From NCBI GenBank assembly GCA_030447725.1, contig JAUJOQ010000001.1:842823-906822 (forward strand): a stretch of 64,000 nucleotides of DNA, given 5' to 3'. Both the position numbers and the translations under genes were made by a program. This document shows, piece by piece, positions 1 through 64,000 of this stretch (position 1 is the stretch's first letter; each line of letters opens with the position of its first letter). Origin of the DNA: Thermoleophilaceae bacterium. GTDB taxonomy: Bacteria; Actinomycetota; Thermoleophilia; Solirubrobacterales; Thermoleophilaceae. Under the pieces are notes generated by a model. That model ran no database searches, was not told where the DNA came from, and was given only the letters and a program-made list of their open reading frames with translations.

Positions 1-1
1 C

Positions 2-493
2 GCCGCCCTCGCGCTGCGCGACCACCCGAAGGTGAACGGCGCCTACCGCGACGGTCATTTCGAGCTCTACCCGCGCGTGAACGTGGGCGTGGCTGTGGCG
101 GCTCAGGACACGCTGGTGGTGCCCGTGATCCGCGACGCCGACGAGAAGGCGCTCGGCGAGATCTCACGCCGGGCACGGCGGCTGATCGACCTGGTGCGAA
201 AAGGCGAGATCACCCCGCCCGACCTGAGCGGCGGCACGTTCACCGTCTCCAACCTGGGGATGTACGGCGTCGAGCGCTTCACGGGCGTGATCAACCCGCC
301 CCAGGCTGCGATCCTCACCGTCGGCGCGCTCGTCAAGAAGCCCGCGGTGGACGACCGCGGCCAGGTGGTGGCCCGCGACTTGATGAACCTGACGATGGTG
401 TGCGACCACCGGATCCTCTACGGCGCCGACGGCGCCGAGTTCCTGGCCATGGTTCGCAAGCTGCTCGAAGAGCCGCTGTCGCTGGCGATGTAG
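2..493 (+). CDS. 2-oxo acid dehydrogenase E2 (dihydrolipoamide acyltransferase), C-terminal part
   Basis: The frame is open at the left edge, so the start and the lipoyl and E1/E3-binding domains lie outside the window; 163 residues are visible. They match the catalytic domain of E2 acyltransferases, which move the acyl group from lipoyl-lysine to CoA in the cytoplasmic complex. The segment 'GGTFTVSNLGMYGVERFT' followed by 'INPPQAAIL' and a terminal 'CDHRILYGADGAEFL' holds the catalytic His of the DHR motif. The substrate (pyruvate, branched-chain or 2-oxoglutarate) cannot be decided from this part. Confidence 0.93.
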   Translation, partial: AALALRDHPKVNGAYRDGHFELYPRVNVGVAVAAQDTLVVPVIRDADEKALGEISRRARRLIDLVRKGEITPPDLSGGTFTVSNLGMYGVERFTGVINPPQAAILTVGALVKKPAVDDRGQVVARDLMNLTMVCDHRILYGADGAEFLAMVRKLLEEPLSLAM

Positions 494-495
494 CC

Positions 496-996
496 GTGCC
501 CGCGCTCGAGGGCGAGCTGGTGACCCTGCGCCCGCTGGAGGCGGGCGACGCTGAAGCCCTGCGCGCGATCTACCGCACCGAGGAGGTGTCGCGCTGGTGG
601 GGCCAGCCCGACGAGGGCTTCCCGCTCACCGACGAGCCCGAGGCGGCACGCTTCACGGTCCTGATCGACGGGCGGGTGGCGGGGATGGTCCAGTACAACG
701 AGGAGCCCGAGCCCGACTACCGATACGCCGAGATCGACATCTTCCTCGACCCGTCCGAGCACGGGCGCGGCGCGGGCACGGACGCTCTGCGGGTGATGTT
801 TCGCCACCTGGTCGAGGACCTCGGCCACCACCGCGTGACGATCGGGACCGCGGTGGAGAACGTGGTGGCGCTGCGCTGCTACGAGAAGGCGGGCTTTCGC
901 CGGATCGGCGTCGCCCAGGCGGCCGGGCGCAACTACGTGACCGGCGAGATGGACGACGAGTGGCTGCTCGAGCGGGTGGTGCTGCCGGCACGGTAG
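496..996 (+). CDS. GNAT-family N-acetyltransferase, AAC(6')-like
   Basis: A 166-residue single-domain GNAT protein. The GTG at 496 follows the E2 stop by two bases and puts the fold-typical 'LVTLRPLEAGDAEAL' near the N terminus. The acetyl-CoA loop is 'HGRGAGTDALR' and the C-terminal part reads 'VENVVALRCYEKAGF', the classic GNAT motif B. The 'WWG' near residue 30 and the general order resemble aminoglycoside 6'-acetyltransferases, but most such chromosomal proteins have unknown substrates, so no resistance role is claimed. It may be translationally coupled to E2. Confidence 0.85.
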   Translation: MPALEGELVTLRPLEAGDAEALRAIYRTEEVSRWWGQPDEGFPLTDEPEAARFTVLIDGRVAGMVQYNEEPEPDYRYAEIDIFLDPSEHGRGAGTDALRVMFRHLVEDLGHHRVTIGTAVENVVALRCYEKAGFRRIGVAQAAGRNYVTGEMDDEWLLERVVLPAR

Positions 997-1081
997 GGCC
1001 GCTGAGGGCGGCGTCGTCGCAGGCTGGGCGGGGCGGCGGGCGTGTCCGTTGCTCGTTGGGCATATCCCTTATCCCGGGGCT

Positions 1082-1705
1082 ATGGTTTTCGGGGTGGATC
1101 CGCTGAGGGTGGTGTTGATTGGCGCCGGGTCGCTGTTGCTGTTGGTGGTTGGCGGTTTCGTGGGTTTGGTTGTGGCTGAGCCCGATCGCTCCGAGCAGGC
1201 GGTGTCGTCGTTTGAGGGTGAGAAGTACGGCTTCTCGTATCCGGAGGGCTGGAAGCGGATCACGGGGGTCGACTTTCCGTTGGCGGAGGCGACGGGGCAG
1301 GATCAGGTGGGCGACACGGTGTTCGGGATCGATCGCGAGAACTGGGTCAGCGTGCATCGCGCGCCGCCGTTGGATGAGGCGGTGCTGGAGGCCAACATCG
1401 ATCAGTTCGTGGACTATCTCGACGGGTTCTGGCCCAAGTTCGTGGGCGCGGTAGAGGGTGGTCAGTTGGTAGTCGATCCGCGGCGGCTGTCGCGCGCTGA
1501 GTTGCCGGGCTATGAGCTGCGGGTGCGCTTTGAGAGCGTCGGCGGGATCTTGGTCGAGCAGCGGATCGTGGGGTTCTTCGAAGGTGAGACGCAGTACATC
1601 TTCAACTGCCAGCATCGCCCGGCGGCGGGGCCGCAGGTGGCGCGCGAGGTCGCGTCGGGGTGCTCGCTGGCGGTCGAATCGTTTCGGCCCGGGCCGGTGA
1701 GCTGA
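1082..1705 (+). CDS. Membrane-anchored PsbP-like protein, first gene of the toxin unit
   Basis: About 207 residues. One N-terminal membrane segment (residues about 8-30, 'VVLIGAGSLLLLVVGGFVGLVV') is followed by an exported domain that starts 'YGFSYPEGWKRI', the pattern of PsbP/DcrB-like beta folds. ATG 1082 is preferred; an upstream TTG at 1049 is also in frame. The stop overlaps the start of the prepilin-leader toxin gene by one base (TGATG), which indicates coupled translation. PsbP/DcrB-fold proteins of the EagR group act as chaperones for hydrophobic N termini of T6SS effectors. A similar adaptor role here is an inference from position and fold only. Confidence 0.7.
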   Translation: MVFGVDPLRVVLIGAGSLLLLVVGGFVGLVVAEPDRSEQAVSSFEGEKYGFSYPEGWKRITGVDFPLAEATGQDQVGDTVFGIDRENWVSVHRAPPLDEAVLEANIDQFVDYLDGFWPKFVGAVEGGQLVVDPRRLSRAELPGYELRVRFESVGGILVEQRIVGFFEGETQYIFNCQHRPAAGPQVAREVASGCSLAVESFRPGPVS

Positions 1706-2850
1706 TGGGCTCGGCCGGCTGCGGGGAGGGCTTGCGCCGGCTGGATGATGAGCGCGGTCAGACCGCCGCGGAGTATCTGGGGCTGATCCTCGTGCTCGCC
1801 GCGCTGCTGGCGGCGATCGCGACGGCGGACATCGGCGCCCAGATACGGGCAGGCGTCGAGGAGCAGGTTTGTCGCACGCTCTCCCCAGGGCCGTGCGGTG
1901 ATCGCGGCGAACGGCAGCGCGCCGACCGAGACGGCAGCGCGGCCGACCGCGCCCGGTCGCGGGCGCGACGCCGGTTGGGTCGCCAGCCCCAGCTCTCTGA
2001 GGCAGCGCTTGACCGTGGCGGTGGCAGCGTCCCCGCCGGGGTCACCTTGCGTGCGGCGACGGCCACGGGCCGCCGTCCGGGCGCGACGACCTGCTTCGCG
2101 AGCGTGGGGGCAGAGTGCGGGCCCTCGCCCGGCGGAGCCGCCTTGCCGGTGCCCGACGAGCCCTCTGACCTCGAGCGCCTGGGCGAGGACGTGCTCGGCT
2201 TTCTCGCAGACGCGCGCTCGGCGCTGACCTACGACGACCCCACCAGAGAGGTCCAAGCCCAGCGAAACCTCGAGCTGCTCGACGATGGGCTCGCGTTCCT
2301 CGAAGAGCTCAACCGCCAAACCGCCTATAGCAACCCGCTGGCAGCAGGCGAGGGATCGAACCTCGGCAACGAGCTGCTCGGCATCTCCGACCTGCGCCGC
2401 GCGATCAAAGCCGCCCAAGAAGGCGACGACGCCGCCGCCGCCCTCTACAGCGCGATGGCCTTCCCCGGCTTCAAGCTGCTCAAGCCGACCAAAGAACTCG
2501 GCGAAGAGCTCGCCAAACGCGGAACAGGCGCCACAAAGGGCGGACGTGCGGCCGACGACGTCCTGCCGACGCCATCAGTTTCGCACCCGAAGCTCCAGAA
2601 TATTGTCAACGACCTCTACAGGGGTACGACGAATCCCCAGAGGGTGGGCAATGGCACGACGATGGATGCCATCCGGCATGAGTTGGCGACTGGCGGGGCT
2701 GTTCATGGTCGCCGACACCTCGAGAAGGGTCAGATCTACGCCAACGGACTCCGGAACTTCCTGCGCCGAAACCCGAATGCCTCGGCTCATGACCGCCGGG
2801 TGGCGCAGAGCCTTTACGACGAGTTGCAAGGCGCGATCGGGGGTCGCTGA
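1705..2850 (+). CDS. Polymorphic toxin with type IV prepilin-like N terminus
   Basis: 381 residues. Residues 14-42 read as a prepilin leader: a charged stretch ends in G18, then Q19-T-A-A-E23 with the Glu at position +5 and a hydrophobic helix after it, as in Flp/TadE-type pilins. The middle (about 60-280) is Pro/Gly/Ala-rich and then helical. The last 90 residues carry the pattern 'GNGTTMDAIRHELATG', then H..KGQ.Y...L..FL..NP.AS..DR, a tip recurrent in polymorphic toxins; its activity is unknown. The stop overlaps the next gene, a likely immunity protein, by one base. Toxin function is inferred from the tip and the gene order. Confidence 0.7.
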   Translation: MGSAGCGEGLRRLDDERGQTAAEYLGLILVLAALLAAIATADIGAQIRAGVEEQVCRTLSPGPCGDRGERQRADRDGSAADRARSRARRRLGRQPQLSEAALDRGGGSVPAGVTLRAATATGRRPGATTCFASVGAECGPSPGGAALPVPDEPSDLERLGEDVLGFLADARSALTYDDPTREVQAQRNLELLDDGLAFLEELNRQTAYSNPLAAGEGSNLGNELLGISDLRRAIKAAQEGDDAAAALYSAMAFPGFKLLKPTKELGEELAKRGTGATKGGRAADDVLPTPSVSHPKLQNIVNDLYRGTTNPQRVGNGTTMDAIRHELATGGAVHGRRHLEKGQIYANGLRNFLRRNPNASAHDRRVAQSLYDELQGAIGGR

Positions 2851-3188
2851 TGCGCGCCGGCGACGTCCAGTTCATCAACGACCTAGTCGAGGAAGCGCCG
2901 ACGCTCCGTCCCCTGCTCCAAGAGCACCTGGAGGACAACTACGACGAGATCCTGCCGCATCTGTTTCTCGCCGACGTTCTCCGTTGGGCTCTCGCCAACC
3001 CGGGTGATGACGCGATCACAACCGTGTTCGGGTACCTCGATCAGGCTTTCCGGTCCGGCGACGACGAGCGCCAAGAACTTATTGCGACAGGGTTTCTCGA
3101 GAATCTGCCTCGGCGTGGCGAGGTCGGCTGGGAAGTGCGCTCGCGGCTCGGTCCGGCGCTGCAGGCGGAAGCCGAGAACGTGTCGTGA
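2850..3188 (+). CDS. Probable immunity protein (DUF7674-like)
   Basis: 112 residues, soluble and acidic. The segment 'LLQEHLEDNYDEILPHLFLADVLRWA' is split by no gap and resembles the DUF7674 group, often found behind toxin tips. It starts in a TGATG overlap with the prepilin-leader toxin, the usual spacing for a toxin/immunity pair. Its expected job is to bind and neutralise the tip of the 1705-2850 protein in the cytoplasm. This pair looks intact, unlike most toxins downstream. Confidence 0.7.
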   Translation: MRAGDVQFINDLVEEAPTLRPLLQEHLEDNYDEILPHLFLADVLRWALANPGDDAITTVFGYLDQAFRSGDDERQELIATGFLENLPRRGEVGWEVRSRLGPALQAEAENVS

Positions 3189-3191
3189 CCG

Positions 3192-3542
3192 GTGCGCTCG
3201 GCTCGTCGTCTCGGTGCTGAGGCCGATCGCCGGGCGCGCGGCGGTCGCCACGCGCTCATCGTCGGAGGGTTCTTGGGCGGCGGTCTGACCCCGGCTACGG
3301 CGATGAACTCGCTCAGCGCCCACGAGTACGACTGCGCTCCTGCGCCTACGACCTTCGCCGCCAACACGCGCACCGGTGGCCATGAGCCGAGCGGCGACGT
3401 GCGATCGTCGATGTCCGGTCGAATCAGCGCCGCAAAGGCAGGACGACCCGAGTGTCTCGGACTGACCGGCTTTCGCTGGGAGCGTCCGGTATGGCAGCCG
3501 CCCGGGTCCCCTCGGGCCTCGAGCGAACCCGCGACCAAGTGA
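3192..3542 (+). pseudogene. Leader fragment joined to the C-terminal piece of an Imm11-like immunity gene
   Basis: An open frame of 116 codons with mixed content. Its first third has a hydrophobic stretch ('ALIVGGFLGGGLTPATA') that may be the remains of an export leader. Its end contains 'GLTGFRWERPVWQPPGS', nearly identical to the C terminus of the Imm11-like protein at 8363-8959. The DNA at 3461-3510 matches 8886-8935 with only a few changes. The frame is therefore a fusion of fragments and unlikely to encode a working protein. Confidence 0.5.
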
Positions 3543-3585
3543 GTAGGGGGGAACTCCCCCTTAAGGGCGCCGTGAGGTCTTGATC

Positions 3586-3803
3586 CTCGGCCGCGACGCC
3601 AATCGGTGTGCGGCGCTGCAGTGCCGTGACATCCATGATCTCGACCGTTTCGAGCCGCTCGACGGCTCGCCGATGGCCCACGCCTGGGAGCCGGTGCGGA
3701 TGTTCTGGGAGACCGAGGACGGCGCCTATCCGAAGAGTGATTTCGCCAGAGCGGGCGGCGCACCGGCATTCAACGGTCGCGCGCTGGACGCGCTCTCAGA
3801 TTC
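3586..3803 (+). pseudogene. N-terminal fragment of an Imm11-like immunity gene
   Basis: About 215 bases match 8398-8615, the 5' part of the intact Imm11-like gene, at DNA level (shared 'ALQCRDI', 'DLDRFEP', 'MFWETEDG', 'SDFARAGGAPAFNGR'). The match stops at 'gctctcaga' and the frame runs into a different toxin tip. The matching C-terminal piece lies upstream at 3461-3510, so the two halves are in reversed order, as after a nested recombination. Confidence 0.7.
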
Positions 3804-4065
3804 AGGAGGTCGCAGACTCGGTCAGGGACGGACAGATCATCGCTGGCGGTCAAAGGGGTCTTGCGGAGCAACCCATCCGCACGCCGGCGGGATCCTGTCC
3901 GGTCGTCGGCCAGACATTCTCGTTCGACGTCCTGATGGCTCGCTCTACGGGATCAACGTGGGCCTCCGCAGTCGGCGCACGGGGGCCCCGATCAAGCGCG
4001 AGGCGGAAGCGATCAACGACCTGGAGGGCGCGGGCATCGAAATGCACTTCGTGCCTTACAAGTGA
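3798..4065 (+). pseudogene. Frameshifted toxin tip (nuclease-like C terminus)
   Basis: Two frames together make one tip. The first reads 'SQIQEVADSVRDGQIIAGG' and 'LAEQPIRTPAG'; near 3890 the coherent reading moves to the frame 'RRPDILVRRPDGSLYGINVG' and ends 'INDLEGAGIEMHFVPYK'. This ending resembles restriction-nuclease-like tips of polymorphic toxins. No start or leader is attached. It directly precedes the putative immunity gene at 4080, so the pair survives with a broken toxin. Confidence 0.55.
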
Positions 4066-4079
4066 CGGCGGGTGCTCTG

Positions 4080-4619
4080 ATGCCGAAGGTTCAGATTCAA
4101 TTCCACGCGGATCCTCGTGAGGCCGTGTCGCTTGCGCTCAGGTGGGCCCGCGAGCATGACCTCAGGATCGTCCTTGAGCAGTTCTTCCCCGCCTACCGCG
4201 CAATTGAAGTTCCGGAGGGGGAGCCGCCGGCCAGGGTGGAGGAACTCTCGAGGATCGACCGGGTGGCCTTGTGTCGAGCCGCACCCGATTTGACGGCCAC
4301 TACAGCCCACGAATTCGTTTCGAGGAATCCAGGCAGCCTCTTTCGATCCATCGGGCCACGTGATGAGGAGGGGCTGCGTGAGTCGGCTCTCGGCGGAGTC
4401 ACCGAGGAACAGGAAACCCTTCGCATCTGGCGCGAGCTGATCCGCAACGCGAAGTCGGCGATGCACATGGGAGCGACCGTCCGGAATCCCGAGTCGAACG
4501 ACGAGGAGCGCTTACCCAAGCACCTGCACACGCCCGGAGCACACGAACTTGCCGCGAGCGGGGTGCGCATCCTCTCAGCCGCTGGCTGGAATGAGTTCAA
4601 GTTCGACGACTGCGCGTAG
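4080..4619 (+). CDS. Putative immunity protein of unrecognised family
   Basis: 179 residues from ATG 4080; a GTG at 4062 that overlaps the upstream stop is an alternative start. I recognise no family. The protein is soluble, without membrane segments, and has an N-terminal acidic/helical part ('ALRWAREHDLRIVLEQFF'). Position right after a toxin tip is the only basis for the immunity call. It is open and intact although its toxin is frameshifted. Confidence 0.5.
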   Translation: MPKVQIQFHADPREAVSLALRWAREHDLRIVLEQFFPAYRAIEVPEGEPPARVEELSRIDRVALCRAAPDLTATTAHEFVSRNPGSLFRSIGPRDEEGLRESALGGVTEEQETLRIWRELIRNAKSAMHMGATVRNPESNDEERLPKHLHTPGAHELAASGVRILSAAGWNEFKFDDCA

Positions 4620-4657
4620 ACGGGCGTGTCATTAGACGGTTCGCCACGCGCTCCATC

Positions 4658-4933
4658 ATGATCGGACCGCGAGCGTCGCTGACCTGGATGATCCTGTGGC
4701 CGCTCGCATTCGCGCTAATCGCCGTTCCGGTCGGCGTCGCGCGCGCCGGTGATCTGTTGACTCCTCGCCGGCGCCACATGGAGGCCTAGGAGCGCTTATG
4801 TCTACGACGCGCCGCCTACGGCTACGACCGCCGCGACACGCGTGCCCGTGGCGGAGTGCGCATCCGAGTAGTGACGGATGGCGAGGACATCATCACCGCC
4901 TATCCGACCAATCTGCCGGGCAACCCACGGTGA
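4658..4933 (+). pseudogene. Leader peptide and toxin tip separated by one in-frame stop
   Basis: ATG 4658 opens a 43-codon frame with a clear export-type sequence ('MILWPLAFALIAVPVGVARA'). It ends at TAG 4787-4789. The same frame then continues to 4933 with a toxin-like ending, 'GGVRIRVVTDGEDIITAYPT', of the kind seen in CdiA/RNase-type tips. One amber codon therefore separates a leader from a tip, and the long middle of a normal toxin is absent. The frame is followed closely by the remains of an immunity gene. Confidence 0.45.
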
Positions 4934-4944
4934 CAGGTGTCGAG

Positions 4945-5231
4945 ATGACCTACGACTACGACGGCATCGAACGACGGCTGAGAGCGATGAGCGCCTAGTC
5001 CGTCAGCTCGTTCCCGATCTAGCTGAGTGGTTCGACGAGTACCTCGATGTGGGTGAGTACGGGTTGGCAGTCGAGGTCGTGGCGGAAAGACTCGGACCCG
5101 GGATGCCGCGCCAGCTCACATCGGAGCTGGCTGCGGGCTTGTTGGACGAAGCGAAACTCATGCAGCTGCCCGACGAGACGCGCGAGCCGCTCGAGGCCCT
5201 CACCCTCGGCGAGCCGCCGGGCTCGACATGA
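4945..5231 (+). pseudogene. Frameshifted immunity gene of the CdiA-like tip
   Basis: ATG 4945 starts 'MTYDYDGIERRLRAM' but hits a stop near 4998. In another frame the text continues 'DERLVRQLVPDLAEWF' and runs to the stop at 5229-5231 through 'YGLAVEVVAERLG'. Joined near 4990 the two give about 95 residues with the look of a small acidic immunity protein. A sequencing error of one base would also explain it. Confidence 0.5.
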
Positions 5232-5404
5232 ACGCACGCGTAGTAGTGGCGTTCCTGCTCGCAGTTCTCTGTGGGCTCACAAGTGCCTGTCCTCGCTGCG
5301 GCCGTCTCGCTCGCATACGCTCACGCCGAGGCCGTGCGTGCCCCGCCTGGAGCCGACAGCACCGCTACTGCAACTACGACCTCAGCGGGGAACCCGCGCA
5401 ATAG
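5228..5404 (+). CDS. Short leader-like ORF with cysteines, remnant of a secreted protein
   Basis: 58 codons. The ATG overlaps the stop of the preceding immunity gene (ATGA). The N terminus 'VVVAFLLAVLCGLTSA' is a typical signal peptide, followed by 'CPRCG' and two more cysteines. It may be the leader of a lost toxin, as with the leaders at 4658 and 7787, or a tiny secreted peptide. From 5405 to 5555 I see no convincing reading frame. Confidence 0.35.
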   Translation: MNARVVVAFLLAVLCGLTSACPRCGRLARIRSRRGRACPAWSRQHRYCNYDLSGEPAQ

Positions 5405-5555
5405 CGCAAGCGGCGCCGAGCGCGGAGTCGCTCGCGGCGCCTGGGCGCCGACGTGGTCTAGAGCGCCCAGACGTGCCGCAAAGGCAGGAACCGGTGCGGC
5501 GCGGCCCGACACCCACGCTCAACGCCAGCAGCCCCTCCTTCGCGGCACCGGCTAG

Positions 5556-5744
5556 CTCGCCCAGCGCCTCCGCACACGCGGCGGCAGATCGGTCGTCGCA
5601 GTCGCGGCCTGCGCCAACCGGTACGTTCTCCTTCACGGTGGTTCCTCCTTAGATCTTTGGCGGATCATCCCGCACGCTGCCAGCGGCAACAGACGGGCGG
5701 AGGGACCGCCGTCTACAAAGTTATACGACATCACAGACCCGTGA
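5556..5744 (+). pseudogene. Toxin-tip remnant before the Imm8-like gene
   Basis: An open stretch without a start codon, preceded by a stop at 5553-5555. It reads '...ANRYVLLHGGSSLDLWRI' and ends 'STKLYDITDP'. Its stop overlaps the GTG start of the Imm8-like gene by four bases (GTGA), the arrangement expected for a toxin tip and its immunity gene. I could not name the tip family. Confidence 0.35.
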
Positions 5745-6100
5745 CGATCCCGGAGATTCGATACTTCCACAGCCCGGATATCGATGACCTCGAACGGCAC
5801 GTGCCGGCTGATCCCAGTCATTTCTCCTTCCTTTTGTCGATGCTCGTTGGACCCAAGGACGAGGAAGGCGAGGAAGCGTTTGAAATGGTCGTGTCCACTC
5901 CATCCTGGCTCACTGACCGCTATTTCCCCGATGAGGTCGTCTCGGGCTCTGACCGACTGATCGTTTTCGACTACGACTGGAATCGGATCGAGGCCTATCT
6001 CCGCAAGAGAGTCTCCGCCTGTACCGGTGGCGACTGGCATGAGGTCGCGAGCAAGATCGGCAGGTTCGCTCGGTGGGAGTTCCAGGACTACGAGCCGTGA
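5741..6100 (+). CDS. Immunity protein, Imm8-like
   Basis: 119 residues from GTG 5741, chosen because it makes the protein begin 'TIPEIRYFHSPDIDDL', the usual start of this group; a TTG at 5657 is in frame but would add an atypical extension. The core 'FSFLLSMLVGPKDEEGEEAF' and 'TPSWL' fit Imm8. It should neutralise a toxin tip, but only a remnant of that toxin is left upstream. Confidence 0.75.
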   Translation: MTIPEIRYFHSPDIDDLERHVPADPSHFSFLLSMLVGPKDEEGEEAFEMVVSTPSWLTDRYFPDEVVSGSDRLIVFDYDWNRIEAYLRKRVSACTGGDWHEVASKIGRFARWEFQDYEP

Positions 6101-6149
6101 GGCCTGCCGTTACGAACCTGGTTCTGGAGAGCTCGGTCAGAGTCCCGGT

Positions 6150-6530
6150 GTGACGTTAGGCTGGCTGGCACCCCTGTCGTTGGTCGCCTCGACGACGCTC
6201 GCCGGGTGGGTGGGCGTCGCCATTTCAGTCCAGGTACCGCATGCGGTGTCGGCGCCGCTCAAGGTCGGCGGTCGAACGGTCGATGTCCTCGCGGGCGGGG
6301 CCCGAAATCTCGGTCCAAGTCAGCGCGCGCTCGCCAAGCCGGGTGAAGTTCTCGCCCGCGCGCCAGGCGAACACGCAGAGATCACCACCCTCCGCGCAGC
6401 GATGGAGCGAAAGCTAAAGCCGCGCGCAATCGCCGCGACCCGTGACTTCTGTCCTGCATGTCGGACCGCGCTGGAAGGAAGTGCCGCAACGATCCTGGAT
6501 CCCAGAACGGCCGTGTGGGGTCGACGCTGA
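6150..6530 (+). pseudogene. Deaminase-type toxin tip with a short hydrophobic N terminus
   Basis: From GTG 6150 the frame encodes 126 residues. The first 35 are hydrophobic ('TLGWLAPLSLVASTTLAGWV'), then the C-terminal half has 'HAEITTL' and 'FCPACRTALEGS', the HAE plus CxxC zinc signature of the cytidine-deaminase superfamily as used in YwqJ-like toxins. It ends 'ILDPRTAVW'. The middle of a full toxin is missing, so this may be an orphan tip or a small leader-tip protein. The stop overlaps the next immunity gene by one base. Confidence 0.6.
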
Positions 6531-7123
6531 TGCCGGAGTTCGACGAGGGCCACCTTCGCGAGCAGCTCGAAGGGCTTACAGACAACGGCCGTGCGGCTTT
6601 CGCCGCCGCCTGCGTCGAGCGAATGCTTCATCGTCGGAGAGACGGTGCGGCTGACGCCTCATCGGAGGCGAAAACGATGCTCGAGCGGCTTTGGCGTCAT
6701 CTCCTCGGAGACCGAGCGCCACCAGAGGAACTCGCCGAACTTGGCCGGCGAGCAGAGGAGCTCGTCCCCGACGATGCGGGCGCCGAAGAGTGGACGCCTG
6801 AGGCTGCCCTGTCCGAGAACGCACTCACAGGGTTGCCCTACGCACTGCAAACGGCAGCCAGTGGTGGTGCGCAGGCCGCTGTCTGGTGCGCGCGGCAGGC
6901 GATCGAAGCGATCGATCTGCACGTGTCCCAGCGCTTGGCGGTTCGGGCCTATGACCCATCAACGGAACGAGCCATTGCCGCGGACCCGCTGATGAAGGCA
7001 GAGATCCTCCGGCAGGCGGCTGACGTGCAAGAGCTTAGGCGGCTCGATGGTCGAGGCTCCCGAGCCATCTCTGCGATCCGCGAGAGGGCGCGGAAAGATG
7101 CGGCGGTCTTTCTCGGCAACTAG
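6530..7123 (+). CDS. Probable immunity protein, DUF416-like
   Basis: 197 residues starting in a TGATG overlap with the deaminase tip. The N-terminal part '...DNGRAAFAAACVERML' and the helical body with 'TMLERLWRHLLG' resemble DUF416-type proteins, which are found as immunity partners of deaminase and nuclease toxins. An all-helical soluble protein, intact. The pairing with the deaminase tip is inferred from the overlap. Confidence 0.65.
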   Translation: MPEFDEGHLREQLEGLTDNGRAAFAAACVERMLHRRRDGAADASSEAKTMLERLWRHLLGDRAPPEELAELGRRAEELVPDDAGAEEWTPEAALSENALTGLPYALQTAASGGAQAAVWCARQAIEAIDLHVSQRLAVRAYDPSTERAIAADPLMKAEILRQAADVQELRRLDGRGSRAISAIRERARKDAAVFLGN

Positions 7124-7125
7124 AC

Positions 7126-7358
7126 GTATGGCTTCTCGCACTTCTGCTCGCCGCGACCGCCGCTGTCGGGTTCATCGCCTCGACCGTGGCAGGCACAACG
7201 GCGCACGCAGGGAGGGCGGCGAGGCGGTCTGAGAGGCCGTGGTCTTCGACGTGCAGGGCCGGCGGGGGATGTCGTCGAAGACGGGTGGTCGAGGCTGATG
7301 TCAAGGGCTTGGGCGAGGCGGGCGACGGCATCGCCCAACGGCTTCAAAAGGACTTACC
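7126..7358 (+). pseudogene. Signal-peptide remnant of a lost toxin
   Basis: Right after the DUF416-like gene a frame without a usable start reads 'VWLLALLLAATAAVGFIA' and 'STVAGTTAHA', a typical signal peptide with a cleavage site. Beyond about 7240 the frame becomes Arg-rich and no longer looks coding. It seems to be the leader of the toxin once paired with the following Imm1-like gene. Confidence 0.35.
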
Positions 7359-7790
7359 GTGGCCTTCCCGACTGACGCGCGTGCTGAGTGGTCGGTGGAC
7401 CACGGCTCGAGTGACCCTCGGTTGGAGCAGGCGCCCGTGCCCGACGCCGACGAGCTGGAGCGGCTGCTTGACCGGCTGAGCGCAGAGGCGGCGGCCACGC
7501 AGCCGTTCGTCGTCGAGTTCGCCACTTCGGCGGGGGCACGGCTGGGCGTCGGGCTGGGAGCGTCGGCGGGCAGCGTCTTGTCGTTCAACCAGTCCGACGA
7601 TCCGCCCTACTACGTGAGCGCTGGTCGGCCCGAGTCGGCTGACGACAACGATGTTGGCTTCTACTACCAGGGGCACTGGAGCGAATTCCCAGAGGAGGCG
7701 CTCGTGCCCGTAGAGCTTGCCCGCAAGGCGGTGGAGCAGTTCCTAGCTACTGGCGAACGACCCGAAGCTGTTGATTGGGAGGAGGTGTGA
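7359..7790 (+). CDS. Immunity protein, Imm1-like
   Basis: 143 residues from GTG 7359. The order 'DELERLLDRLSAEAAAT', 'GARLGVGLGASAGSVLSF', 'VGFYYQGHWSEFPEEALVPV' and a C-terminal 'FLATGERPEAVDWEEV' is that of Imm1 proteins, which protect against deaminase and other tips. It is complete. The last codon and stop overlap the start of the next leader (GTGA at 7787). Confidence 0.8.
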   Translation: MAFPTDARAEWSVDHGSSDPRLEQAPVPDADELERLLDRLSAEAAATQPFVVEFATSAGARLGVGLGASAGSVLSFNQSDDPPYYVSAGRPESADDNDVGFYYQGHWSEFPEEALVPVELARKAVEQFLATGERPEAVDWEEV

Positions 7791-7933
7791 ATCAGCGGCG
7801 CCCACGGATCGCCTTGCTCAGGCTTCTCCTCCTCGTGCTTGCTCTTCTCGCGTGGGCGTCGATCTCAGCCGGCGCAGCGCCCGTCGTCGAAGCTGCGATC
7901 GATGAGGCGGGCCACGAACCGCGGTCGACGTAG
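7787..7933 (+). CDS. Short leader peptide overlapping the Imm1-like gene
   Basis: 48 codons from GTG 7787 in a four-base overlap with the Imm1-like stop. The sequence is a textbook signal peptide ('IALLRLLLLVLALLAWASI' then 'SAGAAP'), followed by 15 residues and a stop. It is best read as the 5' end of the toxin gene whose tip survives at about 8090-8382; the overlap shows how immunity and next toxin genes were once chained. Confidence 0.5.
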   Translation: MNQRRPRIALLRLLLLVLALLAWASISAGAAPVVEAAIDEAGHEPRST

Positions 7934-8089
7934 CCCGCTCAAGCCTACGATGCCGCCTCTTCGCGTACGACGCCGCCCGCCAAACAGCACGCAGGCGCGG
8001 CGCGCGGCTACGACGACCGCACGCACGTTTCCCGCGACCGCGCGCGTGTCTCGCGAGGACTTCTTGCCACAAAGGGCGGAGCTGGCGGC

Positions 8090-8382
8090 TCGAAGAAGGT
8101 CGTCATCGGCGAGGACATGCAGGGTCGCGTCATTCCGAAGGCGAAGCGAATGGGAGCGGAGTACTACGACACGCCATACCTTCCGCTGGCTCAGCGCATG
8201 GGGGCGACTGGGGACTACGTCGCCTTCGAGTCGGACGCGACCCAACTACGGCGTCAGCGACACGAACGCTGCCGGCGACGTATACGTTGGCTTTCGGGAC
8301 GGCGCCATATGATCGCGACGAAGCGGTTCAGGTTCTGAACCATGCCCGTCGTGAGGTGAGCAATGGAACCTTCCCGCAGTAG
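8090..8382 (+). pseudogene. Frameshifted toxin tip before the Imm11-like gene
   Basis: Coherent text appears in successive frames: 'KKVVIGEDMQGRVIPKAKRM' and 'GAEYYDTPYLP', then 'YGVSDTNAAGDVYVGF', then 'APYDRDEAVQVLNHARREV' ending at TAG 8380-8382 inside the next gene. The opening pattern is common in Rhs/polymorphic-toxin tips. At least two frame changes make it non-functional. The final frame overlaps the Imm11-like start by 20 bases. Confidence 0.5.
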
Positions 8383-8959
8383 CCCACTCGCGGTCTGGAC
8401 CCTCGACCACGACGCCAATCGGCGTGCGGCGTTGCAGTGTCGTGACATCAATGATCTCGACCGTTTTGAGCCGTTCGACGGGTCGCCGATGGCCCACGTG
8501 TGGGAGTCGGTGCGGATGTTCTGGGAGACCGAGGACGGGAGCCGGCCGAGGAGTGATTTCGCCAGAGCGGGCGGCGCGCCGGCATTCAACGGCCGCTCGC
8601 TGGACGCGCTCTCAGACCTGCTCGAGGGCCGGGGCGAGCTGCTGCCCCTCGACGTCGAGGACGCCGACGAGGAGTATTACGCCTTCAACTGCACCCGCCT
8701 CAGCGACGCGCTCGACGAGCAGCGATCAGAGTTCGCCTACTTTCCCGACGGTGGCATCCTCGACATCGACCGCTACCAGTTCCTCTCGCAGCAACTTGCC
8801 GCCGAGACGATCTTCAAGCTCGCTGCGGTCCGCAGGGTCTACCACTACGTGACCGACACCTTCCGCCAGCGGGTCGAGCAGACGGGCCTGACCGGCTTTC
8901 GCTGGGAGCGCCCGGTATGGCAGGCGCCCGGGTCCTTGGACCCCGAAGGCCGAACGTGA
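8363..8959 (+). CDS. Immunity protein, Imm11-like (DUF1629)
   Basis: 198 residues from ATG 8363. The C-terminal part 'AAETIFKLAAVRRVYHY' and 'GLTGFRWERPVW' is characteristic of the Imm11/MXAN_0049 immunity family. It is the intact copy of a gene whose two halves also lie, in swapped order, at 3586-3803 and 3461-3510. The cognate toxin upstream is broken. This gene closes the toxin/immunity region; a short hairpin at 8980-8997 (ACCCCG/CGGGGT arms) separates it from the convergent oxidoreductase gene. Confidence 0.75.
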   Translation: MEPSRSSPLAVWTLDHDANRRAALQCRDINDLDRFEPFDGSPMAHVWESVRMFWETEDGSRPRSDFARAGGAPAFNGRSLDALSDLLEGRGELLPLDVEDADEEYYAFNCTRLSDALDEQRSEFAYFPDGGILDIDRYQFLSQQLAAETIFKLAAVRRVYHYVTDTFRQRVEQTGLTGFRWERPVWQAPGSLDPEGRT

Positions 8960-8998
8960 CCGACACCCGCCCCTGTCGCACCCCGGCAAGGCGGGGTC

Positions 8999-9922
8999 TC
9001 AGGGAGCGACGACGAGCTTGTGATGGGGCCCGGCGGCCTGGGCCTGCCAGGCCGCCGGCGCCTCGTCGAGCGCAAAGCGCTTGACCTCTACGCTGATCCG
9101 GCCCGCGCGGGCGTGCTCGGTGAGCGTGGAGTAGGCGTCGGCTTGCACGTGCGGCGCAACGAAATGGTTGCCATGCCCGATGTGGGTGCGGCCCATCAGC
9201 GAGCCGAAGGGGATCTCGGCTGTGGCGCCGGCGCCCGAGCCGATGGTCACGAGCCGGGCCCCGGGTGCGGTTGCGCCGAGCGCGGCGGCGAAGGGCGGAC
9301 CGTAGATCGGATCGATCACCACGTCGAAGCCGTCGCCCGCCTCGGAGGAAAGGGCCTGAGGGTCGCCGCCGCCGCCGAGCACCACGGTGGCGTCGGCGCC
9401 CAGCCGCGTCGCTCGCTCGAGCGCCGAGGCGTCGCGGCCGGCCGCCACGACGCGGCCGGCGCCGAGGACCTTTGCGGCCTGCACGGCGATCTGGCCCACC
9501 ACGCCGGTGGCACCGAGCACGAGCACGCTCTCGCCGCTGCTCAGGTGGGCGTGGTGGGTGAGCGGCAGCCAGGCGGCCAGGCCGGCGATCCCCATGCAGA
9601 CGGCCAGATCGTCCTCGAGCCCGTCTGGCACGGGAAGCACCCGGTCGCGATCGACGAGGGTCTGCTCCGCCCACGAGCCGTACGGACCGATCGGTGAGTT
9701 GAAGTACACGCGCCGGCCGTCGGGCAGCGGGCCGACACCCTCGCGCCCGACCACGGACGGGATCTCCAGCGGGCCGGCGGCTCCGGAGGCCATCGCTAGG
9801 TCGAACGGGTTGAGGCCGGCCAGGCTCACCTCGATCGCGACCTGTCCTTCCCCGGCGCTCGGCGCCTGGAAGTCTCCGACCTCGGGGGTGGCTCCTACGG
9901 CGTTGAGGATGGCTGCCCGCAT
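8999..9922 (-). CDS. Zinc-independent MDR-family oxidoreductase (quinone oxidoreductase-like)
   Basis: 307 residues from an ATG. N-terminal GroES-like domain ('VSLAGLNPFDLAMASG'), then a Rossmann NAD(P)H site 'VLVLGATGVVGQIAVQAAK' at about 135-155. The zinc ligands of alcohol dehydrogenases are absent, which points to the quinone oxidoreductase/enoyl reductase branch. The substrate is unknown. It lies tail-to-tail with the toxin/immunity locus and head-to-tail with DUF899. Confidence 0.85.
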   Translation of the reverse strand: MRAAILNAVGATPEVGDFQAPSAGEGQVAIEVSLAGLNPFDLAMASGAAGPLEIPSVVGREGVGPLPDGRRVYFNSPIGPYGSWAEQTLVDRDRVLPVPDGLEDDLAVCMGIAGLAAWLPLTHHAHLSSGESVLVLGATGVVGQIAVQAAKVLGAGRVVAAGRDASALERATRLGADATVVLGGGGDPQALSSEAGDGFDVVIDPIYGPPFAAALGATAPGARLVTIGSGAGATAEIPFGSLMGRTHIGHGNHFVAPHVQADAYSTLTEHARAGRISVEVKRFALDEAPAAWQAQAAGPHHKLVVAP

Positions 9923-9960
9923 GGGTGGCGACTACCCGCCAGGGCGGCCCCCAACCGGCC

Positions 9961-10713
9961 TCATGCGAAGTCGGGGTGTGCCGCGTGGGCGTCGGCCGCC
10001 CGGCCCTTGGGCTCCTCCCACATCTCCTGGCGGCCGAGCGCGGTGAGGTCGAGCCAGTAGTACGAGCCGCCGGTCATCTCGGCTCCGCGGGCGTAGTTGG
10101 AGTAGGTGTGAAAGACGCGCTCGCCGTCGCGCAGGAAGAAGCTGGTGCCGGGCATCTCGATCGGCTCGTTGCCCTCGAGGGACATCGGGCGGTAGTTGTA
10201 CTCGGCAGCGCCGACCGCCCCGTCGAGCGTGACGTGGAAGTCGTAGTTGAAGTCGCTGCCATGGGAGGAGTACCAGGGAAAGCTCCAGCCCTTCTTGGCC
10301 TTGTAGCGCTCGATCTTCTGCAGCGGCGCGCGCGAGACGTAGACCAGCGATGTGGCACGGGCGTGCAGGTGCTCGAGCAGTCCCTGCGAGACCTCGTCGG
10401 CGCCGGCGGAGCAGCTCGAGCAACCGTCCTCCCAGCGCGGGTCGAACATGAAGTGAACGACGATCAGCTGGCGACGGCCGTCGAAGAGGTCGAGCAGGCC
10501 GGCGGTGCCGTCGGGGCCCGTGAACGCGTAGTCCTTGTCGATCGCGACCATCGGCAGCCCGCGACGCTCGGCATTGAGCGCGTCGCGGCGCCGGGTCAGC
10601 TCCTTCTCCTTTACAAGCAGCTCCTTGCGGGCGGCCAGCCACCTGTCTCGTGTCACGACTTCCGGAAGGCTCACGGGGCTCCCCTCGGTTGACTGCTCGG
10701 GTTCAGGTCTCAT
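9961..10713 (-). CDS. DUF899 family thioredoxin-like protein
   Basis: 250 residues from an ATG. The block 'VTRDRWLAARKELLVKEKEL' and the following 'FDGRRQLIVVHFMFDPRWED' with 'GCSSCS' near residue 97 are diagnostic of DUF899, a thioredoxin-fold family. The CSSC pair may be redox-active. The C terminus '...TSFFLRDGERVFHTYSNYAR' and 'YYWLDLTALGRQE' also fits. Function in the cell is not established. Confidence 0.88.
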   Translation of the reverse strand: MRPEPEQSTEGSPVSLPEVVTRDRWLAARKELLVKEKELTRRRDALNAERRGLPMVAIDKDYAFTGPDGTAGLLDLFDGRRQLIVVHFMFDPRWEDGCSSCSAGADEVSQGLLEHLHARATSLVYVSRAPLQKIERYKAKKGWSFPWYSSHGSDFNYDFHVTLDGAVGAAEYNYRPMSLEGNEPIEMPGTSFFLRDGERVFHTYSNYARGAEMTGGSYYWLDLTALGRQEMWEEPKGRAADAHAAHPDFA

Positions 10714-10860
10714 TCATTAGACCGTGCAGCGGCGCGGAAGTCATCGTTCGAGACGGCCAACGAAGGGGGTCCGGGCGGCGCGGGAGCCCGGCGCTCATTG
10801 GTAGGGTCGCGGCGGCCCCGATGGCGGGCGCAGCAAGAGCGGGGAGAGGCGGAGCGGCAC

Positions 10861-13800
10861 ATGCGCGGGGTGATCACAACGGCGGCGGTCGGCCTCTCGC
10901 TTCTGCTCTGCTCCGGGGCCGGCGCGGCACCCCAGCCGCAGCCGTTCGGCACGGGCGACGCCGGCGGCTTTCGCAACATCCTCCCCGCCGGGCAGAACGG
11001 CCACGCCGACGCCGCGCAGGTGGCCGCCTTCCTCTCAGCGGGAGCGCGCCCCCCGCACGACAACGACCAGCTGGCGCCCTATACCGACCTGCTTTTCGCG
11101 AGCCCCGCGCTCGACGCCAACCGCCTTGACGACTTCTTCAAGGACGCCACCTTCGGGGTCCGGGAGGGAGAGGTCGAGCACACCTACAGCCCGCGCGACG
11201 ACGTGACCATCCAGCGCGACCGCGGCTTCGGCGTGCCGCACATCTACGGCTCGAGCCGCGACGGCGCGATGTTCGGCGCCGGCTACATCGGCGCCGAGGA
11301 CCGCCTGTTCCTGATGGACGTCCTGCGCCACGTCGGGCGGGCGGAGCTGTCCTCCTTCGTCGGCGGCTCGGAGGGCAACCGCGAGATGGACCGCAAGCAG
11401 TGGCGCGTGGCGCCCTACACCGAGGCGGACCTCCAGCGACAGGTCGACCAGTTGGACGACCTCTACGGGCAGCCGGGACGGCAGGTGCAGGAGGACGTGG
11501 CCAACTACGTCGCGGGGATCAACAAGTACATCTGCGAGGCGATGCCGGCCAACCCCGACTGCGTCGCCGAAGGGATCAGCTCGAGCCCCACCCCCGGCTC
11601 GAAGAACGGCGCGACACCGGTGCAGAAGCTCCCGGGCGCCTACGCGGCGATCACCCCGGATGGTGAGCCCACGGCCAAGCCGGAGCTGTTCACGATCACC
11701 GACGTGATCGCCACGGCCTCCCTGGTGGGCGCGATCTTCGGGAAAGGCGGGGGAGCCGAGCTCGACGCCTCCCAGGTGCTGCAGGCCGCCGTCGACAGGT
11801 TCGGAGCCGACGGCAACGAGGTGTTCGAGGACTTCCGCCGCGCGGAGGACCCCGAGGCGCCGGTGACCACCGACAAGCCGTTTCCCTACCGCGTGCCGCC
11901 CGACAGCCCGGCCCCCGACAGCGCCGGGCTCCCTGACGCCGGCAGCGTCGACCCCAGCGAGGTGGTGGTTACGGGAGCTTCGCCCGGCCTGCCCGGCGGT
12001 CTGCTCGAAGGCCTCTCGGACCAGGAGGGCAGCGCCTCCAACTCGCTGGTCGTGTCCGGGGCCGAGTCGGAGTCCGGCCGGCCCGTCGCGGTCTTCGGTC
12101 CCCAGACCGCCTACTTCTCGCCCCAGATCCTGATGGAGCTCGACATCCACGCGCCGGCGGTGGACGGCAAGCCGGCGATCGCCGCCCGCGGCGCCTCCTT
12201 CCCGGGCGTGAACCTCTACGTGCAGCTGGGGCGCGGGCCCGACTACGCCTGGAGCGCGACCTCCGCCGGCCAGGACATCGTCGACACCTTCGCGCTCGAC
12301 CTGTGCGACCCCGCCAACCCCACCGCCCAGGTGGACCTGGCGGCCACCGGCTACCGCTACCGCGGCAGATGCGAGCCCTTCGAGGAGCTGCGGCGCACCA
12401 ACCGTTGGGTGCCCAACGCCGCGGACCAGACCCCGCCGGGCAGCGAGACCCTGCTGACCAGGAGGACCAAGCTCGGGCTGGAGATCGCGCGCGCGCGGAT
12501 CGGCGGCACGCCGGTGGCCTACGTGCAGCTGCGCAGCACCTACCTGCATGAGGTGGACTCGGCGATCGGATTCGTCGACTTCAACACGCCCGACCGAATG
12601 GACACGCCGCTGGAGTTCCAGCAGGCGGCGAGCAGGATCGGGTTCACCTTCAACTGGTTCTACGTGAACGGCAGCGACACCGCGTACTTCAACTCGGGCA
12701 ACAACCCGGTGCGCCCGGCGGGCAGCGATCCCGACTTCCCCGTGCGCGCCTGCCCGACGGCCGCCACAGACCGCTGCAAGTACGAATGGGAGGGCTGGAA
12801 CCCAGACTCCTTCGTCTCCGCCTACACACCCTTCGAAGAGCACCCCCAGGACGTGAACAAGCCCTTCTTAACCAGCTGGAACAACAAGCAGGCACCCGGC
12901 TACCGGGCGGCCGACGACAACTTCGCCTACGGCTCGATACACCGCTCGGAGCCGCTGGACGACGGCATCAACGCGCGCATCGCCGGCGCGGAGAAGGTGA
13001 CCCGGACCGAGCTGGTGGACGCGATGGAGGACGCCGCCACCGTCGACCTGCGGGGGAGGAAGGTGCTGCCCTTTTTGATCAGGACGTTGGCCTCCGACGG
13101 CGACCCCCGGGTACGCGACGCGCTGGCAAAGCTCGAGGCCTGGCAGCGCGCCGGCGCTCACCGACGCGACGAGAACGGCGACGGCGTCTACGAGCACAGC
13201 GAGGCGATCAAGATCATGGACGCGTGGTGGCCGCGCCTGGTGGAGCAGCAGTTCAAGCCGGCGCTCGGCGAGCCGCTGTACGACCGCCTGACGGAGATGA
13301 TCGGCATCGACAACCCGCCGCACACGCGCCAGGGCTCGGCCTACATCGCCGGCTGGTACTCCTACGTGGAGAAGGACCTGCGCGCGGTGCTCGGCGACGA
13401 CGTGGCCGGCGGCTTCTCGCGCCGCTACTGCGGCGGCGGGGACCGCGCCGCCTGCGAAGAGGTGCTGCGCACCACGCTGAGGGAGGCCGTCGCGGAGCCG
13501 CGCAGCCGGGTCTACTCAGACCCCCAGTGCGACGAGGCCGACAACGCGGCGCTCGACGACCAGGTGTGCTTCGACGCCATCGAGTACACCGCGGTCGGGG
13601 CCGTGACCCAGCCGCTGCAGCGCTGGCAGAACCGGCCGACCTTCCAGCAGGTGGTGGAGGTGGGCGCCGAGCAGGCCGCGGCGCCGGCCCCCGGCCCGGC
13701 CGCGGCGCCCGCGCCCGACACCAGCGAGCGCCGTCAGCCGCGTCGCGAGCGCCGCTCCGAGCGGGGGGAGCGCCGAGAGCGCCGGTCCGAGGCGCCCGCG

Positions 13801-13959
13801 CCCGCCACGGCGCCGCGGCGCACCACCGAGACCGGCGAGCTGCCCTTCACCGGGTTCCTGGTGGCGCTCGCCGCCCTGCTGGGCACGCTGATGCTGGGAG
13901 CAGGCGTCGCGCTTGGGCGCCGAGGTCGTACCCGCGAGGTCGAAAAGGAGACAACCTAG
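10861..13959 (+). CDS. Penicillin acylase family protein with LPxTG-type cell-wall anchor
   Basis: 1032 residues. ATG 10861 is chosen over an upstream in-frame codon at 10798 because it follows a GGGAGAGGCGG ribosome site and opens a signal peptide ('VITTAAVGLSLLLCSGAGAA'). The family is an Ntn hydrolase cut into alpha and beta chains; the likely N-terminal nucleophile is Ser393 in 'GSASNSLVVSG'. Early motifs 'RDRGFGVPHIYG' and 'GYIGAEDRLFLMD' support the call. The C terminus has an Arg-rich linker, LPFTG at 13840-13854, a hydrophobic helix and basic tail, a sortase sorting signal. Substrate (N-acyl amides, homoserine lactones or other) is unknown. Confidence 0.9.
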   Translation: MRGVITTAAVGLSLLLCSGAGAAPQPQPFGTGDAGGFRNILPAGQNGHADAAQVAAFLSAGARPPHDNDQLAPYTDLLFASPALDANRLDDFFKDATFGVREGEVEHTYSPRDDVTIQRDRGFGVPHIYGSSRDGAMFGAGYIGAEDRLFLMDVLRHVGRAELSSFVGGSEGNREMDRKQWRVAPYTEADLQRQVDQLDDLYGQPGRQVQEDVANYVAGINKYICEAMPANPDCVAEGISSSPTPGSKNGATPVQKLPGAYAAITPDGEPTAKPELFTITDVIATASLVGAIFGKGGGAELDASQVLQAAVDRFGADGNEVFEDFRRAEDPEAPVTTDKPFPYRVPPDSPAPDSAGLPDAGSVDPSEVVVTGASPGLPGGLLEGLSDQEGSASNSLVVSGAESESGRPVAVFGPQTAYFSPQILMELDIHAPAVDGKPAIAARGASFPGVNLYVQLGRGPDYAWSATSAGQDIVDTFALDLCDPANPTAQVDLAATGYRYRGRCEPFEELRRTNRWVPNAADQTPPGSETLLTRRTKLGLEIARARIGGTPVAYVQLRSTYLHEVDSAIGFVDFNTPDRMDTPLEFQQAASRIGFTFNWFYVNGSDTAYFNSGNNPVRPAGSDPDFPVRACPTAATDRCKYEWEGWNPDSFVSAYTPFEEHPQDVNKPFLTSWNNKQAPGYRAADDNFAYGSIHRSEPLDDGINARIAGAEKVTRTELVDAMEDAATVDLRGRKVLPFLIRTLASDGDPRVRDALAKLEAWQRAGAHRRDENGDGVYEHSEAIKIMDAWWPRLVEQQFKPALGEPLYDRLTEMIGIDNPPHTRQGSAYIAGWYSYVEKDLRAVLGDDVAGGFSRRYCGGGDRAACEEVLRTTLREAVAEPRSRVYSDPQCDEADNAALDDQVCFDAIEYTAVGAVTQPLQRWQNRPTFQQVVEVGAEQAAAPAPGPAAAPAPDTSERRQPRRERRSERGERRERRSEAPAPATAPRRTTETGELPFTGFLVALAALLGTLMLGAGVALGRRGRTREVEKETT

Positions 13960-14107
13960 TCGTTGAGCGACCGAACCACCTCGCGCGCGGTCTCTAGGAA
14001 GCTGTGCACCAGCGGGCGGTCGTCGGCACGGCGCCAGAGGAGTGCCAGCGGAGTCGTCGGAACATCCACACCGACCTCCCCAGTGCCCGCGAGCGCTTCG
14101 CGGCGCT
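13956..14107 (-). pseudogene. C-terminal remnant of a LysR-type regulator
   Basis: Reading the minus strand back from a TAG at 13956-13958 gives 'LALLWRRADDRPLVHSFLET' and 'AREVVRSLND', the standard end of LysR-family effector domains. Upstream (to higher coordinates) about 20 more residues stay in frame, then coherence is lost near 14107. No DNA-binding domain is left. The stop overlaps that of the penicillin acylase gene. From 14108 to 14353 I see no gene. Confidence 0.55.
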
Positions 14108-14353
14108 CGCCGCCTCCACAGGCGCCTGAGTCCCCGCGCCGCCGAGCGAGCTGCTCACCCGCGACCGGGACTCACCGGTCCGGTGGAGCTCCGCGCGCGC
14201 CCTGAGAGCGGGTTGGTGCCAAGCGCCCTCGGGTTCGTCCGATCGCTGACAATCCCGCGCGACGGATCCGACTCACACAGCAACCTTGGCCTTCCGGGCG
14301 GGTTGCGCACGACGACGGGGTCAACAGGGCCTCGCTTGGACGGGAGGTTCTCA

Positions 14354-15196
14354 GTGCGAGCAGTTACGAGTCGAAGGGCGACCATCGTTGGCGCAGCCAC
14401 ACTGGCGGTGGTCGTGGGAGCGACCGGAGTGGGCGTAGCGCAGTCGGGCAAGAGCGATGGCCAGATCGTCGCCGAGGCCGGGGAGCTGTCCCGGATGGAG
14501 GCGACGAAGATCGCGCGGACGATCGCGGGGCGCAAGGTGATCAAGAGCGCGGCCTTCGCGGCGCGCCCCCCCTATGGCCGCGTGGCGGCACGCTCGACGA
14601 AGGCACTGGCCGGCTTCCCGCTGAGGGGGTCCTCTTACATGATCCTGAGCAACGGCAATGCGCGTTTCGCCGACAACAAGAACACCGGACCGGCCAAGGG
14701 ACAGAACGCCGGCGGCCCTGCTATTCGCGGCGCGCGTGATGTGACGATATTCCGGATGAACATCAGGGTGCCGGAGGGCCGCAACTGCCTCGATATGCGC
14801 TTCCGCTTCCTCACCGAGGAGTTCCCCGAGTTCGTGAACGAAGAGTTCAACGACGCCTTCATCGCCGAGGTGGACCAGACGACCTGGGACACCCGGCCCG
14901 TCGGCGACCCGTCGGTCGAAGCGGACCGCAACTTCGCCACCGACACGATGGGCAACCGCATCAGCGTCAACGCGGTCGGCGACGCCAGCGTCAGCGCGGC
15001 GCGGGCCAAGGGCACCACCTACGACGGAGCCACGCGCCGGCTGCGCGCCTCCACTCGCATCACCCCGGGCGGGCACCGGCTGTACCTGTCGATCTTTGAC
15101 CAGGGCGACCGTCAGTACGACTCGGCCGTGTTCGTCGATCGTTTGAGCTTCAGGAACGCGGCGGTCTGCGAGAACGGCGCCGTGTCGGACGAGTAG
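14354..15196 (+). CDS. Secreted protein with choice-of-anchor-L-like beta domain
   Basis: 280 residues from GTG 14354, which follows GGGAGG at the right distance. An N-terminal signal peptide ('ATIVGAATLAVVVGATGV') is followed by an exported domain with 'FRFLTEEFPEFVNEEFND' and 'LYLSIFDQGDRQYDSAVFVD', the pattern of choice-of-anchor L domains (Ca-binding-like beta sandwich of surface proteins). No anchor motif is visible. Role unknown. Confidence 0.7.
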   Translation: MRAVTSRRATIVGAATLAVVVGATGVGVAQSGKSDGQIVAEAGELSRMEATKIARTIAGRKVIKSAAFAARPPYGRVAARSTKALAGFPLRGSSYMILSNGNARFADNKNTGPAKGQNAGGPAIRGARDVTIFRMNIRVPEGRNCLDMRFRFLTEEFPEFVNEEFNDAFIAEVDQTTWDTRPVGDPSVEADRNFATDTMGNRISVNAVGDASVSAARAKGTTYDGATRRLRASTRITPGGHRLYLSIFDQGDRQYDSAVFVDRLSFRNAAVCENGAVSDE

Positions 15197-15345
15197 GGCA
15201 GCTCCCCGGCCGCTGAGAGCCGGTCACGTCTGCGGCCGCTGCGCGCTACTTAAGGCGCGGCGGCCAAGGCGCGGCGGCAATTCGCGTGGTTAGGTCTCAC
15301 CCGCTTGGGTATTCCAGGGGCGCAAACGAAGAGGGAGGAAACGGC

Positions 15346-15540
15346 ATGGAGGACACACCCATCGACGCGACTCGGAAGTACGTGCACGACATCGAATGGC
15401 CCGCCAGCAAAGAGACTGTCCTCGCGGCCATGGAGCAGAACGGCGCCCCCGAGGACGTGCTCAAGCTCGTGCGTTCGCGTGACCAGGAGAAATTCGTGGG
15501 GCCCAACGATGTGCATCAGGCCCTGTGGGTGCAGTCCTGA
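15346..15540 (+). CDS. DUF2795 domain protein
   Basis: 64 residues. ATG 15346 is fixed by the strong site GAGGGAGGA just before it. 'YVHDIEWPASKETVLAAMEQ' and 'DVLKLVRSR' are the DUF2795 core, a small helical fold common in Actinobacteria, of unknown function and often repeated. The last 16 bases overlap the next small gene. Confidence 0.8.
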   Translation: MEDTPIDATRKYVHDIEWPASKETVLAAMEQNGAPEDVLKLVRSRDQEKFVGPNDVHQALWVQS

Positions 15541-15791
15541 GCGACGAAGCATCCGTAACCCTCGACGTGCTTCGGCCCGGCGAGCGGGCCGAAGCGCTGC
15601 TTGCTCTGCTCGATGAAGGCACACCTGACATGCCGCTGCGCCAAGTGCGCGAGAACCGATGGCAGGCCACGCTTCAGGATGTGGACTCAGAACCGAAGGC
15701 ACGGGAAGCTCTGGAGCACACGCTCACCTGGCTTGAAGGTGCCGAGGACTGGCGCCAGTACCTGGTGATCCTCACGTCGGAGGACGACTGA
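15525..15791 (+). CDS. Small hypothetical protein downstream of DUF2795
   Basis: 88 residues from GTG 15525, overlapping the previous gene. Acidic and helical ('LDVLRPGERAEALLALLDEG'), no membrane segment, no family recognised. Overlap suggests co-translation with the DUF2795 protein. Confidence 0.55.
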   Translation: MGAVLSDEASVTLDVLRPGERAEALLALLDEGTPDMPLRQVRENRWQATLQDVDSEPKAREALEHTLTWLEGAEDWRQYLVILTSEDD

Positions 15792-15963
15792 GATCTCGCC
15801 GCCGCTCGAGCCTCGACGGGGCGACTGCATGGCCGCCCCCTCTGTGGAACACGAGCTGGAGCCCATCGCCGTTTGTGTCGCTCAACACGGCGTACTTGGG
15901 ACCGGCGTTGTCGGGGTCCGGGCAGGCGGAGATGAAACCCACGCGTGAGGACTGGTAGGGCAC
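15772..15963 (-). pseudogene. Fragment of a hypothetical secreted-type protein
   Basis: A 63-codon minus frame whose first half, 'VGFISACPDPDNAGPKYAVL' and 'SDTNGDG', looks like real protein (a DxNxDG turn), while the end is Arg-rich noise. No signal peptide or start context is convincing. It overlaps the plus-strand hypothetical by 20 bases. Probably a decayed fragment. Confidence 0.3.
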
Positions 15964-16058
15964 CGGAGGGGCTCATCGGCCGCAACGGGCTGTGAACCAG
16001 CTGGTCATTGCCCGGGTGAACCTTCTCGGTCGGGCTTGCGAAGACCGGTCAGTGGGAT

Positions 16059-16655
16059 TTGACCGACAGTGGGACGCAGATGGCCGCGGTCGCCATCGAT
16101 GCGATCGCGGCTGAGGAGGCCGCGCTGGTGGCGCGCGTCGCAGCCGGGGACGACGGCGACCCCTTGGTCGCCCTTTACGAGCGCTACAGCTCGCGGCTTT
16201 ACGGGCTGGGGGTGCGGCTTCTGGGCGACACAGGCATGGCTGAGGAGATGGTGCAGGAGACCTTTGTACGGCTGTGGAGAGGGGCGGGGCGCTTCGATCC
16301 CGACAGGGGGTCGGTGAGGACCTACACCTACACGATCGCCCGCCGCGTGGCGGTCGACCTGCACCGCCGCGCGGCATCGCGGCCGCTGCGGACCACCGAG
16401 GGAGAGGAAGCGGACGAACAAGGCGTCGGCGACTCGGAGTTCGAGAAGTTGATCCTCGGTCTCGACCTGCGGGACGCTTTGCGCTCGCTGTCGGCCAAGC
16501 ATCGCGAGATCCTCGAGCTGTACCTCGACGAGGACCTGAGCCAGCCACAGATAGCGGAGCGACTGGGCATCCCGGTCGGGACCGTCAAGACGCGTACGTT
16601 CTACGGGCTCAGCGCACTGAAGCTCGAGCTGGAGGAGAGGGGACTCATTGGCTGA
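16059..16655 (+). CDS. ECF-type RNA polymerase sigma factor
   Basis: 198 residues from TTG 16059 (ATG 16080 is an alternative). Region 2: 'YERYSSRLYGLGVRLLGD' and 'AEEMVQETFVRLWRGAGRF'. Region 4: 'LSAKHREILELYLDEDLSQP' and 'IAERLGIPVGTVKTRT'. It directs RNA polymerase to a small regulon. The next gene, overlapping by eight bases, encodes its likely membrane anti-sigma factor. Confidence 0.92.
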   Translation: MTDSGTQMAAVAIDAIAAEEAALVARVAAGDDGDPLVALYERYSSRLYGLGVRLLGDTGMAEEMVQETFVRLWRGAGRFDPDRGSVRTYTYTIARRVAVDLHRRAASRPLRTTEGEEADEQGVGDSEFEKLILGLDLRDALRSLSAKHREILELYLDEDLSQPQIAERLGIPVGTVKTRTFYGLSALKLELEERGLIG

Positions 16656-17400
16656 GCACCGACCGCCGGATGTCGATCTCGGCGGATACCTGCTCGGCAA
16701 GCTCGAGCCGGGCGAGCGCGCGAGGGTTGAGCAGCACCTGGCCGCCAACCCGGAGCTGCGCGCCGCCGCGGCGGAGCTTGGGGCTGTCGTCGATCTCATG
16801 GAGCGTGCGGCCCCTGCCCACGTGGTGCCGGTCGGTCTCGAGGCGCGCACCTTCCGCGCGCTCGAGCGGGCTATCGGCGAGGAGGAAACCGATCGGGGTG
16901 CCCGCGTCCCGGCTCCGCGGGGACGCGGCATCCGGCTGCCACGGTTCAACGTGTCGCTGCGGCGGACGGCTATCGCGGTGGCGGCTATCGCGGCGCTCGG
17001 CGCAGCGGTGCTCGCGGGCTCGCTCCTCGACGGCGAGGAGGGCCCGCCCGGGACCTTCGAGCTGCGAGCATCGCTCACGGCCCCGGACGGGAAACGGCAG
17101 GCGAACGCGGTCGTGCGCGAAACCGGCATTGGGCGCGTCGTCAACTTCGACTCGCAAGATCTGCCGATCCTGCCCAAAGGCGAGTATTACGCGCTCTGGT
17201 TCGTCGGCCCCGGAGACTCGCCCGCCTCACCCAACCGCATCTCGGCCGGTACGTTCCACCCTGATCCTGAGGGCGGGTCGGAGGTCACCTTCGCCGCCGC
17301 GGTGGACCCGGAGAAGTATCCCGTGCTCGCAGTGACCGAGGAACGGGGCGACGGTGACCCCGCCCCGACTTTCCCCGACGTGTTGCGCTCAGCGCGGTGA
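16648..17400 (+). CDS. Membrane anti-sigma factor, RskA-like
   Basis: 250 residues from TTG 16648. N-terminal helical anti-sigma domain ('LGGYLLGKLEPGERARVEQH'), one membrane segment at about 110-130 ('TAIAVAAIAALGAAVLAGSL') and an exported beta domain with 'GEYYALWFVGPGD', as in anti-sigma-K factors. The HxxxCxxC zinc site is absent. It should hold the ECF factor until an envelope signal triggers release, probably by proteolysis. Confidence 0.85.
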   Translation: MAEHRPPDVDLGGYLLGKLEPGERARVEQHLAANPELRAAAAELGAVVDLMERAAPAHVVPVGLEARTFRALERAIGEEETDRGARVPAPRGRGIRLPRFNVSLRRTAIAVAAIAALGAAVLAGSLLDGEEGPPGTFELRASLTAPDGKRQANAVVRETGIGRVVNFDSQDLPILPKGEYYALWFVGPGDSPASPNRISAGTFHPDPEGGSEVTFAAAVDPEKYPVLAVTEERGDGDPAPTFPDVLRSAR

Positions 17401-17484
17401 CGCCAACTCAACGCACGCGTCGCGGTGTGCATCCGCGCCTAGTTGCTGCGTGACGCTGAACCAAACCGGGCCTCGCCGTCGTAA

Positions 17485-17847
17485 CGCCGAGCCGAGATAA
17501 CCGGCAAGGGCGACCCGGACGCCGAGGGTCAGTCGGTCGTCAACTTCTCGAAGGGCACAGGCCGGTTCAACGGGCGCATCACGGTGCGCAACCTCGATCC
17601 GGGCGAGACATACCGGTTCTTCGTACGCAGGGGCGCCACCGAGACACTCGTTTGCGAGGGCGAGGCAAACAGGCAGGGTCTGTTTACGTGCAACGCGCAG
17701 CAGATCGAGCTGCCCGGATTCGTCGAGGCGGTTGTGCGAGACAGCGCCGGGATGGAGGACGCAAGCGGCGTCTTCGCCCGTCGTGGCAACTGCCGCGACC
17801 CCGAGCAGATGGGCTCGCTGTGCAAGGCCCCGGGGCAGAACAAGTAG
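17485..17847 (+). pseudogene. Secreted protein lacking its signal peptide region
   Basis: In one frame the text reads 'ITGKGDPDAEGQSVVNFSKG' then 'TGRFNGRITVRNLDPGETYR' to the stop at 17847, with a cysteine pair typical of exported proteins. It begins right after a stop at 17482-17484 and lacks a signal peptide; the only start inside is GTG 17584, which would cut off part of the domain. A lost 5' end or frameshift is likely. Position after the sigma/anti-sigma pair suggests it was a target of that system. Confidence 0.5.
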
Positions 17848-17870
17848 CCCCGAGCTCGTAAGTCGTCGAA

Positions 17871-17897
17871 CCCCGGGGAGCTCTCATCTCCCCGGGG
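17871..17897. terminator. GC-rich hairpin, probable transcription terminator
   Basis: Perfect 10-bp stem CCCCGGGGAG/CTCCCCGGGG around a 7-base loop, 24 bases after the preceding stop. No T-run follows, as is common in high-GC Actinobacteria. Confidence 0.6.
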
Positions 17898-17981
17898 GCG
17901 TGCTGTTGTGCTGTCGATGCCATCGGTCGGTGCAATGTCAGGTAGGCTCGCCGCCGCAATGAAATCGTCGAGGGAGATACC

Positions 17982-18533
17982 GTGATGACCCCCGCTACCA
18001 GCCCGTCTGGGCGAAATGCGAGCCCCATCTTGCTTGCCGTGCTGCTCGTCGCTGCCGTGGGCCTCGCCCTGCTCTTCGTGGGCCTCTTTCTCGACTGGTA
18101 TCAGCTCGGGGCTGAGGGTCAGACAATCACGGCAAGCGGGTGGACCTCGTTTGAAATGGTCGACGTCGCGATCGTCCTCATCGTTCTCGCCGGGCTTTGG
18201 CTGCTCACTCGCCTTTACTCGACCGCCGAACGCGGTACCGAGCGACTACTGGTTCTCGGCATCGTCGCGCTGGTGGTCGTGGGCCTTCAGTTGGTAGAGA
18301 AGGCGCCCACCATAGAAATCATTGCGAACACTCCAGGCAGCGGCGTGTCGGACTCACTCGAGACGGGCGCGTTCGTTTCACTTGCCGGCGCAGTCCTTCT
18401 CCTGATAGCCGGAGTGCTGAACCTCGCCCGGAGCGCTGAGGTCCGCGCGCGCGCCGGCGATACTGCGCCGGTCGGTCCGGGGGGCCCTGTGACAGGCGAT
18501 CCGCCCACGCGGCAAGACGTTGGCCTCCGGTGA
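17982..18533 (+). CDS. Four-helix membrane protein, hypothetical
   Basis: 183 residues from GTG 17982. Hydrophobic helices at about 16-37, 58-78, 88-105 and 128-148. No family recognised. Its stop codon abuts the partial tRNA-Val copy at 18534. Confidence 0.7.
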   Translation: MMTPATSPSGRNASPILLAVLLVAAVGLALLFVGLFLDWYQLGAEGQTITASGWTSFEMVDVAIVLIVLAGLWLLTRLYSTAERGTERLLVLGIVALVVVGLQLVEKAPTIEIIANTPGSGVSDSLETGAFVSLAGAVLLLIAGVLNLARSAEVRARAGDTAPVGPGGPVTGDPPTRQDVGLR

Positions 18534-18588
18534 TGGGCGCGGGTGGTTTCGAGCCACCCCCTCTCGCGTGTGAAGCGAGTACGCGCCC
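18534..18588 (-). pseudogene. tRNA-Val(CAC)-like sequence without D arm, distal attachment-site copy
   Basis: On the minus strand GGGCGCG and CGCGCCC form the acceptor stem, CTCGC-TTCACAC-GCGAG the anticodon arm (CAC) and GGTGG-CTCGAAA-CCACC the T arm. The D arm is completely missing, leaving 55 bases. The 47 bases at its 3' half match the functional tRNA-Val at 26285-26356 with a few changes. Best explained as a leftover of integration at tRNA-Val. Confidence 0.75.
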
Positions 18589-18788
18589 TTGTCGAAGCAC
18601 CGCATTCAGAGCCTGATAGCGGCGCTTCAGGAGGTCGGCGCGGACGCTCGGCGTCCGGTCGGAGCAGGGGCTTCCGCCTGGTTTGCTCCATAGACCGGTC
18701 TTCTGGACCAAACGTGGCCGGTCGTCTGTCCTGAACGCGCCGGTCGACCTGACTATCCTTACATTGGAACCAAGAGTAAGGAGAAGTG

Positions 18789-19037
18789 ATGGATGCAAGA
18801 GCCAAGGTGACGTCGAAGGGCCAGGTGACGATCCCCAAGAGCGTGCGGGAGGCACTCGAGCTGCAGGACGGCGACGAATTGCTCTTTCGGGTCGAACGCC
18901 GCCGCGCGTTGGTCGCCAAGACACCGGACTTCTTGGATCTCGCCGGCGCAGTCCCCGTGCCGATAGCGAAGCGCGGCACACCGTGGGACGAAGTGCTTCG
19001 TCGCACGCGCGGCGAGCGCGCCGGACGGCGACGCTGA
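18789..19037 (+). CDS. vapB: AbrB/VapB-type antitoxin
   Basis: 82 residues from ATG 18789, after the site AAGGAG; a GTG three bases upstream is possible. 'KVTSKGQVTIPKSVREAL' is the swapped-hairpin AbrB DNA-binding fold used by MazE/VapB antitoxins; the basic C-terminal tail should wrap the toxin. It likely represses its own promoter. The stop overlaps the toxin gene. Confidence 0.85.
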   Translation: MDARAKVTSKGQVTIPKSVREALELQDGDELLFRVERRRALVAKTPDFLDLAGAVPVPIAKRGTPWDEVLRRTRGERAGRRR

Positions 19038-19426
19038 CGGCATTCCTGGACACAAACGTCCTGATCCGCCACCTCACCGGCGACCCACCCGACCTGGCCG
19101 CGCGCGCCACCGCCGTCCTCGCGGGAAGCGGCCGACTTCTCCTGACGGATCTTGTGCTCGCAGAGTGCGTCTACGTCCTCGAGTCCTACTACGAGGTCGA
19201 GCGCGCACGAGTCACCGAGCTGATGCGCTCCGCGATCGCGCTCCCCACGATCGAGGCACTCGATCCCCCCACGCTTTTACGAGCGCTCGAGGTCTACGAG
19301 CTCGATCGCGTCGACTTCGCCGAGGCATACCTGGTCGCACAGGCAGAAGCCACCGGCATCAACGAGGTCCTCTCCTTCGACCGATCCATCGACAAGATCC
19401 AGAGCATCACCCGCCGCGAACCCTGA
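19034..19426 (+). CDS. vapC: VapC-type PIN-domain ribonuclease toxin
   Basis: About 130 residues. 'FLDTNVLIRHLTGD' gives the first acidic residue, 'LVLAECVYVL' the conserved Glu, and 'VDFAEAYLVAQA' with 'VLSFDRSIDKI' the remaining acidic residues of PIN RNases. No ATG, GTG or TTG is available; the only candidate is CTG 19034, which overlaps the antitoxin stop as CTGA. Otherwise the gene is intact and 3' complete. Confidence 0.82.
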   Translation: MTAFLDTNVLIRHLTGDPPDLAARATAVLAGSGRLLLTDLVLAECVYVLESYYEVERARVTELMRSAIALPTIEALDPPTLLRALEVYELDRVDFAEAYLVAQAEATGINEVLSFDRSIDKIQSITRREP

Positions 19427-19650
19427 CCACGCCGTCGCACCGCTCGTACTGCCGGAGCGCGGGCGATGCCGGCCCGCTGCTCTCTGCGCTGTGCTCACCA
19501 TGGCGCTTGTTGGCCGCGCGCACGCACGCCGGCTGTCGTTATCGCTTCCGCGCCGAAAGGAGTCGTGGGCGCGGAGACTTCCAGCGCTACTGCTTCTGCA
19601 CCGCAAGCGGCAGATCGCCCCGTCTCATGCGAACGTCTCCGGATGCCCTT

Positions 19651-19851
19651 CTAGGTCACTGCTGAGACGTAGAGCACCCGCCCCGCCTGCTCGAGTACAA
19701 CAACCCGCTCGCCCTCGGCAAACTCGGCCTTCGGGTCATACGAGCGTGCAGGGAAGGCTTGACTGCCTCCTTGGAGGGACACCATCACCTCACCTTCCTC
19801 GTTCGGCTTGATGGTCGCCGACACGCGCACGACCTCACCGTCGAGGTTCAT
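19651..19851 (-). CDS. NfeD-like small protein
   Basis: 66 residues from an ATG overlapping the flotillin stop (ATGA). The beta-rich text 'EGEVMVSLQGGSQAFPAR' and 'GERVVVLEQAGRVLYV' looks like the soluble OB-fold of NfeD proteins, which are usual partners of flotillins. The membrane part seen in longer NfeD proteins is absent. From 19427 to 19650 I see nothing. Confidence 0.6.
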   Translation of the reverse strand: MNLDGEVVRVSATIKPNEEGEVMVSLQGGSQAFPARSYDPKAEFAEGERVVVLEQAGRVLYVSAVT

Positions 19852-21180
19852 ACCGGCGCCTGGTCCTTAGGCAACGTACCCTCGCCCGCCGGCTCGCGCC
19901 CATTGAGCTGGCCTCTCGCCATCCCGAGCGCCGTGCCGACGCTGGTGAGAACCGACGTCATTGCGTTCGTCATCCCGTCTGCGCCGTCGAGAAGCGTGAT
20001 CGAGTCGACGTTGTCGAAGGCAGATGCCATCGCCCTCACGATCTCTGGGTACTGCTCGGCCACCTGCTGGGCGATGATCGCCTCCTGGTTGCGCTCGAGC
20101 GCATTGCCACGCGCTTCAAGCGCGGTGCCCTCGGCCTCGCCCTTGGCTTTGATGACGTCGGCCTCGGCAATGCCCTGCGCCTTGTCGGCCTCGGCTCCGG
20201 CCTCGCCCTTCGCTTTGATGACGTCGGCTTGGGCGATGCCCTGCACCTTTTCGGCCTCGGCCTCCCTCTTGCCCGCCTCGGCACGGCCCTCGGCCTGCCG
20301 GATCATGGCGTCGCGGCTACCTTCCGCCTCCTTCGCCAACCGATACGCCTCGGCGTCGGCCGGCCTGCGGACCTCAGTCTCGAGCTCGCGTTCACGCCGC
20401 TCAGCCTCCAACTGGGCTACCTGCGTCTGCTGCTCCACGACGGCCTTGCGAGCCTCTGCATCAGCCTTCGGACCCGCCTGCTGTGCCTCGGCTTTCACTC
20501 GATCGACCTCCGCTTGGGCGTTCGCTTGCTTGATCTCGCTCGCGCGTGCCGCCTCCGCCACGAGCGCCGCCTGCTGAGACTCTCGTTCCGACGCCTCGCG
20601 GTTGTTGTTGGCCTGAGCGACACGCGCGAGCTTCTCGACCTCTGCCAACTGCGGAGCTGCCACCCGCTCGATGTACCCCGTCGGGTCATCGATCTCGGCG
20701 ATCTGCAAGGAGTCGATGATGAGCCCCATCTTCTCCATGTCGTGACCGGTCGCCTCGCGAGCCTCCTTGGTCAGCGCCTCCCGGTCGCGAATCAGATCCT
20801 CAACCCGAAGGGACCCCACAATCCCGCGAACGTGCCCGGCGAACAGCTCGTGGACCCGTTCCTCCATGGTGTTCTCCTTCTCGAGGAACCGCCGCGCTGC
20901 ATTGGCGATCGAGCCGTAGTCGTCACCGACCTTGAAGGCGACGACTCCCGTTACCACGACTGGGATTCCCTGGGTCGTGTAGAACTGACCGGAACAGTCG
21001 CCCTTTCCGTAGATCGAGGGAGAGCCGATCTGAAGCCTGGAAGATCGGCCAGACGAATGCGCGATCACCGGTGACGATCTTGTAGCGCATCGTCTCCTCG
21101 GCGATCTCCGCCGTTCCCTTTCCCTTCTTGCCGGAGATGATGAGCGCCTCGTTGGGCCCTGCTATCTCGAAGAACGCCAT
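19848..21180 (-). pseudogene. Flotillin (SPFH protein) interrupted by a frameshift
   Basis: ATG 21180 after GAGGAGG opens 'MAFFEIAGPNEALIISGKKG' and continues to 'SDRLSLDLRK', the N terminus of flotillin. Near 20990-21040 the reading must change frame to 'TTQGIPVVVTGVVAFKVGDD', which then runs intact through the SPFH domain and a long Ala/Glu/Lys coiled coil to a TAG at 19848. Flotillins scaffold membrane microdomains. Either a real inactivating change or an error of one base; the rest is well conserved, including the downstream NfeD-like partner. Confidence 0.8.
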
Positions 21181-21542
21181 TTGCTTCCTCCTCTGCACCG
21201 CATGGCCGTCAGGCACCGTCGATTAGTAGGACGTGAACACGCCCACAGTTAATGTTCTCTTCCTCTTCCCTCGTAGTAGCTGAGGCAGATGTTCTCGCGC
21301 GATCGTACTCCCGGCAGAGCCAGATCGGACCGGTCGTCATCATCGTCTTTCTAGTACCGCTGCGGGCCCTGTAGTAGAACGGACTGTCACGATGCCCGAA
21401 GTAGCCCAGCGGGGGCGCAGGGAGGTTCTCGGCACCGAGCACGGGCCGAGCGCAGGAGGACTTCCGATAGGGTGGCTGTGGTCGCGGGGGGTGGGCTTTC
21501 GTGCCTGTCGAATAGAGACCAGCCGCGGCTCGGAACATCGGG

Positions 21543-23282
21543 GTGGATGACACCATCAAGGCATTCCATGCACCCATGCTTCTCCGGGCAGGGCTTGGGC
21601 TGCTGGCGGCAGCCGGCGTCTGGACGGTTGGCCTGCAGGATGCCGATGCCGGCGTCGAGAGTTCCCGTCCGGCAATCCCCCTGGGAGCCGCGATCAACTA
21701 CGAGCGACTGCAGCAGGACCCGCTAGAGATGCATACCTACAGCGGTGGCTTCAATGCGTTCACGCCGGAGAACGCGATGAAGATGGAAAGCCTGCAGCCG
21801 CAGCGGGGCGTCTTCGACTTCACCAAGGCCGACGCCATGGCCGCCTGGGGCAGCTCGCGAGGTCTGCGTATGCGCGCCCACACCCTGGTGTGGCACAACC
21901 AGTTGCCGAGGTGGGTGCGGCAAGCCGGTCAGGTGCGCTCACGCCAGGAGATGATCGACATCATGACCGAGCACATCCGCACCGTCATGGGCCACTACCG
22001 CGGCGAATTCGCGGAGTGGGACGTTCTCAACGAGGCCGTCACCCAGGACGGCTTGCTGCGCACCGAAAGCCCCTGGCACGAAGCTATCGGACCGGAGTAC
22101 GTCGAGATCGCGTTCCGTGCGGCTCGTGCCGCCGACCCGTCGGCCAAGCTCTTCTACAACGACGACGGCATAGGCCTCCCGGGTCGCCACCAAGACGGGG
22201 TCTACAACCTCGTTCGCGACTTGAAGGCCAAGGGACTTATCGACGGCGTCGGCTTCCAGTCGCACATCTCCAACATCTACTACATCGACACACCGGCCCT
22301 CGTCAGCAGCCTGAACCGCTTCGCCTCGCTCGGGCTCCAGGTCGCGATCACCGAGGCCGACGTCCGCATCCACGTCGACGACCGGCCTATGAGCCACGCC
22401 GACAGCCTCCAGCTGCAGCGTGACCGCTACGTCCGTCTGGCGGCCGCCTGCTACCAGGTCGAGGCCTGCACCTCGTTCACGGTCTGGGGCGTCTCCGACC
22501 GCGACTCGTGGTTCGGGCCTTATCAGGCTCCGCTGCTCTTCGACACCGAGTTCGCCAGGAAGCCGGCCTACGACGCGGTCGTGCGCACACTCCGGACAGG
22601 GTTCCCGGGATCCCTGGAGGCGGCGTCGCCGCCCACCCCCGTACCGGTGTCATCCGGGGTCTCCGGCACGGGGTTGACACCGACCCTGATCGAGCCCCCC
22701 GTTCCGGAGCGCTACCGCTGCGTACGCGGGCGCAGGCGTGCCCCTCGCCACCTGTGTCGCGTCCCAGTCCGTTCCAGCCACCGCGGCCAGCCGACCGCAC
22801 CGGACCCCGAGGAATTCGACAGGGACCCCAACCAGCCGAGCGTCCGGCGCCCGTCGGCGCGAAGACTGTTGAACACCGTGACCCTCGCGGGAGACCCTCT
22901 CGAGGTCGCCGGCGACATGGAGCTGAGCCTGGGGCTCAACTCAGGCCGCAAGGCCCGCGCGCGGGTCTCCGGCGACCGGATCACGTTCGGCAGGGGGAGC
23001 TATCGGATCAAGACCTGCGTGGCTGCGACCCGCGGCGCGGCGGGCGTCAGGGCCAGATGCGCCAGCCGTCGGGTGCGCGTGCGCCGCGTGAACTCGAGGA
23101 TCGTCGCTCCTCCCGCAGTGAGCCTGGTCATCCCCCGCCCGCGCGGATCCCGAAAGTGCTTCGTAACAGGCAGGGTCACCATCCACGTCAAGAGCGGGGG
23201 CGGCTTCGAGCCGATCGGCAGCTCCTTCAAGTCACTCGAGGACGCTCGTTTATCGGTGCCCGCCGGCGGGATCCCGGCCTAG
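21543..23282 (+). CDS. GH10 endo-1,4-beta-xylanase with C-terminal extension
   Basis: 579 residues from GTG 21543 (ATG 21576 is an alternative). Signal peptide at about 10-37, then a complete GH10 barrel: 'FTPENAMKMESLQPQRG', 'LRMRAHTLVWHNQLPRW', acid/base Glu164 in 'WDVLNEAV' and nucleophile Glu271 in 'ITEADV'. Residues beyond about 365 form a Pro-rich linker and a beta-type domain of about 150 residues with an R/C-rich start, perhaps a binding module. It should cut xylan outside the cell. The 360-bp stretch 21181-21542 before it holds no gene I can support. Confidence 0.92.
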   Translation: MDDTIKAFHAPMLLRAGLGLLAAAGVWTVGLQDADAGVESSRPAIPLGAAINYERLQQDPLEMHTYSGGFNAFTPENAMKMESLQPQRGVFDFTKADAMAAWGSSRGLRMRAHTLVWHNQLPRWVRQAGQVRSRQEMIDIMTEHIRTVMGHYRGEFAEWDVLNEAVTQDGLLRTESPWHEAIGPEYVEIAFRAARAADPSAKLFYNDDGIGLPGRHQDGVYNLVRDLKAKGLIDGVGFQSHISNIYYIDTPALVSSLNRFASLGLQVAITEADVRIHVDDRPMSHADSLQLQRDRYVRLAAACYQVEACTSFTVWGVSDRDSWFGPYQAPLLFDTEFARKPAYDAVVRTLRTGFPGSLEAASPPTPVPVSSGVSGTGLTPTLIEPPVPERYRCVRGRRRAPRHLCRVPVRSSHRGQPTAPDPEEFDRDPNQPSVRRPSARRLLNTVTLAGDPLEVAGDMELSLGLNSGRKARARVSGDRITFGRGSYRIKTCVAATRGAAGVRARCASRRVRVRRVNSRIVAPPAVSLVIPRPRGSRKCFVTGRVTIHVKSGGGFEPIGSSFKSLEDARLSVPAGGIPA

Positions 23283-23308
23283 GAACTGAGCCGAGAGGCA
23301 GGGGGCAG

Positions 23309-23355
23309 TGGGCGCGGGTGGTATCGAACCACCGACCTCTCGCGTGTGAAGCGAG
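23309..23355 (-). repeat. Partial copy of tRNA-Val 3' half (attachment-site scar)
   Basis: 47 bases identical to 26285-26331 except one, covering the anticodon arm, variable loop, T arm and 3' acceptor strand. The 5' half of a tRNA is absent. Same orientation as the functional gene, as expected for the far end of an element integrated at the tRNA 3' end. Confidence 0.85.
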
Positions 23356-23540
23356 CCGGCAGCCGAGCGTTGATCCGTCAGAATGTTGCTCTACGACCGG
23401 GTTGCGCCGACGCCCTCAAGGGGATCGTGTCGGTCGGATATGCCCGGATATGCGGCGATGTGCGCGGATAAGGGCACTGGAACGACACCAGTGCCCAAAC
23501 GACGGGCGCAGCGACTCCAGGGCGAGGAGCGTCGGAGAGA

Positions 23541-23592
23541 CCTGGTTGTGGTCCAGGCGGTCGCGGGTTCGAGTCCCGTCGCTCACCCCTCG
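23541..23592 (+). pseudogene. 3' fragment of a tRNA-His(GTG)
   Basis: The strand reads CCTGG-TTGTGGT-CCAGG, an anticodon arm with GTG, followed by a variable loop and the T arm GCGGG-TTCGAGT-CCCGT and a 3' acceptor end. No D arm or 5' acceptor strand lies upstream. Looks like a second attachment-site remnant. The common spurious minus-strand frame with 'GTRTRDRLDHN' overlies it. Confidence 0.6.
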
Positions 23593-23741
23593 GAAAGGCC
23601 CGCTCAAACCGGGTTCTCGCGTTGAATGGGCTGCGCGAGCGGGCCGCCGTCCACCAATCGTCCACCAATCTCGCATCCCGGCGGAGGGTTCCAGGCCTCT
23701 GAGGATGTTCAGCCGCTGAACATCGGGGTAGTCCCAGTCGG

Positions 23742-24275
23742 ATGGCTCGCGATCCCGGAGAGCGTCCGACCGAGCACCTCCCGCCCACGGACCCGGTGGC
23801 GCGGGAGGCCGTGGTGGCGCGCGAGCCGGTCGTGGCCGCGCCGGTCGACCCGCTGTGGGCCGAGCGGCTGGAGGACCAGGTCCGCTCGCTCAGGGGACTG
23901 ATGGCGCTGCTGGCAGTGCTCGCCCTGGGGGCGCTCGGACTCAGCCTCTACACGTTGCTGCGTGACGAGGACGATCGCCGTGGCGCCAGCCCCGAACGGG
24001 TGGAACGTCTGGACGAGAGGGTGGATCGGCTCGAGCGGCGGCTCGGCAGCACGACCAACCAGGCCGAGGTGGCGCGTCTGAAAGACGGTCTGGACGCCAA
24101 GGCCGACGCCCGGAGCGTCGAGGAGCTGACCAGCGAGGTCGAGAAGCTGCAGGCCGCGCTCGACGAGGCCAGCGCCGCCGACGACACCTCCGCTGAGACC
24201 GTGGCCCAGCTCGATGAGCGGGTCGACCAGCTCTCGGACCAGGTCGAGCTCCTGGCCGGCGAGTCTGGTCAGTAG
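23742..24275 (+). CDS. Coiled-coil protein with one membrane helix
   Basis: 177 residues from an ATG. A membrane helix at about 52-70 ('GLMALLAVLALGALGLSLYT') is followed by heptad-rich coiled coil ('VERLDERVDRLERRLG', 'VAQLDERVDQLSDQVELL') to the end. No family name. It sits between decayed integration genes but its own frame is clean. Confidence 0.65.
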   Translation: MARDPGERPTEHLPPTDPVAREAVVAREPVVAAPVDPLWAERLEDQVRSLRGLMALLAVLALGALGLSLYTLLRDEDDRRGASPERVERLDERVDRLERRLGSTTNQAEVARLKDGLDAKADARSVEELTSEVEKLQAALDEASAADDTSAETVAQLDERVDQLSDQVELLAGESGQ

Positions 24276-24545
24276 AGAAGCCCGCGGGGCCTGGACGGGC
24301 CCTTCCACGAAGCAGGAGACCGCCGATCTCGAGATCTGCCGGCGCTCGAGGTGCGCCCGCTGCGCGAGCTGGACCTCGAGGCGCCCTCCGCGCCGGGACG
24401 CCCCGCCCATCTACCGGCCGCCAGCGGCGTGGTCCGCCGGGGACTTCGTGTACGCGATCGGCGACGACGAGCTGTCGATCGGCGTCTTTCGCCTCTCCGA
24501 TGCAGAGGTCGCCCGTCGCCACGCAGTGAGCCGCAAGTGGGCCTG

Positions 24546-24794
24546 GCCGAGCTGCCGGAGCGACCTCACCCGCGCACCCTGCGGCGGACCTTCGCCTCCC
24601 TGCTCTTCGCACGCCGCGAGGAGGCGGCCTACGTCATGGCCCAGATCGGCCACACCGACCCGAAGGTCACCCTGGGCATCTACGCCGGGGTGGCGTTCCG
24701 GGGCGAGGGCGAGCGCGAGCGCATGCGACAGCTCGTCGAGGGCGGCGACCTCGACCGGGGAGCGGACGGTCCTCGCGCAGCAGCCCGTCGTTGA
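24546..24794 (+). pseudogene. C-terminal remnant of a tyrosine recombinase (integrase), copy 1
   Basis: 'RTLRRTFASLLFARREEAAY' followed by 'VMAQIGHTDPKVTLGIYAGV' contains the second catalytic Arg, the His of GHTD and the nucleophile Tyr of the phage-integrase family. Upstream of 24546 no integrase text remains. The tail 'ERERMRQLVEGGDLDRG' matches that of the second integrase remnant nearby. The stretch 24795-25200 holds no gene I can support; a weak minus frame there has no family. Confidence 0.8.
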
Positions 24795-25200
24795 TCGCGA
24801 TCGTGATCCTTGTACAGCGCCGTGTAGAGGCCACGCAGGCTGAGGATGTCGCGGTGATCGCCCGCCCGCGGGGGGCGGAAGCCCGGCGTGATCAACCCAC
24901 GCACCGACTCGGGGCGGGGGGTCGATCGCGAGCCAGCAGAGATCACGACGCGCTCGTGCGGGGCGCGCACCAACACGGCCGGATCCGAGGGCCTGCGTTC
25001 GCTTGATAGCAGTCCGATGCTCTTGAGGAGCCCGGCCATTTGGGCGACTAGGGCAGTGGCGATCAGCCGCCACCAAGACTCGCGGTAGAACCGCTCTGGA
25101 AGCCTCGGGTTGACCAGTCCGACCAGTTCGGAACGATCCGGCGAACGGGCGGGTGCGTTCTGCCGCCGCCACCACAAGCTGGTCGAGGGCGCGCGGGCGA

Positions 25201-25455
25201 CTACTGCCGCGTAGCCCAGTGCATGAGTGCCATGAGCTTGCGGCGCACCGGATCGAATCTCACGACGACCGCGAGCAGGAGGAGGCACACGCCAGCAGAT
25301 GCCACGAACGCCAATACCCCGTAGGTGAATGAAAACGCGAATCCGACCGCCAAGCCGACCGCGAGGCCAACGCCCAGGACCAGGCCAAAGGCGGCGAGCC
25401 GCTCGGGGTTGACGCCTCGGTCAGCGCTCGGGGTCACCGCATCCTGCAAGCGCAA
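25201..25455 (-). CDS. Small two-helix membrane protein, hypothetical
   Basis: 84 residues. Two hydrophobic segments ('FGLVLGVGLAVGLAVGFAFS' and 'VLAFVASAGVCLLLLAVVV') with a charged end 'RFDPVRRKLMALMHWATRQ'. No family. It sits between the two integrase remnants and may be cargo of the integrated element. Confidence 0.5.
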   Translation of the reverse strand: MRLQDAVTPSADRGVNPERLAAFGLVLGVGLAVGLAVGFAFSFTYGVLAFVASAGVCLLLLAVVVRFDPVRRKLMALMHWATRQ

Positions 25456-25524
25456 GGGGTCGGTGATCGCTTGCTCATGATGGCGCGCGGTCGAGCCGCA
25501 ATCCAGACGATCGCGGTAGACTGC

Positions 25525-26115
25525 TTCTCGCGACGCTGACCTTCGCCGGCCTGCGGATCGGAGAGGCGCTCGCCCTGCGCTGGCGCGAGGTCGACCTCGC
25601 CGGGCTGGCTCCGCGTTCGCGACTCCAAGACCGACGCCGGCTTGCGGCTAGTGAGCACGTCCCCGCGCTCCAGGAAGAACTCGTGGGGCCAAGCTCCGAT
25701 CAGGCTCCATCGACCCGGCCGGGTTCGTGTTCGCGATCCGAAACGGGACCGCCCAGAACCGTCAGGAACCGCGTCCTCGCCCGGGCCGTCGAGCGGGCCG
25801 ACCTTCGCCTCGGCGAGCAGGGGCTCGCCCGGCTGCCAGAGGGCCTGACCCCACACAGCCTGCGGAGGACGTACGCCTCACTGCTCCTGGCGAAGGGCGA
25901 CAAGGTCCCTACGTCCTGCGGGAGCTCGGCCACACCAGGCCCTCGGTGACGCTCGGCGTCTATGCCCAGGTCATGTTCCGAGCCGACGGTGAGCGCGAGC
26001 GCCTGCGACAGCTCGTCGAGGGTGGCGACCTCAACCGGGTCGAGGAGGCTGCTCGCACAACGGCCCGTCGCCTCGGCCTGGCGTTGCGGCCCCGCAGACC
26101 CCGGCGCCTGTCGGG
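25525..26115 (+). pseudogene. Tyrosine recombinase remnant, copy 2, next to tRNA-Val
   Basis: Successive frames give 'LTFAGLRIGEALALRWREVD' (first catalytic Arg), 'RVRDSKTDAGLRLV', 'EGLTPHSLRRTYASLLLAKG' (second Arg and His) and 'LRELGHTRPSVTLGVYAQVM' (His and Tyr). At least three frame changes are needed, so it is dead. Its end lies about 170 bases from the tRNA-Val gene, the usual place for an integrase that uses that tRNA as attachment site. Confidence 0.85.
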
Positions 26116-26284
26116 AAAGGCGGTAGCGAGCTCAGGTTGCCGAGCTCCGCCTCGTCGGTATCCACGCGCCAATGCCCCAGCGATTGGCCACTATCGGGCA
26201 CTGCGCGGCCCCAGAGCGTCGAGGCCGTCACCACGAGAACCCTTCAGCACGAAGAAAACCCAGCCTCAGCGGGGCTTCCTGGCA

Positions 26285-26356
26285 TGGGCGCGGGTGGTTT
26301 CGAACCACCGACCTCTCGCGTGTGAAGCGAGCGCTCTCCCACTGAGCTACGCGCCC
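26285..26356 (-). tRNA. tRNA-Val(CAC)
   Basis: 72 bases with all arms: acceptor GGGCGCG/CGCGCCC with discriminator A, D arm GCTC-...-GAGC, anticodon arm CTCGC-TTCACAC-GCGAG and T arm GGTGG-TTCGAAA-CCACC. CCA is not encoded. Two partial copies lie at 23309 and 18534, so the gene has been an integration site at least twice. Confidence 0.97.
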
Positions 26357-26394
26357 GGGAGGCGGATGATTCTAGGGGCCGCGAGAAAAGGTGG

Positions 26395-26616
26395 TCAGGC
26401 GGCGAGCGCCAGCTCGCGGGGGGCCAGCGGCTCGGCCAGCTCGACGTCGGAGATCGCTATGACCTGAAGGCAGCAGCCGCAGTCGTCGCAGACCAGGGCC
26501 TCGAGCTCGATCAGCTCGCCCACGGTCTCGAGGACGAGTTCGCATCTGTCGTCGCTGCAAATGAGCTCGACATGAATCACCCGCTCATGGTGGGGGAGCG
26601 CTCGGACGGAAGCCAC
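26395..26616 (-). CDS. Small acidic cysteine-rich protein
   Basis: 73 residues. Cysteines in 'LICSDDRCELVLETVGE' and 'VCDDCGCCLQV' may bind a metal. A GTG inside (in 'ERVIHVELI') is an alternative start. Family not recognised. It is divergent from the SRP RNA gene. Confidence 0.55.
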   Translation of the reverse strand: MASVRALPHHERVIHVELICSDDRCELVLETVGELIELEALVCDDCGCCLQVIAISDVELAEPLAPRELALAA

Positions 26617-26633
26617 GCGCTAGGCTGCGTCGC

Positions 26634-26907
26634 GGACCGTGCTAGGCGGGGAGTTAGCGGTGCCCTGTATTCGCAATCCGCTCTAGCGAGGCCGAATTCC
26701 CGTCCGAGGGGCTGTGTCCTTCGGGGTCAGTACGCCGGACCGAGGTGTTGATGGTCGGGTCCCGCGCGGTGAGCGACTGCGAACCAGGTCAGATCCGGAA
26801 GGAAGCAGCCTTAAGCGGACCCGCTCATGCGCCGCGGACCAGCCTGACCGGAGCGGAGGCCGGCGGGCACGCCCGAAAGACAGGTCTCGACGACGGGTGC
26901 ACGGTCC
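26634..26907 (+). ncRNA. ffs: Signal recognition particle RNA, large Bacillus-type with Alu domain
   Basis: The ends GGACCGTGC (26634-26642) and GCACGGTCC (26899-26907) pair perfectly and give 274 bases. The 5' part 'GCGGTGCCCTGTA' followed by 'GCAATCCGCTCTAGC' is the Alu-domain core of the Bacillus scRNA type. The S domain has 'GAACCAGGTCAGATCCGGAA' and 'GGAAGCAGCCTTAAGCGG', the Ffh-binding GGAA/asymmetric loop. It lies upstream of dnaX, a common neighbourhood for this gene. It binds Ffh to target membrane and secreted proteins. Confidence 0.93.
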
Positions 26908-26921
26908 ACTGAGATCCAGGT

Positions 26922-26960
26922 GCGGTGCTCGCCCGATCGGCGATCGGGCTTCGCTCCTCC
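26922..26960. repeat. Dispersed palindromic repeat, copy near dnaX
   Basis: Contains GCCCGATCG-G-CGATCGGGC (26931-26949). Together with its flanks it is close to the reverse complement of elements at 41621-41658 and 42428-42465 (shared GGAGGAGCGnAGnCCGATCG and GAGCACCGC). It lies 15 bases after the SRP RNA, where the hairpin might also end transcription. Confidence 0.75.
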
Positions 26961-26992
26961 CCCGAGTCTCCGCTGTCCGTGGCACGGCTAGC

Positions 26993-28804
26993 ATGAGCCC
27001 CTCGATGCTTTCCCTCTACCGCCGCCACCGCCCGAGGACCTTCGACGAGGTCGTGGGCCAGGAGAGCGTGGTGCGCACGCTGCGCAACGCGATCGAGCTC
27101 GGCAAGGTCCACCACGCCTACCTGTTCGTGGGTTCGCGGGGCACGGGCAAGACCAGCATGGCCAAGCTGCTGGCCTGCGCGCTCAACTCAGAGGGCGGTC
27201 CGCGCACCGACTTCTCACCCGAGGATCCGGTCTGCCGCGCGATCATGACCGGCAGCTCCCTCGACGTGGTCGAGATGGACGCCGCCTCCAACAACTCGGT
27301 GGACGACATCCGCGAGCTGAGGGAGAACGTGGCCCTGTCGCCCATGGGGGGCGCCCGCCGCGTCTACATCCTCGATGAGGCGCACATGCTCTCCACCGCT
27401 GCCTGGAACGCCTTCCTGAAGACCCTCGAGGAGCCGCCCGCGCACGTGGTGTTCGTGCTGGCCACCACCGAGGCGCACAAGGTGCCGGCCACGATCGTCG
27501 ACCGCTGCCACCGATTCGTGTTCGGGCGGCCGTCGCTCGAGCAGATCGCCGGCGTGGTCAAGCGCGTCGCCGCCGAGGAGAGCGTCACGATCCCCGACGC
27601 CGCGGTCGGCATGATCGCCCGCAAGGCCGCGGGCAGCTTCCGCGACGCGCTCGGCACCCTCGAGCAGCTCGTCACCTATGGCGGCAGCGAGATCTCCCTC
27701 GAAAGCGTGCTCGAGACCCTCGGCGCCGCCAGCCCGCGGCTCATCCTCGACACCACCGAGGCGCTGGTGGAAAGCGATCCACGCCTGGCGCTCGAGTCGG
27801 TGCAGCGCCTGGCGGAGTCCGGGCGTGACCCCGAGCAGTTCATGCGCGACCTGGCGGGCCACCTGCGCCACCTCTTCGTGCTGCAGACGATGGGCTCGGT
27901 GCCCGACTCCTTCGCCGTCACCGCCGAGTGGTCCGACCGGCTCACCTCGCAGGCCGAGCGGCTTCCCCAAGCCGCGATCATGCGCGCGATCGAGCTGCTG
28001 GCCGTGGCTCTCGCGGCGGTCAAGGAGGGCTCGGAGGCGCGTCTGGCGCTGGAGGTGGCGCTGCTGAAGGCCACCCAGCCCCAGGCCGACCAGTCGGTTC
28101 AGGCCCTGATGTTCCGAATCGATCAGCTCGAGGCCCGGCTTGGCCACCCTTCCGGTGAGCCGGCGGCGCCCGCCGCCGAGCCGGAGCCCGCGTCCGCCTC
28201 CCCGGCGCCGCGCGACGGCCTCCCGGCGGGCGCGCCCGAGGCTCCCGTGACCGAGACCGCCGTGCCCGGCGTCTCAGCCGCCCGTGAGCCGGCGCGGGTG
28301 AGCGCGGCCGGCGGAGCGGCCGTCGCGGTCGCCACCGCCGAGGCCGAGCCCGTGACCGGCTCGGAGCCCATTGCGGCACCGGTAGCCGTGGCTGCGCCCG
28401 TCCCCGAGGCCGCACCGCGAATGGACCTCGAGCGAATCGCGGGGCTGTGGGGAGTGGTGGCCGAGGCCGTGCGCGAGCAGAACGGGATGATGGGCGCCCT
28501 GATCGCCGGATCGGTGCCCTGCGCCCTGGACGGCGATCGCCTGATCGTCGCCTTCCCCGAGGAGGCGGCCTTCCTCAAGAAGAAGGCCGAGGCCAACCGC
28601 GAGCTGGTGCTCGCCGCGCTGCGCAGCCTCACGGGGCAGAGCTTCGTCGTCGCCTTCGAGTTGCGCAAGCCCGCCGAGGAGGCAGCGCCCAGGACCCTCG
28701 GCGAGGAGGATCTGATCGAGGGCCTCATCCGCGAGTTCGGCGCGGAGGAGGTCTTCGAAGACCAGAATTTCGAAGATAGCTCCGCTCCCGACATGAAGGA
28801 CTGA
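26993..28804 (+). CDS. dnaX: DNA polymerase III subunit gamma/tau
   Basis: 603 residues. ATG 26993 puts 'MLSLYRRHRPRTFDEVVGQE' at the N terminus; longer frames upstream would run through the SRP RNA. It is the clamp-loader ATPase: Walker A 'GSRGTGKTS', Walker B 'VYILDEAHML', sensor 'VLATTEAHKVPATI'. The zinc module normally after Walker A is degenerate: 'LNSEGGPRTDFSPEDPVCRA' has one cysteine of four. An Ala/Pro/Glu-rich linker (about 385-470) leads to a C-terminal domain. ybaB follows after five bases. Confidence 0.95.
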   Translation: MSPSMLSLYRRHRPRTFDEVVGQESVVRTLRNAIELGKVHHAYLFVGSRGTGKTSMAKLLACALNSEGGPRTDFSPEDPVCRAIMTGSSLDVVEMDAASNNSVDDIRELRENVALSPMGGARRVYILDEAHMLSTAAWNAFLKTLEEPPAHVVFVLATTEAHKVPATIVDRCHRFVFGRPSLEQIAGVVKRVAAEESVTIPDAAVGMIARKAAGSFRDALGTLEQLVTYGGSEISLESVLETLGAASPRLILDTTEALVESDPRLALESVQRLAESGRDPEQFMRDLAGHLRHLFVLQTMGSVPDSFAVTAEWSDRLTSQAERLPQAAIMRAIELLAVALAAVKEGSEARLALEVALLKATQPQADQSVQALMFRIDQLEARLGHPSGEPAAPAAEPEPASASPAPRDGLPAGAPEAPVTETAVPGVSAAREPARVSAAGGAAVAVATAEAEPVTGSEPIAAPVAVAAPVPEAAPRMDLERIAGLWGVVAEAVREQNGMMGALIAGSVPCALDGDRLIVAFPEEAAFLKKKAEANRELVLAALRSLTGQSFVVAFELRKPAEEAAPRTLGEEDLIEGLIREFGAEEVFEDQNFEDSSAPDMKD

Positions 28805-28809
28805 CCACC

Positions 28810-29154
28810 TTGCCCAAGCCGCCCAACATGAACGACATGATGCGCCAGGTGCAGAAGATGCAGCAGGACATGGAGAAGGCACAAGAGCAGCTCAAGCACG
28901 AGTCGGTGGAGGCCAGCGCCGGGGGCGGGATGGTGACCGTGAAGGTGAGCGGCGAGCTCGAGATCCTTGACCTGAAGATCGATCCTGAGGCGGTCGACCC
29001 CGAGGACGTGGAGCTGCTCCAGGACATGGTGCTGGCCGCCGTCAACGAGGCCATGCGCTCCGCCCAGGAGATGGCGACCAACAGGATGAACGCCGTCACC
29101 GGCGGCCTCGGCGGCGGCGGTGGCCTGGGCGGGCTGGGGATTCCCGGGCTCTAG
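28810..29154 (+). CDS. ybaB: YbaB/EbfC family nucleoid-associated protein
   Basis: 114 residues from TTG 28810. 'MMRQVQKMQQDMEKAQEQL' forms the N-terminal helix and 'GGGMVTVKVSGELEILDLKI' the beta core; it binds DNA as a dimer. The Gly-rich tail is usual. The order dnaX-ybaB-recR is a conserved operon in bacteria. Confidence 0.95.
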   Translation: MPKPPNMNDMMRQVQKMQQDMEKAQEQLKHESVEASAGGGMVTVKVSGELEILDLKIDPEAVDPEDVELLQDMVLAAVNEAMRSAQEMATNRMNAVTGGLGGGGGLGGLGIPGL

Positions 29155-29178
29155 ACGGTCGATTCCACTTAGCTTGGC

Positions 29179-29778
29179 GTGTTCGCCCCTCCCGTAAACC
29201 GCCTGATCACCGAGCTGGCGCGCTTTCCCGGCATCGGGCAGCGCACGGCTCAGCGGCTGGCCTTCCACCTCCTGCGCGCCTCCGACGAGGAGGCCCTTGC
29301 GCTCGCCGACGCGATCCGCGAGGTCAAGGAGACGGTCGGCCACTGCGAGATCTGCTTCAACCTTGCCACGGACCCCACCTGCCGCATCTGCCAGGACGAG
29401 CGCCGCGACGGCGACGTGCTGTGCGTGGTCGAGGAGCCCAGTGACGTGATCCCGATCGAGCGCACCAACGAGTTCCGCGGGCGCTACCACGTGCTTGGCG
29501 GCGCGCTGTCGCCCATCGACGGCGTCGACCCGGAGGATCTCCACATCGTGGAGCTGCTCGGCCGGGTGTCCTCTAACGGGGTGCGTGAGGTGGTGGTGGC
29601 CACCAACGCCACCACCACCGGCGAGGCCACCGCTCTCTACCTCGCGGACGCGATGCGCGAGCGCGCGCCGGCGGTCACCGTCACCCGCCTGGCGAGCGGC
29701 CTGCCCGTGGGCTCAGACCTCGAGTACGCCGACGAGATCACGCTCGGCAAGGCGTTCCGGGGCCGGCGCGAGCTGTAG
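29179..29778 (+). CDS. recR: Recombination mediator protein RecR
   Basis: 199 residues from GTG 29179. Helix-hairpin-helix 'ELARFPGIGQRTAQRLAFHL', zinc finger 'CEICFNLATDPTCRIC', Toprim domain beginning 'VLCVVEEPSDVIPIERT' and the Walker-like C-terminal 'GLPVGSDLEYADEITLGKAF'. It works with RecF/RecO to load RecA at gaps. Full length for the family. Confidence 0.97.
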   Translation: MFAPPVNRLITELARFPGIGQRTAQRLAFHLLRASDEEALALADAIREVKETVGHCEICFNLATDPTCRICQDERRDGDVLCVVEEPSDVIPIERTNEFRGRYHVLGGALSPIDGVDPEDLHIVELLGRVSSNGVREVVVATNATTTGEATALYLADAMRERAPAVTVTRLASGLPVGSDLEYADEITLGKAFRGRREL

Positions 29779-29783
29779 ATCGA

Positions 29784-31040
29784 TCAGCGGATCAGCCCGT
29801 AGTCGCGCTTTACGTCCAGCACCCTCAGCACGGCCTCATCCAGGCGCCTGCGCGGGATCTCCCCACTGCGCACGGCGCGCAGCACCGCTACGTAGGCGGC
29901 CTGCTGGTCACCCGGCGAGCCCGATATCTGCACCATGTCAGCCCCGGCCTTCACCGCCTTCACCGCGGCATCGGGCACGGTGGCGAGTGCGGTGATCGAC
30001 GGGTCCGCCAGGTCGTCGGTGATCGCGATGCCCTCGAATTTCAGCTCTTCGCGCAGCAGCTCCGTGGTGATGCGCTCCGACAGCGAGCCAGGGGTCACGA
30101 AGTCGTCGGGGGCGTAGAGCCCGTTGCTGAGCACGACGCCGGGCGCCCCCGCCCTGAAGGCGGCCCGGAAGGCGACCAGATCGCGGGATGACAGCTCCTC
30201 GAGCGAGAGGCCCACGTTGGCCGGCCCCTCCTCGGTGGACTGGGAAGCCGAGCCGAGGCCCGGGAAATGCTTCACCGCCGCGAACACCCGGGTGAAGCGA
30301 TAGGTCTCGATCAGGGCCGACGCGTAGGAGGCGACCAGCTCGGGATCATCCGAGAATGCGCGGGCGCCGATCGCCAGGTCGTTCGCCAGGCCGACATCGA
30401 CCACGGGGCCGAGCACGCCGTTGACGCCAAGGCGCCTGAGGCTACGCCCGGCGTCGCGGGCCTCGGCCACGGCCTGACCGACGGTCGCCAGGTCCGACGC
30501 CGCCGTTGCGGGGGGAAGGTCGGGGAAGTCGTTGAACTCACCACCCTCTTGCGTGGCCATCACCCACGGGGGCACGTGCCTCTCCTTGCGGGCGATCACC
30601 CCCGCCTCCCCTGCCAGCGCCGCCAGCTGCTGGGGGCCGGTGTAGTTCCGTGAGCCGATCACGATCCCGCCGAGATCGAGGCGCCGCAGCTGACGGTAGA
30701 CCGCAGCGTTGAGGTCACGTCCCCGGAAGCCGACGAGGAACAGCTGAGCCACCTTACGGTCGGCCGGGAGCCGCTTCGCGAGTTCGGCCACGCTCCGCGG
30801 CACTCCGGCTTCGGCCGAGGTGTCTGCGGACTTCTCGGGTGGGATGATGCGGGCGAGGAACGAGGTCCGGCGTTCCTCGTTGCTCTGCCGGCCGGCTTGG
30901 GGCACCGGACCCGGGTCCTCACCGCGGCCTCCGACCACGGCGCCGAGCGTCGTCGCCCCCAACACGAGCGCCACGGCCGCGATCGTGGCCACGCGGGGGG
31001 AAAGGATTTCGTTCAGGCGGTCGCGCCGCAGTTGCCTCAT
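29784..31040 (-). CDS. Glycoside hydrolase family 3 (beta-N-acetylhexosaminidase-like), membrane-anchored
   Basis: 418 residues. ATG 31040 is preferred; an upstream TTG-type extension would overlap lysC. One N-terminal membrane segment ('ATIAAVALVLGATTLGAVV'), then the NagZ-like barrel with 'VFAAVKHFPGLGSAS' and the nucleophile Asp in 'EGIAITDDLADPS'. The first line of the active site reads 'WVMATQEGGEFNDFPDLP', where canonical enzymes have DQEGG; here the Asp is Thr. The family removes N-acetylglucosamine from muropeptides. Convergent with recR, divergent from lysC. Confidence 0.88.
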   Translation of the reverse strand: MRQLRRDRLNEILSPRVATIAAVALVLGATTLGAVVGGRGEDPGPVPQAGRQSNEERRTSFLARIIPPEKSADTSAEAGVPRSVAELAKRLPADRKVAQLFLVGFRGRDLNAAVYRQLRRLDLGGIVIGSRNYTGPQQLAALAGEAGVIARKERHVPPWVMATQEGGEFNDFPDLPPATAASDLATVGQAVAEARDAGRSLRRLGVNGVLGPVVDVGLANDLAIGARAFSDDPELVASYASALIETYRFTRVFAAVKHFPGLGSASQSTEEGPANVGLSLEELSSRDLVAFRAAFRAGAPGVVLSNGLYAPDDFVTPGSLSERITTELLREELKFEGIAITDDLADPSITALATVPDAAVKAVKAGADMVQISGSPGDQQAAYVAVLRAVRSGEIPRRRLDEAVLRVLDVKRDYGLIR

Positions 31041-31066
31041 GTGCTGAACGCTAACCTGCTGCGCCC

Positions 31067-32380
31067 GTGGCGGAAGCAGCACTCGCTCAGGCTCAGACCG
31101 TGGTGATGAAGTTCGGCGGCACCTCGGTGGCCGACGCCGAGCGGATCAAGCGCGCAGCGGGCCGGATCGTGCAGGCCGCGGAGGATGGTGCGCGTGTGGT
31201 CGCGGTGCTCTCCGCACGCGGCAAGACGACCGACGATCTGACGGCGATGGCCCATGAGGTCTCCTCGCGGCCCCACCCGCGGGAGATGGACATGCTGCTG
31301 TCCACCGGCGAGCGCATCTCGTGTGCGCTGGCGGCCATGGTGATCAACGACCTCGGCCGCGAGGCGATCTCCCTCACCGGCTCCCAGGCGGGCATTGTGA
31401 CCGACACCTCGCACACGAAGGCCAAGATCCTCGACGTGCGCGCCGAGCGCATCAGCACCGCCCTCGACGACGGCAAGATCGTGCTGGTGGCGGGCTTCCA
31501 GGGCGTCTCCACCTCCGCGGACGTCACGACGCTGGGCCGCGGCGGCTCGGACACCACGGCGGTCGCCCTGGCTGCGGCCCTGCACGCCGACGTGTGTGAG
31601 ATCTACACCGACGTCGCCGGCGTCTTCAGCGCCGACCCCCGGATCGTTCCCGGCGCACGCAAGCTGGGAGTGGTCTCCTTCGAGGAGATGCTCGAGATGG
31701 CCGCCTCTGGCGCCGGTGTGCTGCAGCTGCGAAGCGTCGAGTACGCGCGCAACCACGGCATCCCGATCCACTGCCGGTCCAGCTTCGAAGACGGACCCGG
31801 TACCTTCGTTGTCGGCGAGCACACCACCATGGAACGACCCCTGGTCACAGCAGTCACGCACTCGACCGACGAGGCGCGGATCACCCTCACCGGGCTCCCG
31901 GACAGGCCGGGGATCGCCGGGCGCGTGCTCACGGCGCTGGCGGAGGCCAACGTGAACGTGGACATGATCATCCAGAACGAGCCCGCCTCCGAGGACCAGC
32001 GGGCCGACATGTCTGTGACCGTGCCGCGCTCGGACTTCGCCCTGGCCGTCGACGCCCTGACGCCGCTGAGCGACGACCTCAGCGTGGGCGAGTTGGCAAC
32101 CGATGAGGGCATGGGCAAGGTGTCCCTCGTGGGAGCCGGGATGAGGAGCCACCCCGGCGTGGCCGCCAAGGCGCTGACGGTGCTCGGTGACGCGGGCGTG
32201 AACATCGAGATGATCTCCACCTCTCCGATCAAGATCTCGTGCGTGGTACGGGAGGAGGACGTCGAGCGGTCGGTCAAGGACCTGCACTCGGCCTTCGAGC
32301 TCGGTCCGGACGCCATCCGGCGCGAGGATCCGCGCGGCGACCACCGGCCGGTGATCCAGCCCGATGACGAGGCGGCCTGA
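31067..32380 (+). CDS. lysC: Aspartate kinase
   Basis: 437 residues from GTG 31067; ATG 31106 would begin directly at the kinase motif. 'VVMKFGGTSVADAERI' is the catalytic signature, 'TTLGRGGSDTTAVALAAAL' binds ATP/Asp, and two ACT domains occupy the C-terminal 170 residues ('GLPDRPGIAGRVLTALAEAN', 'MRSHPGVAAKALTVLGDAGV'). It makes aspartyl phosphate for Lys, Met and Thr and is usually feedback-inhibited. It overlaps asd by 17 bases. Confidence 0.96.
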   Translation: MAEAALAQAQTVVMKFGGTSVADAERIKRAAGRIVQAAEDGARVVAVLSARGKTTDDLTAMAHEVSSRPHPREMDMLLSTGERISCALAAMVINDLGREAISLTGSQAGIVTDTSHTKAKILDVRAERISTALDDGKIVLVAGFQGVSTSADVTTLGRGGSDTTAVALAAALHADVCEIYTDVAGVFSADPRIVPGARKLGVVSFEEMLEMAASGAGVLQLRSVEYARNHGIPIHCRSSFEDGPGTFVVGEHTTMERPLVTAVTHSTDEARITLTGLPDRPGIAGRVLTALAEANVNVDMIIQNEPASEDQRADMSVTVPRSDFALAVDALTPLSDDLSVGELATDEGMGKVSLVGAGMRSHPGVAAKALTVLGDAGVNIEMISTSPIKISCVVREEDVERSVKDLHSAFELGPDAIRREDPRGDHRPVIQPDDEAA

Positions 32381-33410
32381 CGTGCGCGTGGCCGTGGTCG
32401 GCGCCACCGGCGCCGTGGGCTCCACCATCCTCGGGGTGATGCACGAGCGCAGCTTCGCCGCCGACGAGGTGGTGGCCTTCGCCTCGGAACGCTCGGCCGG
32501 GCGCAGGATCGGTTGGGGCGAGGCAAACCTCGAGGTGCAGGCGCTCGGCGACGAGGCGATTCGGGGCTTCGACCTCGCCCTCTTCTCGGCCGGCTCTCAG
32601 ATCAGCGAGGAGTGGGCGCCGCGCTTCGCCGCCGATGGGGCCGTGGTGGTCGACAACTCGTCGTTCTGGCGCATGAAGGACGACGTGCCGCTGGTGGTGT
32701 CCGAGGTCAACCCGGACGCTCTCGAAGCCCACAAGGGGATAGTGGCCAACCCGAACTGCTCCACGATGCAGATGGTGGTTGCGCTCAGGCCCATCCTCGA
32801 CGCCGCGGGCATCGAGCGGCTGGTGGTGTCCACCTACCAGTCGGTGTCGGGCACCGGCCAGCGCGCGGTCGAGGAGCTGCACGACCAGGCACAGGCGGTG
32901 ATCGACGCGAGGGAGCTGCCCGCGCCCGCCGTCTACCCCCACCAGATCGCCTTCAACGCCCTGCCGCAGGTGGAGACCTTCAAGGACGGCGACGACTACA
33001 CCACCGAGGAACGCAAGATGATGGCCGAGACCCGGAAGATCCTCGGCAGCGACGAGTTGGGCATCTCGGCCACGTGCGTGCGGATCCCCGTCTATACGGG
33101 CCACTCCGAGTCGGTCAACGTCCAGACCCGCAGTGCGCTCTCACCGCGGGAGTGCCGCGACCTGCTGTCGGCCGCGCCCGGGATACGGGTGATCGACGAT
33201 CCGGGCAACGGGCTCTATCCCACCGCCATCGATGCCGCCGGGCAGGATGACGTGCTGGTGGGCCGCATCCGCCGTGACCCGTCGCACGACCGCTGCCTCA
33301 ACCTGTGGGTGGTTGGCGACAACCTGCGCAAGGGAGCAGCCACCAACGCCGTCCAGGTGGCAGAGCTGCTCAAGGTGCGCGGCCTGCTGCGCCGCGCTGC
33401 GGCCTCCTAG
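32364..33410 (+). CDS. asd: Aspartate-semialdehyde dehydrogenase
   Basis: 348 residues from ATG 32364. NADP site 'VAVVGATGAVGSTILGVM', catalytic Cys132 in 'VANPNCSTMQMV' and the C-terminal His region 'CVRIPVYTGHSESVNVQT'. It reduces aspartyl phosphate made by the upstream kinase; overlap of the two genes indicates coupled expression. Confidence 0.97.
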   Translation: MTRRPDVRVAVVGATGAVGSTILGVMHERSFAADEVVAFASERSAGRRIGWGEANLEVQALGDEAIRGFDLALFSAGSQISEEWAPRFAADGAVVVDNSSFWRMKDDVPLVVSEVNPDALEAHKGIVANPNCSTMQMVVALRPILDAAGIERLVVSTYQSVSGTGQRAVEELHDQAQAVIDARELPAPAVYPHQIAFNALPQVETFKDGDDYTTEERKMMAETRKILGSDELGISATCVRIPVYTGHSESVNVQTRSALSPRECRDLLSAAPGIRVIDDPGNGLYPTAIDAAGQDDVLVGRIRRDPSHDRCLNLWVVGDNLRKGAATNAVQVAELLKVRGLLRRAAAS

Positions 33411-34081
33411 CCGCTGCCCGGGCCGGCGGGGATCGCAGCCGGCGGGGGCTCCGCGGCGGAACCGCCCAGGTCCGGCCGTGAGAGGCGGGCCAGGTCCCTG
33501 CGCGAGGAGATGCCGAGCTTGCGATAGATATGGCGCGCGTGGGTGCGCACCGTTTCCAGGCCAATCGACAGGGACTGCGCGATCTGCGCGTTGGTGGCGC
33601 CGTCCTGGAGCAGCTCGAGCACGTCCGCCTCGCGGGGGGTGAGGAGGTCCCCGCCGTCGAGCTCCAGGCCGTTGGCGCCCGCTCCACCGGCCGCCGAGCG
33701 CGGGAGTACGTGCATCCCCCGGGAGGCCAGGTAGATCGCGTGAACCACGTCCCGTCCCTCCGTCTCCTTGGACAGGCACGCCGTGGCCCCGAATGACAGC
33801 ATCTGGTTGCACTCGGCTGCCGTGGGACGGTTGGCCAATACCACGAGGCGGGTTCCGGGGAACTTCTGATGGAGTTGAAAGACCTGTGCCGAGCTGGTCA
33901 GGGAGCCGAAGTTGAGCACCGCGACCGCCGGGCTGTGGCGCTCTATCGCCGCTTCGATTGCCGGCGGATACACCCCATCTTCGAGTAGCTCGAGGTTGGG
34001 ATCGTCAGCGATCAGCTGTATAAGGCCCAGCGCCACCAGGTCCTCGAACTGGGCGACGATGACGCTGACAGACGCGGGCAT
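33407..34081 (-). CDS. LuxR-type regulator with degenerate receiver domain
   Basis: 224 residues from ATG 34081. The C-terminal HTH 'LTPREADVLELLQDGATNAQ' and 'IAQSLSIGLETVRTHARHIY' is a clear NarL/LuxR output domain. The N-terminal domain follows the receiver pattern, but the phosphorylation site reads 'VAVLNFGSL' (Asn for Asp), the acidic pocket 'AQFED' is altered and the Thr is Ala ('VVLAN'); Lys in 'LSKET' remains. It is therefore probably not controlled by ordinary phosphorylation. No kinase gene is adjacent. Its stop overlaps that of asd. Confidence 0.88.
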   Translation of the reverse strand: MPASVSVIVAQFEDLVALGLIQLIADDPNLELLEDGVYPPAIEAAIERHSPAVAVLNFGSLTSSAQVFQLHQKFPGTRLVVLANRPTAAECNQMLSFGATACLSKETEGRDVVHAIYLASRGMHVLPRSAAGGAGANGLELDGGDLLTPREADVLELLQDGATNAQIAQSLSIGLETVRTHARHIYRKLGISSRRDLARLSRPDLGGSAAEPPPAAIPAGPGSG

Positions 34082-34094
34082 GCCGTGCAGTGTA

Positions 34095-34136
34095 GGGGGG
34101 ATCCAGGGGGGAGGCAACTCCCCCCTGATATCCCCC
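34095..34136 (-). promoter_or_regulatory. Long G/C hairpin in the leader of the LuxR-type gene
   Basis: On the plus strand 34095-34113 pairs with 34118-34136 around a GCAA loop, through runs of six G and six C with one small internal loop. It lies 14 bases before the ATG of the LuxR-type gene on its template side, so it could affect translation or termination in the leader. Confidence 0.5.
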
Positions 34137-34176
34137 GCCCCTTACCCCGAAGATCACACTGCAAAGGGGAAGAAAC

Positions 34177-34243
34177 GCGGACTGCGATACGCCAACATGA
34201 TGGCTGCAGTAAACAACTTGTCAGGGCGGACTGGGGTACGCCA
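34177..34243 (+). repeat. Pair of 18-base direct repeats in the spacer
   Basis: GCGGACTGCGATACGCCA at 34177-34194 and GCGGACTGGGGTACGCCA at 34226-34243 differ in two bases and lie 49 apart. They may be operator sites or parts of an RNA that ends at the following terminator. Confidence 0.6.
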
Positions 34244-34251
34244 CACGAGAG

Positions 34252-34278
34252 ACCGGCCAGCGAAGGCCGGTTTTTCTC
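34252..34278 (+). terminator. Rho-independent terminator on the plus strand
   Basis: ACCGGCC/GGCCGGT stem (34252-34258 and 34265-34271) followed by TTTTCTCG. It faces plus-strand transcription, yet no plus-strand gene lies between 33411 and this site, so it suggests a small RNA gene starting in the spacer. Confidence 0.7.
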
Positions 34279-34297
34279 GTTAACGGCCCCTGCCCCC

Positions 34298-35200
34298 TCA
34301 GGCGGCGGCGACCTCCGCCACCTTGACCTGCACGTCCTTGGTCTTGACCACGTGCTTGTCCATCCCGAGCTCCTTGGGCTCGAGACCGAGAGCCAGACCC
34401 ACCATCTGCGGCAGGTGCAGGACGGGCACGTCGAGGTCACGTTCCACGAACTTCGCGGCGTCGGGCTGCTGCATGTCGAGGTTGAGGTGGCATAGCGGGC
34501 ACGGCGTGACCAGGCAGTCGGCTCCGGCGTCGATCGCATCTGCCAGATGGCGGCCGGCCTGACGGAGGGAGGTGGCGCGGTTCATGGTGATCACGGGAAA
34601 GCCACAGCACTTGTGGCTGCCCGCGTAGGAGACCGACTCGGCGCCGAGTATCTCGATCAGGTGATCGAGGTACTTGTGGCGATTGGGATGTGCCTCGAAG
34701 CCGAGGCGGTGGGTCGGGCGCACGATGTAGCACCCGTAGAAGGGAGCGATCCGCAGTCCCTCGAGCGGGCGGACCACCTTGGCCGCCAGCTTGTCCAGGC
34801 CGATCTCCTCGACCAGTAGCCACATGAAGTTCTTGTTCCACCACTCGCCGCTCTTCTCGTAGGTCAGGCCCTGATCTGAGAGCGTGCCGTTGATGTGGTC
34901 GCGGTAGCCGCTGTCGGCGTCCAGGCGCTCCTGGCACTCCGACTGCGCGCCTTGGCAGGTCGAGCAGATGTTCATCATGCCGGCGGCGCCGTCCACTCCC
35001 TGTGCGAGGGCGAAGGTGCGCGCGTTGAGGGTGTCGGCCAGCTCCTGGTTGTGCTCGGCGATCACGCCGGCCCCGCAGCAGCTCGCGCGGTCGAGCTCCA
35101 CCAGCTCGAGCCCGAGCTTGGGGGCCACGAGGGCCATCGAGCCGTGCAGCTCGGGGGTGAAGCCACGCGACACGCAGCCGGGCCAGTAGGCAAGCTTCAT
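34298..35200 (-). CDS. Succinate dehydrogenase-associated CCG-domain protein (HdrB/SdhE-like)
   Basis: 300 residues. Two CCG cysteine-rich domains, the first with '[18 protein letters not shown]' and '[10 protein letters not shown]', the second with '[18 protein letters not shown]' and '[15 protein letters not shown]', as in heterodisulfide reductase B and archaeal-type SdhE. They can hold an unusual [4Fe-4S] centre and replace the heme-containing membrane subunits. Directly follows sdhB (no gap), so it is the third gene of the set. Confidence 0.88.
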
Positions 35201-36373
35201 CTAAGCGAGCCCTTCCTTGGTGCCTTCGGCCATGGCGCCCTCCTCGTCGGCGGAGTTGTCGGCGACTATGTACAGGTTGAGCTCGAGCCGCTCGCCTTGG
35301 GACTCGATCGCCTTGTAGATCTTCCTGACGTTGTCCTGGTCGGGCAACTTGGGATGGAACAGCACCGCCTTGGGCGTCACCTTGCCCGACTTCAGGCCGC
35401 GTATGGCGGTGGGCAGGGCCTCGACCAGTTGCTTGACCGCGCCGGGCTCGGTCTGGCCCTTGATCATCGAGCCGTCGCCGAAGGAGCGGGGCAGCATCTG
35501 CGCCTCGTGCAGTGTGCCCCAGTTCTCGATCATGTCCACGAAGGCCTTCCCGTGGCCGTAGCCGTTGTTCTTGTCCTTGATCTCGTAGTCACCAGTGGCG
35601 CGGCGGCGAAGGCGCATGATCTGATCCATCGGCGCGACGTCCTTGGGGCAGACCTCGATGCAGGCGAAGCAGTGGGTGCAGTCATACATGCCGTGCGGGT
35701 CCTCGGCCAGGTCGCGCAGGCGCTCCTCGGTCTGGCCGTCGCGGGGGTCGCCCACGAAGCGGTAGGCCTTGGCCAGGGCCGCCGGGCCCACGAACTCGGG
35801 GTCGACCTCGAGTGACAGGCAGGCGCTCACGCACACGCCGCACTGGATGCACGCCATCGACTGCGTCACATCGATCATCGACTCGGCGGGCACGATGTAC
35901 TCGCGCTCGGGCGGCTCGCCGTCGGGCAGCAGCCACGGCACCACGCGCTGGATCTTCTTCCAGTGCACGGCGTCCATGTCCACGATCAGGTCCTTGAGCA
36001 CGGGCATGTTGCCCATCGGCTCGACCACGATCGGCTTGCCGCGGCCCGCTTTCGCCTGGGCGTCGGAGATACGGGTGTTGCAGGCCAGCGCCGACTTGCC
36101 GTTGATGCGCACGCCGCAGGAGCCGCAGATGGCGGCGCGGCACGAGCAGCGGATGCCGATCGACGCGTCCTCGTGGTCCTTGGCGTAGAGGATGCCGTCG
36201 AGCACCGACCGCTCGGGAGCGATGTCCACGTCGTACTCGTGCCAGAAGGCGGTCTCGCCGGACTCGGGGTCGTAGCGGCGGATCTTTAGCGTGTAGCCGG
36301 CCGCCTCGTTCTTGGGGCCGTCGCCGTCGGCGGGCTCCTCGTCGCGCCCGAGGATCTTGTCCAAGATCGACAT
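35201..36373 (-). CDS. sdhB: Succinate dehydrogenase iron-sulfur subunit, extended
   Basis: 390 residues; ATG 36373 overlaps the sdhA stop (TGATG). [2Fe-2S] motif 'CSCRAAICGSCGVRINGKSA' and two cysteine clusters 'CIQCGVCVSAC' and 'CTHCFACIEVCPKDVA' for the [4Fe-4S] and third centres. About 130 extra residues follow the last cluster compared with ordinary SdhB. It passes electrons from SdhA to the CCG protein. Confidence 0.95.
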   Translation of the reverse strand: MSILDKILGRDEEPADGDGPKNEAAGYTLKIRRYDPESGETAFWHEYDVDIAPERSVLDGILYAKDHEDASIGIRCSCRAAICGSCGVRINGKSALACNTRISDAQAKAGRGKPIVVEPMGNMPVLKDLIVDMDAVHWKKIQRVVPWLLPDGEPPEREYIVPAESMIDVTQSMACIQCGVCVSACLSLEVDPEFVGPAALAKAYRFVGDPRDGQTEERLRDLAEDPHGMYDCTHCFACIEVCPKDVAPMDQIMRLRRRATGDYEIKDKNNGYGHGKAFVDMIENWGTLHEAQMLPRSFGDGSMIKGQTEPGAVKQLVEALPTAIRGLKSGKVTPKAVLFHPKLPDQDNVRKIYKAIESQGERLELNLYIVADNSADEEGAMAEGTKEGLA

Positions 36374-38055
36374 CAGTACGTCCTCTCCTCGGGCTCCCAT
36401 TGGGTCATCGTCACGTCAGAGTAGGAGACCGCGGGAATGTCACCGTCCGCCGTGAGGTTGATGTGCTTGAGCCACTCGTCGTCGTTGCGCTCCGGGAAGT
36501 CGGTGCGAAACTGCGCCCCGCGGCTCTCCTTTCGCTCGATGGCGCCCATCACAATGCACTCGGCGTTGTCGAGCATGAACTGGAGCTCCAGTGCGCCCAG
36601 CACGTCCTGGTTGAACACCGAGCCCTTGTCGTCGACCGCCACGGTCTTGACCTCTTCCTGGAGGCGCTTGACCACCTCGAGGGCGCCGCGCAGGCGCTCC
36701 TCGTCGCGGAACACGGACACCTGCTCGTCCATCACCTTGCCCATCTCGGCCTTGATCTCGGAGAGCCGGCGCCCGGACCGGTCACGGGAGATGATTGACT
36801 GGATCGCTTCGCGCTCACGGGCCAGCTCCGACCCCGCCGGCGTGGGTTGCGCCATGCCGCGCCCCATCTGCGCGGCGTGGACACCGGAGCGTCGGCCGAA
36901 GATCAGCGTGTCCAGCAGCGAGTTCGCGCCGAGGCGATTGCCGCCGTGCACCGAGACGCAGGCGCACTCGCCGGCGGCGTAGAGCCCGGGGACGTCGGTC
37001 TGGCCGTCGATGTCGGTCTTGATGCCGCCCATCACGTAGTGGTTGCCGGGCTTGATGTGGATCGGCTCGGAGGTGATGTCCACCCCGGCGAAGTCGCGGC
37101 CGACGTTGACGATCTCGCGCAACGACTGGAGGATCCGGTGGCGGGGCACCACCGTGATGTCGAGCGCGACCGTGCCGTCGGGGAACCCCCGGCCCTCGTT
37201 GATCTCGGTCTGCTCGGCGCGCGAGACCACGTCCCGCGAGGCCAGCTCCATCTTGTTGGGCGCGTAATTCTCCATGAAGCGCTCGCCCTCGGCGTTGAGG
37301 AGGTGTGCTCCCTCGCCGCGGGCGCCCTCGGTGATCAGCAGCCCGATGCCGGCGAGGGTGGTGGGGTGATACTGGACCATCTCCATGTCCATCAGCGGAG
37401 CGCCGGCGCGGTAGGCCATCGCGATGCCGTCGCCCGTGCAGATCAGGGCGTTGGTGGTGGGGTTGAAGATCTGTCCGTTGCCGCCGGTGGCCAGGATCAC
37501 GGCCTTGGCGGTGAACAGCTCGAGTGAGCCGTCGCGGATGTTGCGGGTGACCGCGCCGGCGAGCCGGCCCGAGTCGTCGCGCGCGAGAGCGGTTGTGAAC
37601 CACTCCTCGTAACGGGTCACCTCGTCGTGCTTCATCAGCTGCTCGTAGAGGACGTGCAGCAGCGCCTGGCCGGTGATGTCGGCCACGTAGTAGGTGCGCG
37701 CGGCGGAGGCGCCGCCGAACGCCCGGGTCCCGAGCTTGCCCTCGTCGCTGCGGTGGAAGGTGACGCCCAGGTGCTCCAGCCTCAGGACCTCGTCGGGGGC
37801 CTCACGGCACATCACCTCGATCGCGTCCTGATCGCCCAGGTAGTCGGATCCCTTCACGGTGTCGAAGGCGTGCGACTCCCAGGAGTCCTCTGGGTCCAGC
37901 GCCGCGTTGATGCCGCCTGCGGCGGCGTTGGAATGCGAGCGGACCGGATGCACCTTCGAGATGACGCCGACGGACGCACCGGTCTCGGCCGCGGCGAGGG
38001 CGGCGCGCTGGCCGGCGAGACCGGCTCCTATGACGAGGACGTCGTGCTGGGGCAT
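36373..38055 (-). CDS. sdhA: Succinate dehydrogenase flavoprotein subunit
   Basis: 560 residues from ATG 38055; the frame continues upstream but that part is antisense to the M50 gene. FAD site '[20 protein letters not shown]', flavinylation region '[19 protein letters not shown]' (His), active-site '[20 protein letters not shown]' and '[20 protein letters not shown]'. It oxidises succinate to fumarate at the inner face of the membrane. Confidence 0.96.
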
Positions 38056-38129
38056 CGCGGGGGTGAGGCGCGGCGATTCTATGCGACCGCCCGCCTCACC
38101 CGGGATACGGGCCCCAGCGGGCCGGAGCG

Positions 38130-39293
38130 TCAGCCGGCCGGCGCGGTGGGGCTCAGGGCACGGCGCACCTGGTCCACGGTGACCACGCCGCGCAGACGCC
38201 CCTCGGGGTCGACCGCGACGATCGCCCCCAGCCGCTGTAGCCCCTCGAGAGCCAGCAGCGCCTCCAGGGGCTCGTCGGTGCCCACCCGCAGACCACTGGC
38301 GCCGTCGCTGTCGACCGCCATCACCGAGGCGACGGCGCGCCCGGGGCGGTCGGCCTCGGGCACGCCCTCGACCGCCTCGCGGGCGATCAGGCCGGAGAAG
38401 CGACCGTCGGGGTCCACGACCGGGAACCATGGGTGGCCGTAGCGCAGGAAGAACTCGTCCCAGGCGCGCCCGAGAGACAGGGTGGCCGGCACCACCACCG
38501 GCTCGGCGTCCATCACGTCTGCCACCCGCAGGCCCTCGATGCGGCTGGTGATCGCCGTCTGGGCCTCGGCCTGCTTCGCGGCCTGGCCGAGGAAGACCCC
38601 GATGAAGATGAACCACACCCCGTTGAGCAGGTCCCCGTCCAGGAGGAAGAACACTCCCCCGGCCATGACGAGGAACGAGAACCCGCGCCCCACGCGCGCC
38701 GCCAGGCGCGTCGCCTGCGCGCGGTCCTCGGTGCGCCACCAGATCGCCGCCCGTGCGATCCGCCCGCCGTCGAGGGGGAAGGCCGGGACCAGGTTGAACA
38801 CCAGCAGCAGCGCGTTGATGAAGGTGAGGTAACCGAGCACGGCGAGCACCTCGTTGCCCCCCGCGGCCTCGAAGCGTGTGGAGTCCACCGCCCCGCCGAC
38901 GCCGGCGATTGCCGTGCCGGCTCCGAAGCACGCGACGGCGATCAGGAGGGTGACCAGCGGGCCTGCCGCCGCCACTCGAAACTCGACGCCGGGTGAGTCG
39001 CTGTCGCGGTCCATCTTGGCCACGCCGCCGAGCATCCACAGGTCGATGCCGATGATGCCGATGTCGTTGCGGCGGGCCACCACTGCGTGCCCCAGCTCGT
39101 GGAGCAGCAGCGACAGGAAGAAGAGCAGCGCCGAGACCACCGCCAGCGTGAAGGCCGTCCCGTCGGCGAAGCGCGCGCCGTAGTAGCCGGTGAGCAGGTA
39201 GATGATCAGAAAGAGGACGAAGAACCAGCTGGGCTCCACGCCGATCCGGATGCCGGAGATGCGCGCAAGTTGGATGGAGCCGCCGCCTAACAC
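38130..39293 (-). CDS. Site-2 protease family (M50) membrane protein with CBS domains
   Basis: 387 residues from GTG 39293. Five to six membrane segments; zinc motif HELGH in '[18 protein letters not shown]' and second motif '[13 protein letters not shown]'. Two CBS modules in the C-terminal 150 residues ('[20 protein letters not shown]' and '[20 protein letters not shown]'). S2P-type enzymes cut membrane-bound regulators; CBS domains sense nucleotides. Substrate unknown; the anti-sigma factor at 16648 is one conceivable kind of target. Confidence 0.9.
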
Positions 39294-39368
39294 CTCGCGT
39301 CATCGTGGCAGGCCGGTTGCGCATGGGTGCATTAGTGTCCCGGCGCCGCGAGGTCAAGGAGTCCCGAA

Positions 39369-40593
39369 GTGGCCAAGATCGAGGTGAAGAACCCCATCGT
39401 CGAGCTGAACGGCGACGAGATGACCCGCGTCATCTGGGAGTTCATCAAGGAGAAGCTGATCCTTCCCTACCTCGATGTCGACCTGAAGTACTTCGATCTC
39501 GGAATCGAAAGCCGAGACGCCACCGGGGACCGGATCACCGTCGACGCGGCCAACGCCATCAAAGAGCACGGCGTCGGCGTGAAGTGCGCCACGATCACAC
39601 CGGACGAGGCCCGCGTGGAGGAGTTCGGCCTCAAGGAGATGTACCGGTCGCCCAACGGCACGATCCGCAACATCCTCGGCGGAGTGATCTTCCGCGAGCC
39701 GATCGTGATGTCCAACGTGCCGCGGCTCGTGCCGAGCTGGACCAAGCCGATCATCATCGGCCGTCACGCGTTCGGGGATCAGTACCGGGCCGAGGACATC
39801 CTGGTGCCGGGCAGAGGCAAGCTCACGCTCAACTTCCAGCCTGAAGACGGAAGCGAGCCGATCGAGGTGGACGTGTTCGACTTCCCGGGGGGCGGGGTCG
39901 CGCTCGCGATGTACAACCTCGACGAGTCGATCCGCGACTTCGCGCGGGCCTCGTTGCGGTACGGGCTCGACCGCGGCTTCCCGGTCTACATGTCCACCAA
40001 GAACACGATCCTCAAGCGCTACGACGGGCGCTTCAAGGACCTCTTCCAGGAGGTCTTCGACGCCGAGTTCCGGAGCGACTTCGAGCAGGCGGGGCTCACC
40101 TACGAGCACCGGCTGATCGACGACATGGTGGCCGCGGTCCTGAAGTGGGAGGGCGGCTACGTATGGGCCTGCAAGAACTACGACGGCGACGTGCAGTCGG
40201 ACACGGTGGCCCAGGGCTTCGGCTCGCTGGGCCTGATGACCAGCGTTCTGATGACACCCGACGGCAAGACCGTAGAGGCTGAGGCGGCGCACGGCACGGT
40301 TACCCGCCACTTTCGCTCACACCAGCAGGGCGAGGAGACCTCCACCAACCCGATCGCCTCCATCTTCGCCTGGACCCGGGCGCTCGCTGCGCGCGGGCGG
40401 ATGGACGAGACTCCCGACGTCACCGCATTCGCCGAGACGCTCGAGCGGGTGTGTGTGGCCACGGTCGAGAGCGGAAAGATGACCAAGGACCTCGCCCTGC
40501 TGATCGGTCCCGACCAGGCCTATGAGACCACCCAGGAGTTCCTGGCTTCGATCGACGAGAACCTGCGGACCGCAACTGAGGAGACCATCGCCC

Positions 40594-40601
<8 letters not shown>
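39369..40601 (+). CDS. icd: NADP-dependent isocitrate dehydrogenase, type II (eukaryote-like)
   Basis: 410 residues from GTG 39369, after CAAGGAGTC. '[20 protein letters not shown]' and '[20 protein letters not shown]' are typical of the homodimeric subfamily; '[20 protein letters not shown]' carries the cofactor loop. Converts isocitrate to 2-oxoglutarate and NADPH. Overlaps mdh by eight bases. Confidence 0.96.
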
Positions 40602-41586
<985 letters not shown>

Positions 41587-41595
41587 GCCGACGGG

Positions 41596-41742
41596 GAGGA
41601 GCGCAGCCGGAACGTTGCCGGAGGAGCGCAGGCCGATCGCCGATCGGCCGAGCACCGCGCCGGATCACTCTCCGGCGAGCACCGCACCGGAGGTTCTCGG
41701 CCGAGCACCGCACGGATCACTCTCCGGCGAGCACCGCACCTA
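41596..41742. repeat. Repeat block upstream half (flank of the winged-helix gene)
   Basis: Begins with GGAGGAGCGCAGCCGGAACG and carries on into GGCCGATCGCCGATCGGCC (41631-41649, a perfect palindrome with one central base), followed by several GAGCACCGC units with ATCACTCTCCGGC between. The first 46 bases are identical to those at 42328-42373, on the other side of the winged-helix gene. Confidence 0.85.
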
Positions 41743-41747
41743 TTCCA

Positions 41748-42152
41748 TCACGCGGCTGGGTGCCAGCCCTTCCCCTCCTTGCGGATCTTGCCCTCCCCCT
41801 GGAGTGTCGGCATGACCCTGTACAGGTAGTTGGCCTGGATGCCCATGGCGTCGGCCAGCTCGGGGATGGTTATCCCCGGCTGGGCACCGACCAGCTCCTG
41901 GGCCTGCTGGGCGCGCTTGCCCGAGCCTCGTGGGCGCCCCCGCCGCCTAGCGCCGGAGCCGGAGCCGGCGCTGCGCGAGCGTCCCCTGGCCGCCGTACCC
42001 GACCGGCGGCCTGCCTGTCGCGCGCCGGAACCGCCCACCCCGGCGAGCGCGGCCGCAGCCTTCTCCAGTCGCTCGTGCTCCTCCACGAGGGGGCGCAGCT
42101 CCTTGAGCCGGGCGTCTATCTCCTTGCGCTTCTCATCCAGAAAGTCGGTCAC
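41748..42152 (-). CDS. Winged-helix DNA-binding protein with coiled coil and basic linker
   Basis: 134 residues. An N-terminal charged coiled coil ('EKRKEIDARLKELRPLVEEH'), a basic Gly/Arg/Ser linker with 'RRRGRPRGSGKR', which resembles an AT-hook, and a C-terminal winged helix ('GITIPELADAMGIQANYLYR', 'LQGEGKIRKEGKGWHPAA'). Small basic proteins of this kind organise chromatin or regulate genes; no target is known. Repeat blocks lie on both sides. Confidence 0.8.
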   Translation of the reverse strand: MTDFLDEKRKEIDARLKELRPLVEEHERLEKAAAALAGVGGSGARQAGRRSGTAARGRSRSAGSGSGARRRGRPRGSGKRAQQAQELVGAQPGITIPELADAMGIQANYLYRVMPTLQGEGKIRKEGKGWHPAA

Positions 42153-42205
42153 CGTACGAGTCCTTTCCTAAAACAGTTACTTGCATAATGCCATACGGCG
42201 GTGTT

Positions 42206-42322
42206 TGTCACCGGTGGAGAAGCGCAGGGGAAACCTGTCACCTGGGGATAGCGCAAGGGAACCTGTCACCGGGGGATAAGCGCAGGGTAACCTGTCACCC
42301 TGGGAGCAGCGGGCCGGGACAT
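42206..42322. repeat. Tandem array C, about 29-bp units
   Basis: Four units begin TGTCACC at 42206, 42236, 42264 and 42293 (periods 30, 28 and 29), each followed by a G-rich part with GCGCA-GGG and ending AACC. It lies next to the start of the winged-helix gene, in its upstream region. Confidence 0.85.
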
Positions 42323-42326
42323 CTCG

Positions 42327-42600
42327 GGAGGAGCGCAGCCGGAACGTTGCCGGAGGAGCGCAGGCCGATCGCTGCCGGAGGAGTGCAGGCCGATCGCTGC
42401 CGGAGGAGTGCAGGCCGATCGCTGCCGGAGGAGCGCAGGCCGATCGCCGATCGGCCGAGCACCGCACGAATGAATCTCGGCCGAGCACCGCACGAATGAA
42501 TCTCGGCCGAGCACCGCACGGATGAATCTCGGCCGAGCACAGCACAGATGAATCTCGGCCGAGCACCGCACGGCGGCTCGCCGGCGAGCACCGCGGCCTC
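42327..42600. repeat. Tandem arrays A (25 bp) and B (26 bp)
   Basis: Array A: GCCGGAGGAG starts at 42349, 42374, 42399 and 42424, exactly 25 apart, each followed by GCAGGCCGATCGCT or similar. Array B: CGGCCGAGCACCGC starts at 42452, 42478, 42504, 42530 and 42556, exactly 26 apart, joined by ACGAATGAATCT. The arrays meet at a second copy of the palindrome GGCCGATCGCCGATCGGCC (42438-42456). There is no unique spacer, so this is not a CRISPR array. Confidence 0.9.
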
Positions 42601-42605
42601 CCTTG

Positions 42606-43040
42606 TCACTCAACCAATGCTTTGAGCCTTTTGAGTGATTCGTCCAGTTCGCCGGCCGTCACCCTCTTGACCATCGGGCCGGCCATCCGTCCGATCGGCC
42701 CGCCCGGCAGGTCGTACTCGTTGGCGTAGAAGAACGTGGTGGCGTCGCCGTCGGCGGCGAACTCGTAGATCACCTTGGCCTTGGCCCGCACCGGCCCCCT
42801 GCCCTCCCACACGACGCGCTTGGCGCGCTCGTTCTCCACCACCGTCCAGCGCACCTTGAAGCCCTTTCCGGCGAGCTTGAGGCATTGGGTGAGCGTCGAC
42901 CCCTTTCTGAGCTGGCCCTCGGGGGCGTCTTCGAGGAACTGGTGGATCGTGACCCATCGCTCCAGGGCGCGGGGGTTCATGACCACTTGGTACAAGGCCT
43001 CCGGCGAGGCCTTCACCTGCACCCGGCGCTCGACCCTCAC
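42606..43040 (-). CDS. SRPBCC-fold (START/Bet v1-like) protein
   Basis: 144 residues. GTG 43040 overlaps the stop of the upstream gene (GTGA). The N terminus 'VQVKASPEALYQVVMNPRAL' and 'FKVRWTVVENERAKRVVWEG' form the helix-grip fold of polyketide cyclase/SRPBCC proteins, which bind hydrophobic ligands. Ligand unknown. It is coupled to the NmrA-like reductase, so both may act on one small molecule. Confidence 0.82.
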   Translation of the reverse strand: MRVERRVQVKASPEALYQVVMNPRALERWVTIHQFLEDAPEGQLRKGSTLTQCLKLAGKGFKVRWTVVENERAKRVVWEGRGPVRAKAKVIYEFAADGDATTFFYANEYDLPGGPIGRMAGPMVKRVTAGELDESLKRLKALVE

Positions 43041-43963
43041 CGCGCCGCCAGCTCCTCGGTGCGCTCCCACTCGGCGAGGGCGCGCTCCACCGCCCGGTCG
43101 AACGGCAGCGTGCGGATGCCGTACATCTCCGGCGCCTCGAGGGCGTCGCGGGGCAGCAGCTCGTGCTCGAGGCTTTCCATCAGCGGTCGCACCAGATCGA
43201 GAGGCTGGTCGGTCAGGGCGCTCACCACGGCGCTCGCCGGCGGAGTGAGGGAGACCCCGAGGCCGATGGGCAGCCGGGCCACGCCCATCGATTCGGCGAT
43301 CCCTTCGATCATCTCCCCGTAACTGAGCACGTCCGGTCCGGCGATGTCGAGAGAGCGCCCCGCGGCAGCCTCGATGCCCGGCGTGCGGGCCAGGAACTCG
43401 ACCGCGTCGCGCTCCGCGAGGGGCTGGGTGCGATTGCGGCGCCAGCCGGGCATCGGCAGCAAGCGCAGCCGCTCGACCAGGCGCACCAGAATCCGGAAGG
43501 ACGAGGAGCGCGACCCGATCAAGAGCGAGGCGCGTAGGGCCGTGCTGGCAGGCGCCGCTTCGAGGAGGATCTGCTCGACCTCGATTCGGGACCCGATGTG
43601 AGCCGAGGGCTCGGCACCGGCCGGCGCGATGCCGCCCAGGTAGACCACGCGCTCCACGCCCTCTGCGCGCGCCGCCTGTGCGAAGCTCTCGGCGGCGCGC
43701 CGGTCGCGGTCGGAGAAGTCCCCGTCCTCGGTGCTGGTGGGCGCCTCCATCGAGTGCACGAGGTAGTAGGCGGTCGCGCAGCCCTCGAGGGCCTCGCGCA
43801 CGCCGCGACCGCTGGTGAGGTCGCCGCCGGCCAACTCCAGTCCCGCACGCGCCTCCAGGCGCGATGGGTCGCGCGCGAGCGCGCGCACCGGCCGGCCCTC
43901 GGCCAGCAGGCGCTCCACCAGCCTGCCGCCAACGTATCCGGTGGCCCCGGTGATCAGCTCCAC
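43037..43963 (-). CDS. NAD(P)-binding NmrA/complex-I-39kDa-type protein
   Basis: 308 residues from an ATG. 'ELITGATGYVGGRLVERLLA' is the atypical SDR Rossmann motif, followed by 'VRALARDPSRLEARAGLELA' and 'AEGVERVVYLGGIAPAG'. The canonical YxxxK catalytic pair is not evident, so it may sense or bind cofactor rather than catalyse. Overlaps the SRPBCC gene by four bases. The 215 bases between it and 44179 contain no gene I see. Confidence 0.85.
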   Translation of the reverse strand: MELITGATGYVGGRLVERLLAEGRPVRALARDPSRLEARAGLELAGGDLTSGRGVREALEGCATAYYLVHSMEAPTSTEDGDFSDRDRRAAESFAQAARAEGVERVVYLGGIAPAGAEPSAHIGSRIEVEQILLEAAPASTALRASLLIGSRSSSFRILVRLVERLRLLPMPGWRRNRTQPLAERDAVEFLARTPGIEAAAGRSLDIAGPDVLSYGEMIEGIAESMGVARLPIGLGVSLTPPASAVVSALTDQPLDLVRPLMESLEHELLPRDALEAPEMYGIRTLPFDRAVERALAEWERTEELAAR

Positions 43964-44178
43964 TGCTTGCTTACGCGTCCGGGTAGGGGCTCAGATGAGA
44001 TTTCGCCCCCCCGCCAACCCCGCAAACAGCGGGGGCGAAGCGAGAAAGCCTGCAATTTCCAGGGAATCGAAATTTCACGGATTTGCGGAAACGCGACTGG
44101 CGAGGCAGGACCGATTCGTGCAGCATGGCGCGAGCACATTCGACTCATCGACTTAGGCGACTGGGGGAACAGGAAAGC

Positions 44179-44376
44179 ATGGCGAAGAGCAAGGCGAAGC
44201 GCGCGAAGTGCGAGGACTGCTTCTTTCATCAGAACCTGTTGTGCGCGCTCAACCTTGGAGGGCCCTGCACCACCTTCCGCCCCGCCGAGCGCGGGCTCGC
44301 TCCCGAGCGCCAGCTGGCCTTCACCTTCCGCACGGAGCGCACGCGCGCCGCGTACGCCTTCCCTCAGCCGAGCTGA
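44179..44376 (+). CDS. Small cysteine-containing basic protein
   Basis: 65 residues from an ATG after GGGGGAACAGGA. 'KCEDCFFHQNLLCALNLGGP' and a further Cys give a possible metal-binding CxxC...C...C set. N terminus Lys-rich. Family unrecognised. Confidence 0.6.
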   Translation: MAKSKAKRAKCEDCFFHQNLLCALNLGGPCTTFRPAERGLAPERQLAFTFRTERTRAAYAFPQPS

Positions 44377-44447
44377 GACGCAAGCGCCGGCGGGGCTGCC
44401 CGTGACGAGCGCCGGAAGCGCACTGCGGCGGATAGAGTCGCTGGCGC

Positions 44448-45242
44448 ATGCGGCTCACCGTGCTCGGCAAGTCACCCTCCTGGCAGGACGCCGGGGGAGC
44501 CTGCTCCGGCTATCTGCTGCAGGAGGACGGCGCCTCTGTGCTGATCGACTGTGGCAATGGCGTGTTCTCGAAGCTGCGCCAGTTCGTGGACTACGTGGAC
44601 GTGGACGCCGTGGTGTTGTCGCATCTTCACGCCGATCACTTCCTCGACCTGGTGCCCTACTCCTACGCGCTCACCTACGCTCCGCGTCAGCAGCCGGTGC
44701 CGGTACCCCCGTGGCCCGGCACCGACCACCCCGCCCGCCCGCGCCTGATAGCGCCGCCCGGCGCGGCCGAGGTGTTTCGCCGCGTGGTCGGTGCGTGGGG
44801 CAGCGATGACCTGATCGAGAACGCCTTCCGGCTGGAGGAGTACGAGGAGAGCTCGACTCCCGAGGTCGGCCCTTTCCGGTTCCGGTTCAGGTCGGTGCCG
44901 CACTTCACGCAGACCTTCGCGATGGAGATCGTCTCGGCCGGCGGCGGCGGAACGCTGGCCTACGGCGCCGACTCGAGCCCGTCCGAGGACCTGATTGAGT
45001 TCGTGAAGGGCTGCGCGCTGCTCGTGATCGAGGCGACGCTGCCCCGGCCCGAGCGCACCGGGACGCGCGGGCACCTCACGCCCCAGGAAGCCGGTGAGCA
45101 CGCCCGCCTGGCGGGCGCTCGCCGAGTGGTGCTCACTCACATATCGGACGAGCTGGATGCCACTTGGGCGCGCAGGCAGGCCAGCGAGGCCTTCGGCGCT
45201 CCCGTCGAGGTCGCCTCCGAGGGATCCGTCTACGAGATCTGA
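44448..45242 (+). CDS. Metallo-beta-lactamase fold hydrolase, RNase Z-like
   Basis: 264 residues from an ATG. Zinc motif HLHADH in 'AVVLSHLHADHFLDLVPYSY', further ligands in 'VPHFTQTFAMEI', 'LAYGADSSPSED' and 'VLTHISDELD'. The order is that of the RNase Z/arylsulfatase-like branch. Exact substrate not evident; tRNA 3' processing is possible, but the exosite arm of RNase Z is not seen. Confidence 0.85.
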   Translation: MRLTVLGKSPSWQDAGGACSGYLLQEDGASVLIDCGNGVFSKLRQFVDYVDVDAVVLSHLHADHFLDLVPYSYALTYAPRQQPVPVPPWPGTDHPARPRLIAPPGAAEVFRRVVGAWGSDDLIENAFRLEEYEESSTPEVGPFRFRFRSVPHFTQTFAMEIVSAGGGGTLAYGADSSPSEDLIEFVKGCALLVIEATLPRPERTGTRGHLTPQEAGEHARLAGARRVVLTHISDELDATWARRQASEAFGAPVEVASEGSVYEI

Positions 45243-45284
45243 GCCGCGGGGATAGGCCCCGGTGGGCCCAGGTATCCTGCACCG

Positions 45285-45731
45285 GTGAGTCCAGACCGGG
45301 ATCTGTTCGCCAACTTCGACCGCATGCGGCGGGAGATCGACGAGCTGTTCGGCGACGCCTTCGAGCGCACCGGCTTTCGCGGCCGCGGGTTCTCACCCTC
45401 GGTCGACGTCTTCTATCAGGACGATCCGGCGCGGGCGGTGGTCAAGGTCGACCTGGCGGGCATCCTGATCGAAGACGTCGCACTGGAGATCCGCGGACGC
45501 CAGCTGCTGATCTCGGGCCAGCGCAGGGCCGCCGGACCCGAGGGGCGCCTGTTCCAGCAGATCGAGATCGAGCACGGTCCGTTTCGCCGCGCCGTGGAGC
45601 TGGGGGCCGACGTGGTGGCCGACCGCGCCCGGGCCAGCTACGAGGATGGCATGCTCCTGGTCGAGGTGCCGCTCGCACGGCGCGAGCAGGTGTCGCGCCG
45701 CGTGCCCATCGAGGAAGGCGGCGAGCGGTGA
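45285..45731 (+). CDS. Hsp20/alpha-crystallin family small heat-shock protein
   Basis: 148 residues from GTG 45285. The ACD core 'PARAVVKVDLAGILIEDVAL', 'QLLISGQRR' and the final 'YEDGMLLVEVPLARREQV' are clear. It holds unfolded proteins. The stop overlaps the lon start by four bases (GTGA), so holding and degradation of damaged proteins are expressed together. Confidence 0.92.
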   Translation: MSPDRDLFANFDRMRREIDELFGDAFERTGFRGRGFSPSVDVFYQDDPARAVVKVDLAGILIEDVALEIRGRQLLISGQRRAAGPEGRLFQQIEIEHGPFRRAVELGADVVADRARASYEDGMLLVEVPLARREQVSRRVPIEEGGER

Positions 45732-48217
45732 TCGAGATTCCCGCCGGCGACGGCCAGGCCCCGCAGGAGGTGCCGGTGGCCACCACGCTGCCCGAGAGCC
45801 TTCCGGTGCTTCCGCTCAAGGACAGCGTGCCCTTCCCGGACACGCTCACCCCGCTCGCGGTCGGCCAGGAACGGTCGGTCAAGCTGATCAACGACGTGCT
45901 CGGCGGCAACCGGATGCTGGTGATGGTGGCTTCCCGCAACGGAGACATAGACAACCCCGGCCCCGACGAGCTCTATGGCGTCGGCGTCGCCGGCACGGTC
46001 GCGCGGATGATCAAGGTGCCCGACGGCACGCTGCGCATCCTCGTGCACGGCTCCCAGCGCGTGAGGCTCGAGAAGTTTGTGAGCACCGACCCCTACCTGG
46101 TCGCGCGTATCTGCGAGCTGCCGGACGAGAAGACCGACTCCCCTGAGATAGAGGCGCTGTTTCGCAACGTGCAGAGCACGTTCTCGATGATCATCGAGCA
46201 GGTTCCCTACCTGCCTGAGGAACTGCAACTGGCGGTGGCCAACCTGGAGGATCCGGGCGAGCTCGCGCACATGATCGCCGGGGCGCTGCGGATCAAGACC
46301 GAGGAGCGCCAGGAGCTGCTGGAGGAGCTCCATCTCGGCAAGCGGCTGCGCCGCCTGTCGGAGCTGCTGGCCCGCGAGCTTGAGCTGATCTCCATCGGAT
46401 CGAAGATCCAGTCGCAGGTCGCCTCTGAGATCGACCGGGGGCAGCGCGAGTTCTACCTGCGCCAGCAGCTGAAGGCGATCCAGGAGGAGCTGGGCGAGGT
46501 CGACGAGCAGGAGGCCGAGACCCAGGAGCTGCGCGAGCAGGTGGAGGCGGCCAACCTCCCGGAGATCGCGCTCAAGCAGGTCGAACGCGAGTTGCAGCGC
46601 TTCGAGCGTCTGCCGCCGCAGGCGGCCGAGCACGGTGTGATCCGCGGCTACATCGAGTGGATCGTCTCCCTGCCGTGGTCGAAGGCCACCGACGACCACC
46701 TCGACCTCGGGGAGGCCCACGCGACCCTGGACCGCGACCACTACGACATGGAGAAGGTGAAGGACCGGATACTCGAGTTTCTGGCGGTGCGCAAGCTCAA
46801 GCCCGACGCGCGCAGCTCCATCCTCTGCTTCGCCGGTCCTCCGGGCGTGGGCAAGACCTCGCTCGGCAAGTCGATAGCCGCCTCGATGGGCCGCGAGTTT
46901 CAGCGGATATCGGTCGGCGGCGTGCGCGATGAGTCCGAGATCCGCGGTCATCGCCGCACCTACATCGGAGCGATGCCGGGCACGATCCTCCGGGCGATGC
47001 GCGACGCCGGAGCCAACAACCCGGTGCTGATGATCGACGAGATCGACAAGATGGGGGCCGACTTCCGCGGCGACCCGTCGAGCGCGATGCTCGAGGTGCT
47101 CGACCCCGAGCAGAACTCGAGCTTCCGTGACCACTATCTCGACCTGCCGTTCGATCTCTCGCGCGTGCTCTTCATCACCACGGCCAACCAGCTCGAACCG
47201 ATCCCCGCGCCGCTGCTCGACCGGATGGAGGTGATTCAGCTCGCCGGGTACACGGAGCAGGAAAAGCTCGAGATCGCCAAGCGCTATCTCGTGCCGCGTC
47301 AGATCTCACAGAACGGACTCGGTCGCTCGAAGATCGAGTTCACCGACGACGCGCTGCGCGAGGTGATCGAGGGCTACACGCGCGAGGCGGGCGTCCGCAA
47401 TCTCGAGCGCGAGATAGGAGCGATCTGTCGCAAGGTGGCGCGCGAGTTCGCCGAGGGCAAGCGGCGCTCCAAGCGCACCGTCCGGCCAAGGATCGTGACC
47501 GAGCTGCTCGGCCGCCGGCGCGTGCAGCCAGAGGTGGGCCGGCGCACCGGCGAGCCCGGCGTGGCCACCGGCCTGGCCTGGACGCCAGCCGGCGGCGACG
47601 TGCTGTTCGTGGAGGCGACAGCCTTCCCGGGCGAGGGCAAGCTGCAGATAACCGGACAGCTCGGCGACGTGATGAAGGAGTCGGCGGCAGCGGCTCTCTC
47701 CTATGTCAAGCACACCGTCACGTCGCTGGGTCACGACGTGCCCGAGGACTGGTTTCGCAAGAACGACGTGCACCTGCACGTGCCCGCCGGGGCCATCCCC
47801 AAGGACGGCCCCAGCGCGGGCATAACGATGGCCACGGCGCTCACCTCGCTGGTCACCGGTCGCCCGGTGCGCTCGGACACGGCTATGACCGGGGAGATAA
47901 CCCTCAAGGGACTGGTGCTGCCGATCGGGGGGCTCAAGGAGAAGGCGCTGGCCGCCCAGCGAGCGGGGATCACGCGGGTGATCGCGCCCAAGCGCAACGA
48001 GCCGGACGTCGAGGACTTCCCGGACAACCTCACGGACGGGATGGAGTTCCTGTTCCTGGAGTCCGCGGGTGATGTGCTCGCCGAGGCATTGGAGGCGCCC
48101 GGCGGGCGGGCGACGAAGCCCGCTAGGCGAGCTCCCAAGGGTGGCCGGCGGGCGCGTGACCGAACCCGGGAGCCGGTGGCTGCGGTCGACGGTGTCTCAC
48201 AGGCGAAACCCGGGTAG
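45728..48217 (+). CDS. lon: ATP-dependent Lon protease
   Basis: 829 residues from GTG 45728; longer upstream readings cross the hsp20 gene and are rejected. N-terminal substrate domain '[20 protein letters not shown]', Walker A '[20 protein letters not shown]', Walker B '[19 protein letters not shown]', and the Ser/Lys dyad: Ser696 in '[17 protein letters not shown]' and Lys739 in '[14 protein letters not shown]', 43 residues apart as in E. coli. A basic tail of about 35 residues follows the protease domain. Confidence 0.97.
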
Positions 48218-48259
48218 GGTTACGAGGCAAGCGGATCGAGAGCGGAACGAGGAGAGCTT

Positions 48260-48715
48260 ATGGCAGCCAAGAAGAAGGCCGCAAAGGCTGGAACCGGAGC
48301 GGTCGCCGCAGGTCAAGCCGCCCGCAACAACCCATACGTGCGGCGCCTGGTCGAGGACGACGAGCTGCGCGAGAACCTGCGAACGGCCTACGAGTCCGCG
48401 CGCAAGGCGTACGGGCGCATGAACGGCAAGACGCCGCAGAAGGCGCTCGAGAACAAGAAGGTGCAGCGAGACCTCAAGGAGGCGGCGACCTCGCTCAAGA
48501 ACGCGGCCGACGCCCTGCGCGAGCCCAAGAAGAAGAAGCGGAGCCGGGGCAAGGGTCTGATCGGCGTCGCGGTAGTCGGCGGCATCGCGGCCATCGCGCT
48601 CAGCGAGGGCCTGCGCAAGAAGGTGCTCGACGCGATGTTCGGAGCCGAGGAGGAGTTCGAGTACACCTCGACCACCACCCCGGAGCCGGCTTCGTCGGAG
48701 CCCGTAGGCGCGTAG
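48260..48715 (+). CDS. Lys-rich membrane-associated hypothetical protein
   Basis: 151 residues from an ATG after AGGAGAGCTT. N terminus Lys/Ala-rich, helical middle ('LRENLRTAYESARKAYGRMN'), one hydrophobic segment at about 98-115 ('GLIGVAVVGGIAAIALSEGL') and an acidic end. Such proteins are common in Actinobacteria; no function known. Confidence 0.7.
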   Translation: MAAKKKAAKAGTGAVAAGQAARNNPYVRRLVEDDELRENLRTAYESARKAYGRMNGKTPQKALENKKVQRDLKEAATSLKNAADALREPKKKKRSRGKGLIGVAVVGGIAAIALSEGLRKKVLDAMFGAEEEFEYTSTTTPEPASSEPVGA

Positions 48716-48736
48716 TCCTCCGCGCATATGGCCTTC

Positions 48737-48762
48737 GAGAGGCGCCCGTGTGGGCGCCTCTC
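48737..48762. terminator. Hairpin terminator after the Lys-rich gene
   Basis: 11-bp perfect stem GAGAGGCGCCC/GGGCGCCTCTC with a GTGT loop, 21 bases after the stop. No T-run follows. Confidence 0.65.
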
Positions 48763-48869
48763 TGCGTTGCAGGGTCTGTGACGTAACTCACACATATGTC
48801 ATCTAAGTATGTAACCTGAGAACCCGCATGGCAAGCGGGCTTGACAGCTACCTCTATCCTCAGAGACAA

Positions 48870-48899
48870 GAGCCGGCCCCGCGCTAACGGGACCGGCTC
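48870..48899 (-). terminator. Hairpin terminator downstream of the DUF5343-like gene
   Basis: GAGCCGGCCCC (48870-48880) pairs with GGGACCGGCTC (48889-48899) apart from a G-T pair; on the minus strand a T-containing tail follows. It closes the passenger gene that ends at 49060. The remaining left end of the element (48900-49059) holds no gene. Confidence 0.6.
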
Positions 48900-49059
48900 C
48901 GGGAGTGGGCCGAGTCAGAGGCTCCCTTTGACTCGGTTCGCTCTCCGCCATCGCGCTATCAAGCCCAGCGCGAAGGGCTATGGGACGCAGCAGGAAGCTT
49001 TGCGCTACGCCCCGGTGGTACTCAAGATCATGTTTGACTCCGTGTGGGGGACCGAGGTC

Positions 49060-49809
49060 TCATGCGCGTTCCTCCGCCGGGATCTCGTCTTGCTGGACGG
49101 CATCCCCTTCGGGTCGCGTGTAGATCAGGTTGAACGTGGCCTGTGCGTACGCAAACCAAGCCTTGCGCTCAGCACTAGGGAACTCGGGCTTGGCCCCATC
49201 CTCATCGAACGTAGGCAGCGACTGGACGAGGGTGACGATGGCCGGATGCAGTCCTTCGTACGGGTCCTGACCTCGGTCGTCCCCGCGCCCCCCGTTGTCG
49301 CCGGGCGGCGGAGTGACCTTCCGCGTCGTTCGTCGCACAGCCCTCCGGCCTCCGGCGCCAGGCCGCGTGGTCTTGAATCGAGGGCTCAGCGGAATCTCCG
49401 CCTGGCGTGCGGCGCTTAGGTAGAACGCGATGGCCTTCCGGACGGTGTCCCCCTCTATCCCGAACTCCCGGAATTGGTCTGTGAGCTGTTGCTGCGTTGC
49501 CCCCGTGCCAAGCGCGATTACGTCGGCGTAGTTCTCCTGCAGAATCTGCTTGTAGATCGCTGGTCGTCTCTCTGCTTGCCCGACGAGGGCTCGAAGACGA
49601 TCAGTGGGCGCGTCATTCGCGTCGATCAGCCCAAATGCGCGTGCCGCTCGAAGGAACTGGCTTTGGTCCCCGCCGGAACGGGAGGCAAGGACGGAACGGT
49701 CGATCTGGTCCGGAATGCCGACCGCAGCGAGCTGGTCGAGAATGCCTTCGAAGGTGGCCCAAGACATGTAGGGCGGCTGGAATGGAACGTTGTCTGCGTC
49801 AGTGGCCAT
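49060..49809 (-). CDS. DUF5343-like passenger protein
   Basis: 249 residues from ATG 49809 after GGGAG; an in-frame codon at 49836 is also possible. 'VPFQPPYMSWATFEGILDQL' and 'LRAARAFGLIDANDAPTDRL' followed by 'FYLSAARQAEIPLSPRF' fit DUF5343, a helical DNA- or defence-associated family found on mobile elements. A basic Gly/Arg stretch (about 155-185) may contact nucleic acid. Its role in the transposon is unknown. Confidence 0.7.
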   Translation of the reverse strand: MATDADNVPFQPPYMSWATFEGILDQLAAVGIPDQIDRSVLASRSGGDQSQFLRAARAFGLIDANDAPTDRLRALVGQAERRPAIYKQILQENYADVIALGTGATQQQLTDQFREFGIEGDTVRKAIAFYLSAARQAEIPLSPRFKTTRPGAGGRRAVRRTTRKVTPPPGDNGGRGDDRGQDPYEGLHPAIVTLVQSLPTFDEDGAKPEFPSAERKAWFAYAQATFNLIYTRPEGDAVQQDEIPAEERA

Positions 49810-49927
49810 AGTGGCAACTCCCTGGTTGATCGGCAACTAGTGGCACGATACCAGAGTCCATGCCACTTGGGCGGATTTCCTTAGATCAATCTTTGGCGAT
49901 CCGAGTGGCAGACCTTACGCTCGCCCT

Positions 49928-50149
49928 ATGGAACCCATTGAGAAGGGCACTCAGATCGAAGTGACGGACGCTTTGGGCAGGCGCTTCTCAAAGCGAGCCC
50001 TCACGGGTATCAACCGGGGCGGGGACTTCGAAAGCGTCTGGGCGTGCAGCGAAGAGGAATGGAGCGCAGCGGAAGCCGAGGGGCGTGACCCTGAGCCTGA
50101 GCTATTCCCTTGGCCGGTTCGGTCGATCCGGATTCTCGAGATCGCTTGA
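49928..50149 (+). CDS. Small passenger protein, hypothetical
   Basis: 73 residues, acidic C terminus, start ATG 49928. 'GTQIEVTDALGRRFSKRALT' and 'VWACSEEEWSAA' suggest a small beta domain. Divergent from the DUF5343-like gene. Its stop overlaps the next gene (TGATG). Confidence 0.55.
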   Translation: MEPIEKGTQIEVTDALGRRFSKRALTGINRGGDFESVWACSEEEWSAAEAEGRDPEPELFPWPVRSIRILEIA

Positions 50150-50292
50150 TGGCGCGGAAGGCCTCTCGTAAGCAGGTCACCCAGCCCAAGAAGGGCAAGC
50201 CGGTAGAGATCCCGGTGCCTAAGCGCGAAGACTTCGAGAAACTACTCAAGAAGGCGGCCGCGAAGCCTGAGCCTCGACGCAGCGGCAACTAA
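50149..50292 (+). CDS. Tiny Lys-rich passenger protein
   Basis: 47 residues starting in a TGATG overlap with the gene before it. Very basic ('ARKASRKQVTQPKKGKPVEI'), ends 'PEPRRSGN'. Coupled translation supports it as real; no family. Confidence 0.5.
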   Translation: MARKASRKQVTQPKKGKPVEIPVPKREDFEKLLKKAAAKPEPRRSGN

Positions 50293-50344
50293 GCATCGCT
50301 TAGGTAGGTTTGCGCACTCAGCGCATGTAGTCTCGTGGCCGTCC

Positions 50345-50899
50345 ATGGTCGATGTGCGGGAGAAGGGCAGTAAGACCACGGTCACGGTCACGTGTTGGCC
50401 AGCGGAAGACGCTGAGTGGTACGTCACGTCGAGCAACGTCGCCGCGCCTTCGAACCGCGATGCTCAGATCGAATGGCTGGACCGCGATAAGGATCTGATC
50501 TCGAAGCGACTGCAGTCTGGAGGCAGGGATAAAGGCCGAGTGTTGTATGTCTGGGAGGACCGGTGGTTCCAAGGCCGACCTCTCGTTGCCGTTCTCTTGA
50601 TCCACGTGGAAGGCGGGAGGTTGCAGGCGTCCCATATCAAGGTTTGCGCGGAGTACAAGACCAATCTACGCAAGGCAGTGCTGGTGACCGACGTTCTTTT
50701 GTCTTGTATGGCGGAGGTCGTGAGAGAGGCTGGGCAACCGGACGGGTGCTTTGACTGGCTCTTTGACAACGAATCGGCTGCCGCAGACGCCAAGAACCGG
50801 TGGGGCCAGAGCCGGAAAACTCAGATCAAGAGCCCGAAGGGAAAGGGACGCGGCCGCAGGCAGCGCCAGCAGGTTGCGCTTGAGATTTGCCCGGGCTAG
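50345..50899 (+). CDS. Passenger protein of unknown function
   Basis: 184 residues from ATG 50345. Mixed alpha/beta sequence with 'WYVTSSNVAAPSNRDAQIEW' and 'GCFDWLFDNESAAADAKNRW', and a basic tail 'KGKGRGRRQRQQ'. No family recognised. It ends four bases inside the convergent gene. Confidence 0.55.
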   Translation: MVDVREKGSKTTVTVTCWPAEDAEWYVTSSNVAAPSNRDAQIEWLDRDKDLISKRLQSGGRDKGRVLYVWEDRWFQGRPLVAVLLIHVEGGRLQASHIKVCAEYKTNLRKAVLVTDVLLSCMAEVVREAGQPDGCFDWLFDNESAAADAKNRWGQSRKTQIKSPKGKGRGRRQRQQVALEICPG

Positions 50900-51078
50900 A
50901 GGTAGCTGGGCGCCGATGCTCCGGGCGCCTCGTTCTCAACCGAGTAGCGATCCGCCGCACGCAGCGACTCGGCGTAGGGCCTCGGAAGCTGCTCAGCCAT
51001 GCGGTCTACCCGCTGATCAGGGTCAGCCTTGGTATCCGGCTTCTCTATGACGTTCTTAATGAGCGTCAGAGGATTCAT
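50896..51078 (-). CDS. Small passenger protein between payload and transposase
   Basis: 60 residues from ATG 51078 (51096 is an alternative). 'LIKNVIEKPDTKADPDQRVD' and 'PRPYAESLRAADRYS'. Plausible but short; no family. Confidence 0.4.
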   Translation of the reverse strand: MNPLTLIKNVIEKPDTKADPDQRVDRMAEQLPRPYAESLRAADRYSVENEAPGASAPSYL

Positions 51079-51204
51079 CCATCGCAACACTAACACAGCC
51101 TCTTCTGGGAATACCCCGCGTTTCCTCCTAGGAAACAGCTTGGGAACCTATCGGCTGCGGCCCGAAGTTCTTTGAGTAGTTCTTCGTTTTGGCGCGGCGG
51201 CGGT

Positions 51205-52143
51205 CTAGTTCCGCTCTGCCGCTCGTACCAGTAGCTGCTCGAACATCGAACCGCGTTGGTACCGCGCGTTGTAACGCCAGGCGTACTCGTTTAGATAGGA
51301 CTGGAGGTAGGCGGGCGAGACCTCCTTGTAGGCCCCCCGCATCCCGGTCTTGAGGTTGCCGAAGAACCCTTCGATTGTGTTCGTGTAGATGTCCCCGTCC
51401 ACGTAGAGGCCGGCCGAATGGTTGATGATCCGATGGTCGATGTACTCGCGCTTGAGCGACTTGTACGGCTTCCAGTCGTCCGTGTAGAGGATCGTGCTGG
51501 GGTTGACGTTCGCCTTCACGGCTCTACTAAGCGGGACGCCGCGACGGGAAGCAATCACGCGGGCACGGACACGGCCACCGCGCTCGACCATCCCCAGCAC
51601 AGTCGCCTTGCGCTCACGGAAGGCGGCGGCCTCCTTGGCGGTCAGTTTCGGCCCACGGGGCTTGCCACCCCACGAAGTCTCGTCAACCGCAACGTCGCCC
51701 GACAGGGGCTCGTCGCCTTCATCGGTCATCAACTCGGTTCGGATTTTCTTCATCATCCGGTGCGCGGTCTTGTAGCCCACGCCCAGCTCGCGCTCCAGCT
51801 GCTTGGCGGAGATCCCGCAGCGAGTGCTGGCCATGAGGTACATGGCGTAGAACCAAAACTGTAGAGAGGTCGTGGACTTCTCAAAGATCGTGCCCTTCAT
51901 CGGGTGGACGTGAAGGCCGCAGGAATCGCAGGTGTACGAGGCCCGCGTCTTGGTGCGGTGGAACTTCCGCTCGCGCTCGCAGCGCGGGCATTGAGCGTGG
52001 TGGCCGTCCGGTGCGTACCGCTCGCGCCAGAGCCGGTCTAGGCAGGCGGCATCGTCGGGGTACTCGCGCATGAACTCCATGAGCGAGTAGTCCGAAGCAG
52101 AGGACCGTGAGCGGGTCGGGTTGTTCCTGTCGGATGCGGCCAT
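51205..52143 (-). CDS. IS1595 family (ISXO2-like) transposase
   Basis: 312 residues from ATG 52143. Zinc ribbon 'CPRCERERKFHR' with 'YTCDSCGLHVHP'; catalytic residues in 'GDVAVDETSWGGKPRG', 'ILYTDDWKPYKSL' with 'IINHSAGLYVDG' and 'NTIEGFFGNLKTGMRG'. It is complete, so the element could still move. The start lies 35 bases from the right end, with a promoter inside the terminal repeat likely. Confidence 0.95.
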   Translation of the reverse strand: MAASDRNNPTRSRSSASDYSLMEFMREYPDDAACLDRLWRERYAPDGHHAQCPRCERERKFHRTKTRASYTCDSCGLHVHPMKGTIFEKSTTSLQFWFYAMYLMASTRCGISAKQLERELGVGYKTAHRMMKKIRTELMTDEGDEPLSGDVAVDETSWGGKPRGPKLTAKEAAAFRERKATVLGMVERGGRVRARVIASRRGVPLSRAVKANVNPSTILYTDDWKPYKSLKREYIDHRIINHSAGLYVDGDIYTNTIEGFFGNLKTGMRGAYKEVSPAYLQSYLNEYAWRYNARYQRGSMFEQLLVRAAERN

Positions 52144-52274
52144 GCCCACAGTATACATACTCTGACGACATATGTGTGACGTAACTCACAGTTTCTCCCG
52201 GGCCGGATCCGGTTCAATGGCCTCAACTGGCTGGCTGGCCAGGAGCCGTTTCTCACTCTGCACAGGAGAGGCCC

Positions 52275-54524
52275 ATGCAGGCAGCGATGGACAGGCTCAC
52301 TGCGCTCCTGGAGCGGCGTCGCTGGGTCGTGCTCGGCGCGTGGTTGCTGATCCTCCTGGCCGCCGCGCCCTTCGCCGCGCGCCAGACTGAGCATCTCACG
52401 AGCGGCGGCTTCACCGTGCCGGGGTCGGGATCCGACGCCGTCGACCGGGCGCTCGCGGCCTTCGAGGGTGCCCAGCGGGAGACCCTGGCTGTCGTCGTCG
52501 CCCGGCGGCCAGGTGGCAGCCCCGAGGGGGTGCGCAGGGCGATCGACCGCGCGGACGCAGCGGCCGCGCGCCTCCCGCACGTCGAGCTGTCCGACCGCGC
52601 CGAGGCCGCCGCCAAGCGCGATGCCGGCTCCCCGCCGATCGCGATAGCAGTGCTCGACGTGACGGGCGACCGCGACCAGACGGCAGATCTGGCCACCGAC
52701 CTGCGCGAAGCGGTGGGCGCCGGCGAGGGACCGACCGACGGCGCCGAGACATACCTCGTCGGCCAGCAGGCCCTGTGGGCGGGCATGCAGGACCTGTCCA
52801 AGGAGGATCTCGAGGCAGCCGAGACCGCCGGCTTCCCGATCGTGCTGCTGATCCTTCTCGGTGTGTTCGGCTCGCTTGCCGCCGCGGCGCTACCGCTCGC
52901 GCTGGGCTTCGTCAGCGTGCTCATCACCGGGGCGGCGATCTTCTTCCTCTCCCGGGCGATGGAGATGTCGGTGTTCACAACCAACGTCGCGTCGATGATC
53001 GGAATCGGCGTGGCGGTGGACTACTCCCTATTCGTGCTGGCGCGCTACCGGGAGGAGATTCGCGCCGGGGCCTCGCCGGAGGCCGCCCGGCGCGCCGCCA
53101 TGCGCACGTCGGGCGTGGCCGTTGCCTTCTCCGGGCTCACTGTGATGACCTCCCTGGCCGGCCTGTTCCTGGTCGACTCGACCACGATCCGGTCGATGGC
53201 GCTCGGCGCGATCGTCGTGGTGGCCGTCTCGATCCTCGCGGCCCTCACCTTCCTGCCCGTGTTGATGCGCGTGATGGGTCGCCGCGCCTACACCCGGGGG
53301 CGCCTCGCGGTCGCGATCGCCCTCCTGTTCCGCAACGTCCGCTGGCGCGGCCGTCGCCGCGCATCTACGGCGCCAGGCGCCTCGAGTGGGGGCTTCTGGC
53401 AGCGCTGGACCGACCGCGTGACCCGCCGCCCGGTGCTCGCGGCCACGTTGAGCGCCGGCGCGCTCATCGTGCTGGCCATCCCGGCGCTGTCGCTGGAGTT
53501 CGGCGATGGCGCCCTGCGCCAGTTCCCCGAGGCCGACGACACCCGCGTCGGCGCGGAGCTGGCCGCCCGTGAGGTGGGCGCGGGCGCCACGGGCATGACC
53601 CAGGTCGTGGCTCGGTTCGACGAGGGCACGGCCGCGTCCCCGGAGAACCGCGCCGCCCTGGCCGACTACGCCGCCGCGTTGCGTTCTGACCCCGAGGTGG
53701 TCGACGTGGCTCGCGGCGTAGCGTCCGACGACGGGCGCGCGGCCCTGATCTCGGTGACCCCGCGCCACGACCCCGAGAGCGCCGCCGCCAGGGCTATGGT
53801 GGACCGCCTGCGCGAGGGCGCCGCCGCCGACGAGGGGCTGGCCGGGGTGGCCCATGTCGACGTCGGCGGCGCGACGGCGTCGGTCGAGGACTTTCGCGAC
53901 CTGGTCGCCGGCTCGATGTGGAAGATCGCACTGTTCGTGCTGGCCTTCAGCTATCTGGTGCTGTTCTTCCTGCTGCGGTCGGTGCTGCTCCCGCTCAAGG
54001 CGGTGCTGATGAACCTGCTGTCGGTGGGGGCGGCCTACGGCGTTCTGGTGGCGGTGTTCCAGTACGGCTGGTTCGACGGCATCACCGGCTACGAGTCGCT
54101 GGGCTACATCAACACGATGACGCCACCGTTCCTGCTGGCGATCGTCTTCGGGCTGTCCATGGACTACGAGGTATTCCTGCTCTCGCGCATCCGCGAGCGC
54201 TACGACGCCACGGGCGATACCAAGACGGCGGTGGCGCAGGGCCTGGCCCGTAGCGCGGCCACCATCTCGAGCGCCGCGCTGATCATGGTCGCGGTGTTTG
54301 CGGTCTTCGCCGGCACCGGGGTCCCCTCGATCAAGGAGATCGGACTGGGGCTGGCGGTAGCCATCGCCCTCGACGCGACCCTCGTGCGGCTCGTGCTGGT
54401 GCCCGCCACCATGGAGATCATGGGCAGATGGAACTGGTGGCTGCCCGCGCCGATCGCCCGAGTGATGCCCGAGGCCGGCTTCGAGGCGTCGGGCGCGGCG
54501 GACGGCGCAACCGCTGGCGCGTAG
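52275..54524 (+). CDS. MMPL/RND family transporter
   Basis: 749 residues from ATG 52275, after CAGGAGAG. Two repeats of one leading helix, a periplasmic loop and five helices; proton-relay motifs 'IGVAVDYSLFVLARYREE' and 'FGLSMDYEVFLLSRIRER'. Such carriers move lipids or drugs across the membrane in Actinobacteria. The transposon ends just upstream, so the original promoter region may have been altered. Confidence 0.92.
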   Translation: MQAAMDRLTALLERRRWVVLGAWLLILLAAAPFAARQTEHLTSGGFTVPGSGSDAVDRALAAFEGAQRETLAVVVARRPGGSPEGVRRAIDRADAAAARLPHVELSDRAEAAAKRDAGSPPIAIAVLDVTGDRDQTADLATDLREAVGAGEGPTDGAETYLVGQQALWAGMQDLSKEDLEAAETAGFPIVLLILLGVFGSLAAAALPLALGFVSVLITGAAIFFLSRAMEMSVFTTNVASMIGIGVAVDYSLFVLARYREEIRAGASPEAARRAAMRTSGVAVAFSGLTVMTSLAGLFLVDSTTIRSMALGAIVVVAVSILAALTFLPVLMRVMGRRAYTRGRLAVAIALLFRNVRWRGRRRASTAPGASSGGFWQRWTDRVTRRPVLAATLSAGALIVLAIPALSLEFGDGALRQFPEADDTRVGAELAAREVGAGATGMTQVVARFDEGTAASPENRAALADYAAALRSDPEVVDVARGVASDDGRAALISVTPRHDPESAAARAMVDRLREGAAADEGLAGVAHVDVGGATASVEDFRDLVAGSMWKIALFVLAFSYLVLFFLLRSVLLPLKAVLMNLLSVGAAYGVLVAVFQYGWFDGITGYESLGYINTMTPPFLLAIVFGLSMDYEVFLLSRIRERYDATGDTKTAVAQGLARSAATISSAALIMVAVFAVFAGTGVPSIKEIGLGLAVAIALDATLVRLVLVPATMEIMGRWNWWLPAPIARVMPEAGFEASGAADGATAGA

Positions 54525-54853
54525 CCTTCCTGGGGTGGAGAGCTGGCGGTCAAGCGCGTCCTTCGAGGATGGCCTGCGGCTTTCGCTCGGCCTCTGAGCC
54601 GAGCCGGCCTTACCTCACCCGCCCGCGCCACCCACCGCCACCCCCACCTCCCGCGCGAGCGCCGCCTGGCGCCTGGCCCCAGGTTTCGCCCGAGGAGTTC
54701 GACCGCTCCCTGACGCAGGCCGAGCGGGAAGCCATCCTCGATTACGGCGCCGAGGGCGTGTGATCGTCGACACTCGGGTGTCGTGGCGATCCTGCTGCGC
54801 GTACCGCACGGACATCAGCCTGCTCGCCTGAGAGTGCTTGAGCCGGGGTTAGC
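54525..54853. other. Spacer with no supported gene
   Basis: A weak plus frame ends 'VSPEEFDRSLTQAEREAILD' at 54763 but its beginning is Pro-rich noise. Nothing else convincing was seen. Confidence 0.5.
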
Positions 54854-56206
54854 TCAGTCCAGCTTCGGGCTCCTCCAGGGAGCGGCGAGCCGGCGCTGCA
54901 GCTCGTCGCCCACCTCGCCGATCGCGATGCGCGTCTGGTCGAGCGTGTCGCGGTCGCGCAGGGTTACGGTGCGGTCCTCCATCGTCTGGTGATCGACGGT
55001 CACGCCCCACGGCGTGCCTATCTCATCCTGGCGGCGGTAGCGCTTGCCGATCGAGCCGCCGGTGTCGAACTCCGCCGACATCCGCGCGCGCAGGTCCTCA
55101 TAGACCTCGCGCGCCAGCTCGGGCTGGCCGTCCTTGTTGACCAGCGGGAGCACGGCCACCTTCACGGGCGCCAGCCGGGGGTGGAAGCGAAGCACCACCC
55201 GCTCGCGGCCCTCGACCTGCTCCTCGTCGTAGGCGTCGACCATGAAGGCCAGCGTGCCCCGGTCGGCGCCCGCCGAGGGTTCGATCACGTGCGGCACGTA
55301 ACGCTCGCCCGTGCCGGGGTCCACGAAGTCCATCTTCTCGCGCGAGTACTCCGCGTGTTGGCTCAGATCGAAGTCGCCACGGTTCGCGATGCCTTCGAGC
55401 TCCGACCAGCCCATCGGAAACAGGTACTCGATGTCCGAGGTGGCGCTGGAGTAGTGAGACAGCTCCTCGGGGCCGTGCTCGCGCAGCTGGAGGTGGTCGG
55501 CACGCAGGCCGAGGTCGGTGTACCAGCGCATCCGGTCCTCCATCCAGCGCCCGTGCCATTCGCCGGCCGTGGCCGGCGCCACGAAGAACTCGATCTCCAT
55601 CTGCTCGAACTCACGGGTGCGAAATATGAAGTTGCCCGGGGTGATCTCGTTGCGAAACGACTTGCCGACCTGGGCGATGCCGAACGGCGGCTTCTTGCGC
55701 GCGAACTGCATCACGTTCTTGAAGTTCACGAAGATCCCCTGGGCGGTCTCCGGGCGCAGGTAGATGCGCGAGCCCTCGTCTTGTACCGGGCCCATGTGGG
55801 TCTCGAACATCAGGTTGAAGTTGCGCGGCTCCGAGAGCTCGCCCCCGCACACCGGGCACTTGAGCTCACCCTCCGGCTGGGCCTCGCGGAGGTGATCCGC
55901 CCGCCAGCGGCGCTTGCACTCGCCGAGGCACTGCACGAGCGGGTCGGTGAAGCCCTCGAGGTGCCCCGAGGCCTCCCAGGTGCGCGGGTGCATCAGGATG
56001 GCGGCGTCGAGGGCCACCATGTCGTCGCGCTGCTGGACGTTGGAGCGCCACCACTCGGACTTGACGTTGGACTTGAGCAGGACCCCGTAGTGGCCGTAGT
56101 CGTATGTCGACGCCAGGCCCCCATAGATCTCCGAGGACTGGAAGATGAACCCGCGCCGCTTGCAGAGCGAGACGATCTTGTCCATGGTCACGGCGTCGGG
56201 GGTCAC
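54854..56206 (-). CDS. glyS: Glycyl-tRNA synthetase, class II homodimeric
   Basis: 450 residues from GTG 56206. Class II motif 2 'FGIAQVGKSFRNEITP' with 'FIFRTREFEQMEIEFF', Zn-like 'CPVCGGELSEPRNFNLMF', motif 3 'HVIEPSAGADRGTLAFMVDA'. The anticodon-binding domain is at the C terminus ('VKVAVLPLVNKDGQPELARE'). It charges tRNA-Gly. Confidence 0.96.
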   Translation of the reverse strand: MTPDAVTMDKIVSLCKRRGFIFQSSEIYGGLASTYDYGHYGVLLKSNVKSEWWRSNVQQRDDMVALDAAILMHPRTWEASGHLEGFTDPLVQCLGECKRRWRADHLREAQPEGELKCPVCGGELSEPRNFNLMFETHMGPVQDEGSRIYLRPETAQGIFVNFKNVMQFARKKPPFGIAQVGKSFRNEITPGNFIFRTREFEQMEIEFFVAPATAGEWHGRWMEDRMRWYTDLGLRADHLQLREHGPEELSHYSSATSDIEYLFPMGWSELEGIANRGDFDLSQHAEYSREKMDFVDPGTGERYVPHVIEPSAGADRGTLAFMVDAYDEEQVEGRERVVLRFHPRLAPVKVAVLPLVNKDGQPELAREVYEDLRARMSAEFDTGGSIGKRYRRQDEIGTPWGVTVDHQTMEDRTVTLRDRDTLDQTRIAIGEVGDELQRRLAAPWRSPKLD

Positions 56207-56257
56207 GGGCCGGTCACCCTAGCCATCCACGCCGATCCGCCCCGTCCGGACCGCGGC

Positions 56258-57115
56258 TCAGGCCGCGGCGGTGCGCCGGCGCATCGCCAGGCCCGCCAGC
56301 GCCCCCAGCGCCAGCCCGGTGAGCAAGGCCAGGCCCGCGAAGGCCGCGATCAGCGCCAGCGAGCTGCTGTCGCGGCCGGTGTCGGTGGCCAGCACGCCGC
56401 TCGGGTCCCCGTCGGCCGGCTCGCGCGGCCCGGTCGGTCCGCCGCTGCCCTGCTCGGGCGGCGCGTCGGGAAGCGACTCGGCGAAGTCGGCTGAGGAGGC
56501 CTGGGGCTGCCCCGTCACCCTCAGCTCGAACTCGACGGGCAGCTCGGCGAGGCTGCGCGGCGGATCGAAGATGTCGTTGGGCAGCGCCGCGAGCTCGATG
56601 TAGTAGTCGCCCGGCCCCTCGAACTTGCCCACGTTGTAGTCGCTGGCCAGCACCTCCTCGTAGCCCAGCACGATGCGCGTCCTGGCGCTGCCTGAGTACA
56701 GGCCGACATTCTCGTCGCCCTCGAGCGCGGCTCCGGCACCCTCGATCTCGTCGACCAGCGGCTCGCGGATCGGGCTCCAGAGGTCGAGGCGGTAGGTCTG
56801 GTTGTCCAGGCCCTCGTCGTAGTCGGCGGCGAAGATGTCGCTCTGGATCACCGAGGCGTCCACCGTCGCATCCACCTCCATGCGCTGGCCCTTCTGCAGG
56901 CGCACGCGGTAGAAGTTGGTCTCCTTGGAGACGACGGTGTCGGTGTAGCGGCCCGGCTCGATCAGCGGCGCGGTGTTGAACGAGCCGCCGCCCACGATCG
57001 GCTTGCCGGTAAAGCCATCGGCGGGGCCACGCTGGGCGCTCGCCGCTCCCGGCAAGGCGAGGGCGAACAGCGTGACGGTCAGCGCGACGGCTGTCCGCGC
57101 ACCGGGACCGCTCAC
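56258..57115 (-). CDS. Secreted beta-sandwich protein with C-terminal membrane anchor
   Basis: 285 residues; GTG 57115 overlaps the stop of the VWA gene. Signal peptide 'AVALTVTLFALALPGAASA', a domain 'IEPGRYTDTVVSKETNFYRV' with 'RLQKGQRMEVDATVDA', then a hydrophobic helix near the end ('LALIAAFAGLALLTGLALGA') and Arg tail. The domain is related to one in the VWA protein encoded upstream (see finding). Confidence 0.75.
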   Translation of the reverse strand: MSGPGARTAVALTVTLFALALPGAASAQRGPADGFTGKPIVGGGSFNTAPLIEPGRYTDTVVSKETNFYRVRLQKGQRMEVDATVDASVIQSDIFAADYDEGLDNQTYRLDLWSPIREPLVDEIEGAGAALEGDENVGLYSGSARTRIVLGYEEVLASDYNVGKFEGPGDYYIELAALPNDIFDPPRSLAELPVEFELRVTGQPQASSADFAESLPDAPPEQGSGGPTGPREPADGDPSGVLATDTGRDSSSLALIAAFAGLALLTGLALGALAGLAMRRRTAAA

Positions 57116-58497
57116 ACGCTCATCCGCCGGCGCGTGAAACCAAGCGCAGTGGCCATCCCCACCGCCACCGCGCCGATGCACACGAGCGCCAGCACGATCG
57201 CACCCGGCCCGTCGTCGACGCCTCCCCCGGCCGTCGCTGCCTGGGAGGCGCTCAGGGTGCCGTCCTCCTCAGGGGGCTCGGCCTGGCCCCCCTCGCGTCC
57301 CACGACGTTCACCAGCAGCTCCAGGTCCACCCGCTGACCGTCGAGCTTGTTGAGCAGCTCGCGGTCGTCGGTGTCGGCGAGCCGCACGCGCAGGTAGTAG
57401 CGCCCCGGGCTGCCGAAGCCCGACTGCTCCGCGTCCTCGCCGGTTTGGTCGCCCACACCAACCGGGCGGCCCACCACGCCGATCGAGTCGACCCCGCCAT
57501 CGGCGTCGTCTTCGAACACGCTCCCGCTGGTGGCTCCCGAGTTGTTGGTCGCGGGCTCCTCGAAGCGCGGGTTTACGATGTCGAGGGTGAAGTCGGCGAG
57601 GATGGTCTCGAGGCCCGTGCGGTCGCGGGGCACGAGCGCGGCGGCGGCCTGGAGCGTCTCGCGCTCCTGCAGCTCGATCGAATACCAGCGCTCCTCGTCG
57701 GAGCCGATGGTGTCCACGAACTGGCCGGGGCCGATCTCGGTGGCCTGTCGCACCGTGGGCCCGCCCTCGACCGGCTCTCCCTCGGCCCGGTAGTCGCGCA
57801 GCGCGCGCACCGACAGCGCCCGCAGCTCCTCGGCCAGCCGGGGAGCGTCCTGGACGTCGCGGTAGACACCGTTTCCGGCCCGGGCGATGCACTGCAGCTC
57901 GCGGCGAGACTTGTTGTTCACCTGAAAGCCGATCGCCTGGATCTGGAGCTTGATGCCGCGGTTGGCGATCTCTCGGGCCACGTCGCAGGGGCGCGGCGGC
58001 CCGCAGGTGTCCTGGCCGTCGGACACGAGGATGACCGTGCGCGACCCCGAGGGGGGCAGGTCCTCGGCCGCGCGGCGCAGCGACAGGCTGATCGGCGTGA
58101 ACCCGGTCGGCCTGTAGCTCTGGATGGCGCTTTGTGCACCCTCGGCGTCGATGTTCTCGACCGGAAACAGCAGCCGGCTGTCGGTGCACCCGCGGCGCTT
58201 GTCCTTGTCGCCGAAGCGCCCGCCGAACACGCGCAGGCCGATCCTGGCGTCGCTGGGGGCACCTTCGAGCAGGCTCGTGATCGCGGCCTTGGCGGTGTCG
58301 ATCCGCCGGTTGCCGCTGCCGTCGTCGGCCTTCATCGACCCCGACGAGTCGAACAGGAGCAGGATCGACGACACCGGCTCCTCCTCCGGATCGGCGAGTG
58401 GGGGCGGGTCGTCCTGGGCGAGCGCGGACGCTGCGAAGAGGCACAGCAGCGATGCTGCCAGCAGAGCGGCGAGGAGGGGGTTGAGATGTCTGGTCAC
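57112..58497 (-). CDS. Secreted VWA-domain protein with C-terminal anchor
   Basis: 461 residues from GTG 58497 (TTG 58506 possible); longer upstream frames are antisense to a plus gene. Signal peptide 'LLAALLAASLLCLFAASALA', VWA domain with MIDAS 'LLFDSSGSMKADDGS' and 'TVILVSDGQDTC', then a beta domain 'IGPGQFVDTIGSDEERWYSI' and a C-terminal helix 'AIVLALVCIGAVAVGMATAL'. VWA domains bind partner proteins through a metal site. It is coupled to the next gene by GTGA. Confidence 0.85.
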   Translation of the reverse strand: MTRHLNPLLAALLAASLLCLFAASALAQDDPPPLADPEEEPVSSILLLFDSSGSMKADDGSGNRRIDTAKAAITSLLEGAPSDARIGLRVFGGRFGDKDKRRGCTDSRLLFPVENIDAEGAQSAIQSYRPTGFTPISLSLRRAAEDLPPSGSRTVILVSDGQDTCGPPRPCDVAREIANRGIKLQIQAIGFQVNNKSRRELQCIARAGNGVYRDVQDAPRLAEELRALSVRALRDYRAEGEPVEGGPTVRQATEIGPGQFVDTIGSDEERWYSIELQERETLQAAAALVPRDRTGLETILADFTLDIVNPRFEEPATNNSGATSGSVFEDDADGGVDSIGVVGRPVGVGDQTGEDAEQSGFGSPGRYYLRVRLADTDDRELLNKLDGQRVDLELLVNVVGREGGQAEPPEEDGTLSASQAATAGGGVDDGPGAIVLALVCIGAVAVGMATALGFTRRRMSV

Positions 58498-58564
58498 GAG
58501 GTCCAAGAAGAGCCAGTAGACCGTGGGATGTGTCGCGCCCTCCCGCGCTGTATAACAGAGCCGC

Positions 58565-60226
58565 GTGGTGGAGCATCGAGACGCCAAGTTCTGCCCCGAA
58601 TGCGGGACGCGGCTGAAGCAGACCACCAAGTTCTGCGTCACCTGTGGCGCGCAGCAGGAGCAGCTCGCCGGATCCGGTAGCGGCCCGGCCGAGCCCCAGC
58701 CCGCCGAGCCCGCCCCGCCGGCGCCCGCGGTCGCCCCACAGCCGGAGGTGCCGGCGCCCCCGCCGGAACCCGCGACGCCCTCGCCGGAGCCCGAGCCTTC
58801 GCCGCCCCCGCCGGAGCTCGAGCCTTCGCCGCGCCCGGCGGAGCCCGAGCCGCCGGCGCCGGAGCCTGAGCCGCCGGCGCCTGCGACATCCGCGCCCGGG
58901 CCCGTGGCCCCGGCGGCGCCGGAGCCCGGCGCCCGGCAGCCGTCCGTCGACCCCGCGCCTGCCGGAAATGCCCCGGGTGCGGGCCCCGGGTCCACCCCCG
59001 CCGCCGGCGGGAGCCCGGTACGCGACCGGGTCGGCGCCTATGACCCTGACGCGGGCGAGCTGCTCGGGCGGGTGGCCGCCGGGCTGTCGATCCCCGCCGT
59101 GGTGGCCGCCGGCGTGACGGCGCTCATCGGCGCAGCGGTCACCCTCGCCGCCGGTTTGGGGCTCGCCGTCCTCTTCCCCGACGATTCGCTGATCGGGGCC
59201 GTGGGCGACGGCGCCGGGACGCTCACCGAAGCCTTCCGCCAGGTACCGCAGCTCCTCTCCGCCGGGGTGTTGGAGACCGGCGCGCTGAGTGGCGGGCCGG
59301 CTCGCGTGGCCCCGCTCGTGCTCGTGCTCGTTCCCGTCCTTGCCTGCGCTCTGGCCGCCCGTGCCCAGGCCGCGCGGGTGGTCGATCTCTCGGTGGGCCG
59401 GCGCCTGGCATGGGCGCTCGGCGTCGGTGTGGTCTTTGGCCTGCTCGCCGTCCTGCTCACCCTGCTCGGCGGCGAGGGCGGGGGCATCAAGCCCTCTCTC
59501 GGCGACACCTTCGGCCTCGGCCTGCTGTGGGGCGCCCTGGGCGCCGTGATCGGGGCGCCACCGGCGGTCGCGGCGCCCAAGGACGTCCGCGTGGTCACGG
59601 CGGCGAGGGTCTCGGCCGCGGCGCTGCGTCCGCTTGCGGTCCTGCTGGTGATCACCTCCTTCATCGGGCTCTGGGCCTGGGTCATCGCCACGGCAAGCGA
59701 CGTGGACAACACGCGCGGGGCGCGCTCCGAGGCGCTCGCGGTGGTGGAGAACGGGCTCTACCTGGTCGAGCACGGCACGCACTTCGCCGAGCTGGGCGCG
59801 CTGGCGCAGTTCGAGAGCGCCGGTCTGGGCGCCCTGGGACTACCCGCGCCCGCCGAGGACGCGGGCGAGGTCGCCTCGCCGGGCGAGACCTTTCGGATCT
59901 TCGCCTACCGCGACGGCCTGGCCGCCTACGTGTTCGTCCCCGGCCTGATCCTGCTCATCGCCCTGACGGCGCTCGCGGCGCTCTACGCCGGGTTCAGGGT
60001 CGCGAGGGTGCGAGGTGCGACGGGCCCGGGAGCCGCCGCCTGGGGTGCGCTGGTGGGCCCGGTCTGGGCGGTGACGATGGCGCTGCTGGACGCCCTCGCC
60101 ACCAAGCAGGTGTTCGGCAACTCCGAGGGCGAGTCGGTGTTCGTCGCCTTCCTCGTGGGCGGCGCGCTGCTGGGGTCCCTCGGCGGATTTCTCGCGGGGC
60201 AGCGGGGCGGGGCCCGAGACGTCTGA
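58565..60226 (+). CDS. Zinc-ribbon, Pro-rich multi-pass membrane protein
   Basis: 553 residues from GTG 58565. Two CxxC pairs 'CPECGTRLKQTTKFCVTCG', then about 130 residues of Pro/Glu/Ala repeats ('PEPEPSPPPPELEPSPRPAE'), then at least six membrane helices. The zinc-ribbon plus membrane layout occurs in actinobacterial proteins of unknown role. Divergent from the VWA gene. Confidence 0.75.
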   Translation: MVEHRDAKFCPECGTRLKQTTKFCVTCGAQQEQLAGSGSGPAEPQPAEPAPPAPAVAPQPEVPAPPPEPATPSPEPEPSPPPPELEPSPRPAEPEPPAPEPEPPAPATSAPGPVAPAAPEPGARQPSVDPAPAGNAPGAGPGSTPAAGGSPVRDRVGAYDPDAGELLGRVAAGLSIPAVVAAGVTALIGAAVTLAAGLGLAVLFPDDSLIGAVGDGAGTLTEAFRQVPQLLSAGVLETGALSGGPARVAPLVLVLVPVLACALAARAQAARVVDLSVGRRLAWALGVGVVFGLLAVLLTLLGGEGGGIKPSLGDTFGLGLLWGALGAVIGAPPAVAAPKDVRVVTAARVSAAALRPLAVLLVITSFIGLWAWVIATASDVDNTRGARSEALAVVENGLYLVEHGTHFAELGALAQFESAGLGALGLPAPAEDAGEVASPGETFRIFAYRDGLAAYVFVPGLILLIALTALAALYAGFRVARVRGATGPGAAAWGALVGPVWAVTMALLDALATKQVFGNSEGESVFVAFLVGGALLGSLGGFLAGQRGGARDV

Positions 60227-60281
60227 GCGGCCCTCCCGGCTCGAACGGCGCTGGGATCGGCACTCATATACTGAGAGTGCC

Positions 60282-60629
60282 ATGCCGATCTACGAGTACA
60301 AGTGCGAGAAGGGGCACGTTTTCGAGGTGTTGCAGCGAATGGCCGACGACTCGCTCGAGAAGTGCACGATCTGCGGGTCGGGCGTCCGGCGCGTCTTCCA
60401 CCCTGTCGCGGTCCACTTCAAGGGCTCGGGCTTCTACAACACCGACTACGGCAAGCAGAAAGGCAAGGGCACGTCGAGCGAGTCGAACGCCTCCGACGGT
60501 GGCCCGTCCACGGATTCCGGTTCGTCGTCGGACAAGAGCTCCTCCGACAAGGGCTCCTCCGACAAGGCGTCTTCCGACAAGGGCTCCTCATCGGAGAAGG
60601 GTGACAAGAAGGCCTCCAAGGCCTCCTAG
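60282..60629 (+). CDS. FmdB family zinc-ribbon protein
   Basis: 115 residues from an ATG. 'MPIYEYKCEKGHVFEVLQRM' and 'EKCTICGSGVRRVFHPVAV' are the family signature. The C-terminal half is a low-complexity Ser/Asp/Lys repeat ('SSDKGSSDKASSDKGSSSEK'). Function unclear. Convergent with the LCP gene, stop codons overlapping. Confidence 0.9.
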   Translation: MPIYEYKCEKGHVFEVLQRMADDSLEKCTICGSGVRRVFHPVAVHFKGSGFYNTDYGKQKGKGTSSESNASDGGPSTDSGSSSDKSSSDKGSSDKASSDKGSSSEKGDKKASKAS

Positions 60630-61705
60630 TCCTCCCCGAGCAACTCCCCCACCGCGGACGCCTTCTCGGCTTCGGAGACCTGCAGTTCGCTCGGCCCCAA
60701 GAAGGACGGCTCGAGCACCCTCGTGTCGCCCGACCCGCCCGTGGCGATGTCAGCCGCCAGCGCCATCAGGCCCGGGCCGCGCAAGTCGGTGCGGATGGTC
60801 TTCGGTGCCTTCCAGCTCACCAGCGGCAGGCGCAGGAAGGTGGAGGGGGACAAGAGCTGACTCCGGATGCCGTTGAGCACCTCCTGCTGGCGCGCCGCGC
60901 GGTCGAGATCGTTCTCCGCGGGCGCGCAGGGGTTGTTGCGGACCCGCGCGAAGCCCAGCGCGCGGCGGCCATTGAGCTTGCGCTCGCCCTTCTTCAGGTT
61001 GAAGCCGCGGAAGAAGTTGTCGAACTCCGGCGCGCAGATCTTCGTCTTGTTGCGCACGGTGATGCCGCCCATGGCGTCGATGAACTCGGGGAAGTCCTCG
61101 AAGTCGACCTGAATCAGGTGGTCGATCTTCAGGCCGTTGCCCATGAAGTTCTCCACCGTCTCGATCATCAGGCTCGGGCCCCCGAGCGCGAAGGCGCCGT
61201 TGATCTTCTGCGTGCCGTGCCCGGGAATGTCCGCGCTCGCGTCGCGGGGGATGGAGAGCTTTCGCACACCGCCGAGCTGGGCTCGCACGAGCATGATCGA
61301 GTCGGCGCGACCGGGTCCGCCCTGCGTGGCGTCGATGGACTCGCCCTTGCGCTCGTCGGAGCCGAGCACCAGCACGGTCGCCCCGCTGAAGAAGTTGCCG
61401 CTGCCCGAGAGCGCGCGCTCCGCCTCGCTCGAGACGCCGCCCTCGAGCTGGGCGCTCACCATGAAGAGGACAAAGGACAGCAGCAGCCAGCCGGCGACCG
61501 CGAAGGCGATCCAGCTGAGCACCCGGCCCGGCGTGATCCGTCCCGGCGAGCGCCCGCGCTTCGGCTCTCGGGGTGACCGGTCGCCGGGCACGCGCCCCCG
61601 TTCGCGCAGGCTCTGGAGGCCGTCGCCGCCCGGGCGAAATGGTCCCTTGCGCCGGGAGCGGTAGACCTTGTACTCGGGGCGCTCGCCCCGGCGTGGATCG
61701 CTCAC
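60626..61705 (-). CDS. LytR-CpsA-Psr (LCP) family cell-wall ligase
   Basis: 359 residues. Basic N-terminal cytoplasmic part, one membrane helix ('VLSWIAFAVAGWLLLSFVLF'), and the LCP domain with 'VLVLGSDERKGESIDA', 'GRADSIMLVRAQLGGVRKLS' plus 'IPRDASADIPGHG'. LCP enzymes link polymers such as teichoic acid or arabinogalactan to peptidoglycan, which fits a Gram-positive-type wall. Confidence 0.92.
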   Translation of the reverse strand: MSDPRRGERPEYKVYRSRRKGPFRPGGDGLQSLRERGRVPGDRSPREPKRGRSPGRITPGRVLSWIAFAVAGWLLLSFVLFMVSAQLEGGVSSEAERALSGSGNFFSGATVLVLGSDERKGESIDATQGGPGRADSIMLVRAQLGGVRKLSIPRDASADIPGHGTQKINGAFALGGPSLMIETVENFMGNGLKIDHLIQVDFEDFPEFIDAMGGITVRNKTKICAPEFDNFFRGFNLKKGERKLNGRRALGFARVRNNPCAPAENDLDRAARQQEVLNGIRSQLLSPSTFLRLPLVSWKAPKTIRTDLRGPGLMALAADIATGGSGDTRVLEPSFLGPSELQVSEAEKASAVGELLGED

Positions 61706-61740
61706 TGCCCCTTTGTATAGCCGTACAGGCGGTCGCCCGT

Positions 61741-62709
61741 ATGGTTGTGGCCATGCCGCCGAGACGCGTCATCGGGATCGACGCGGGTGGCACCAAGCTC
61801 CTCGGAGGCGTCGTCGACGAGGGTCTGGTGGTCCACCATCGCGTCCACCGCACCTGGCGCGGGGCCGACCGTCAGGAGACGCTCGACATCTTCGTGGAGG
61901 CCGTCGAGGAGGTGCGTGCGGCGGCGCCCGACGTGCAGGCGGTGGGCGTCGGGATTCCCGCCCTCGTCGACTTCCGCCGCGGGGTGTCCGTGTGGTCGAA
62001 CCACCTGCCGATCGACGACGTGCCCTTCCGCGACCTCATGAGCGAGCGCCTGGGCCTGCCCGTGATGGTGGACAACGACGCCAACATGGCGGTGCTCGCC
62101 GAGCACCGGGTCGGCGCCGCCAGGGGAAGCGACCATGCGGTGCTCATCGCTCTCGGCACCGGCATCGGCGGAGGACTCGTGCTCGACGGGCGTGTCTATC
62201 GCGGCGCGCGCGGATTCGGGGCGGAGCTCGGCCACATGGTGGTCGACCACGACGGCGAAGACTGCCCGGGGAAGTGCCCGGGCTTGGGTTGCTTCGAGGT
62301 GCTCGCTTCGGGGCGGGCGATCGGGCGCCTGGGCCGACAGGTCGCCACGGGCACTCCGAAGACGACGCTCGGGCGGCGCCTGGCCCAAGGCGGCGACATC
62401 CCGGGAGGCCTCGTAACCGAGCTCGCCCACGACGGAGACGAGCAGGCGCTGACCGTCCTCACCGAGATCGGCCGGCGGCTGGGCGCGGGCCTGTGCGCTC
62501 TGGTCAACGTCTTCGACCCCGAGGTGATCGTGGTGGGCGGCGGAGCGGTGGCCGGAGGGGAGTTGTTGCTAGGGCCGGCGCGGGAGGTGGTGGCCGAGCG
62601 TGCACTGCCGCCCGTGGGTGCAGCGGTGCGAATCGTGCCCGCCCACTTCGGCGCCGAGTCGGGCATGCTCGGCGCCGCGCTCATGGCCCTCGATGGGGAG
62701 GCCACTTGA
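61741..62709 (+). CDS. ROK family sugar kinase (glucokinase-like)
   Basis: 322 residues from ATG 61741; ATG 61753 ('MPPRRVIGIDAGGTKLLGGV') is equally possible. Phosphate loop 'IGIDAGGTK', substrate residues 'MVDNDANMAVLAEHRVGAAR', 'ALGTGIGGGLVLDGRVYRGA' and the zinc site 'CPGKCPGLGCFEV', a slight variant of CxCGxxGCxE. Phosphorylates glucose or another hexose. Overlaps rsmI by four bases. Confidence 0.92.
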   Translation: MVVAMPPRRVIGIDAGGTKLLGGVVDEGLVVHHRVHRTWRGADRQETLDIFVEAVEEVRAAAPDVQAVGVGIPALVDFRRGVSVWSNHLPIDDVPFRDLMSERLGLPVMVDNDANMAVLAEHRVGAARGSDHAVLIALGTGIGGGLVLDGRVYRGARGFGAELGHMVVDHDGEDCPGKCPGLGCFEVLASGRAIGRLGRQVATGTPKTTLGRRLAQGGDIPGGLVTELAHDGDEQALTVLTEIGRRLGAGLCALVNVFDPEVIVVGGGAVAGGELLLGPAREVVAERALPPVGAAVRIVPAHFGAESGMLGAALMALDGEAT

Positions 62710-63539
62710 GCCTGCTGGTCTGCCCCACACCCATAGGCAACCTCGAGGACGTGACGCTTCGGGTGCTGTCCGCGCTGCGGGAGGCCGACGTGATCGCATG
62801 CGAGGACACCCGCCGCAGCCGGAAGCTGCTCGATCGCTACGGCGTCAACGCCAAGCTGGTGAGCTATCACGAGCACAACGAGCAGCAGCGCGCGCAGGAG
62901 CTGGTCGAGCGGATGAAGGCGGGGGAGACCGTGGCCCTCGTGTCAGACGCGGGCATGCCGCTTGTGTCGGACCCGGGCTTCGTGCTCGTGCGGGCATGCG
63001 TGTCCGCCGGCCTGGCGGTGGAGGTCCTGCCCGGTCCCTCCGCCGCGATAGCGGCCCTCGTGGCGTCGGCGCTGCCGGCGGACCGGTGGCGCTTCGCCGG
63101 CTTTCTGCCCCGCAAGAAGGGCGATCTGCGGCGGGTGCTCTCCGAGGGCGGGGAGACGCTGGTCGCCTTCGAGTCGCCACGGCGGATCCCGGCCACACTG
63201 GCTCTCCTCGCGCAGATCGATCCCGAGCGCGAGACTGCCGTGTGCCGCGAGCTCACGAAGATGCACGAGGAGGTGGCGCGGGGCACGGCGGCCGAGCTGG
63301 CCGAGCGCTACGCCGGTGCGCCGCCCAAGGGCGAGGTGGTGTTGGTGGTCGGCGCGTCGGCGGCCGACCGGGGGGAGGGCCGGGGCAAGGGTGCGGTCGA
63401 TGGCTCGACTGAGCCGGCCGGGCTCGATCAGGTCCGCCGGCTGGTGGCGTCCGGCGCCAAGCCGCGCGCCGCCGCGGGCGCCGTCGCCGAGCTGACCGGC
63501 GGCAGCGCCAACGCCCTCTATCGTGCGCTTACCGGCTGA
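62706..63539 (+). CDS. rsmI: 16S rRNA (cytidine-2'-O)-methyltransferase RsmI
   Basis: 277 residues from TTG 62706 in a TTGA overlap. 'LLVCPTPIGNLEDVTLRVLS', 'EADVIACEDTRRSRKLLDRY', 'VALVSDAGMPLVSDPGF' and 'FAGFLPRKKGDLRRVL' are diagnostic. It modifies C1402 of 16S rRNA. Confidence 0.96.
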   Translation: MSLLVCPTPIGNLEDVTLRVLSALREADVIACEDTRRSRKLLDRYGVNAKLVSYHEHNEQQRAQELVERMKAGETVALVSDAGMPLVSDPGFVLVRACVSAGLAVEVLPGPSAAIAALVASALPADRWRFAGFLPRKKGDLRRVLSEGGETLVAFESPRRIPATLALLAQIDPERETAVCRELTKMHEEVARGTAAELAERYAGAPPKGEVVLVVGASAADRGEGRGKGAVDGSTEPAGLDQVRRLVASGAKPRAAAGAVAELTGGSANALYRALTG

Positions 63540-63656
63540 CGGTTGCCGCCCCTCGAGTAACGGTTCGCACCGCAGACCGACGGGAAGGCACGTGCCGGTG
63601 ACGATTCGAGCACCTGACCGGCCGCGGCCGCGAGCCGTTGCCCTAGCTTCGCCGGC

Positions 63657-64000
63657 ATGCCCATCCGCGCCGTTCTCGCCGCCCTCGCCGCGCTGCTGGT
63701 CACGGTCTCGCTCTCGCTGCTGCTCTCCTCGTCGCCGGCGGGCGCCGCGCCGGGCTGGATCTGGCCGGTCGAGGGAGACGTCCTGACCGGCTACCGCAAC
63801 GGCGTCGACCCCTACGCGGGAGGCCAGCACCGTGGAATCGACATCGCGGCGGACGCCGGCACGCCCGTCGTGGCGGCCGCCGCGGGGACGGTTCGCTTCG
63901 CGGGCGTCGCTGGCTCTTCCGGCCTCACCGTATCCGTGCGCACATCCGACGGGGTGCTCGACACTTCGTATCTGCACCTGTCGGCGGTTGCGGTCCGTGA
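63657..64000 (+). CDS. M23 family metallopeptidase (5' part)
   Basis: 114 residues to the edge of the window. ATG 63657, signal peptide 'AVLAALAALLVTVSLSLLLS' and then 'WIWPVEGDVLTGYRNGVDPY' and 'GGQHRGIDIAADAGTPVVAA', with the HxxxD zinc ligands, and 'YLHLSA' with the HxH. LytM/M23 enzymes cut peptidoglycan cross-bridges. The C terminus lies beyond the window. Confidence 0.9.
   Translation, partial: MPIRAVLAALAALLVTVSLSLLLSSSPAGAAPGWIWPVEGDVLTGYRNGVDPYAGGQHRGIDIAADAGTPVVAAAAGTVRFAGVAGSSGLTVSVRTSDGVLDTSYLHLSAVAVR

What the first reader, a model, noticed from the sequence alone, without database searches (positions are those of the whole stretch)
18534..26356. Two stacked integration scars behind tRNA-Val
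The functional tRNA-Val(CAC) (26285-26356) has a 47-base 3'-half copy at 23309-23355 and a further copy at 18534-18588, all in one orientation. Two decayed tyrosine recombinases lie between the tRNA and the first copy, one 170 bases from the tRNA, as expected for integrases using that tRNA. The outer segment (18589-23308) carries a VapBC pair, a broken flotillin-NfeD unit and a GH10 xylanase. So two elements appear to have been inserted one after another and have since lost mobility.
Basis: partly seen in the sequence, partly recalled or inferred. Interest (0 to 1): 0.7.

Follow-up and report, generated by a model that had tools for sequence, protein, structure and literature searches.

The report
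Decayed stack of tRNA-Val insertions
In an uncultured actinobacterium (family Thermoleophilaceae), the DNA beside a valine tRNA gene is the worn-down remains of mobile elements that inserted there one behind another, at a spot that relatives across the whole order use repeatedly as a landing site.

Summary
tRNA-Val(CAC) 26285-26356 (-) has a 47/48 copy of its 3' half at 23309-23356 and an older copy at 18534-18588, the only two extra copies in the 3.17-Mb genome. Two broken tyrosine integrases lie between the tRNA and the inner copy. The element reading holds with corrections: (1) the outer copy is a full-length tRNA-Val lacking only its D arm; (2) a perfect 48-nt tRNA-His 3'-half copy (23541-23588) was missed; (3) the outer segment has no integrase, and integrases A and B are as distant from each other as from those of other genera, so insertions number at least two, probably more; (4) integrase A is fused to a fragment of an unrelated gene. 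Relatives share the dnaX side of the tRNA and nothing on the other side. About a third of 44 comparable genomes of the order have an integrase and/or 3'-half copy there. One (G113) still carries a readable stack: two full tRNA-Val genes, two 3'-half copies, integrases. In that integrase group the gene reads antisense through the tRNA and stops inside it, so integration replaces its C-terminus, as in phage Mx8. The island is a decayed member of a known kind; the order-wide hotspot is the more useful result.

The parts
26285..26356 (-). tRNA-Val(CAC), intact; attachment site, rebuilt by the last insertion
   Evidence: conserved beside SRP RNA and dnaX in relatives
23309..23356 (-). copy 1: tRNA-Val 3' half, anticodon stem to 3' end, 47/48 identical; displaced by the inner insertion
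18534..18588 (-). copy 2: full-length tRNA-Val remnant lacking the D arm (16-nt deletion); outer boundary of the island
23541..23588 (+). tRNA-His(GTG) 3'-half copy, 48/48 identical to the gene on contig C10; attachment core of a tRNA-His type
23435..23454 (.). tandem repeat CGGATATGC[CG] left of the tRNA-His core; candidate arm site (inferred)
23648..23669 (.). tandem repeat CGTCCACCAAT x2 right of the tRNA-His core; candidate arm site (inferred)
23742..24275 (+). ORF of 177 aa, membrane segment plus coiled coil, function unknown
24320..24500 (+). 5' fragment of an unrelated protein gene (whole in G005:C25), joined to integrase A
24552..24752 (+). integrase remnant A: C-terminal 67 residues only; box-II His replaced
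25509..26029 (+). integrase remnant B: most of the catalytic domain, frameshift near 25900; C-terminus toward the tRNA
18786..19037 (+). vapB-like antitoxin (AbrB/MazE fold)
19019..19426 (+). vapC-like PIN-domain toxin
19651..19851 (-). short NfeD-like ORF (66 aa); named by resemblance, no family match
19848..21216 (-). flotillin gene broken by a frameshift near 21040 into two ORFs
21543..23282 (+). GH10 xylanase ORF, intact, 579 aa
16059..17400 (+). left flank: ECF sigma factor and anti-sigma genes, chromosomal (85% DNA identity in G002)
26637..26904 (+). right flank: large SRP RNA
26957..28804 (+). right flank: dnaX, conserved with the tRNA in the order

Best explanation
18534-26284 is a decayed composite island in tRNA-Val(CAC). 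Small integrative elements with a tyrosine integrase recombined their tRNA-half attachment core with the part of the tRNA from anticodon to 3' end. Each insertion rebuilt a complete tRNA and pushed the previous 3' half outward, so later elements lie nearer the tRNA. Two tRNA-Val scars remain (inner younger, outer older), together with two broken integrases of one tRNA-targeting group. A tRNA-His core of the same kind came in with one of the elements or with co-transferred DNA. Shown: the copies, their orientation, the integrase remnants, the hotspot in relatives, and a stack in G113 that is still readable. Inferred: order and number of insertions, cargo (VapBC, flotillin, xylanase) arriving with the outer element, and loss of that element's integrase by deletion.
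For: Only two extra tRNA-Val copies in the genome, both within 8 kb downstream in the same orientation. Integrase remnants beside the tRNA with the C-terminus toward it, as in relatives. Synteny is kept for more than 10 kb on the dnaX side and is absent on the other side in all relatives. The interior has no DNA counterpart in the genus beyond tRNA pieces and scraps, while flanks do. Cargo lacks orthologs in the genus. 15 of 44 comparable genomes have a copy and/or integrase downstream of this tRNA; the upstream side has 1 locus in 49. G113 carries a stack with two full tRNA-Val genes, two 3' halves and integrases. Integrases A and B are not closer to each other than to those of other genera. 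The outer copy is more decayed than the inner one.
Against: No empty-site strain: G003, the closest congener, does not have this locus assembled. The outer segment has no integrase. No tRNA-Val copy lies between integrases A and B. The outer copy is full-length, not a half. Composition does not set the island apart. The last 1.1 kb left of copy 2 also lacks relatives, so the left edge is not independently confirmed. The assembly is a MAG.
Confidence: 0.85

Rival explanations
1. The stack arrived in one event: a pre-formed tandem array or composite element, already carrying the inner tRNA-Val copy and the tRNA-His core, integrated once.
For: Tandem arrays exist at this tRNA (G113); the tRNA-His core shows that composite structures reach this site.
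Against: Copy 1 and copy 2 differ in decay, and integrases A and B are unlike each other; both fit separate arrivals better, but neither excludes this.
Confidence: 0.15
2. One element only: integrases A and B arose by duplication inside it, and copy 1 is an internal duplicate of the attachment site.
For: A and B share 77% of bases over 163 bp. A 2.6-kb near-identical tandem duplication of an integrase unit exists in G102.
Against: A and B are no closer to each other (62% of residues) than to integrases of other genera (60-63%), so a local duplication would have to be very old. Only about 60 residues can be compared.
Confidence: 0.08
3. No elements: the copies come from tandem tRNA-Val gene duplication, with ordinary gene shuffling in a variable chromosomal region.
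For: The outer copy is full-length, and synteny on that side is lost in all relatives, with or without integrases.
Against: The inner copy ends at the anticodon stem, like most copies in relatives. In L057 and L104 the displaced copy differs from the present tRNA; in L057 it has the family-consensus bases, as expected if the element supplied the new 3' half. Integrases of one group sit beside the tRNA.
Confidence: 0.04

Closest known systems
tDNA genomic islands and tandem arrays as catalogued by Islander (PMC4383910)
   Same: Intact tRNA, displaced 3' fragment downstream in the same orientation, anticodon-centred crossover, tyrosine integrase inside, more than one fragment at one tRNA
   Different: Integrases broken; the outer segment has none; the outer fragment is a full-length tRNA lacking its D arm; an additional tRNA-His fragment
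Tandem stack at tRNA-Val(CAC) in G113 (L231, contig JAUJPF010000021.1, Solirubrobacteraceae MAG YX3bin6)
   Same: Same tRNA, same side, same integrase group, several tRNA-Val copies in one orientation, units of about 2.9-6.5 kb, an internal full-length tRNA-Val
   Different: Integrase domains still recognisable at two of three units; different cargo (metal-dependent repressor, oxidoreductase); the internal tRNA is intact
Phage Mx8 of Myxococcus (attP inside int; PMC6070905)
   Same: Relatives of the window's integrases read across the attachment site, so integration gives the integrase gene a new 3' end
   Different: Here the tail is the antisense of a tRNA-Val gene and the carriers are small elements without recognised phage genes; in the window itself the frame is broken
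Suicidal integrases of archaea (SSV, pTN3, pT26-2; PMC8371274)
   Same: Attachment site inside the integrase gene
   Different: Archaeal genes are split between N- and C-terminal parts; here the catalytic domain stays whole and only the last residues change

Membership tests
tDNA genomic island (Islander criteria) | Intact tRNA gene with a displaced end fragment on the correct side and in the same orientation | tested here: met
   3' fragments downstream, same strand
tDNA genomic island (Islander criteria) | Tyrosine integrase gene inside the interval | tested here: met
   Remnants A and B lie between the tRNA and copy 1; both are broken, so it is not an active island
tDNA genomic island (Islander criteria) | Strain-specific DNA bounded by the fragments, with an empty site in relatives | tested here: inconclusive
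   Interior absent from congeners, but no exact empty site was found and the left flank is rearranged
Tandem array of tDNA islands (Islander definition) | Each member has its own fragment and its own integrase | tested here: not met
   Two fragments, but both integrase remnants lie in the inner segment and none in the outer. It looks like a decayed array; it does not meet the definition as it stands
Integrase with overlapping attachment site (Mx8-like) | Integrase reading frame continues across the attachment core | tested here: inconclusive
   Met in relatives; window remnant B is frameshifted and out of frame with the tRNA-encoded tail
Mobile element still able to move | Intact integrase and excision from the chromosome | tested here: not met
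   No intact integrase in 18534-26284

The most novel reading that the evidence does not exclude
The island is the relic of an order-wide group of small, stacking elements whose integrase takes its last ~20 codons and stop from the antisense strand of the host tRNA, so that integrated and free forms carry different C-termini (integrated ..VKRALSH*, free form predicted ..VKRDEG....PPEQGRLF*), a self-switching integrase. The predicted free-form tail is conserved between two families, and the three base changes in its last nine codons are all synonymous.
Probability: 0.45. Interest if true: 0.55.

Novelty: new member of a known kind. Interest (0 to 1): 0.4.

Why it matters
The window alone is an ordinary relic. 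Its value is that it points to a conserved landing site, tRNA-Val(CAC) beside SRP RNA and dnaX, used again and again by small elements throughout Solirubrobacterales, an order represented here mostly by MAGs, with a readable stack in G113 and integrases that read through their target tRNA. That gives a set of natural cases to test whether integration switches integrase C-termini, and a promising attB and integrase pair for genetics in these bacteria.

Tried and rejected
Third tRNA-Val copy between integrases A and B: none. Copies elsewhere in the genome: only other tRNA genes. Composition as island evidence: GC 63-72% inside, like the flanks; uninformative. Homology of the 23742 ORF to the coiled-coil gene beside tRNA-Val in G002: none. 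Source of the tRNA-His core in the own tRNA-His locus: no integrase within the 20-kb stretch around it. Relatives of the G001 integrase in viral contigs: none. GH10 on plasmids: no match above 60% identity, about 42% at best among the listed records. Copy 2 as a functional D-armless tRNA: rejected as unlikely, since the first base of the T loop is changed and the D arm is absent. Tail-only hits at L059, L103, L111, L114 and L130 look like the tRNA itself in translation and were not counted as integrases.

Full report
Setting. The window lies at G000:C1:842823-906822 of a 3.17-Mb genome in 13 contigs. The best named relatives by DnaX are Thermoleophilaceae and Solirubrobacterales MAGs.

Observation. 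tRNA-Val(CAC) is at 26285-26356 on the minus strand, so its 3' end faces left. Copy 1 (23309-23356) matches 47 of 48 bases from the tRNA 3' end to the anticodon stem and then diverges. Copy 2 starts at 18534. Alignment scores of 96, 92 and 80 stand against 32 or less elsewhere in the window and 30-39 for shuffled queries. Genome-wide, only these two non-tRNA copies exist. Copy 2 was described as one more copy, but it also holds the nine bases of the 5' acceptor strand directly after the anticodon stem. The 16-nt block with the D arm is missing, and acceptor, anticodon and T stems can still pair. It is therefore a decayed full-length tRNA gene.

Bases 23541-23588 (+) are identical over 48 nt to the 3' half of the genome's tRNA-His(GTG) on contig C10, again from the anticodon arm to the 3' end. 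Short tandem repeats flank it at 23435-23454 and 23648-23669. I read this as an attachment core with integrase arm sites of an element that targets tRNA-His; that is inference. Another orphan tRNA-His 3' half lies at G002:C4:92984 near tRNA-Pro(GGG), and an integrase of the same group faces tRNA-His in G226.

Integrases. Remnant A (24552-24752) is only the C-terminal 67 residues, and the sequence before it (24320-24500) is a fragment of another gene that is longer in G005. Remnant B (25509-26029) keeps most of the catalytic domain with a frameshift near 25900. A and B share 62% of residues, no more than each shares with integrases at the same tRNA in other genera. That argues for separate arrivals, weakly, because only about 60 residues can be compared.

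Flanks and cargo. Right of the tRNA, SRP RNA (26637-26904), dnaX, ybaB and recR are shared by relatives, and gene order is kept for more than 10 kb in G001 and G002. Left of the tRNA, no gene of the window is shared at that position in any relative. Chromosomal genes left of the island exist elsewhere in congeners (16014-17396 at 85% in G002; 10776-13680 at 90% in G003). The stretch 18580-26284 matches congeners only in tRNA pieces and short scraps. GH10 relatives in the genus are at most 45% identical, and no flotillin ortholog was found there. So the tRNA copies bracket DNA foreign to the genus, although the last kilobase before copy 2 (17397-18533) is also unmatched.

A recurrent site. Among 49 loci with tRNA-Val(CAC) and downstream sequence (44 after I removed duplicate contigs by hand), 15 have a tRNA-Val 3'-half copy and/or a tyrosine integrase downstream; on the upstream side only one locus has an integrase hit. 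Copies in relatives start at the tRNA 3' end and most stop in the anticodon arm. In L057 and L104 the displaced copy differs from the present tRNA, and in L057 it has the family-consensus bases, as expected if the element supplied the new 3' half.

A readable stack. G113 (locus L231, contig JAUJPF010000021.1) holds, in one orientation, tRNA-Val at 16814-16885, a second full tRNA-Val at 12280-12354, and 3'-half copies at 5809 and 2873. Integrase domains abut the tRNA at 12280 and the copy at 5809, and an integrase tail remnant abuts the tRNA at 16814. Units are about 2.9, 6.5 and 4.5 kb, similar to the 4.7- and 2.9-kb segments here. The internal full-length tRNA parallels copy 2, and the tail-only remnant shows how a unit can lose its integrase.

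Integrases that read through their target. In the Val(CAC)-targeting members the integrase frame continues antisense through the tRNA and ends at a TGA 61-63 nt into it. Counting those that keep the catalytic domain, these are L056, L106/L201, L117/L234, L202, L203, L206, L210, L231 and L233. Members at tRNA-Asp, -Met and one at -Arg do the same at 55-62 nt, while others at Arg, His, Pro, Gly and Val(TAC) stop 19-64 nt before the tRNA. At distal copies in G005 and G113 the frame continues into a different tail ending PPEQGRLF*; in its last nine codons the three base changes are all synonymous. Mx8 of Myxococcus is the known precedent for an integrase given a new 3' end by integration (PMC6070905). 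The window's remnant B is out of frame with the tail and cannot test this.

Mechanism and limits. The best account is serial integration of small tyrosine-integrase elements at one tRNA, followed by decay. The order (outer older) rests on the greater decay of copy 2 and on the general geometry of tRNA insertion. The number of events is at least two at tRNA-Val; the tRNA-His core and the two unlike integrases suggest three or more. No empty-site strain was available. The Islander definitions of an active island and of a tandem array (PMC4383910) are not fully met because the integrases are broken and the outer segment has none.

Novelty. The window is a decayed member of a known kind. I did not find this hotspot or the tRNA-encoded integrase tail in Solirubrobacterales in the papers searched, but that library lacks most subscription journals.

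Noticed in passing
window 984-9000: An 8-kb stretch with Imm1 and Imm11 immunity genes and a duplicated ORF (3580-4062 and 8363-8956, 83% of residues alike) is absent at the same place in congener G003 (contig C68), where the sequences either side are 87-93% identical.
   Followed up: partly
window 41593-41740, 42326-42505, 26919-26965: Dispersed REP-like repeat: 61 matches in the own genome and dozens in congener G003.
   Followed up: partly
L231 (G113:C91:44000-62000): Stack at tRNA-Val: two full tRNA-Val genes, two 3'-half copies, integrases; one outer integrase reads into a 3'-half copy with the free-form tail.
   Followed up: yes
L242 3595-8779 (G102): Tandem duplication of a 2.6-kb unit (two small ORFs and an integrase), 99.8% identical, beside tRNA-Val.
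   Followed up: no
L181 6984-7031 (G002:C4:92984): Orphan tRNA-His 3' half about 215 bp downstream of tRNA-Pro(GGG).
   Followed up: no
L246 6361-6726 (G000:C9): The same genome has another integrase of this group facing tRNA-Gly(GCC), so other tRNA islands probably exist in it.
   Followed up: no

Follow-up and report, generated by a model that had tools for sequence, protein, structure and literature searches.

A palindromic repeat family in Thermoleophilaceae forms ordered, layer-matched nested arrays

Introduction

Several kinds of short palindromic repeat have been described. REPs, in their GTAG- and CGTC-tagged forms (Di Nocera et al. 2013), are high-copy palindromes of 20-40 bp found mostly just downstream of genes; some copies are intragenic, including in uvrA, and some families lie inside other palindromes (PMC3733652). 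Rickettsia palindromic elements (RPEs) are ~150 bp long, are known from Rickettsia and form in-frame fusions with unrelated housekeeping genes (PMC10969869). According to the passages cited here, short palindromic repeats in Volvox carteri organelles are inserted within one another (PMC2670323), and in yeast mitochondria GC clusters at homologous sites merge, with one cluster lying in a coding gene (PMC4478555).

The repeats described here share features with each of these systems. Like REPs, they are small, palindromic, high-copy, dispersed and largely intergenic, with some intragenic copies, and UvrA is a host in both cases. Unlike REPs, they carry neither a GTAG nor a CGTC tag; instead, two conserved arms, GAGGAGCGCAG and GAGCACCGCAC, flank a hairpin, and the element nests in itself in matched order. 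GTAG-type REPs differ further, in that no RAYT (Y1_Tnp) was found in six genomes examined here. Because the tag is missing and no RAYT was found, we call the element REP/RPE-like rather than a member of the REPs. Compared by description, it resembles RPEs in entering unrelated protein genes in frame and differs from them in its ~41-bp core, its actinobacterial hosts and its use of several frames and both directions. The Volvox and yeast cases share short palindromes that are nested or merged; they are eukaryotic organelle DNA, however, and the passages cited do not describe ordered layer pairing with alternating stem types. MITEs are likewise short, non-autonomous, dispersed repeats with inverted-repeat structure, whereas our element ends without terminal inverted repeats (its arms are direct near-repeats) and without a clear target-site duplication. 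The family appears to be undescribed so far in Actinobacteria, class Thermoleophilia; a literature search for palindromic repeats in Thermoleophilia returned no paper, which is weak evidence of novelty.

Results

Two nested arrays flank a winged-helix gene

We analyzed a stretch of 64,000 nucleotides (the window) from a Thermoleophilaceae bacterium. On the plus strand, we call a unit containing the core GAGGAGCGCAG (left arm) a G unit, and one containing GAGCACCGCAC (right arm) an H unit. The relevant features of the window are:

26920-26960, minus strand: solitary core with stem CCCGATCG/CGATCGGG, ~15 bp downstream of the SRP RNA gene
40597-41586, plus strand: mdh, malate/lactate dehydrogenase family gene, syntenic neighbor
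41595-41739, plus strand: nested array A, reading G2 G1, palindrome, H1 H2 H3 H4
41631-41649, no strand: central palindrome of array A, GGCCGATCG-C-CGATCGGCC
41748-42152, minus strand: gene for the winged-helix protein, present once in the genome and ancestral here
42206-42311, plus strand: ~29-bp tandem units, local to this place
42327-42596, plus strand: nested array B, reading G5 to G1, palindrome, H1 to H6
42438-42456, no strand: central palindrome of array B, the same sequence as in array A
42606-43040, minus strand: Polyketide_cyc2/AHSA1-type gene, syntenic neighbor (Pfam run on 42606-43070)

Arrays A and B have the same orientation. Array A begins 8 bp past the mdh stop codon, and another 8 bp separate its end from the winged-helix gene, whose 3' end faces it; array B stops 9 bp short of the next gene, which likewise has its 3' end on that side. 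The initial annotation had reported 46-base direct repeats and perfect palindromes on both sides of the winged-helix gene. Both are real: the palindromes are those listed above, and the repeat measures 47 bases (41594-41640 and 42326-42372), beginning two bases before the start given earlier. The three tandem arrays it had listed are also present in Tandem Repeats Finder output, at 42206-42311 (~29-bp units), 42327-42447 (25-bp units, 4.8 copies, 93% matches) and 42451-42572 (26-bp units, 4.7 copies, 94% matches), although the 25- and 26-bp units described as exact are only nearly so. A fourth array, absent from that annotation, consists of H units of 26-27 bp at 41647-41740.

The ~29-bp units lie in the winged-helix promoter region. 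Their alignment score with the G unit was not reached in 5000 shuffles, and they are probably diverged, privately amplified relatives of that unit. We rejected the ~29-bp array as a dispersed family: at the sensitivity used, the genome held two good matches to it, and other members of the genus gave none.

The solitary core directly follows the large SRP RNA gene. At gathering score, Rfam matches in the window were confined to the SRP RNA and a tRNA, and the repeats matched no family. The fold energy of array B as DNA was not below that of shuffled sequences; that of the locus L011, folded as RNA, was.

The element is dispersed in few genomes

The G-unit pattern matched the 3.17-Mb genome 189 times at no more than one mismatch (122 forward, 67 reverse), and the reversed pattern, used as a control, 0 times. 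Among the first 100 matches listed, G units fell in about 50 loci. The palindrome GGCCGATCG-C-CGATCGGCC occurred exactly at five places and with one change at several more, and its reversed control had no genome match. 

Among 61 related genomes, exact units were most numerous in G000 (132) and G003 (77), with fewer in G002, G004 and G009; G001, of the same genus, had none, and most relatives likewise lacked the repeats. We also scanned one genome from each of 84,980 species, a set that may omit the window's own genome, with a 34-base core pattern. This gave 57 stretches, all in five MAGs labeled Thermoleophilaceae bacterium (MGR_bin92, MGR_bin102, MGR_bin235, YX2bin39 and MGR_bin71). All genomes with the element are MAGs or drafts. 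The same core pattern found nothing in the viral contigs scanned.

The core is a covarying hairpin between two arms

The ~41-bp core consists of the arm GAGGAGCGCAG, a 9-nt stem, a 1-nt tip, the complementary 9-nt stem and the arm GAGCACCGCAC. We gathered 111 cores from the window, 27 stretches of its own genome and public loci, and the distance from G arm to H arm was 29 in 110 of them. Stems vary both between and within species (GCCGGAACG, GGCCGATCG, GCCCGATCG, GCCCGAGCG, GGCCGAGCG and rarer types), and a change on one side is accompanied by a change in its partner. We scored this covariation at the three pairs that the search pattern left free, with shuffled partners as the null. Among 88 distinct cores, pair 14-30 was paired in 87 (shuffled mean 52.6), pair 16-28 in 86 (43.5) and pair 19-25 in 69 (27.9). 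Of the 19 unpaired cases at 19-25, one is T-G and the other 18 are G-G, belonging to the GAGCG type that G009 shows.

Conservation of the arms across species is largely fixed by the search pattern used for the public loci; in most copies of the window's own genome, scanned with a looser pattern, the arms are nearly uniform. The G and H arms are direct near-repeats of one another, agreeing at 8 of 11 bases (P 0.002 by shuffling), and agree at only 5 of 11 when inverted.

Layers are matched in order around one dyad

The larger arrays are nested palindromes of the form Gn to G1, dyad, H1 to Hn. Counting outwards, the stem half of each G unit matched that of the corresponding H unit at all six bases in 52 of 68 outer layers. 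With H stems shuffled within layer, 26.5 ± 3.4 matches were expected, and none of 20,000 shuffles reached the observed number. The second layer, given the inner type, matched in 38 of 45 cases (20.7 shuffled; 0/20,000), and permutation within arrays only left 24 of 30 matches against 15.2 (7/20,000). Related loci are partly non-independent, and all of these P values are indicative. Unit counts to the left and right of the dyad also correlate (rho 0.66), and a rare stem, GCGGGA, stands on both sides of the third layer in L016.

The outer layers pair over about six bases only. Their right halves read TCTC-CGGC or TCTC-GGCC, with TCTC in place of the CGTT or CGAT expected of an intact stem; innermost right halves are CGTTCCGGC or CGATCGGCC. 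Pairing between the inner spacers of layers is weak (20/500 shuffles).

Two comparisons of orthologous arrays bear on how layers are added. L136 and L008 have their two inner layers in common and differ in the outer ones, whereas the difference between L128 and L032 reads most easily as the addition of an inner left unit and an outer right unit. Together they suggest differing directions of growth. A rule by which host flank is copied with each layer looked plausible in L008 alone, where outer H spacers (CCTTCC..) repeat host sequence past the array (7646-7864), and failed overall. N runs interrupt the arrays in L010, L013, L027 and L034, which makes the unit counts minimum values; assembly may also have collapsed some arrays.

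Relatives show filled and empty sites, some inside protein genes

Orthologous flanks in G000 and G003 are mostly 85-94% identical, and each of the two genomes has filled sites where the other is empty. The hemB gene of G000 contains 210 bp (70 codons) that its G003 counterpart lacks; the array of L027 is missing at the orthologous L115; a two-layer array in L128 faces an empty site in L032, and another site has two layers against one. In another pair, lhr is filled in G004 and empty in G002. Such sites indicate that copies were gained or lost recently. The filled and empty pairs revealed no clear target-site duplication.

At least seven inserts keep the reading frame of recognizable proteins: HemB, Lhr (twice), UvrA, MazG, a DEAD-box/DbpA helicase (in its linker) and a PIG-V-like mannosyltransferase. 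A further one lies in a membrane-protein-like frame with no family assignment. Stop-to-stop reading frames across arrays did not by themselves count as evidence of a coding insert: we required a codon-position GC signal on both sides and then examined the proteins for family matches; the 15 candidate rows include some that duplicate one locus. In HemB, the ALAD domain match (E 2.7e-140) is split into two stretches, and the insert (L009, 8326-8520), made of nested and tandem cores, comes right after the HGHCG region. The lhr gene was struck independently in two species, at different sites (L090 and L095). Among the coding inserts, several frames are used and either orientation occurs. This is as expected of a short sequence without stop codons rather than of a peptide under selection. 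Three matches within genes, in L095 (at 1816), L122 and L139, were discarded as chance resemblance to the arms; L026 was rejected as a coding insert.

The winged-helix gene is older than its flanking arrays

As the initial annotation had described, the protein encoded between arrays A and B combines an N-terminal segment that is coiled-coil-like by inspection, an AT-hook-like RGRPRGSG linker and a C-terminal winged-helix-like part, and its family profile weakly matches MarR- and IclR-type regulators. The gene has one copy in the genome and is present in 30 of 41 relatives, nearly all of which lack the repeats. Its neighborhood with mdh is kept without arrays in G001, G002, G003 and G004 (in G003 the contig covers the mdh side only). 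Arrays missing beside the orthologues were the first of the two observations that the initial annotation had named as refuting its idea. Since the gene is syntenic in relatives that lack arrays, it is ancestral here and the repeats came later. To call it enclosed by repeats is therefore misleading: two copies of a dispersed family happen to be neighbors, and the gene lies between them by position only. The alternative offered with the initial annotation, a mobile repeat carrier, was right about mobile repeats and wrong about a carrier block, as the repeats arrived around a resident gene. On the present evidence, the gene has no visible link to the repeats.

Explanations for the repeats

The dispersal, core structure, stem covariation, paired nesting, filled and empty sites, in-frame inserts and lack of a genomic link to the winged-helix gene are best explained, in our judgment with good probability, by a lineage-restricted, non-autonomous palindromic mini-element of REP/RPE-like character whose copies were gained or lost recently and which grows as paired nested layers. 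The initial annotation had favored a different idea: that the winged-helix protein recognizes the palindromes or arms as a dedicated array and so organizes or partitions the chromosome. Its winged-helix-like domain and RGRPRG linker would suit that role, as would arms nearly alike in most copies of the window's genome. However, a single gene faces about 50 or more scattered loci, and parS-like sites would be linked to and conserved with their cognate gene, which these are not. A dedicated partition or anchor pair is unsupported because the gene is conserved and syntenic in array-less relatives, with arrays missing beside the orthologue even in the repeat-rich sister G003, and we give this idea hardly any credence. 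The protein could still bind the repeats in the way that a nucleoid protein binds many sequences. Host-useful 3' hairpins spread by selection, acting as transcription terminators or mRNA-end stabilizers, are also unlikely. Using neighboring genes called with our own codon model, we found a median of 12 bp between intergenic arrays and a stop codon facing them, and 43.5 bp to a start codon; the stems covary, and a function as RNA elements has been suggested for REPs, most of which lie downstream of genes (PMC3733652). Yet the H side is turned towards gene 3' ends 47 times and the G side 43 times (25 against 29 in tandem pairs), and this want of orientation bias makes a strand-specific RNA function less likely; a role as terminator is conceivable. 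There is also no T tract behind the hairpin, some copies lie within coding genes, and most relatives do without the element. The 12-bp distance fits insertion tolerated in 3' flanks, and position may merely mark where insertion does no harm.

Local tandem expansion without true transposition, through slippage plus inter-locus gene conversion, would account for the regular alternation of units, for spacers common to neighboring units in some arrays (L008, L020) and for arms that are direct near-repeats. It sits badly with filled and empty sites at unrelated places, including inside genes, and independent slippage on each side would not preserve the matched order and number of layers. As a full account we consider it very improbable; slippage on the two sides is probably a contributor alongside the main process. 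For the mobile mini-element, we envisage recent insertion or loss of copies at scattered places, for the most part a few bases past stop codons, and in-frame entry of a minority into protein genes. Arrays would grow as paired layers around one dyad, the n-th left and right units having matching stem halves. The arms may be what a trans-acting recombinase, or else a repair route that processes hairpins, recognizes, and new layers may enter at or near the dyad, although the TCTC of outer right units means that simple insertion at an intact core's tip does not explain every base. The element would be mainly selfish DNA whose shortness, lack of stops and placement in 3' flanks or protein loops make it tolerable. 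It is conceivable, though we are doubtful, that it represents a new class of bacterial mini-element that targets its own hairpin dyad independently of RAYT, by single-strand or hairpin-targeted integration, and so builds ordered, layer-matched nested palindromes.

A search for a Y1 transposase (RAYT) in G000-G004 and G009, some of them incomplete, found none, while control genomes matched. IS110 and reverse transcriptase were considered as mobilizers and set aside, as the distribution of neither family tracks the element. Host-flank palindromes were likewise dropped as a target: complementarity between host flanks was 2.0 against 1.57 for single cores (7/2000 shuffles) and 1.80 against 1.59 for all cores (25/2000), a weak excess.

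The element joins in-frame tolerance in housekeeping genes, of heme synthesis and DNA repair among others, to ordered self-nesting. From its matched layers one can read how short palindromes multiply without a known transposase, a question that is open for CGTC-type REPs too, and closely related filled and empty pairs make the process testable among strains.

Variant cores in one genome

Solitary cores predominate in MGR_bin235 (L133, L098, L117 and L131). Many cores there have TAGCG or TAACG before them and GCTCG or GTTCG after them, and a G-G mismatch is retained at one fixed pair in many of the stems.
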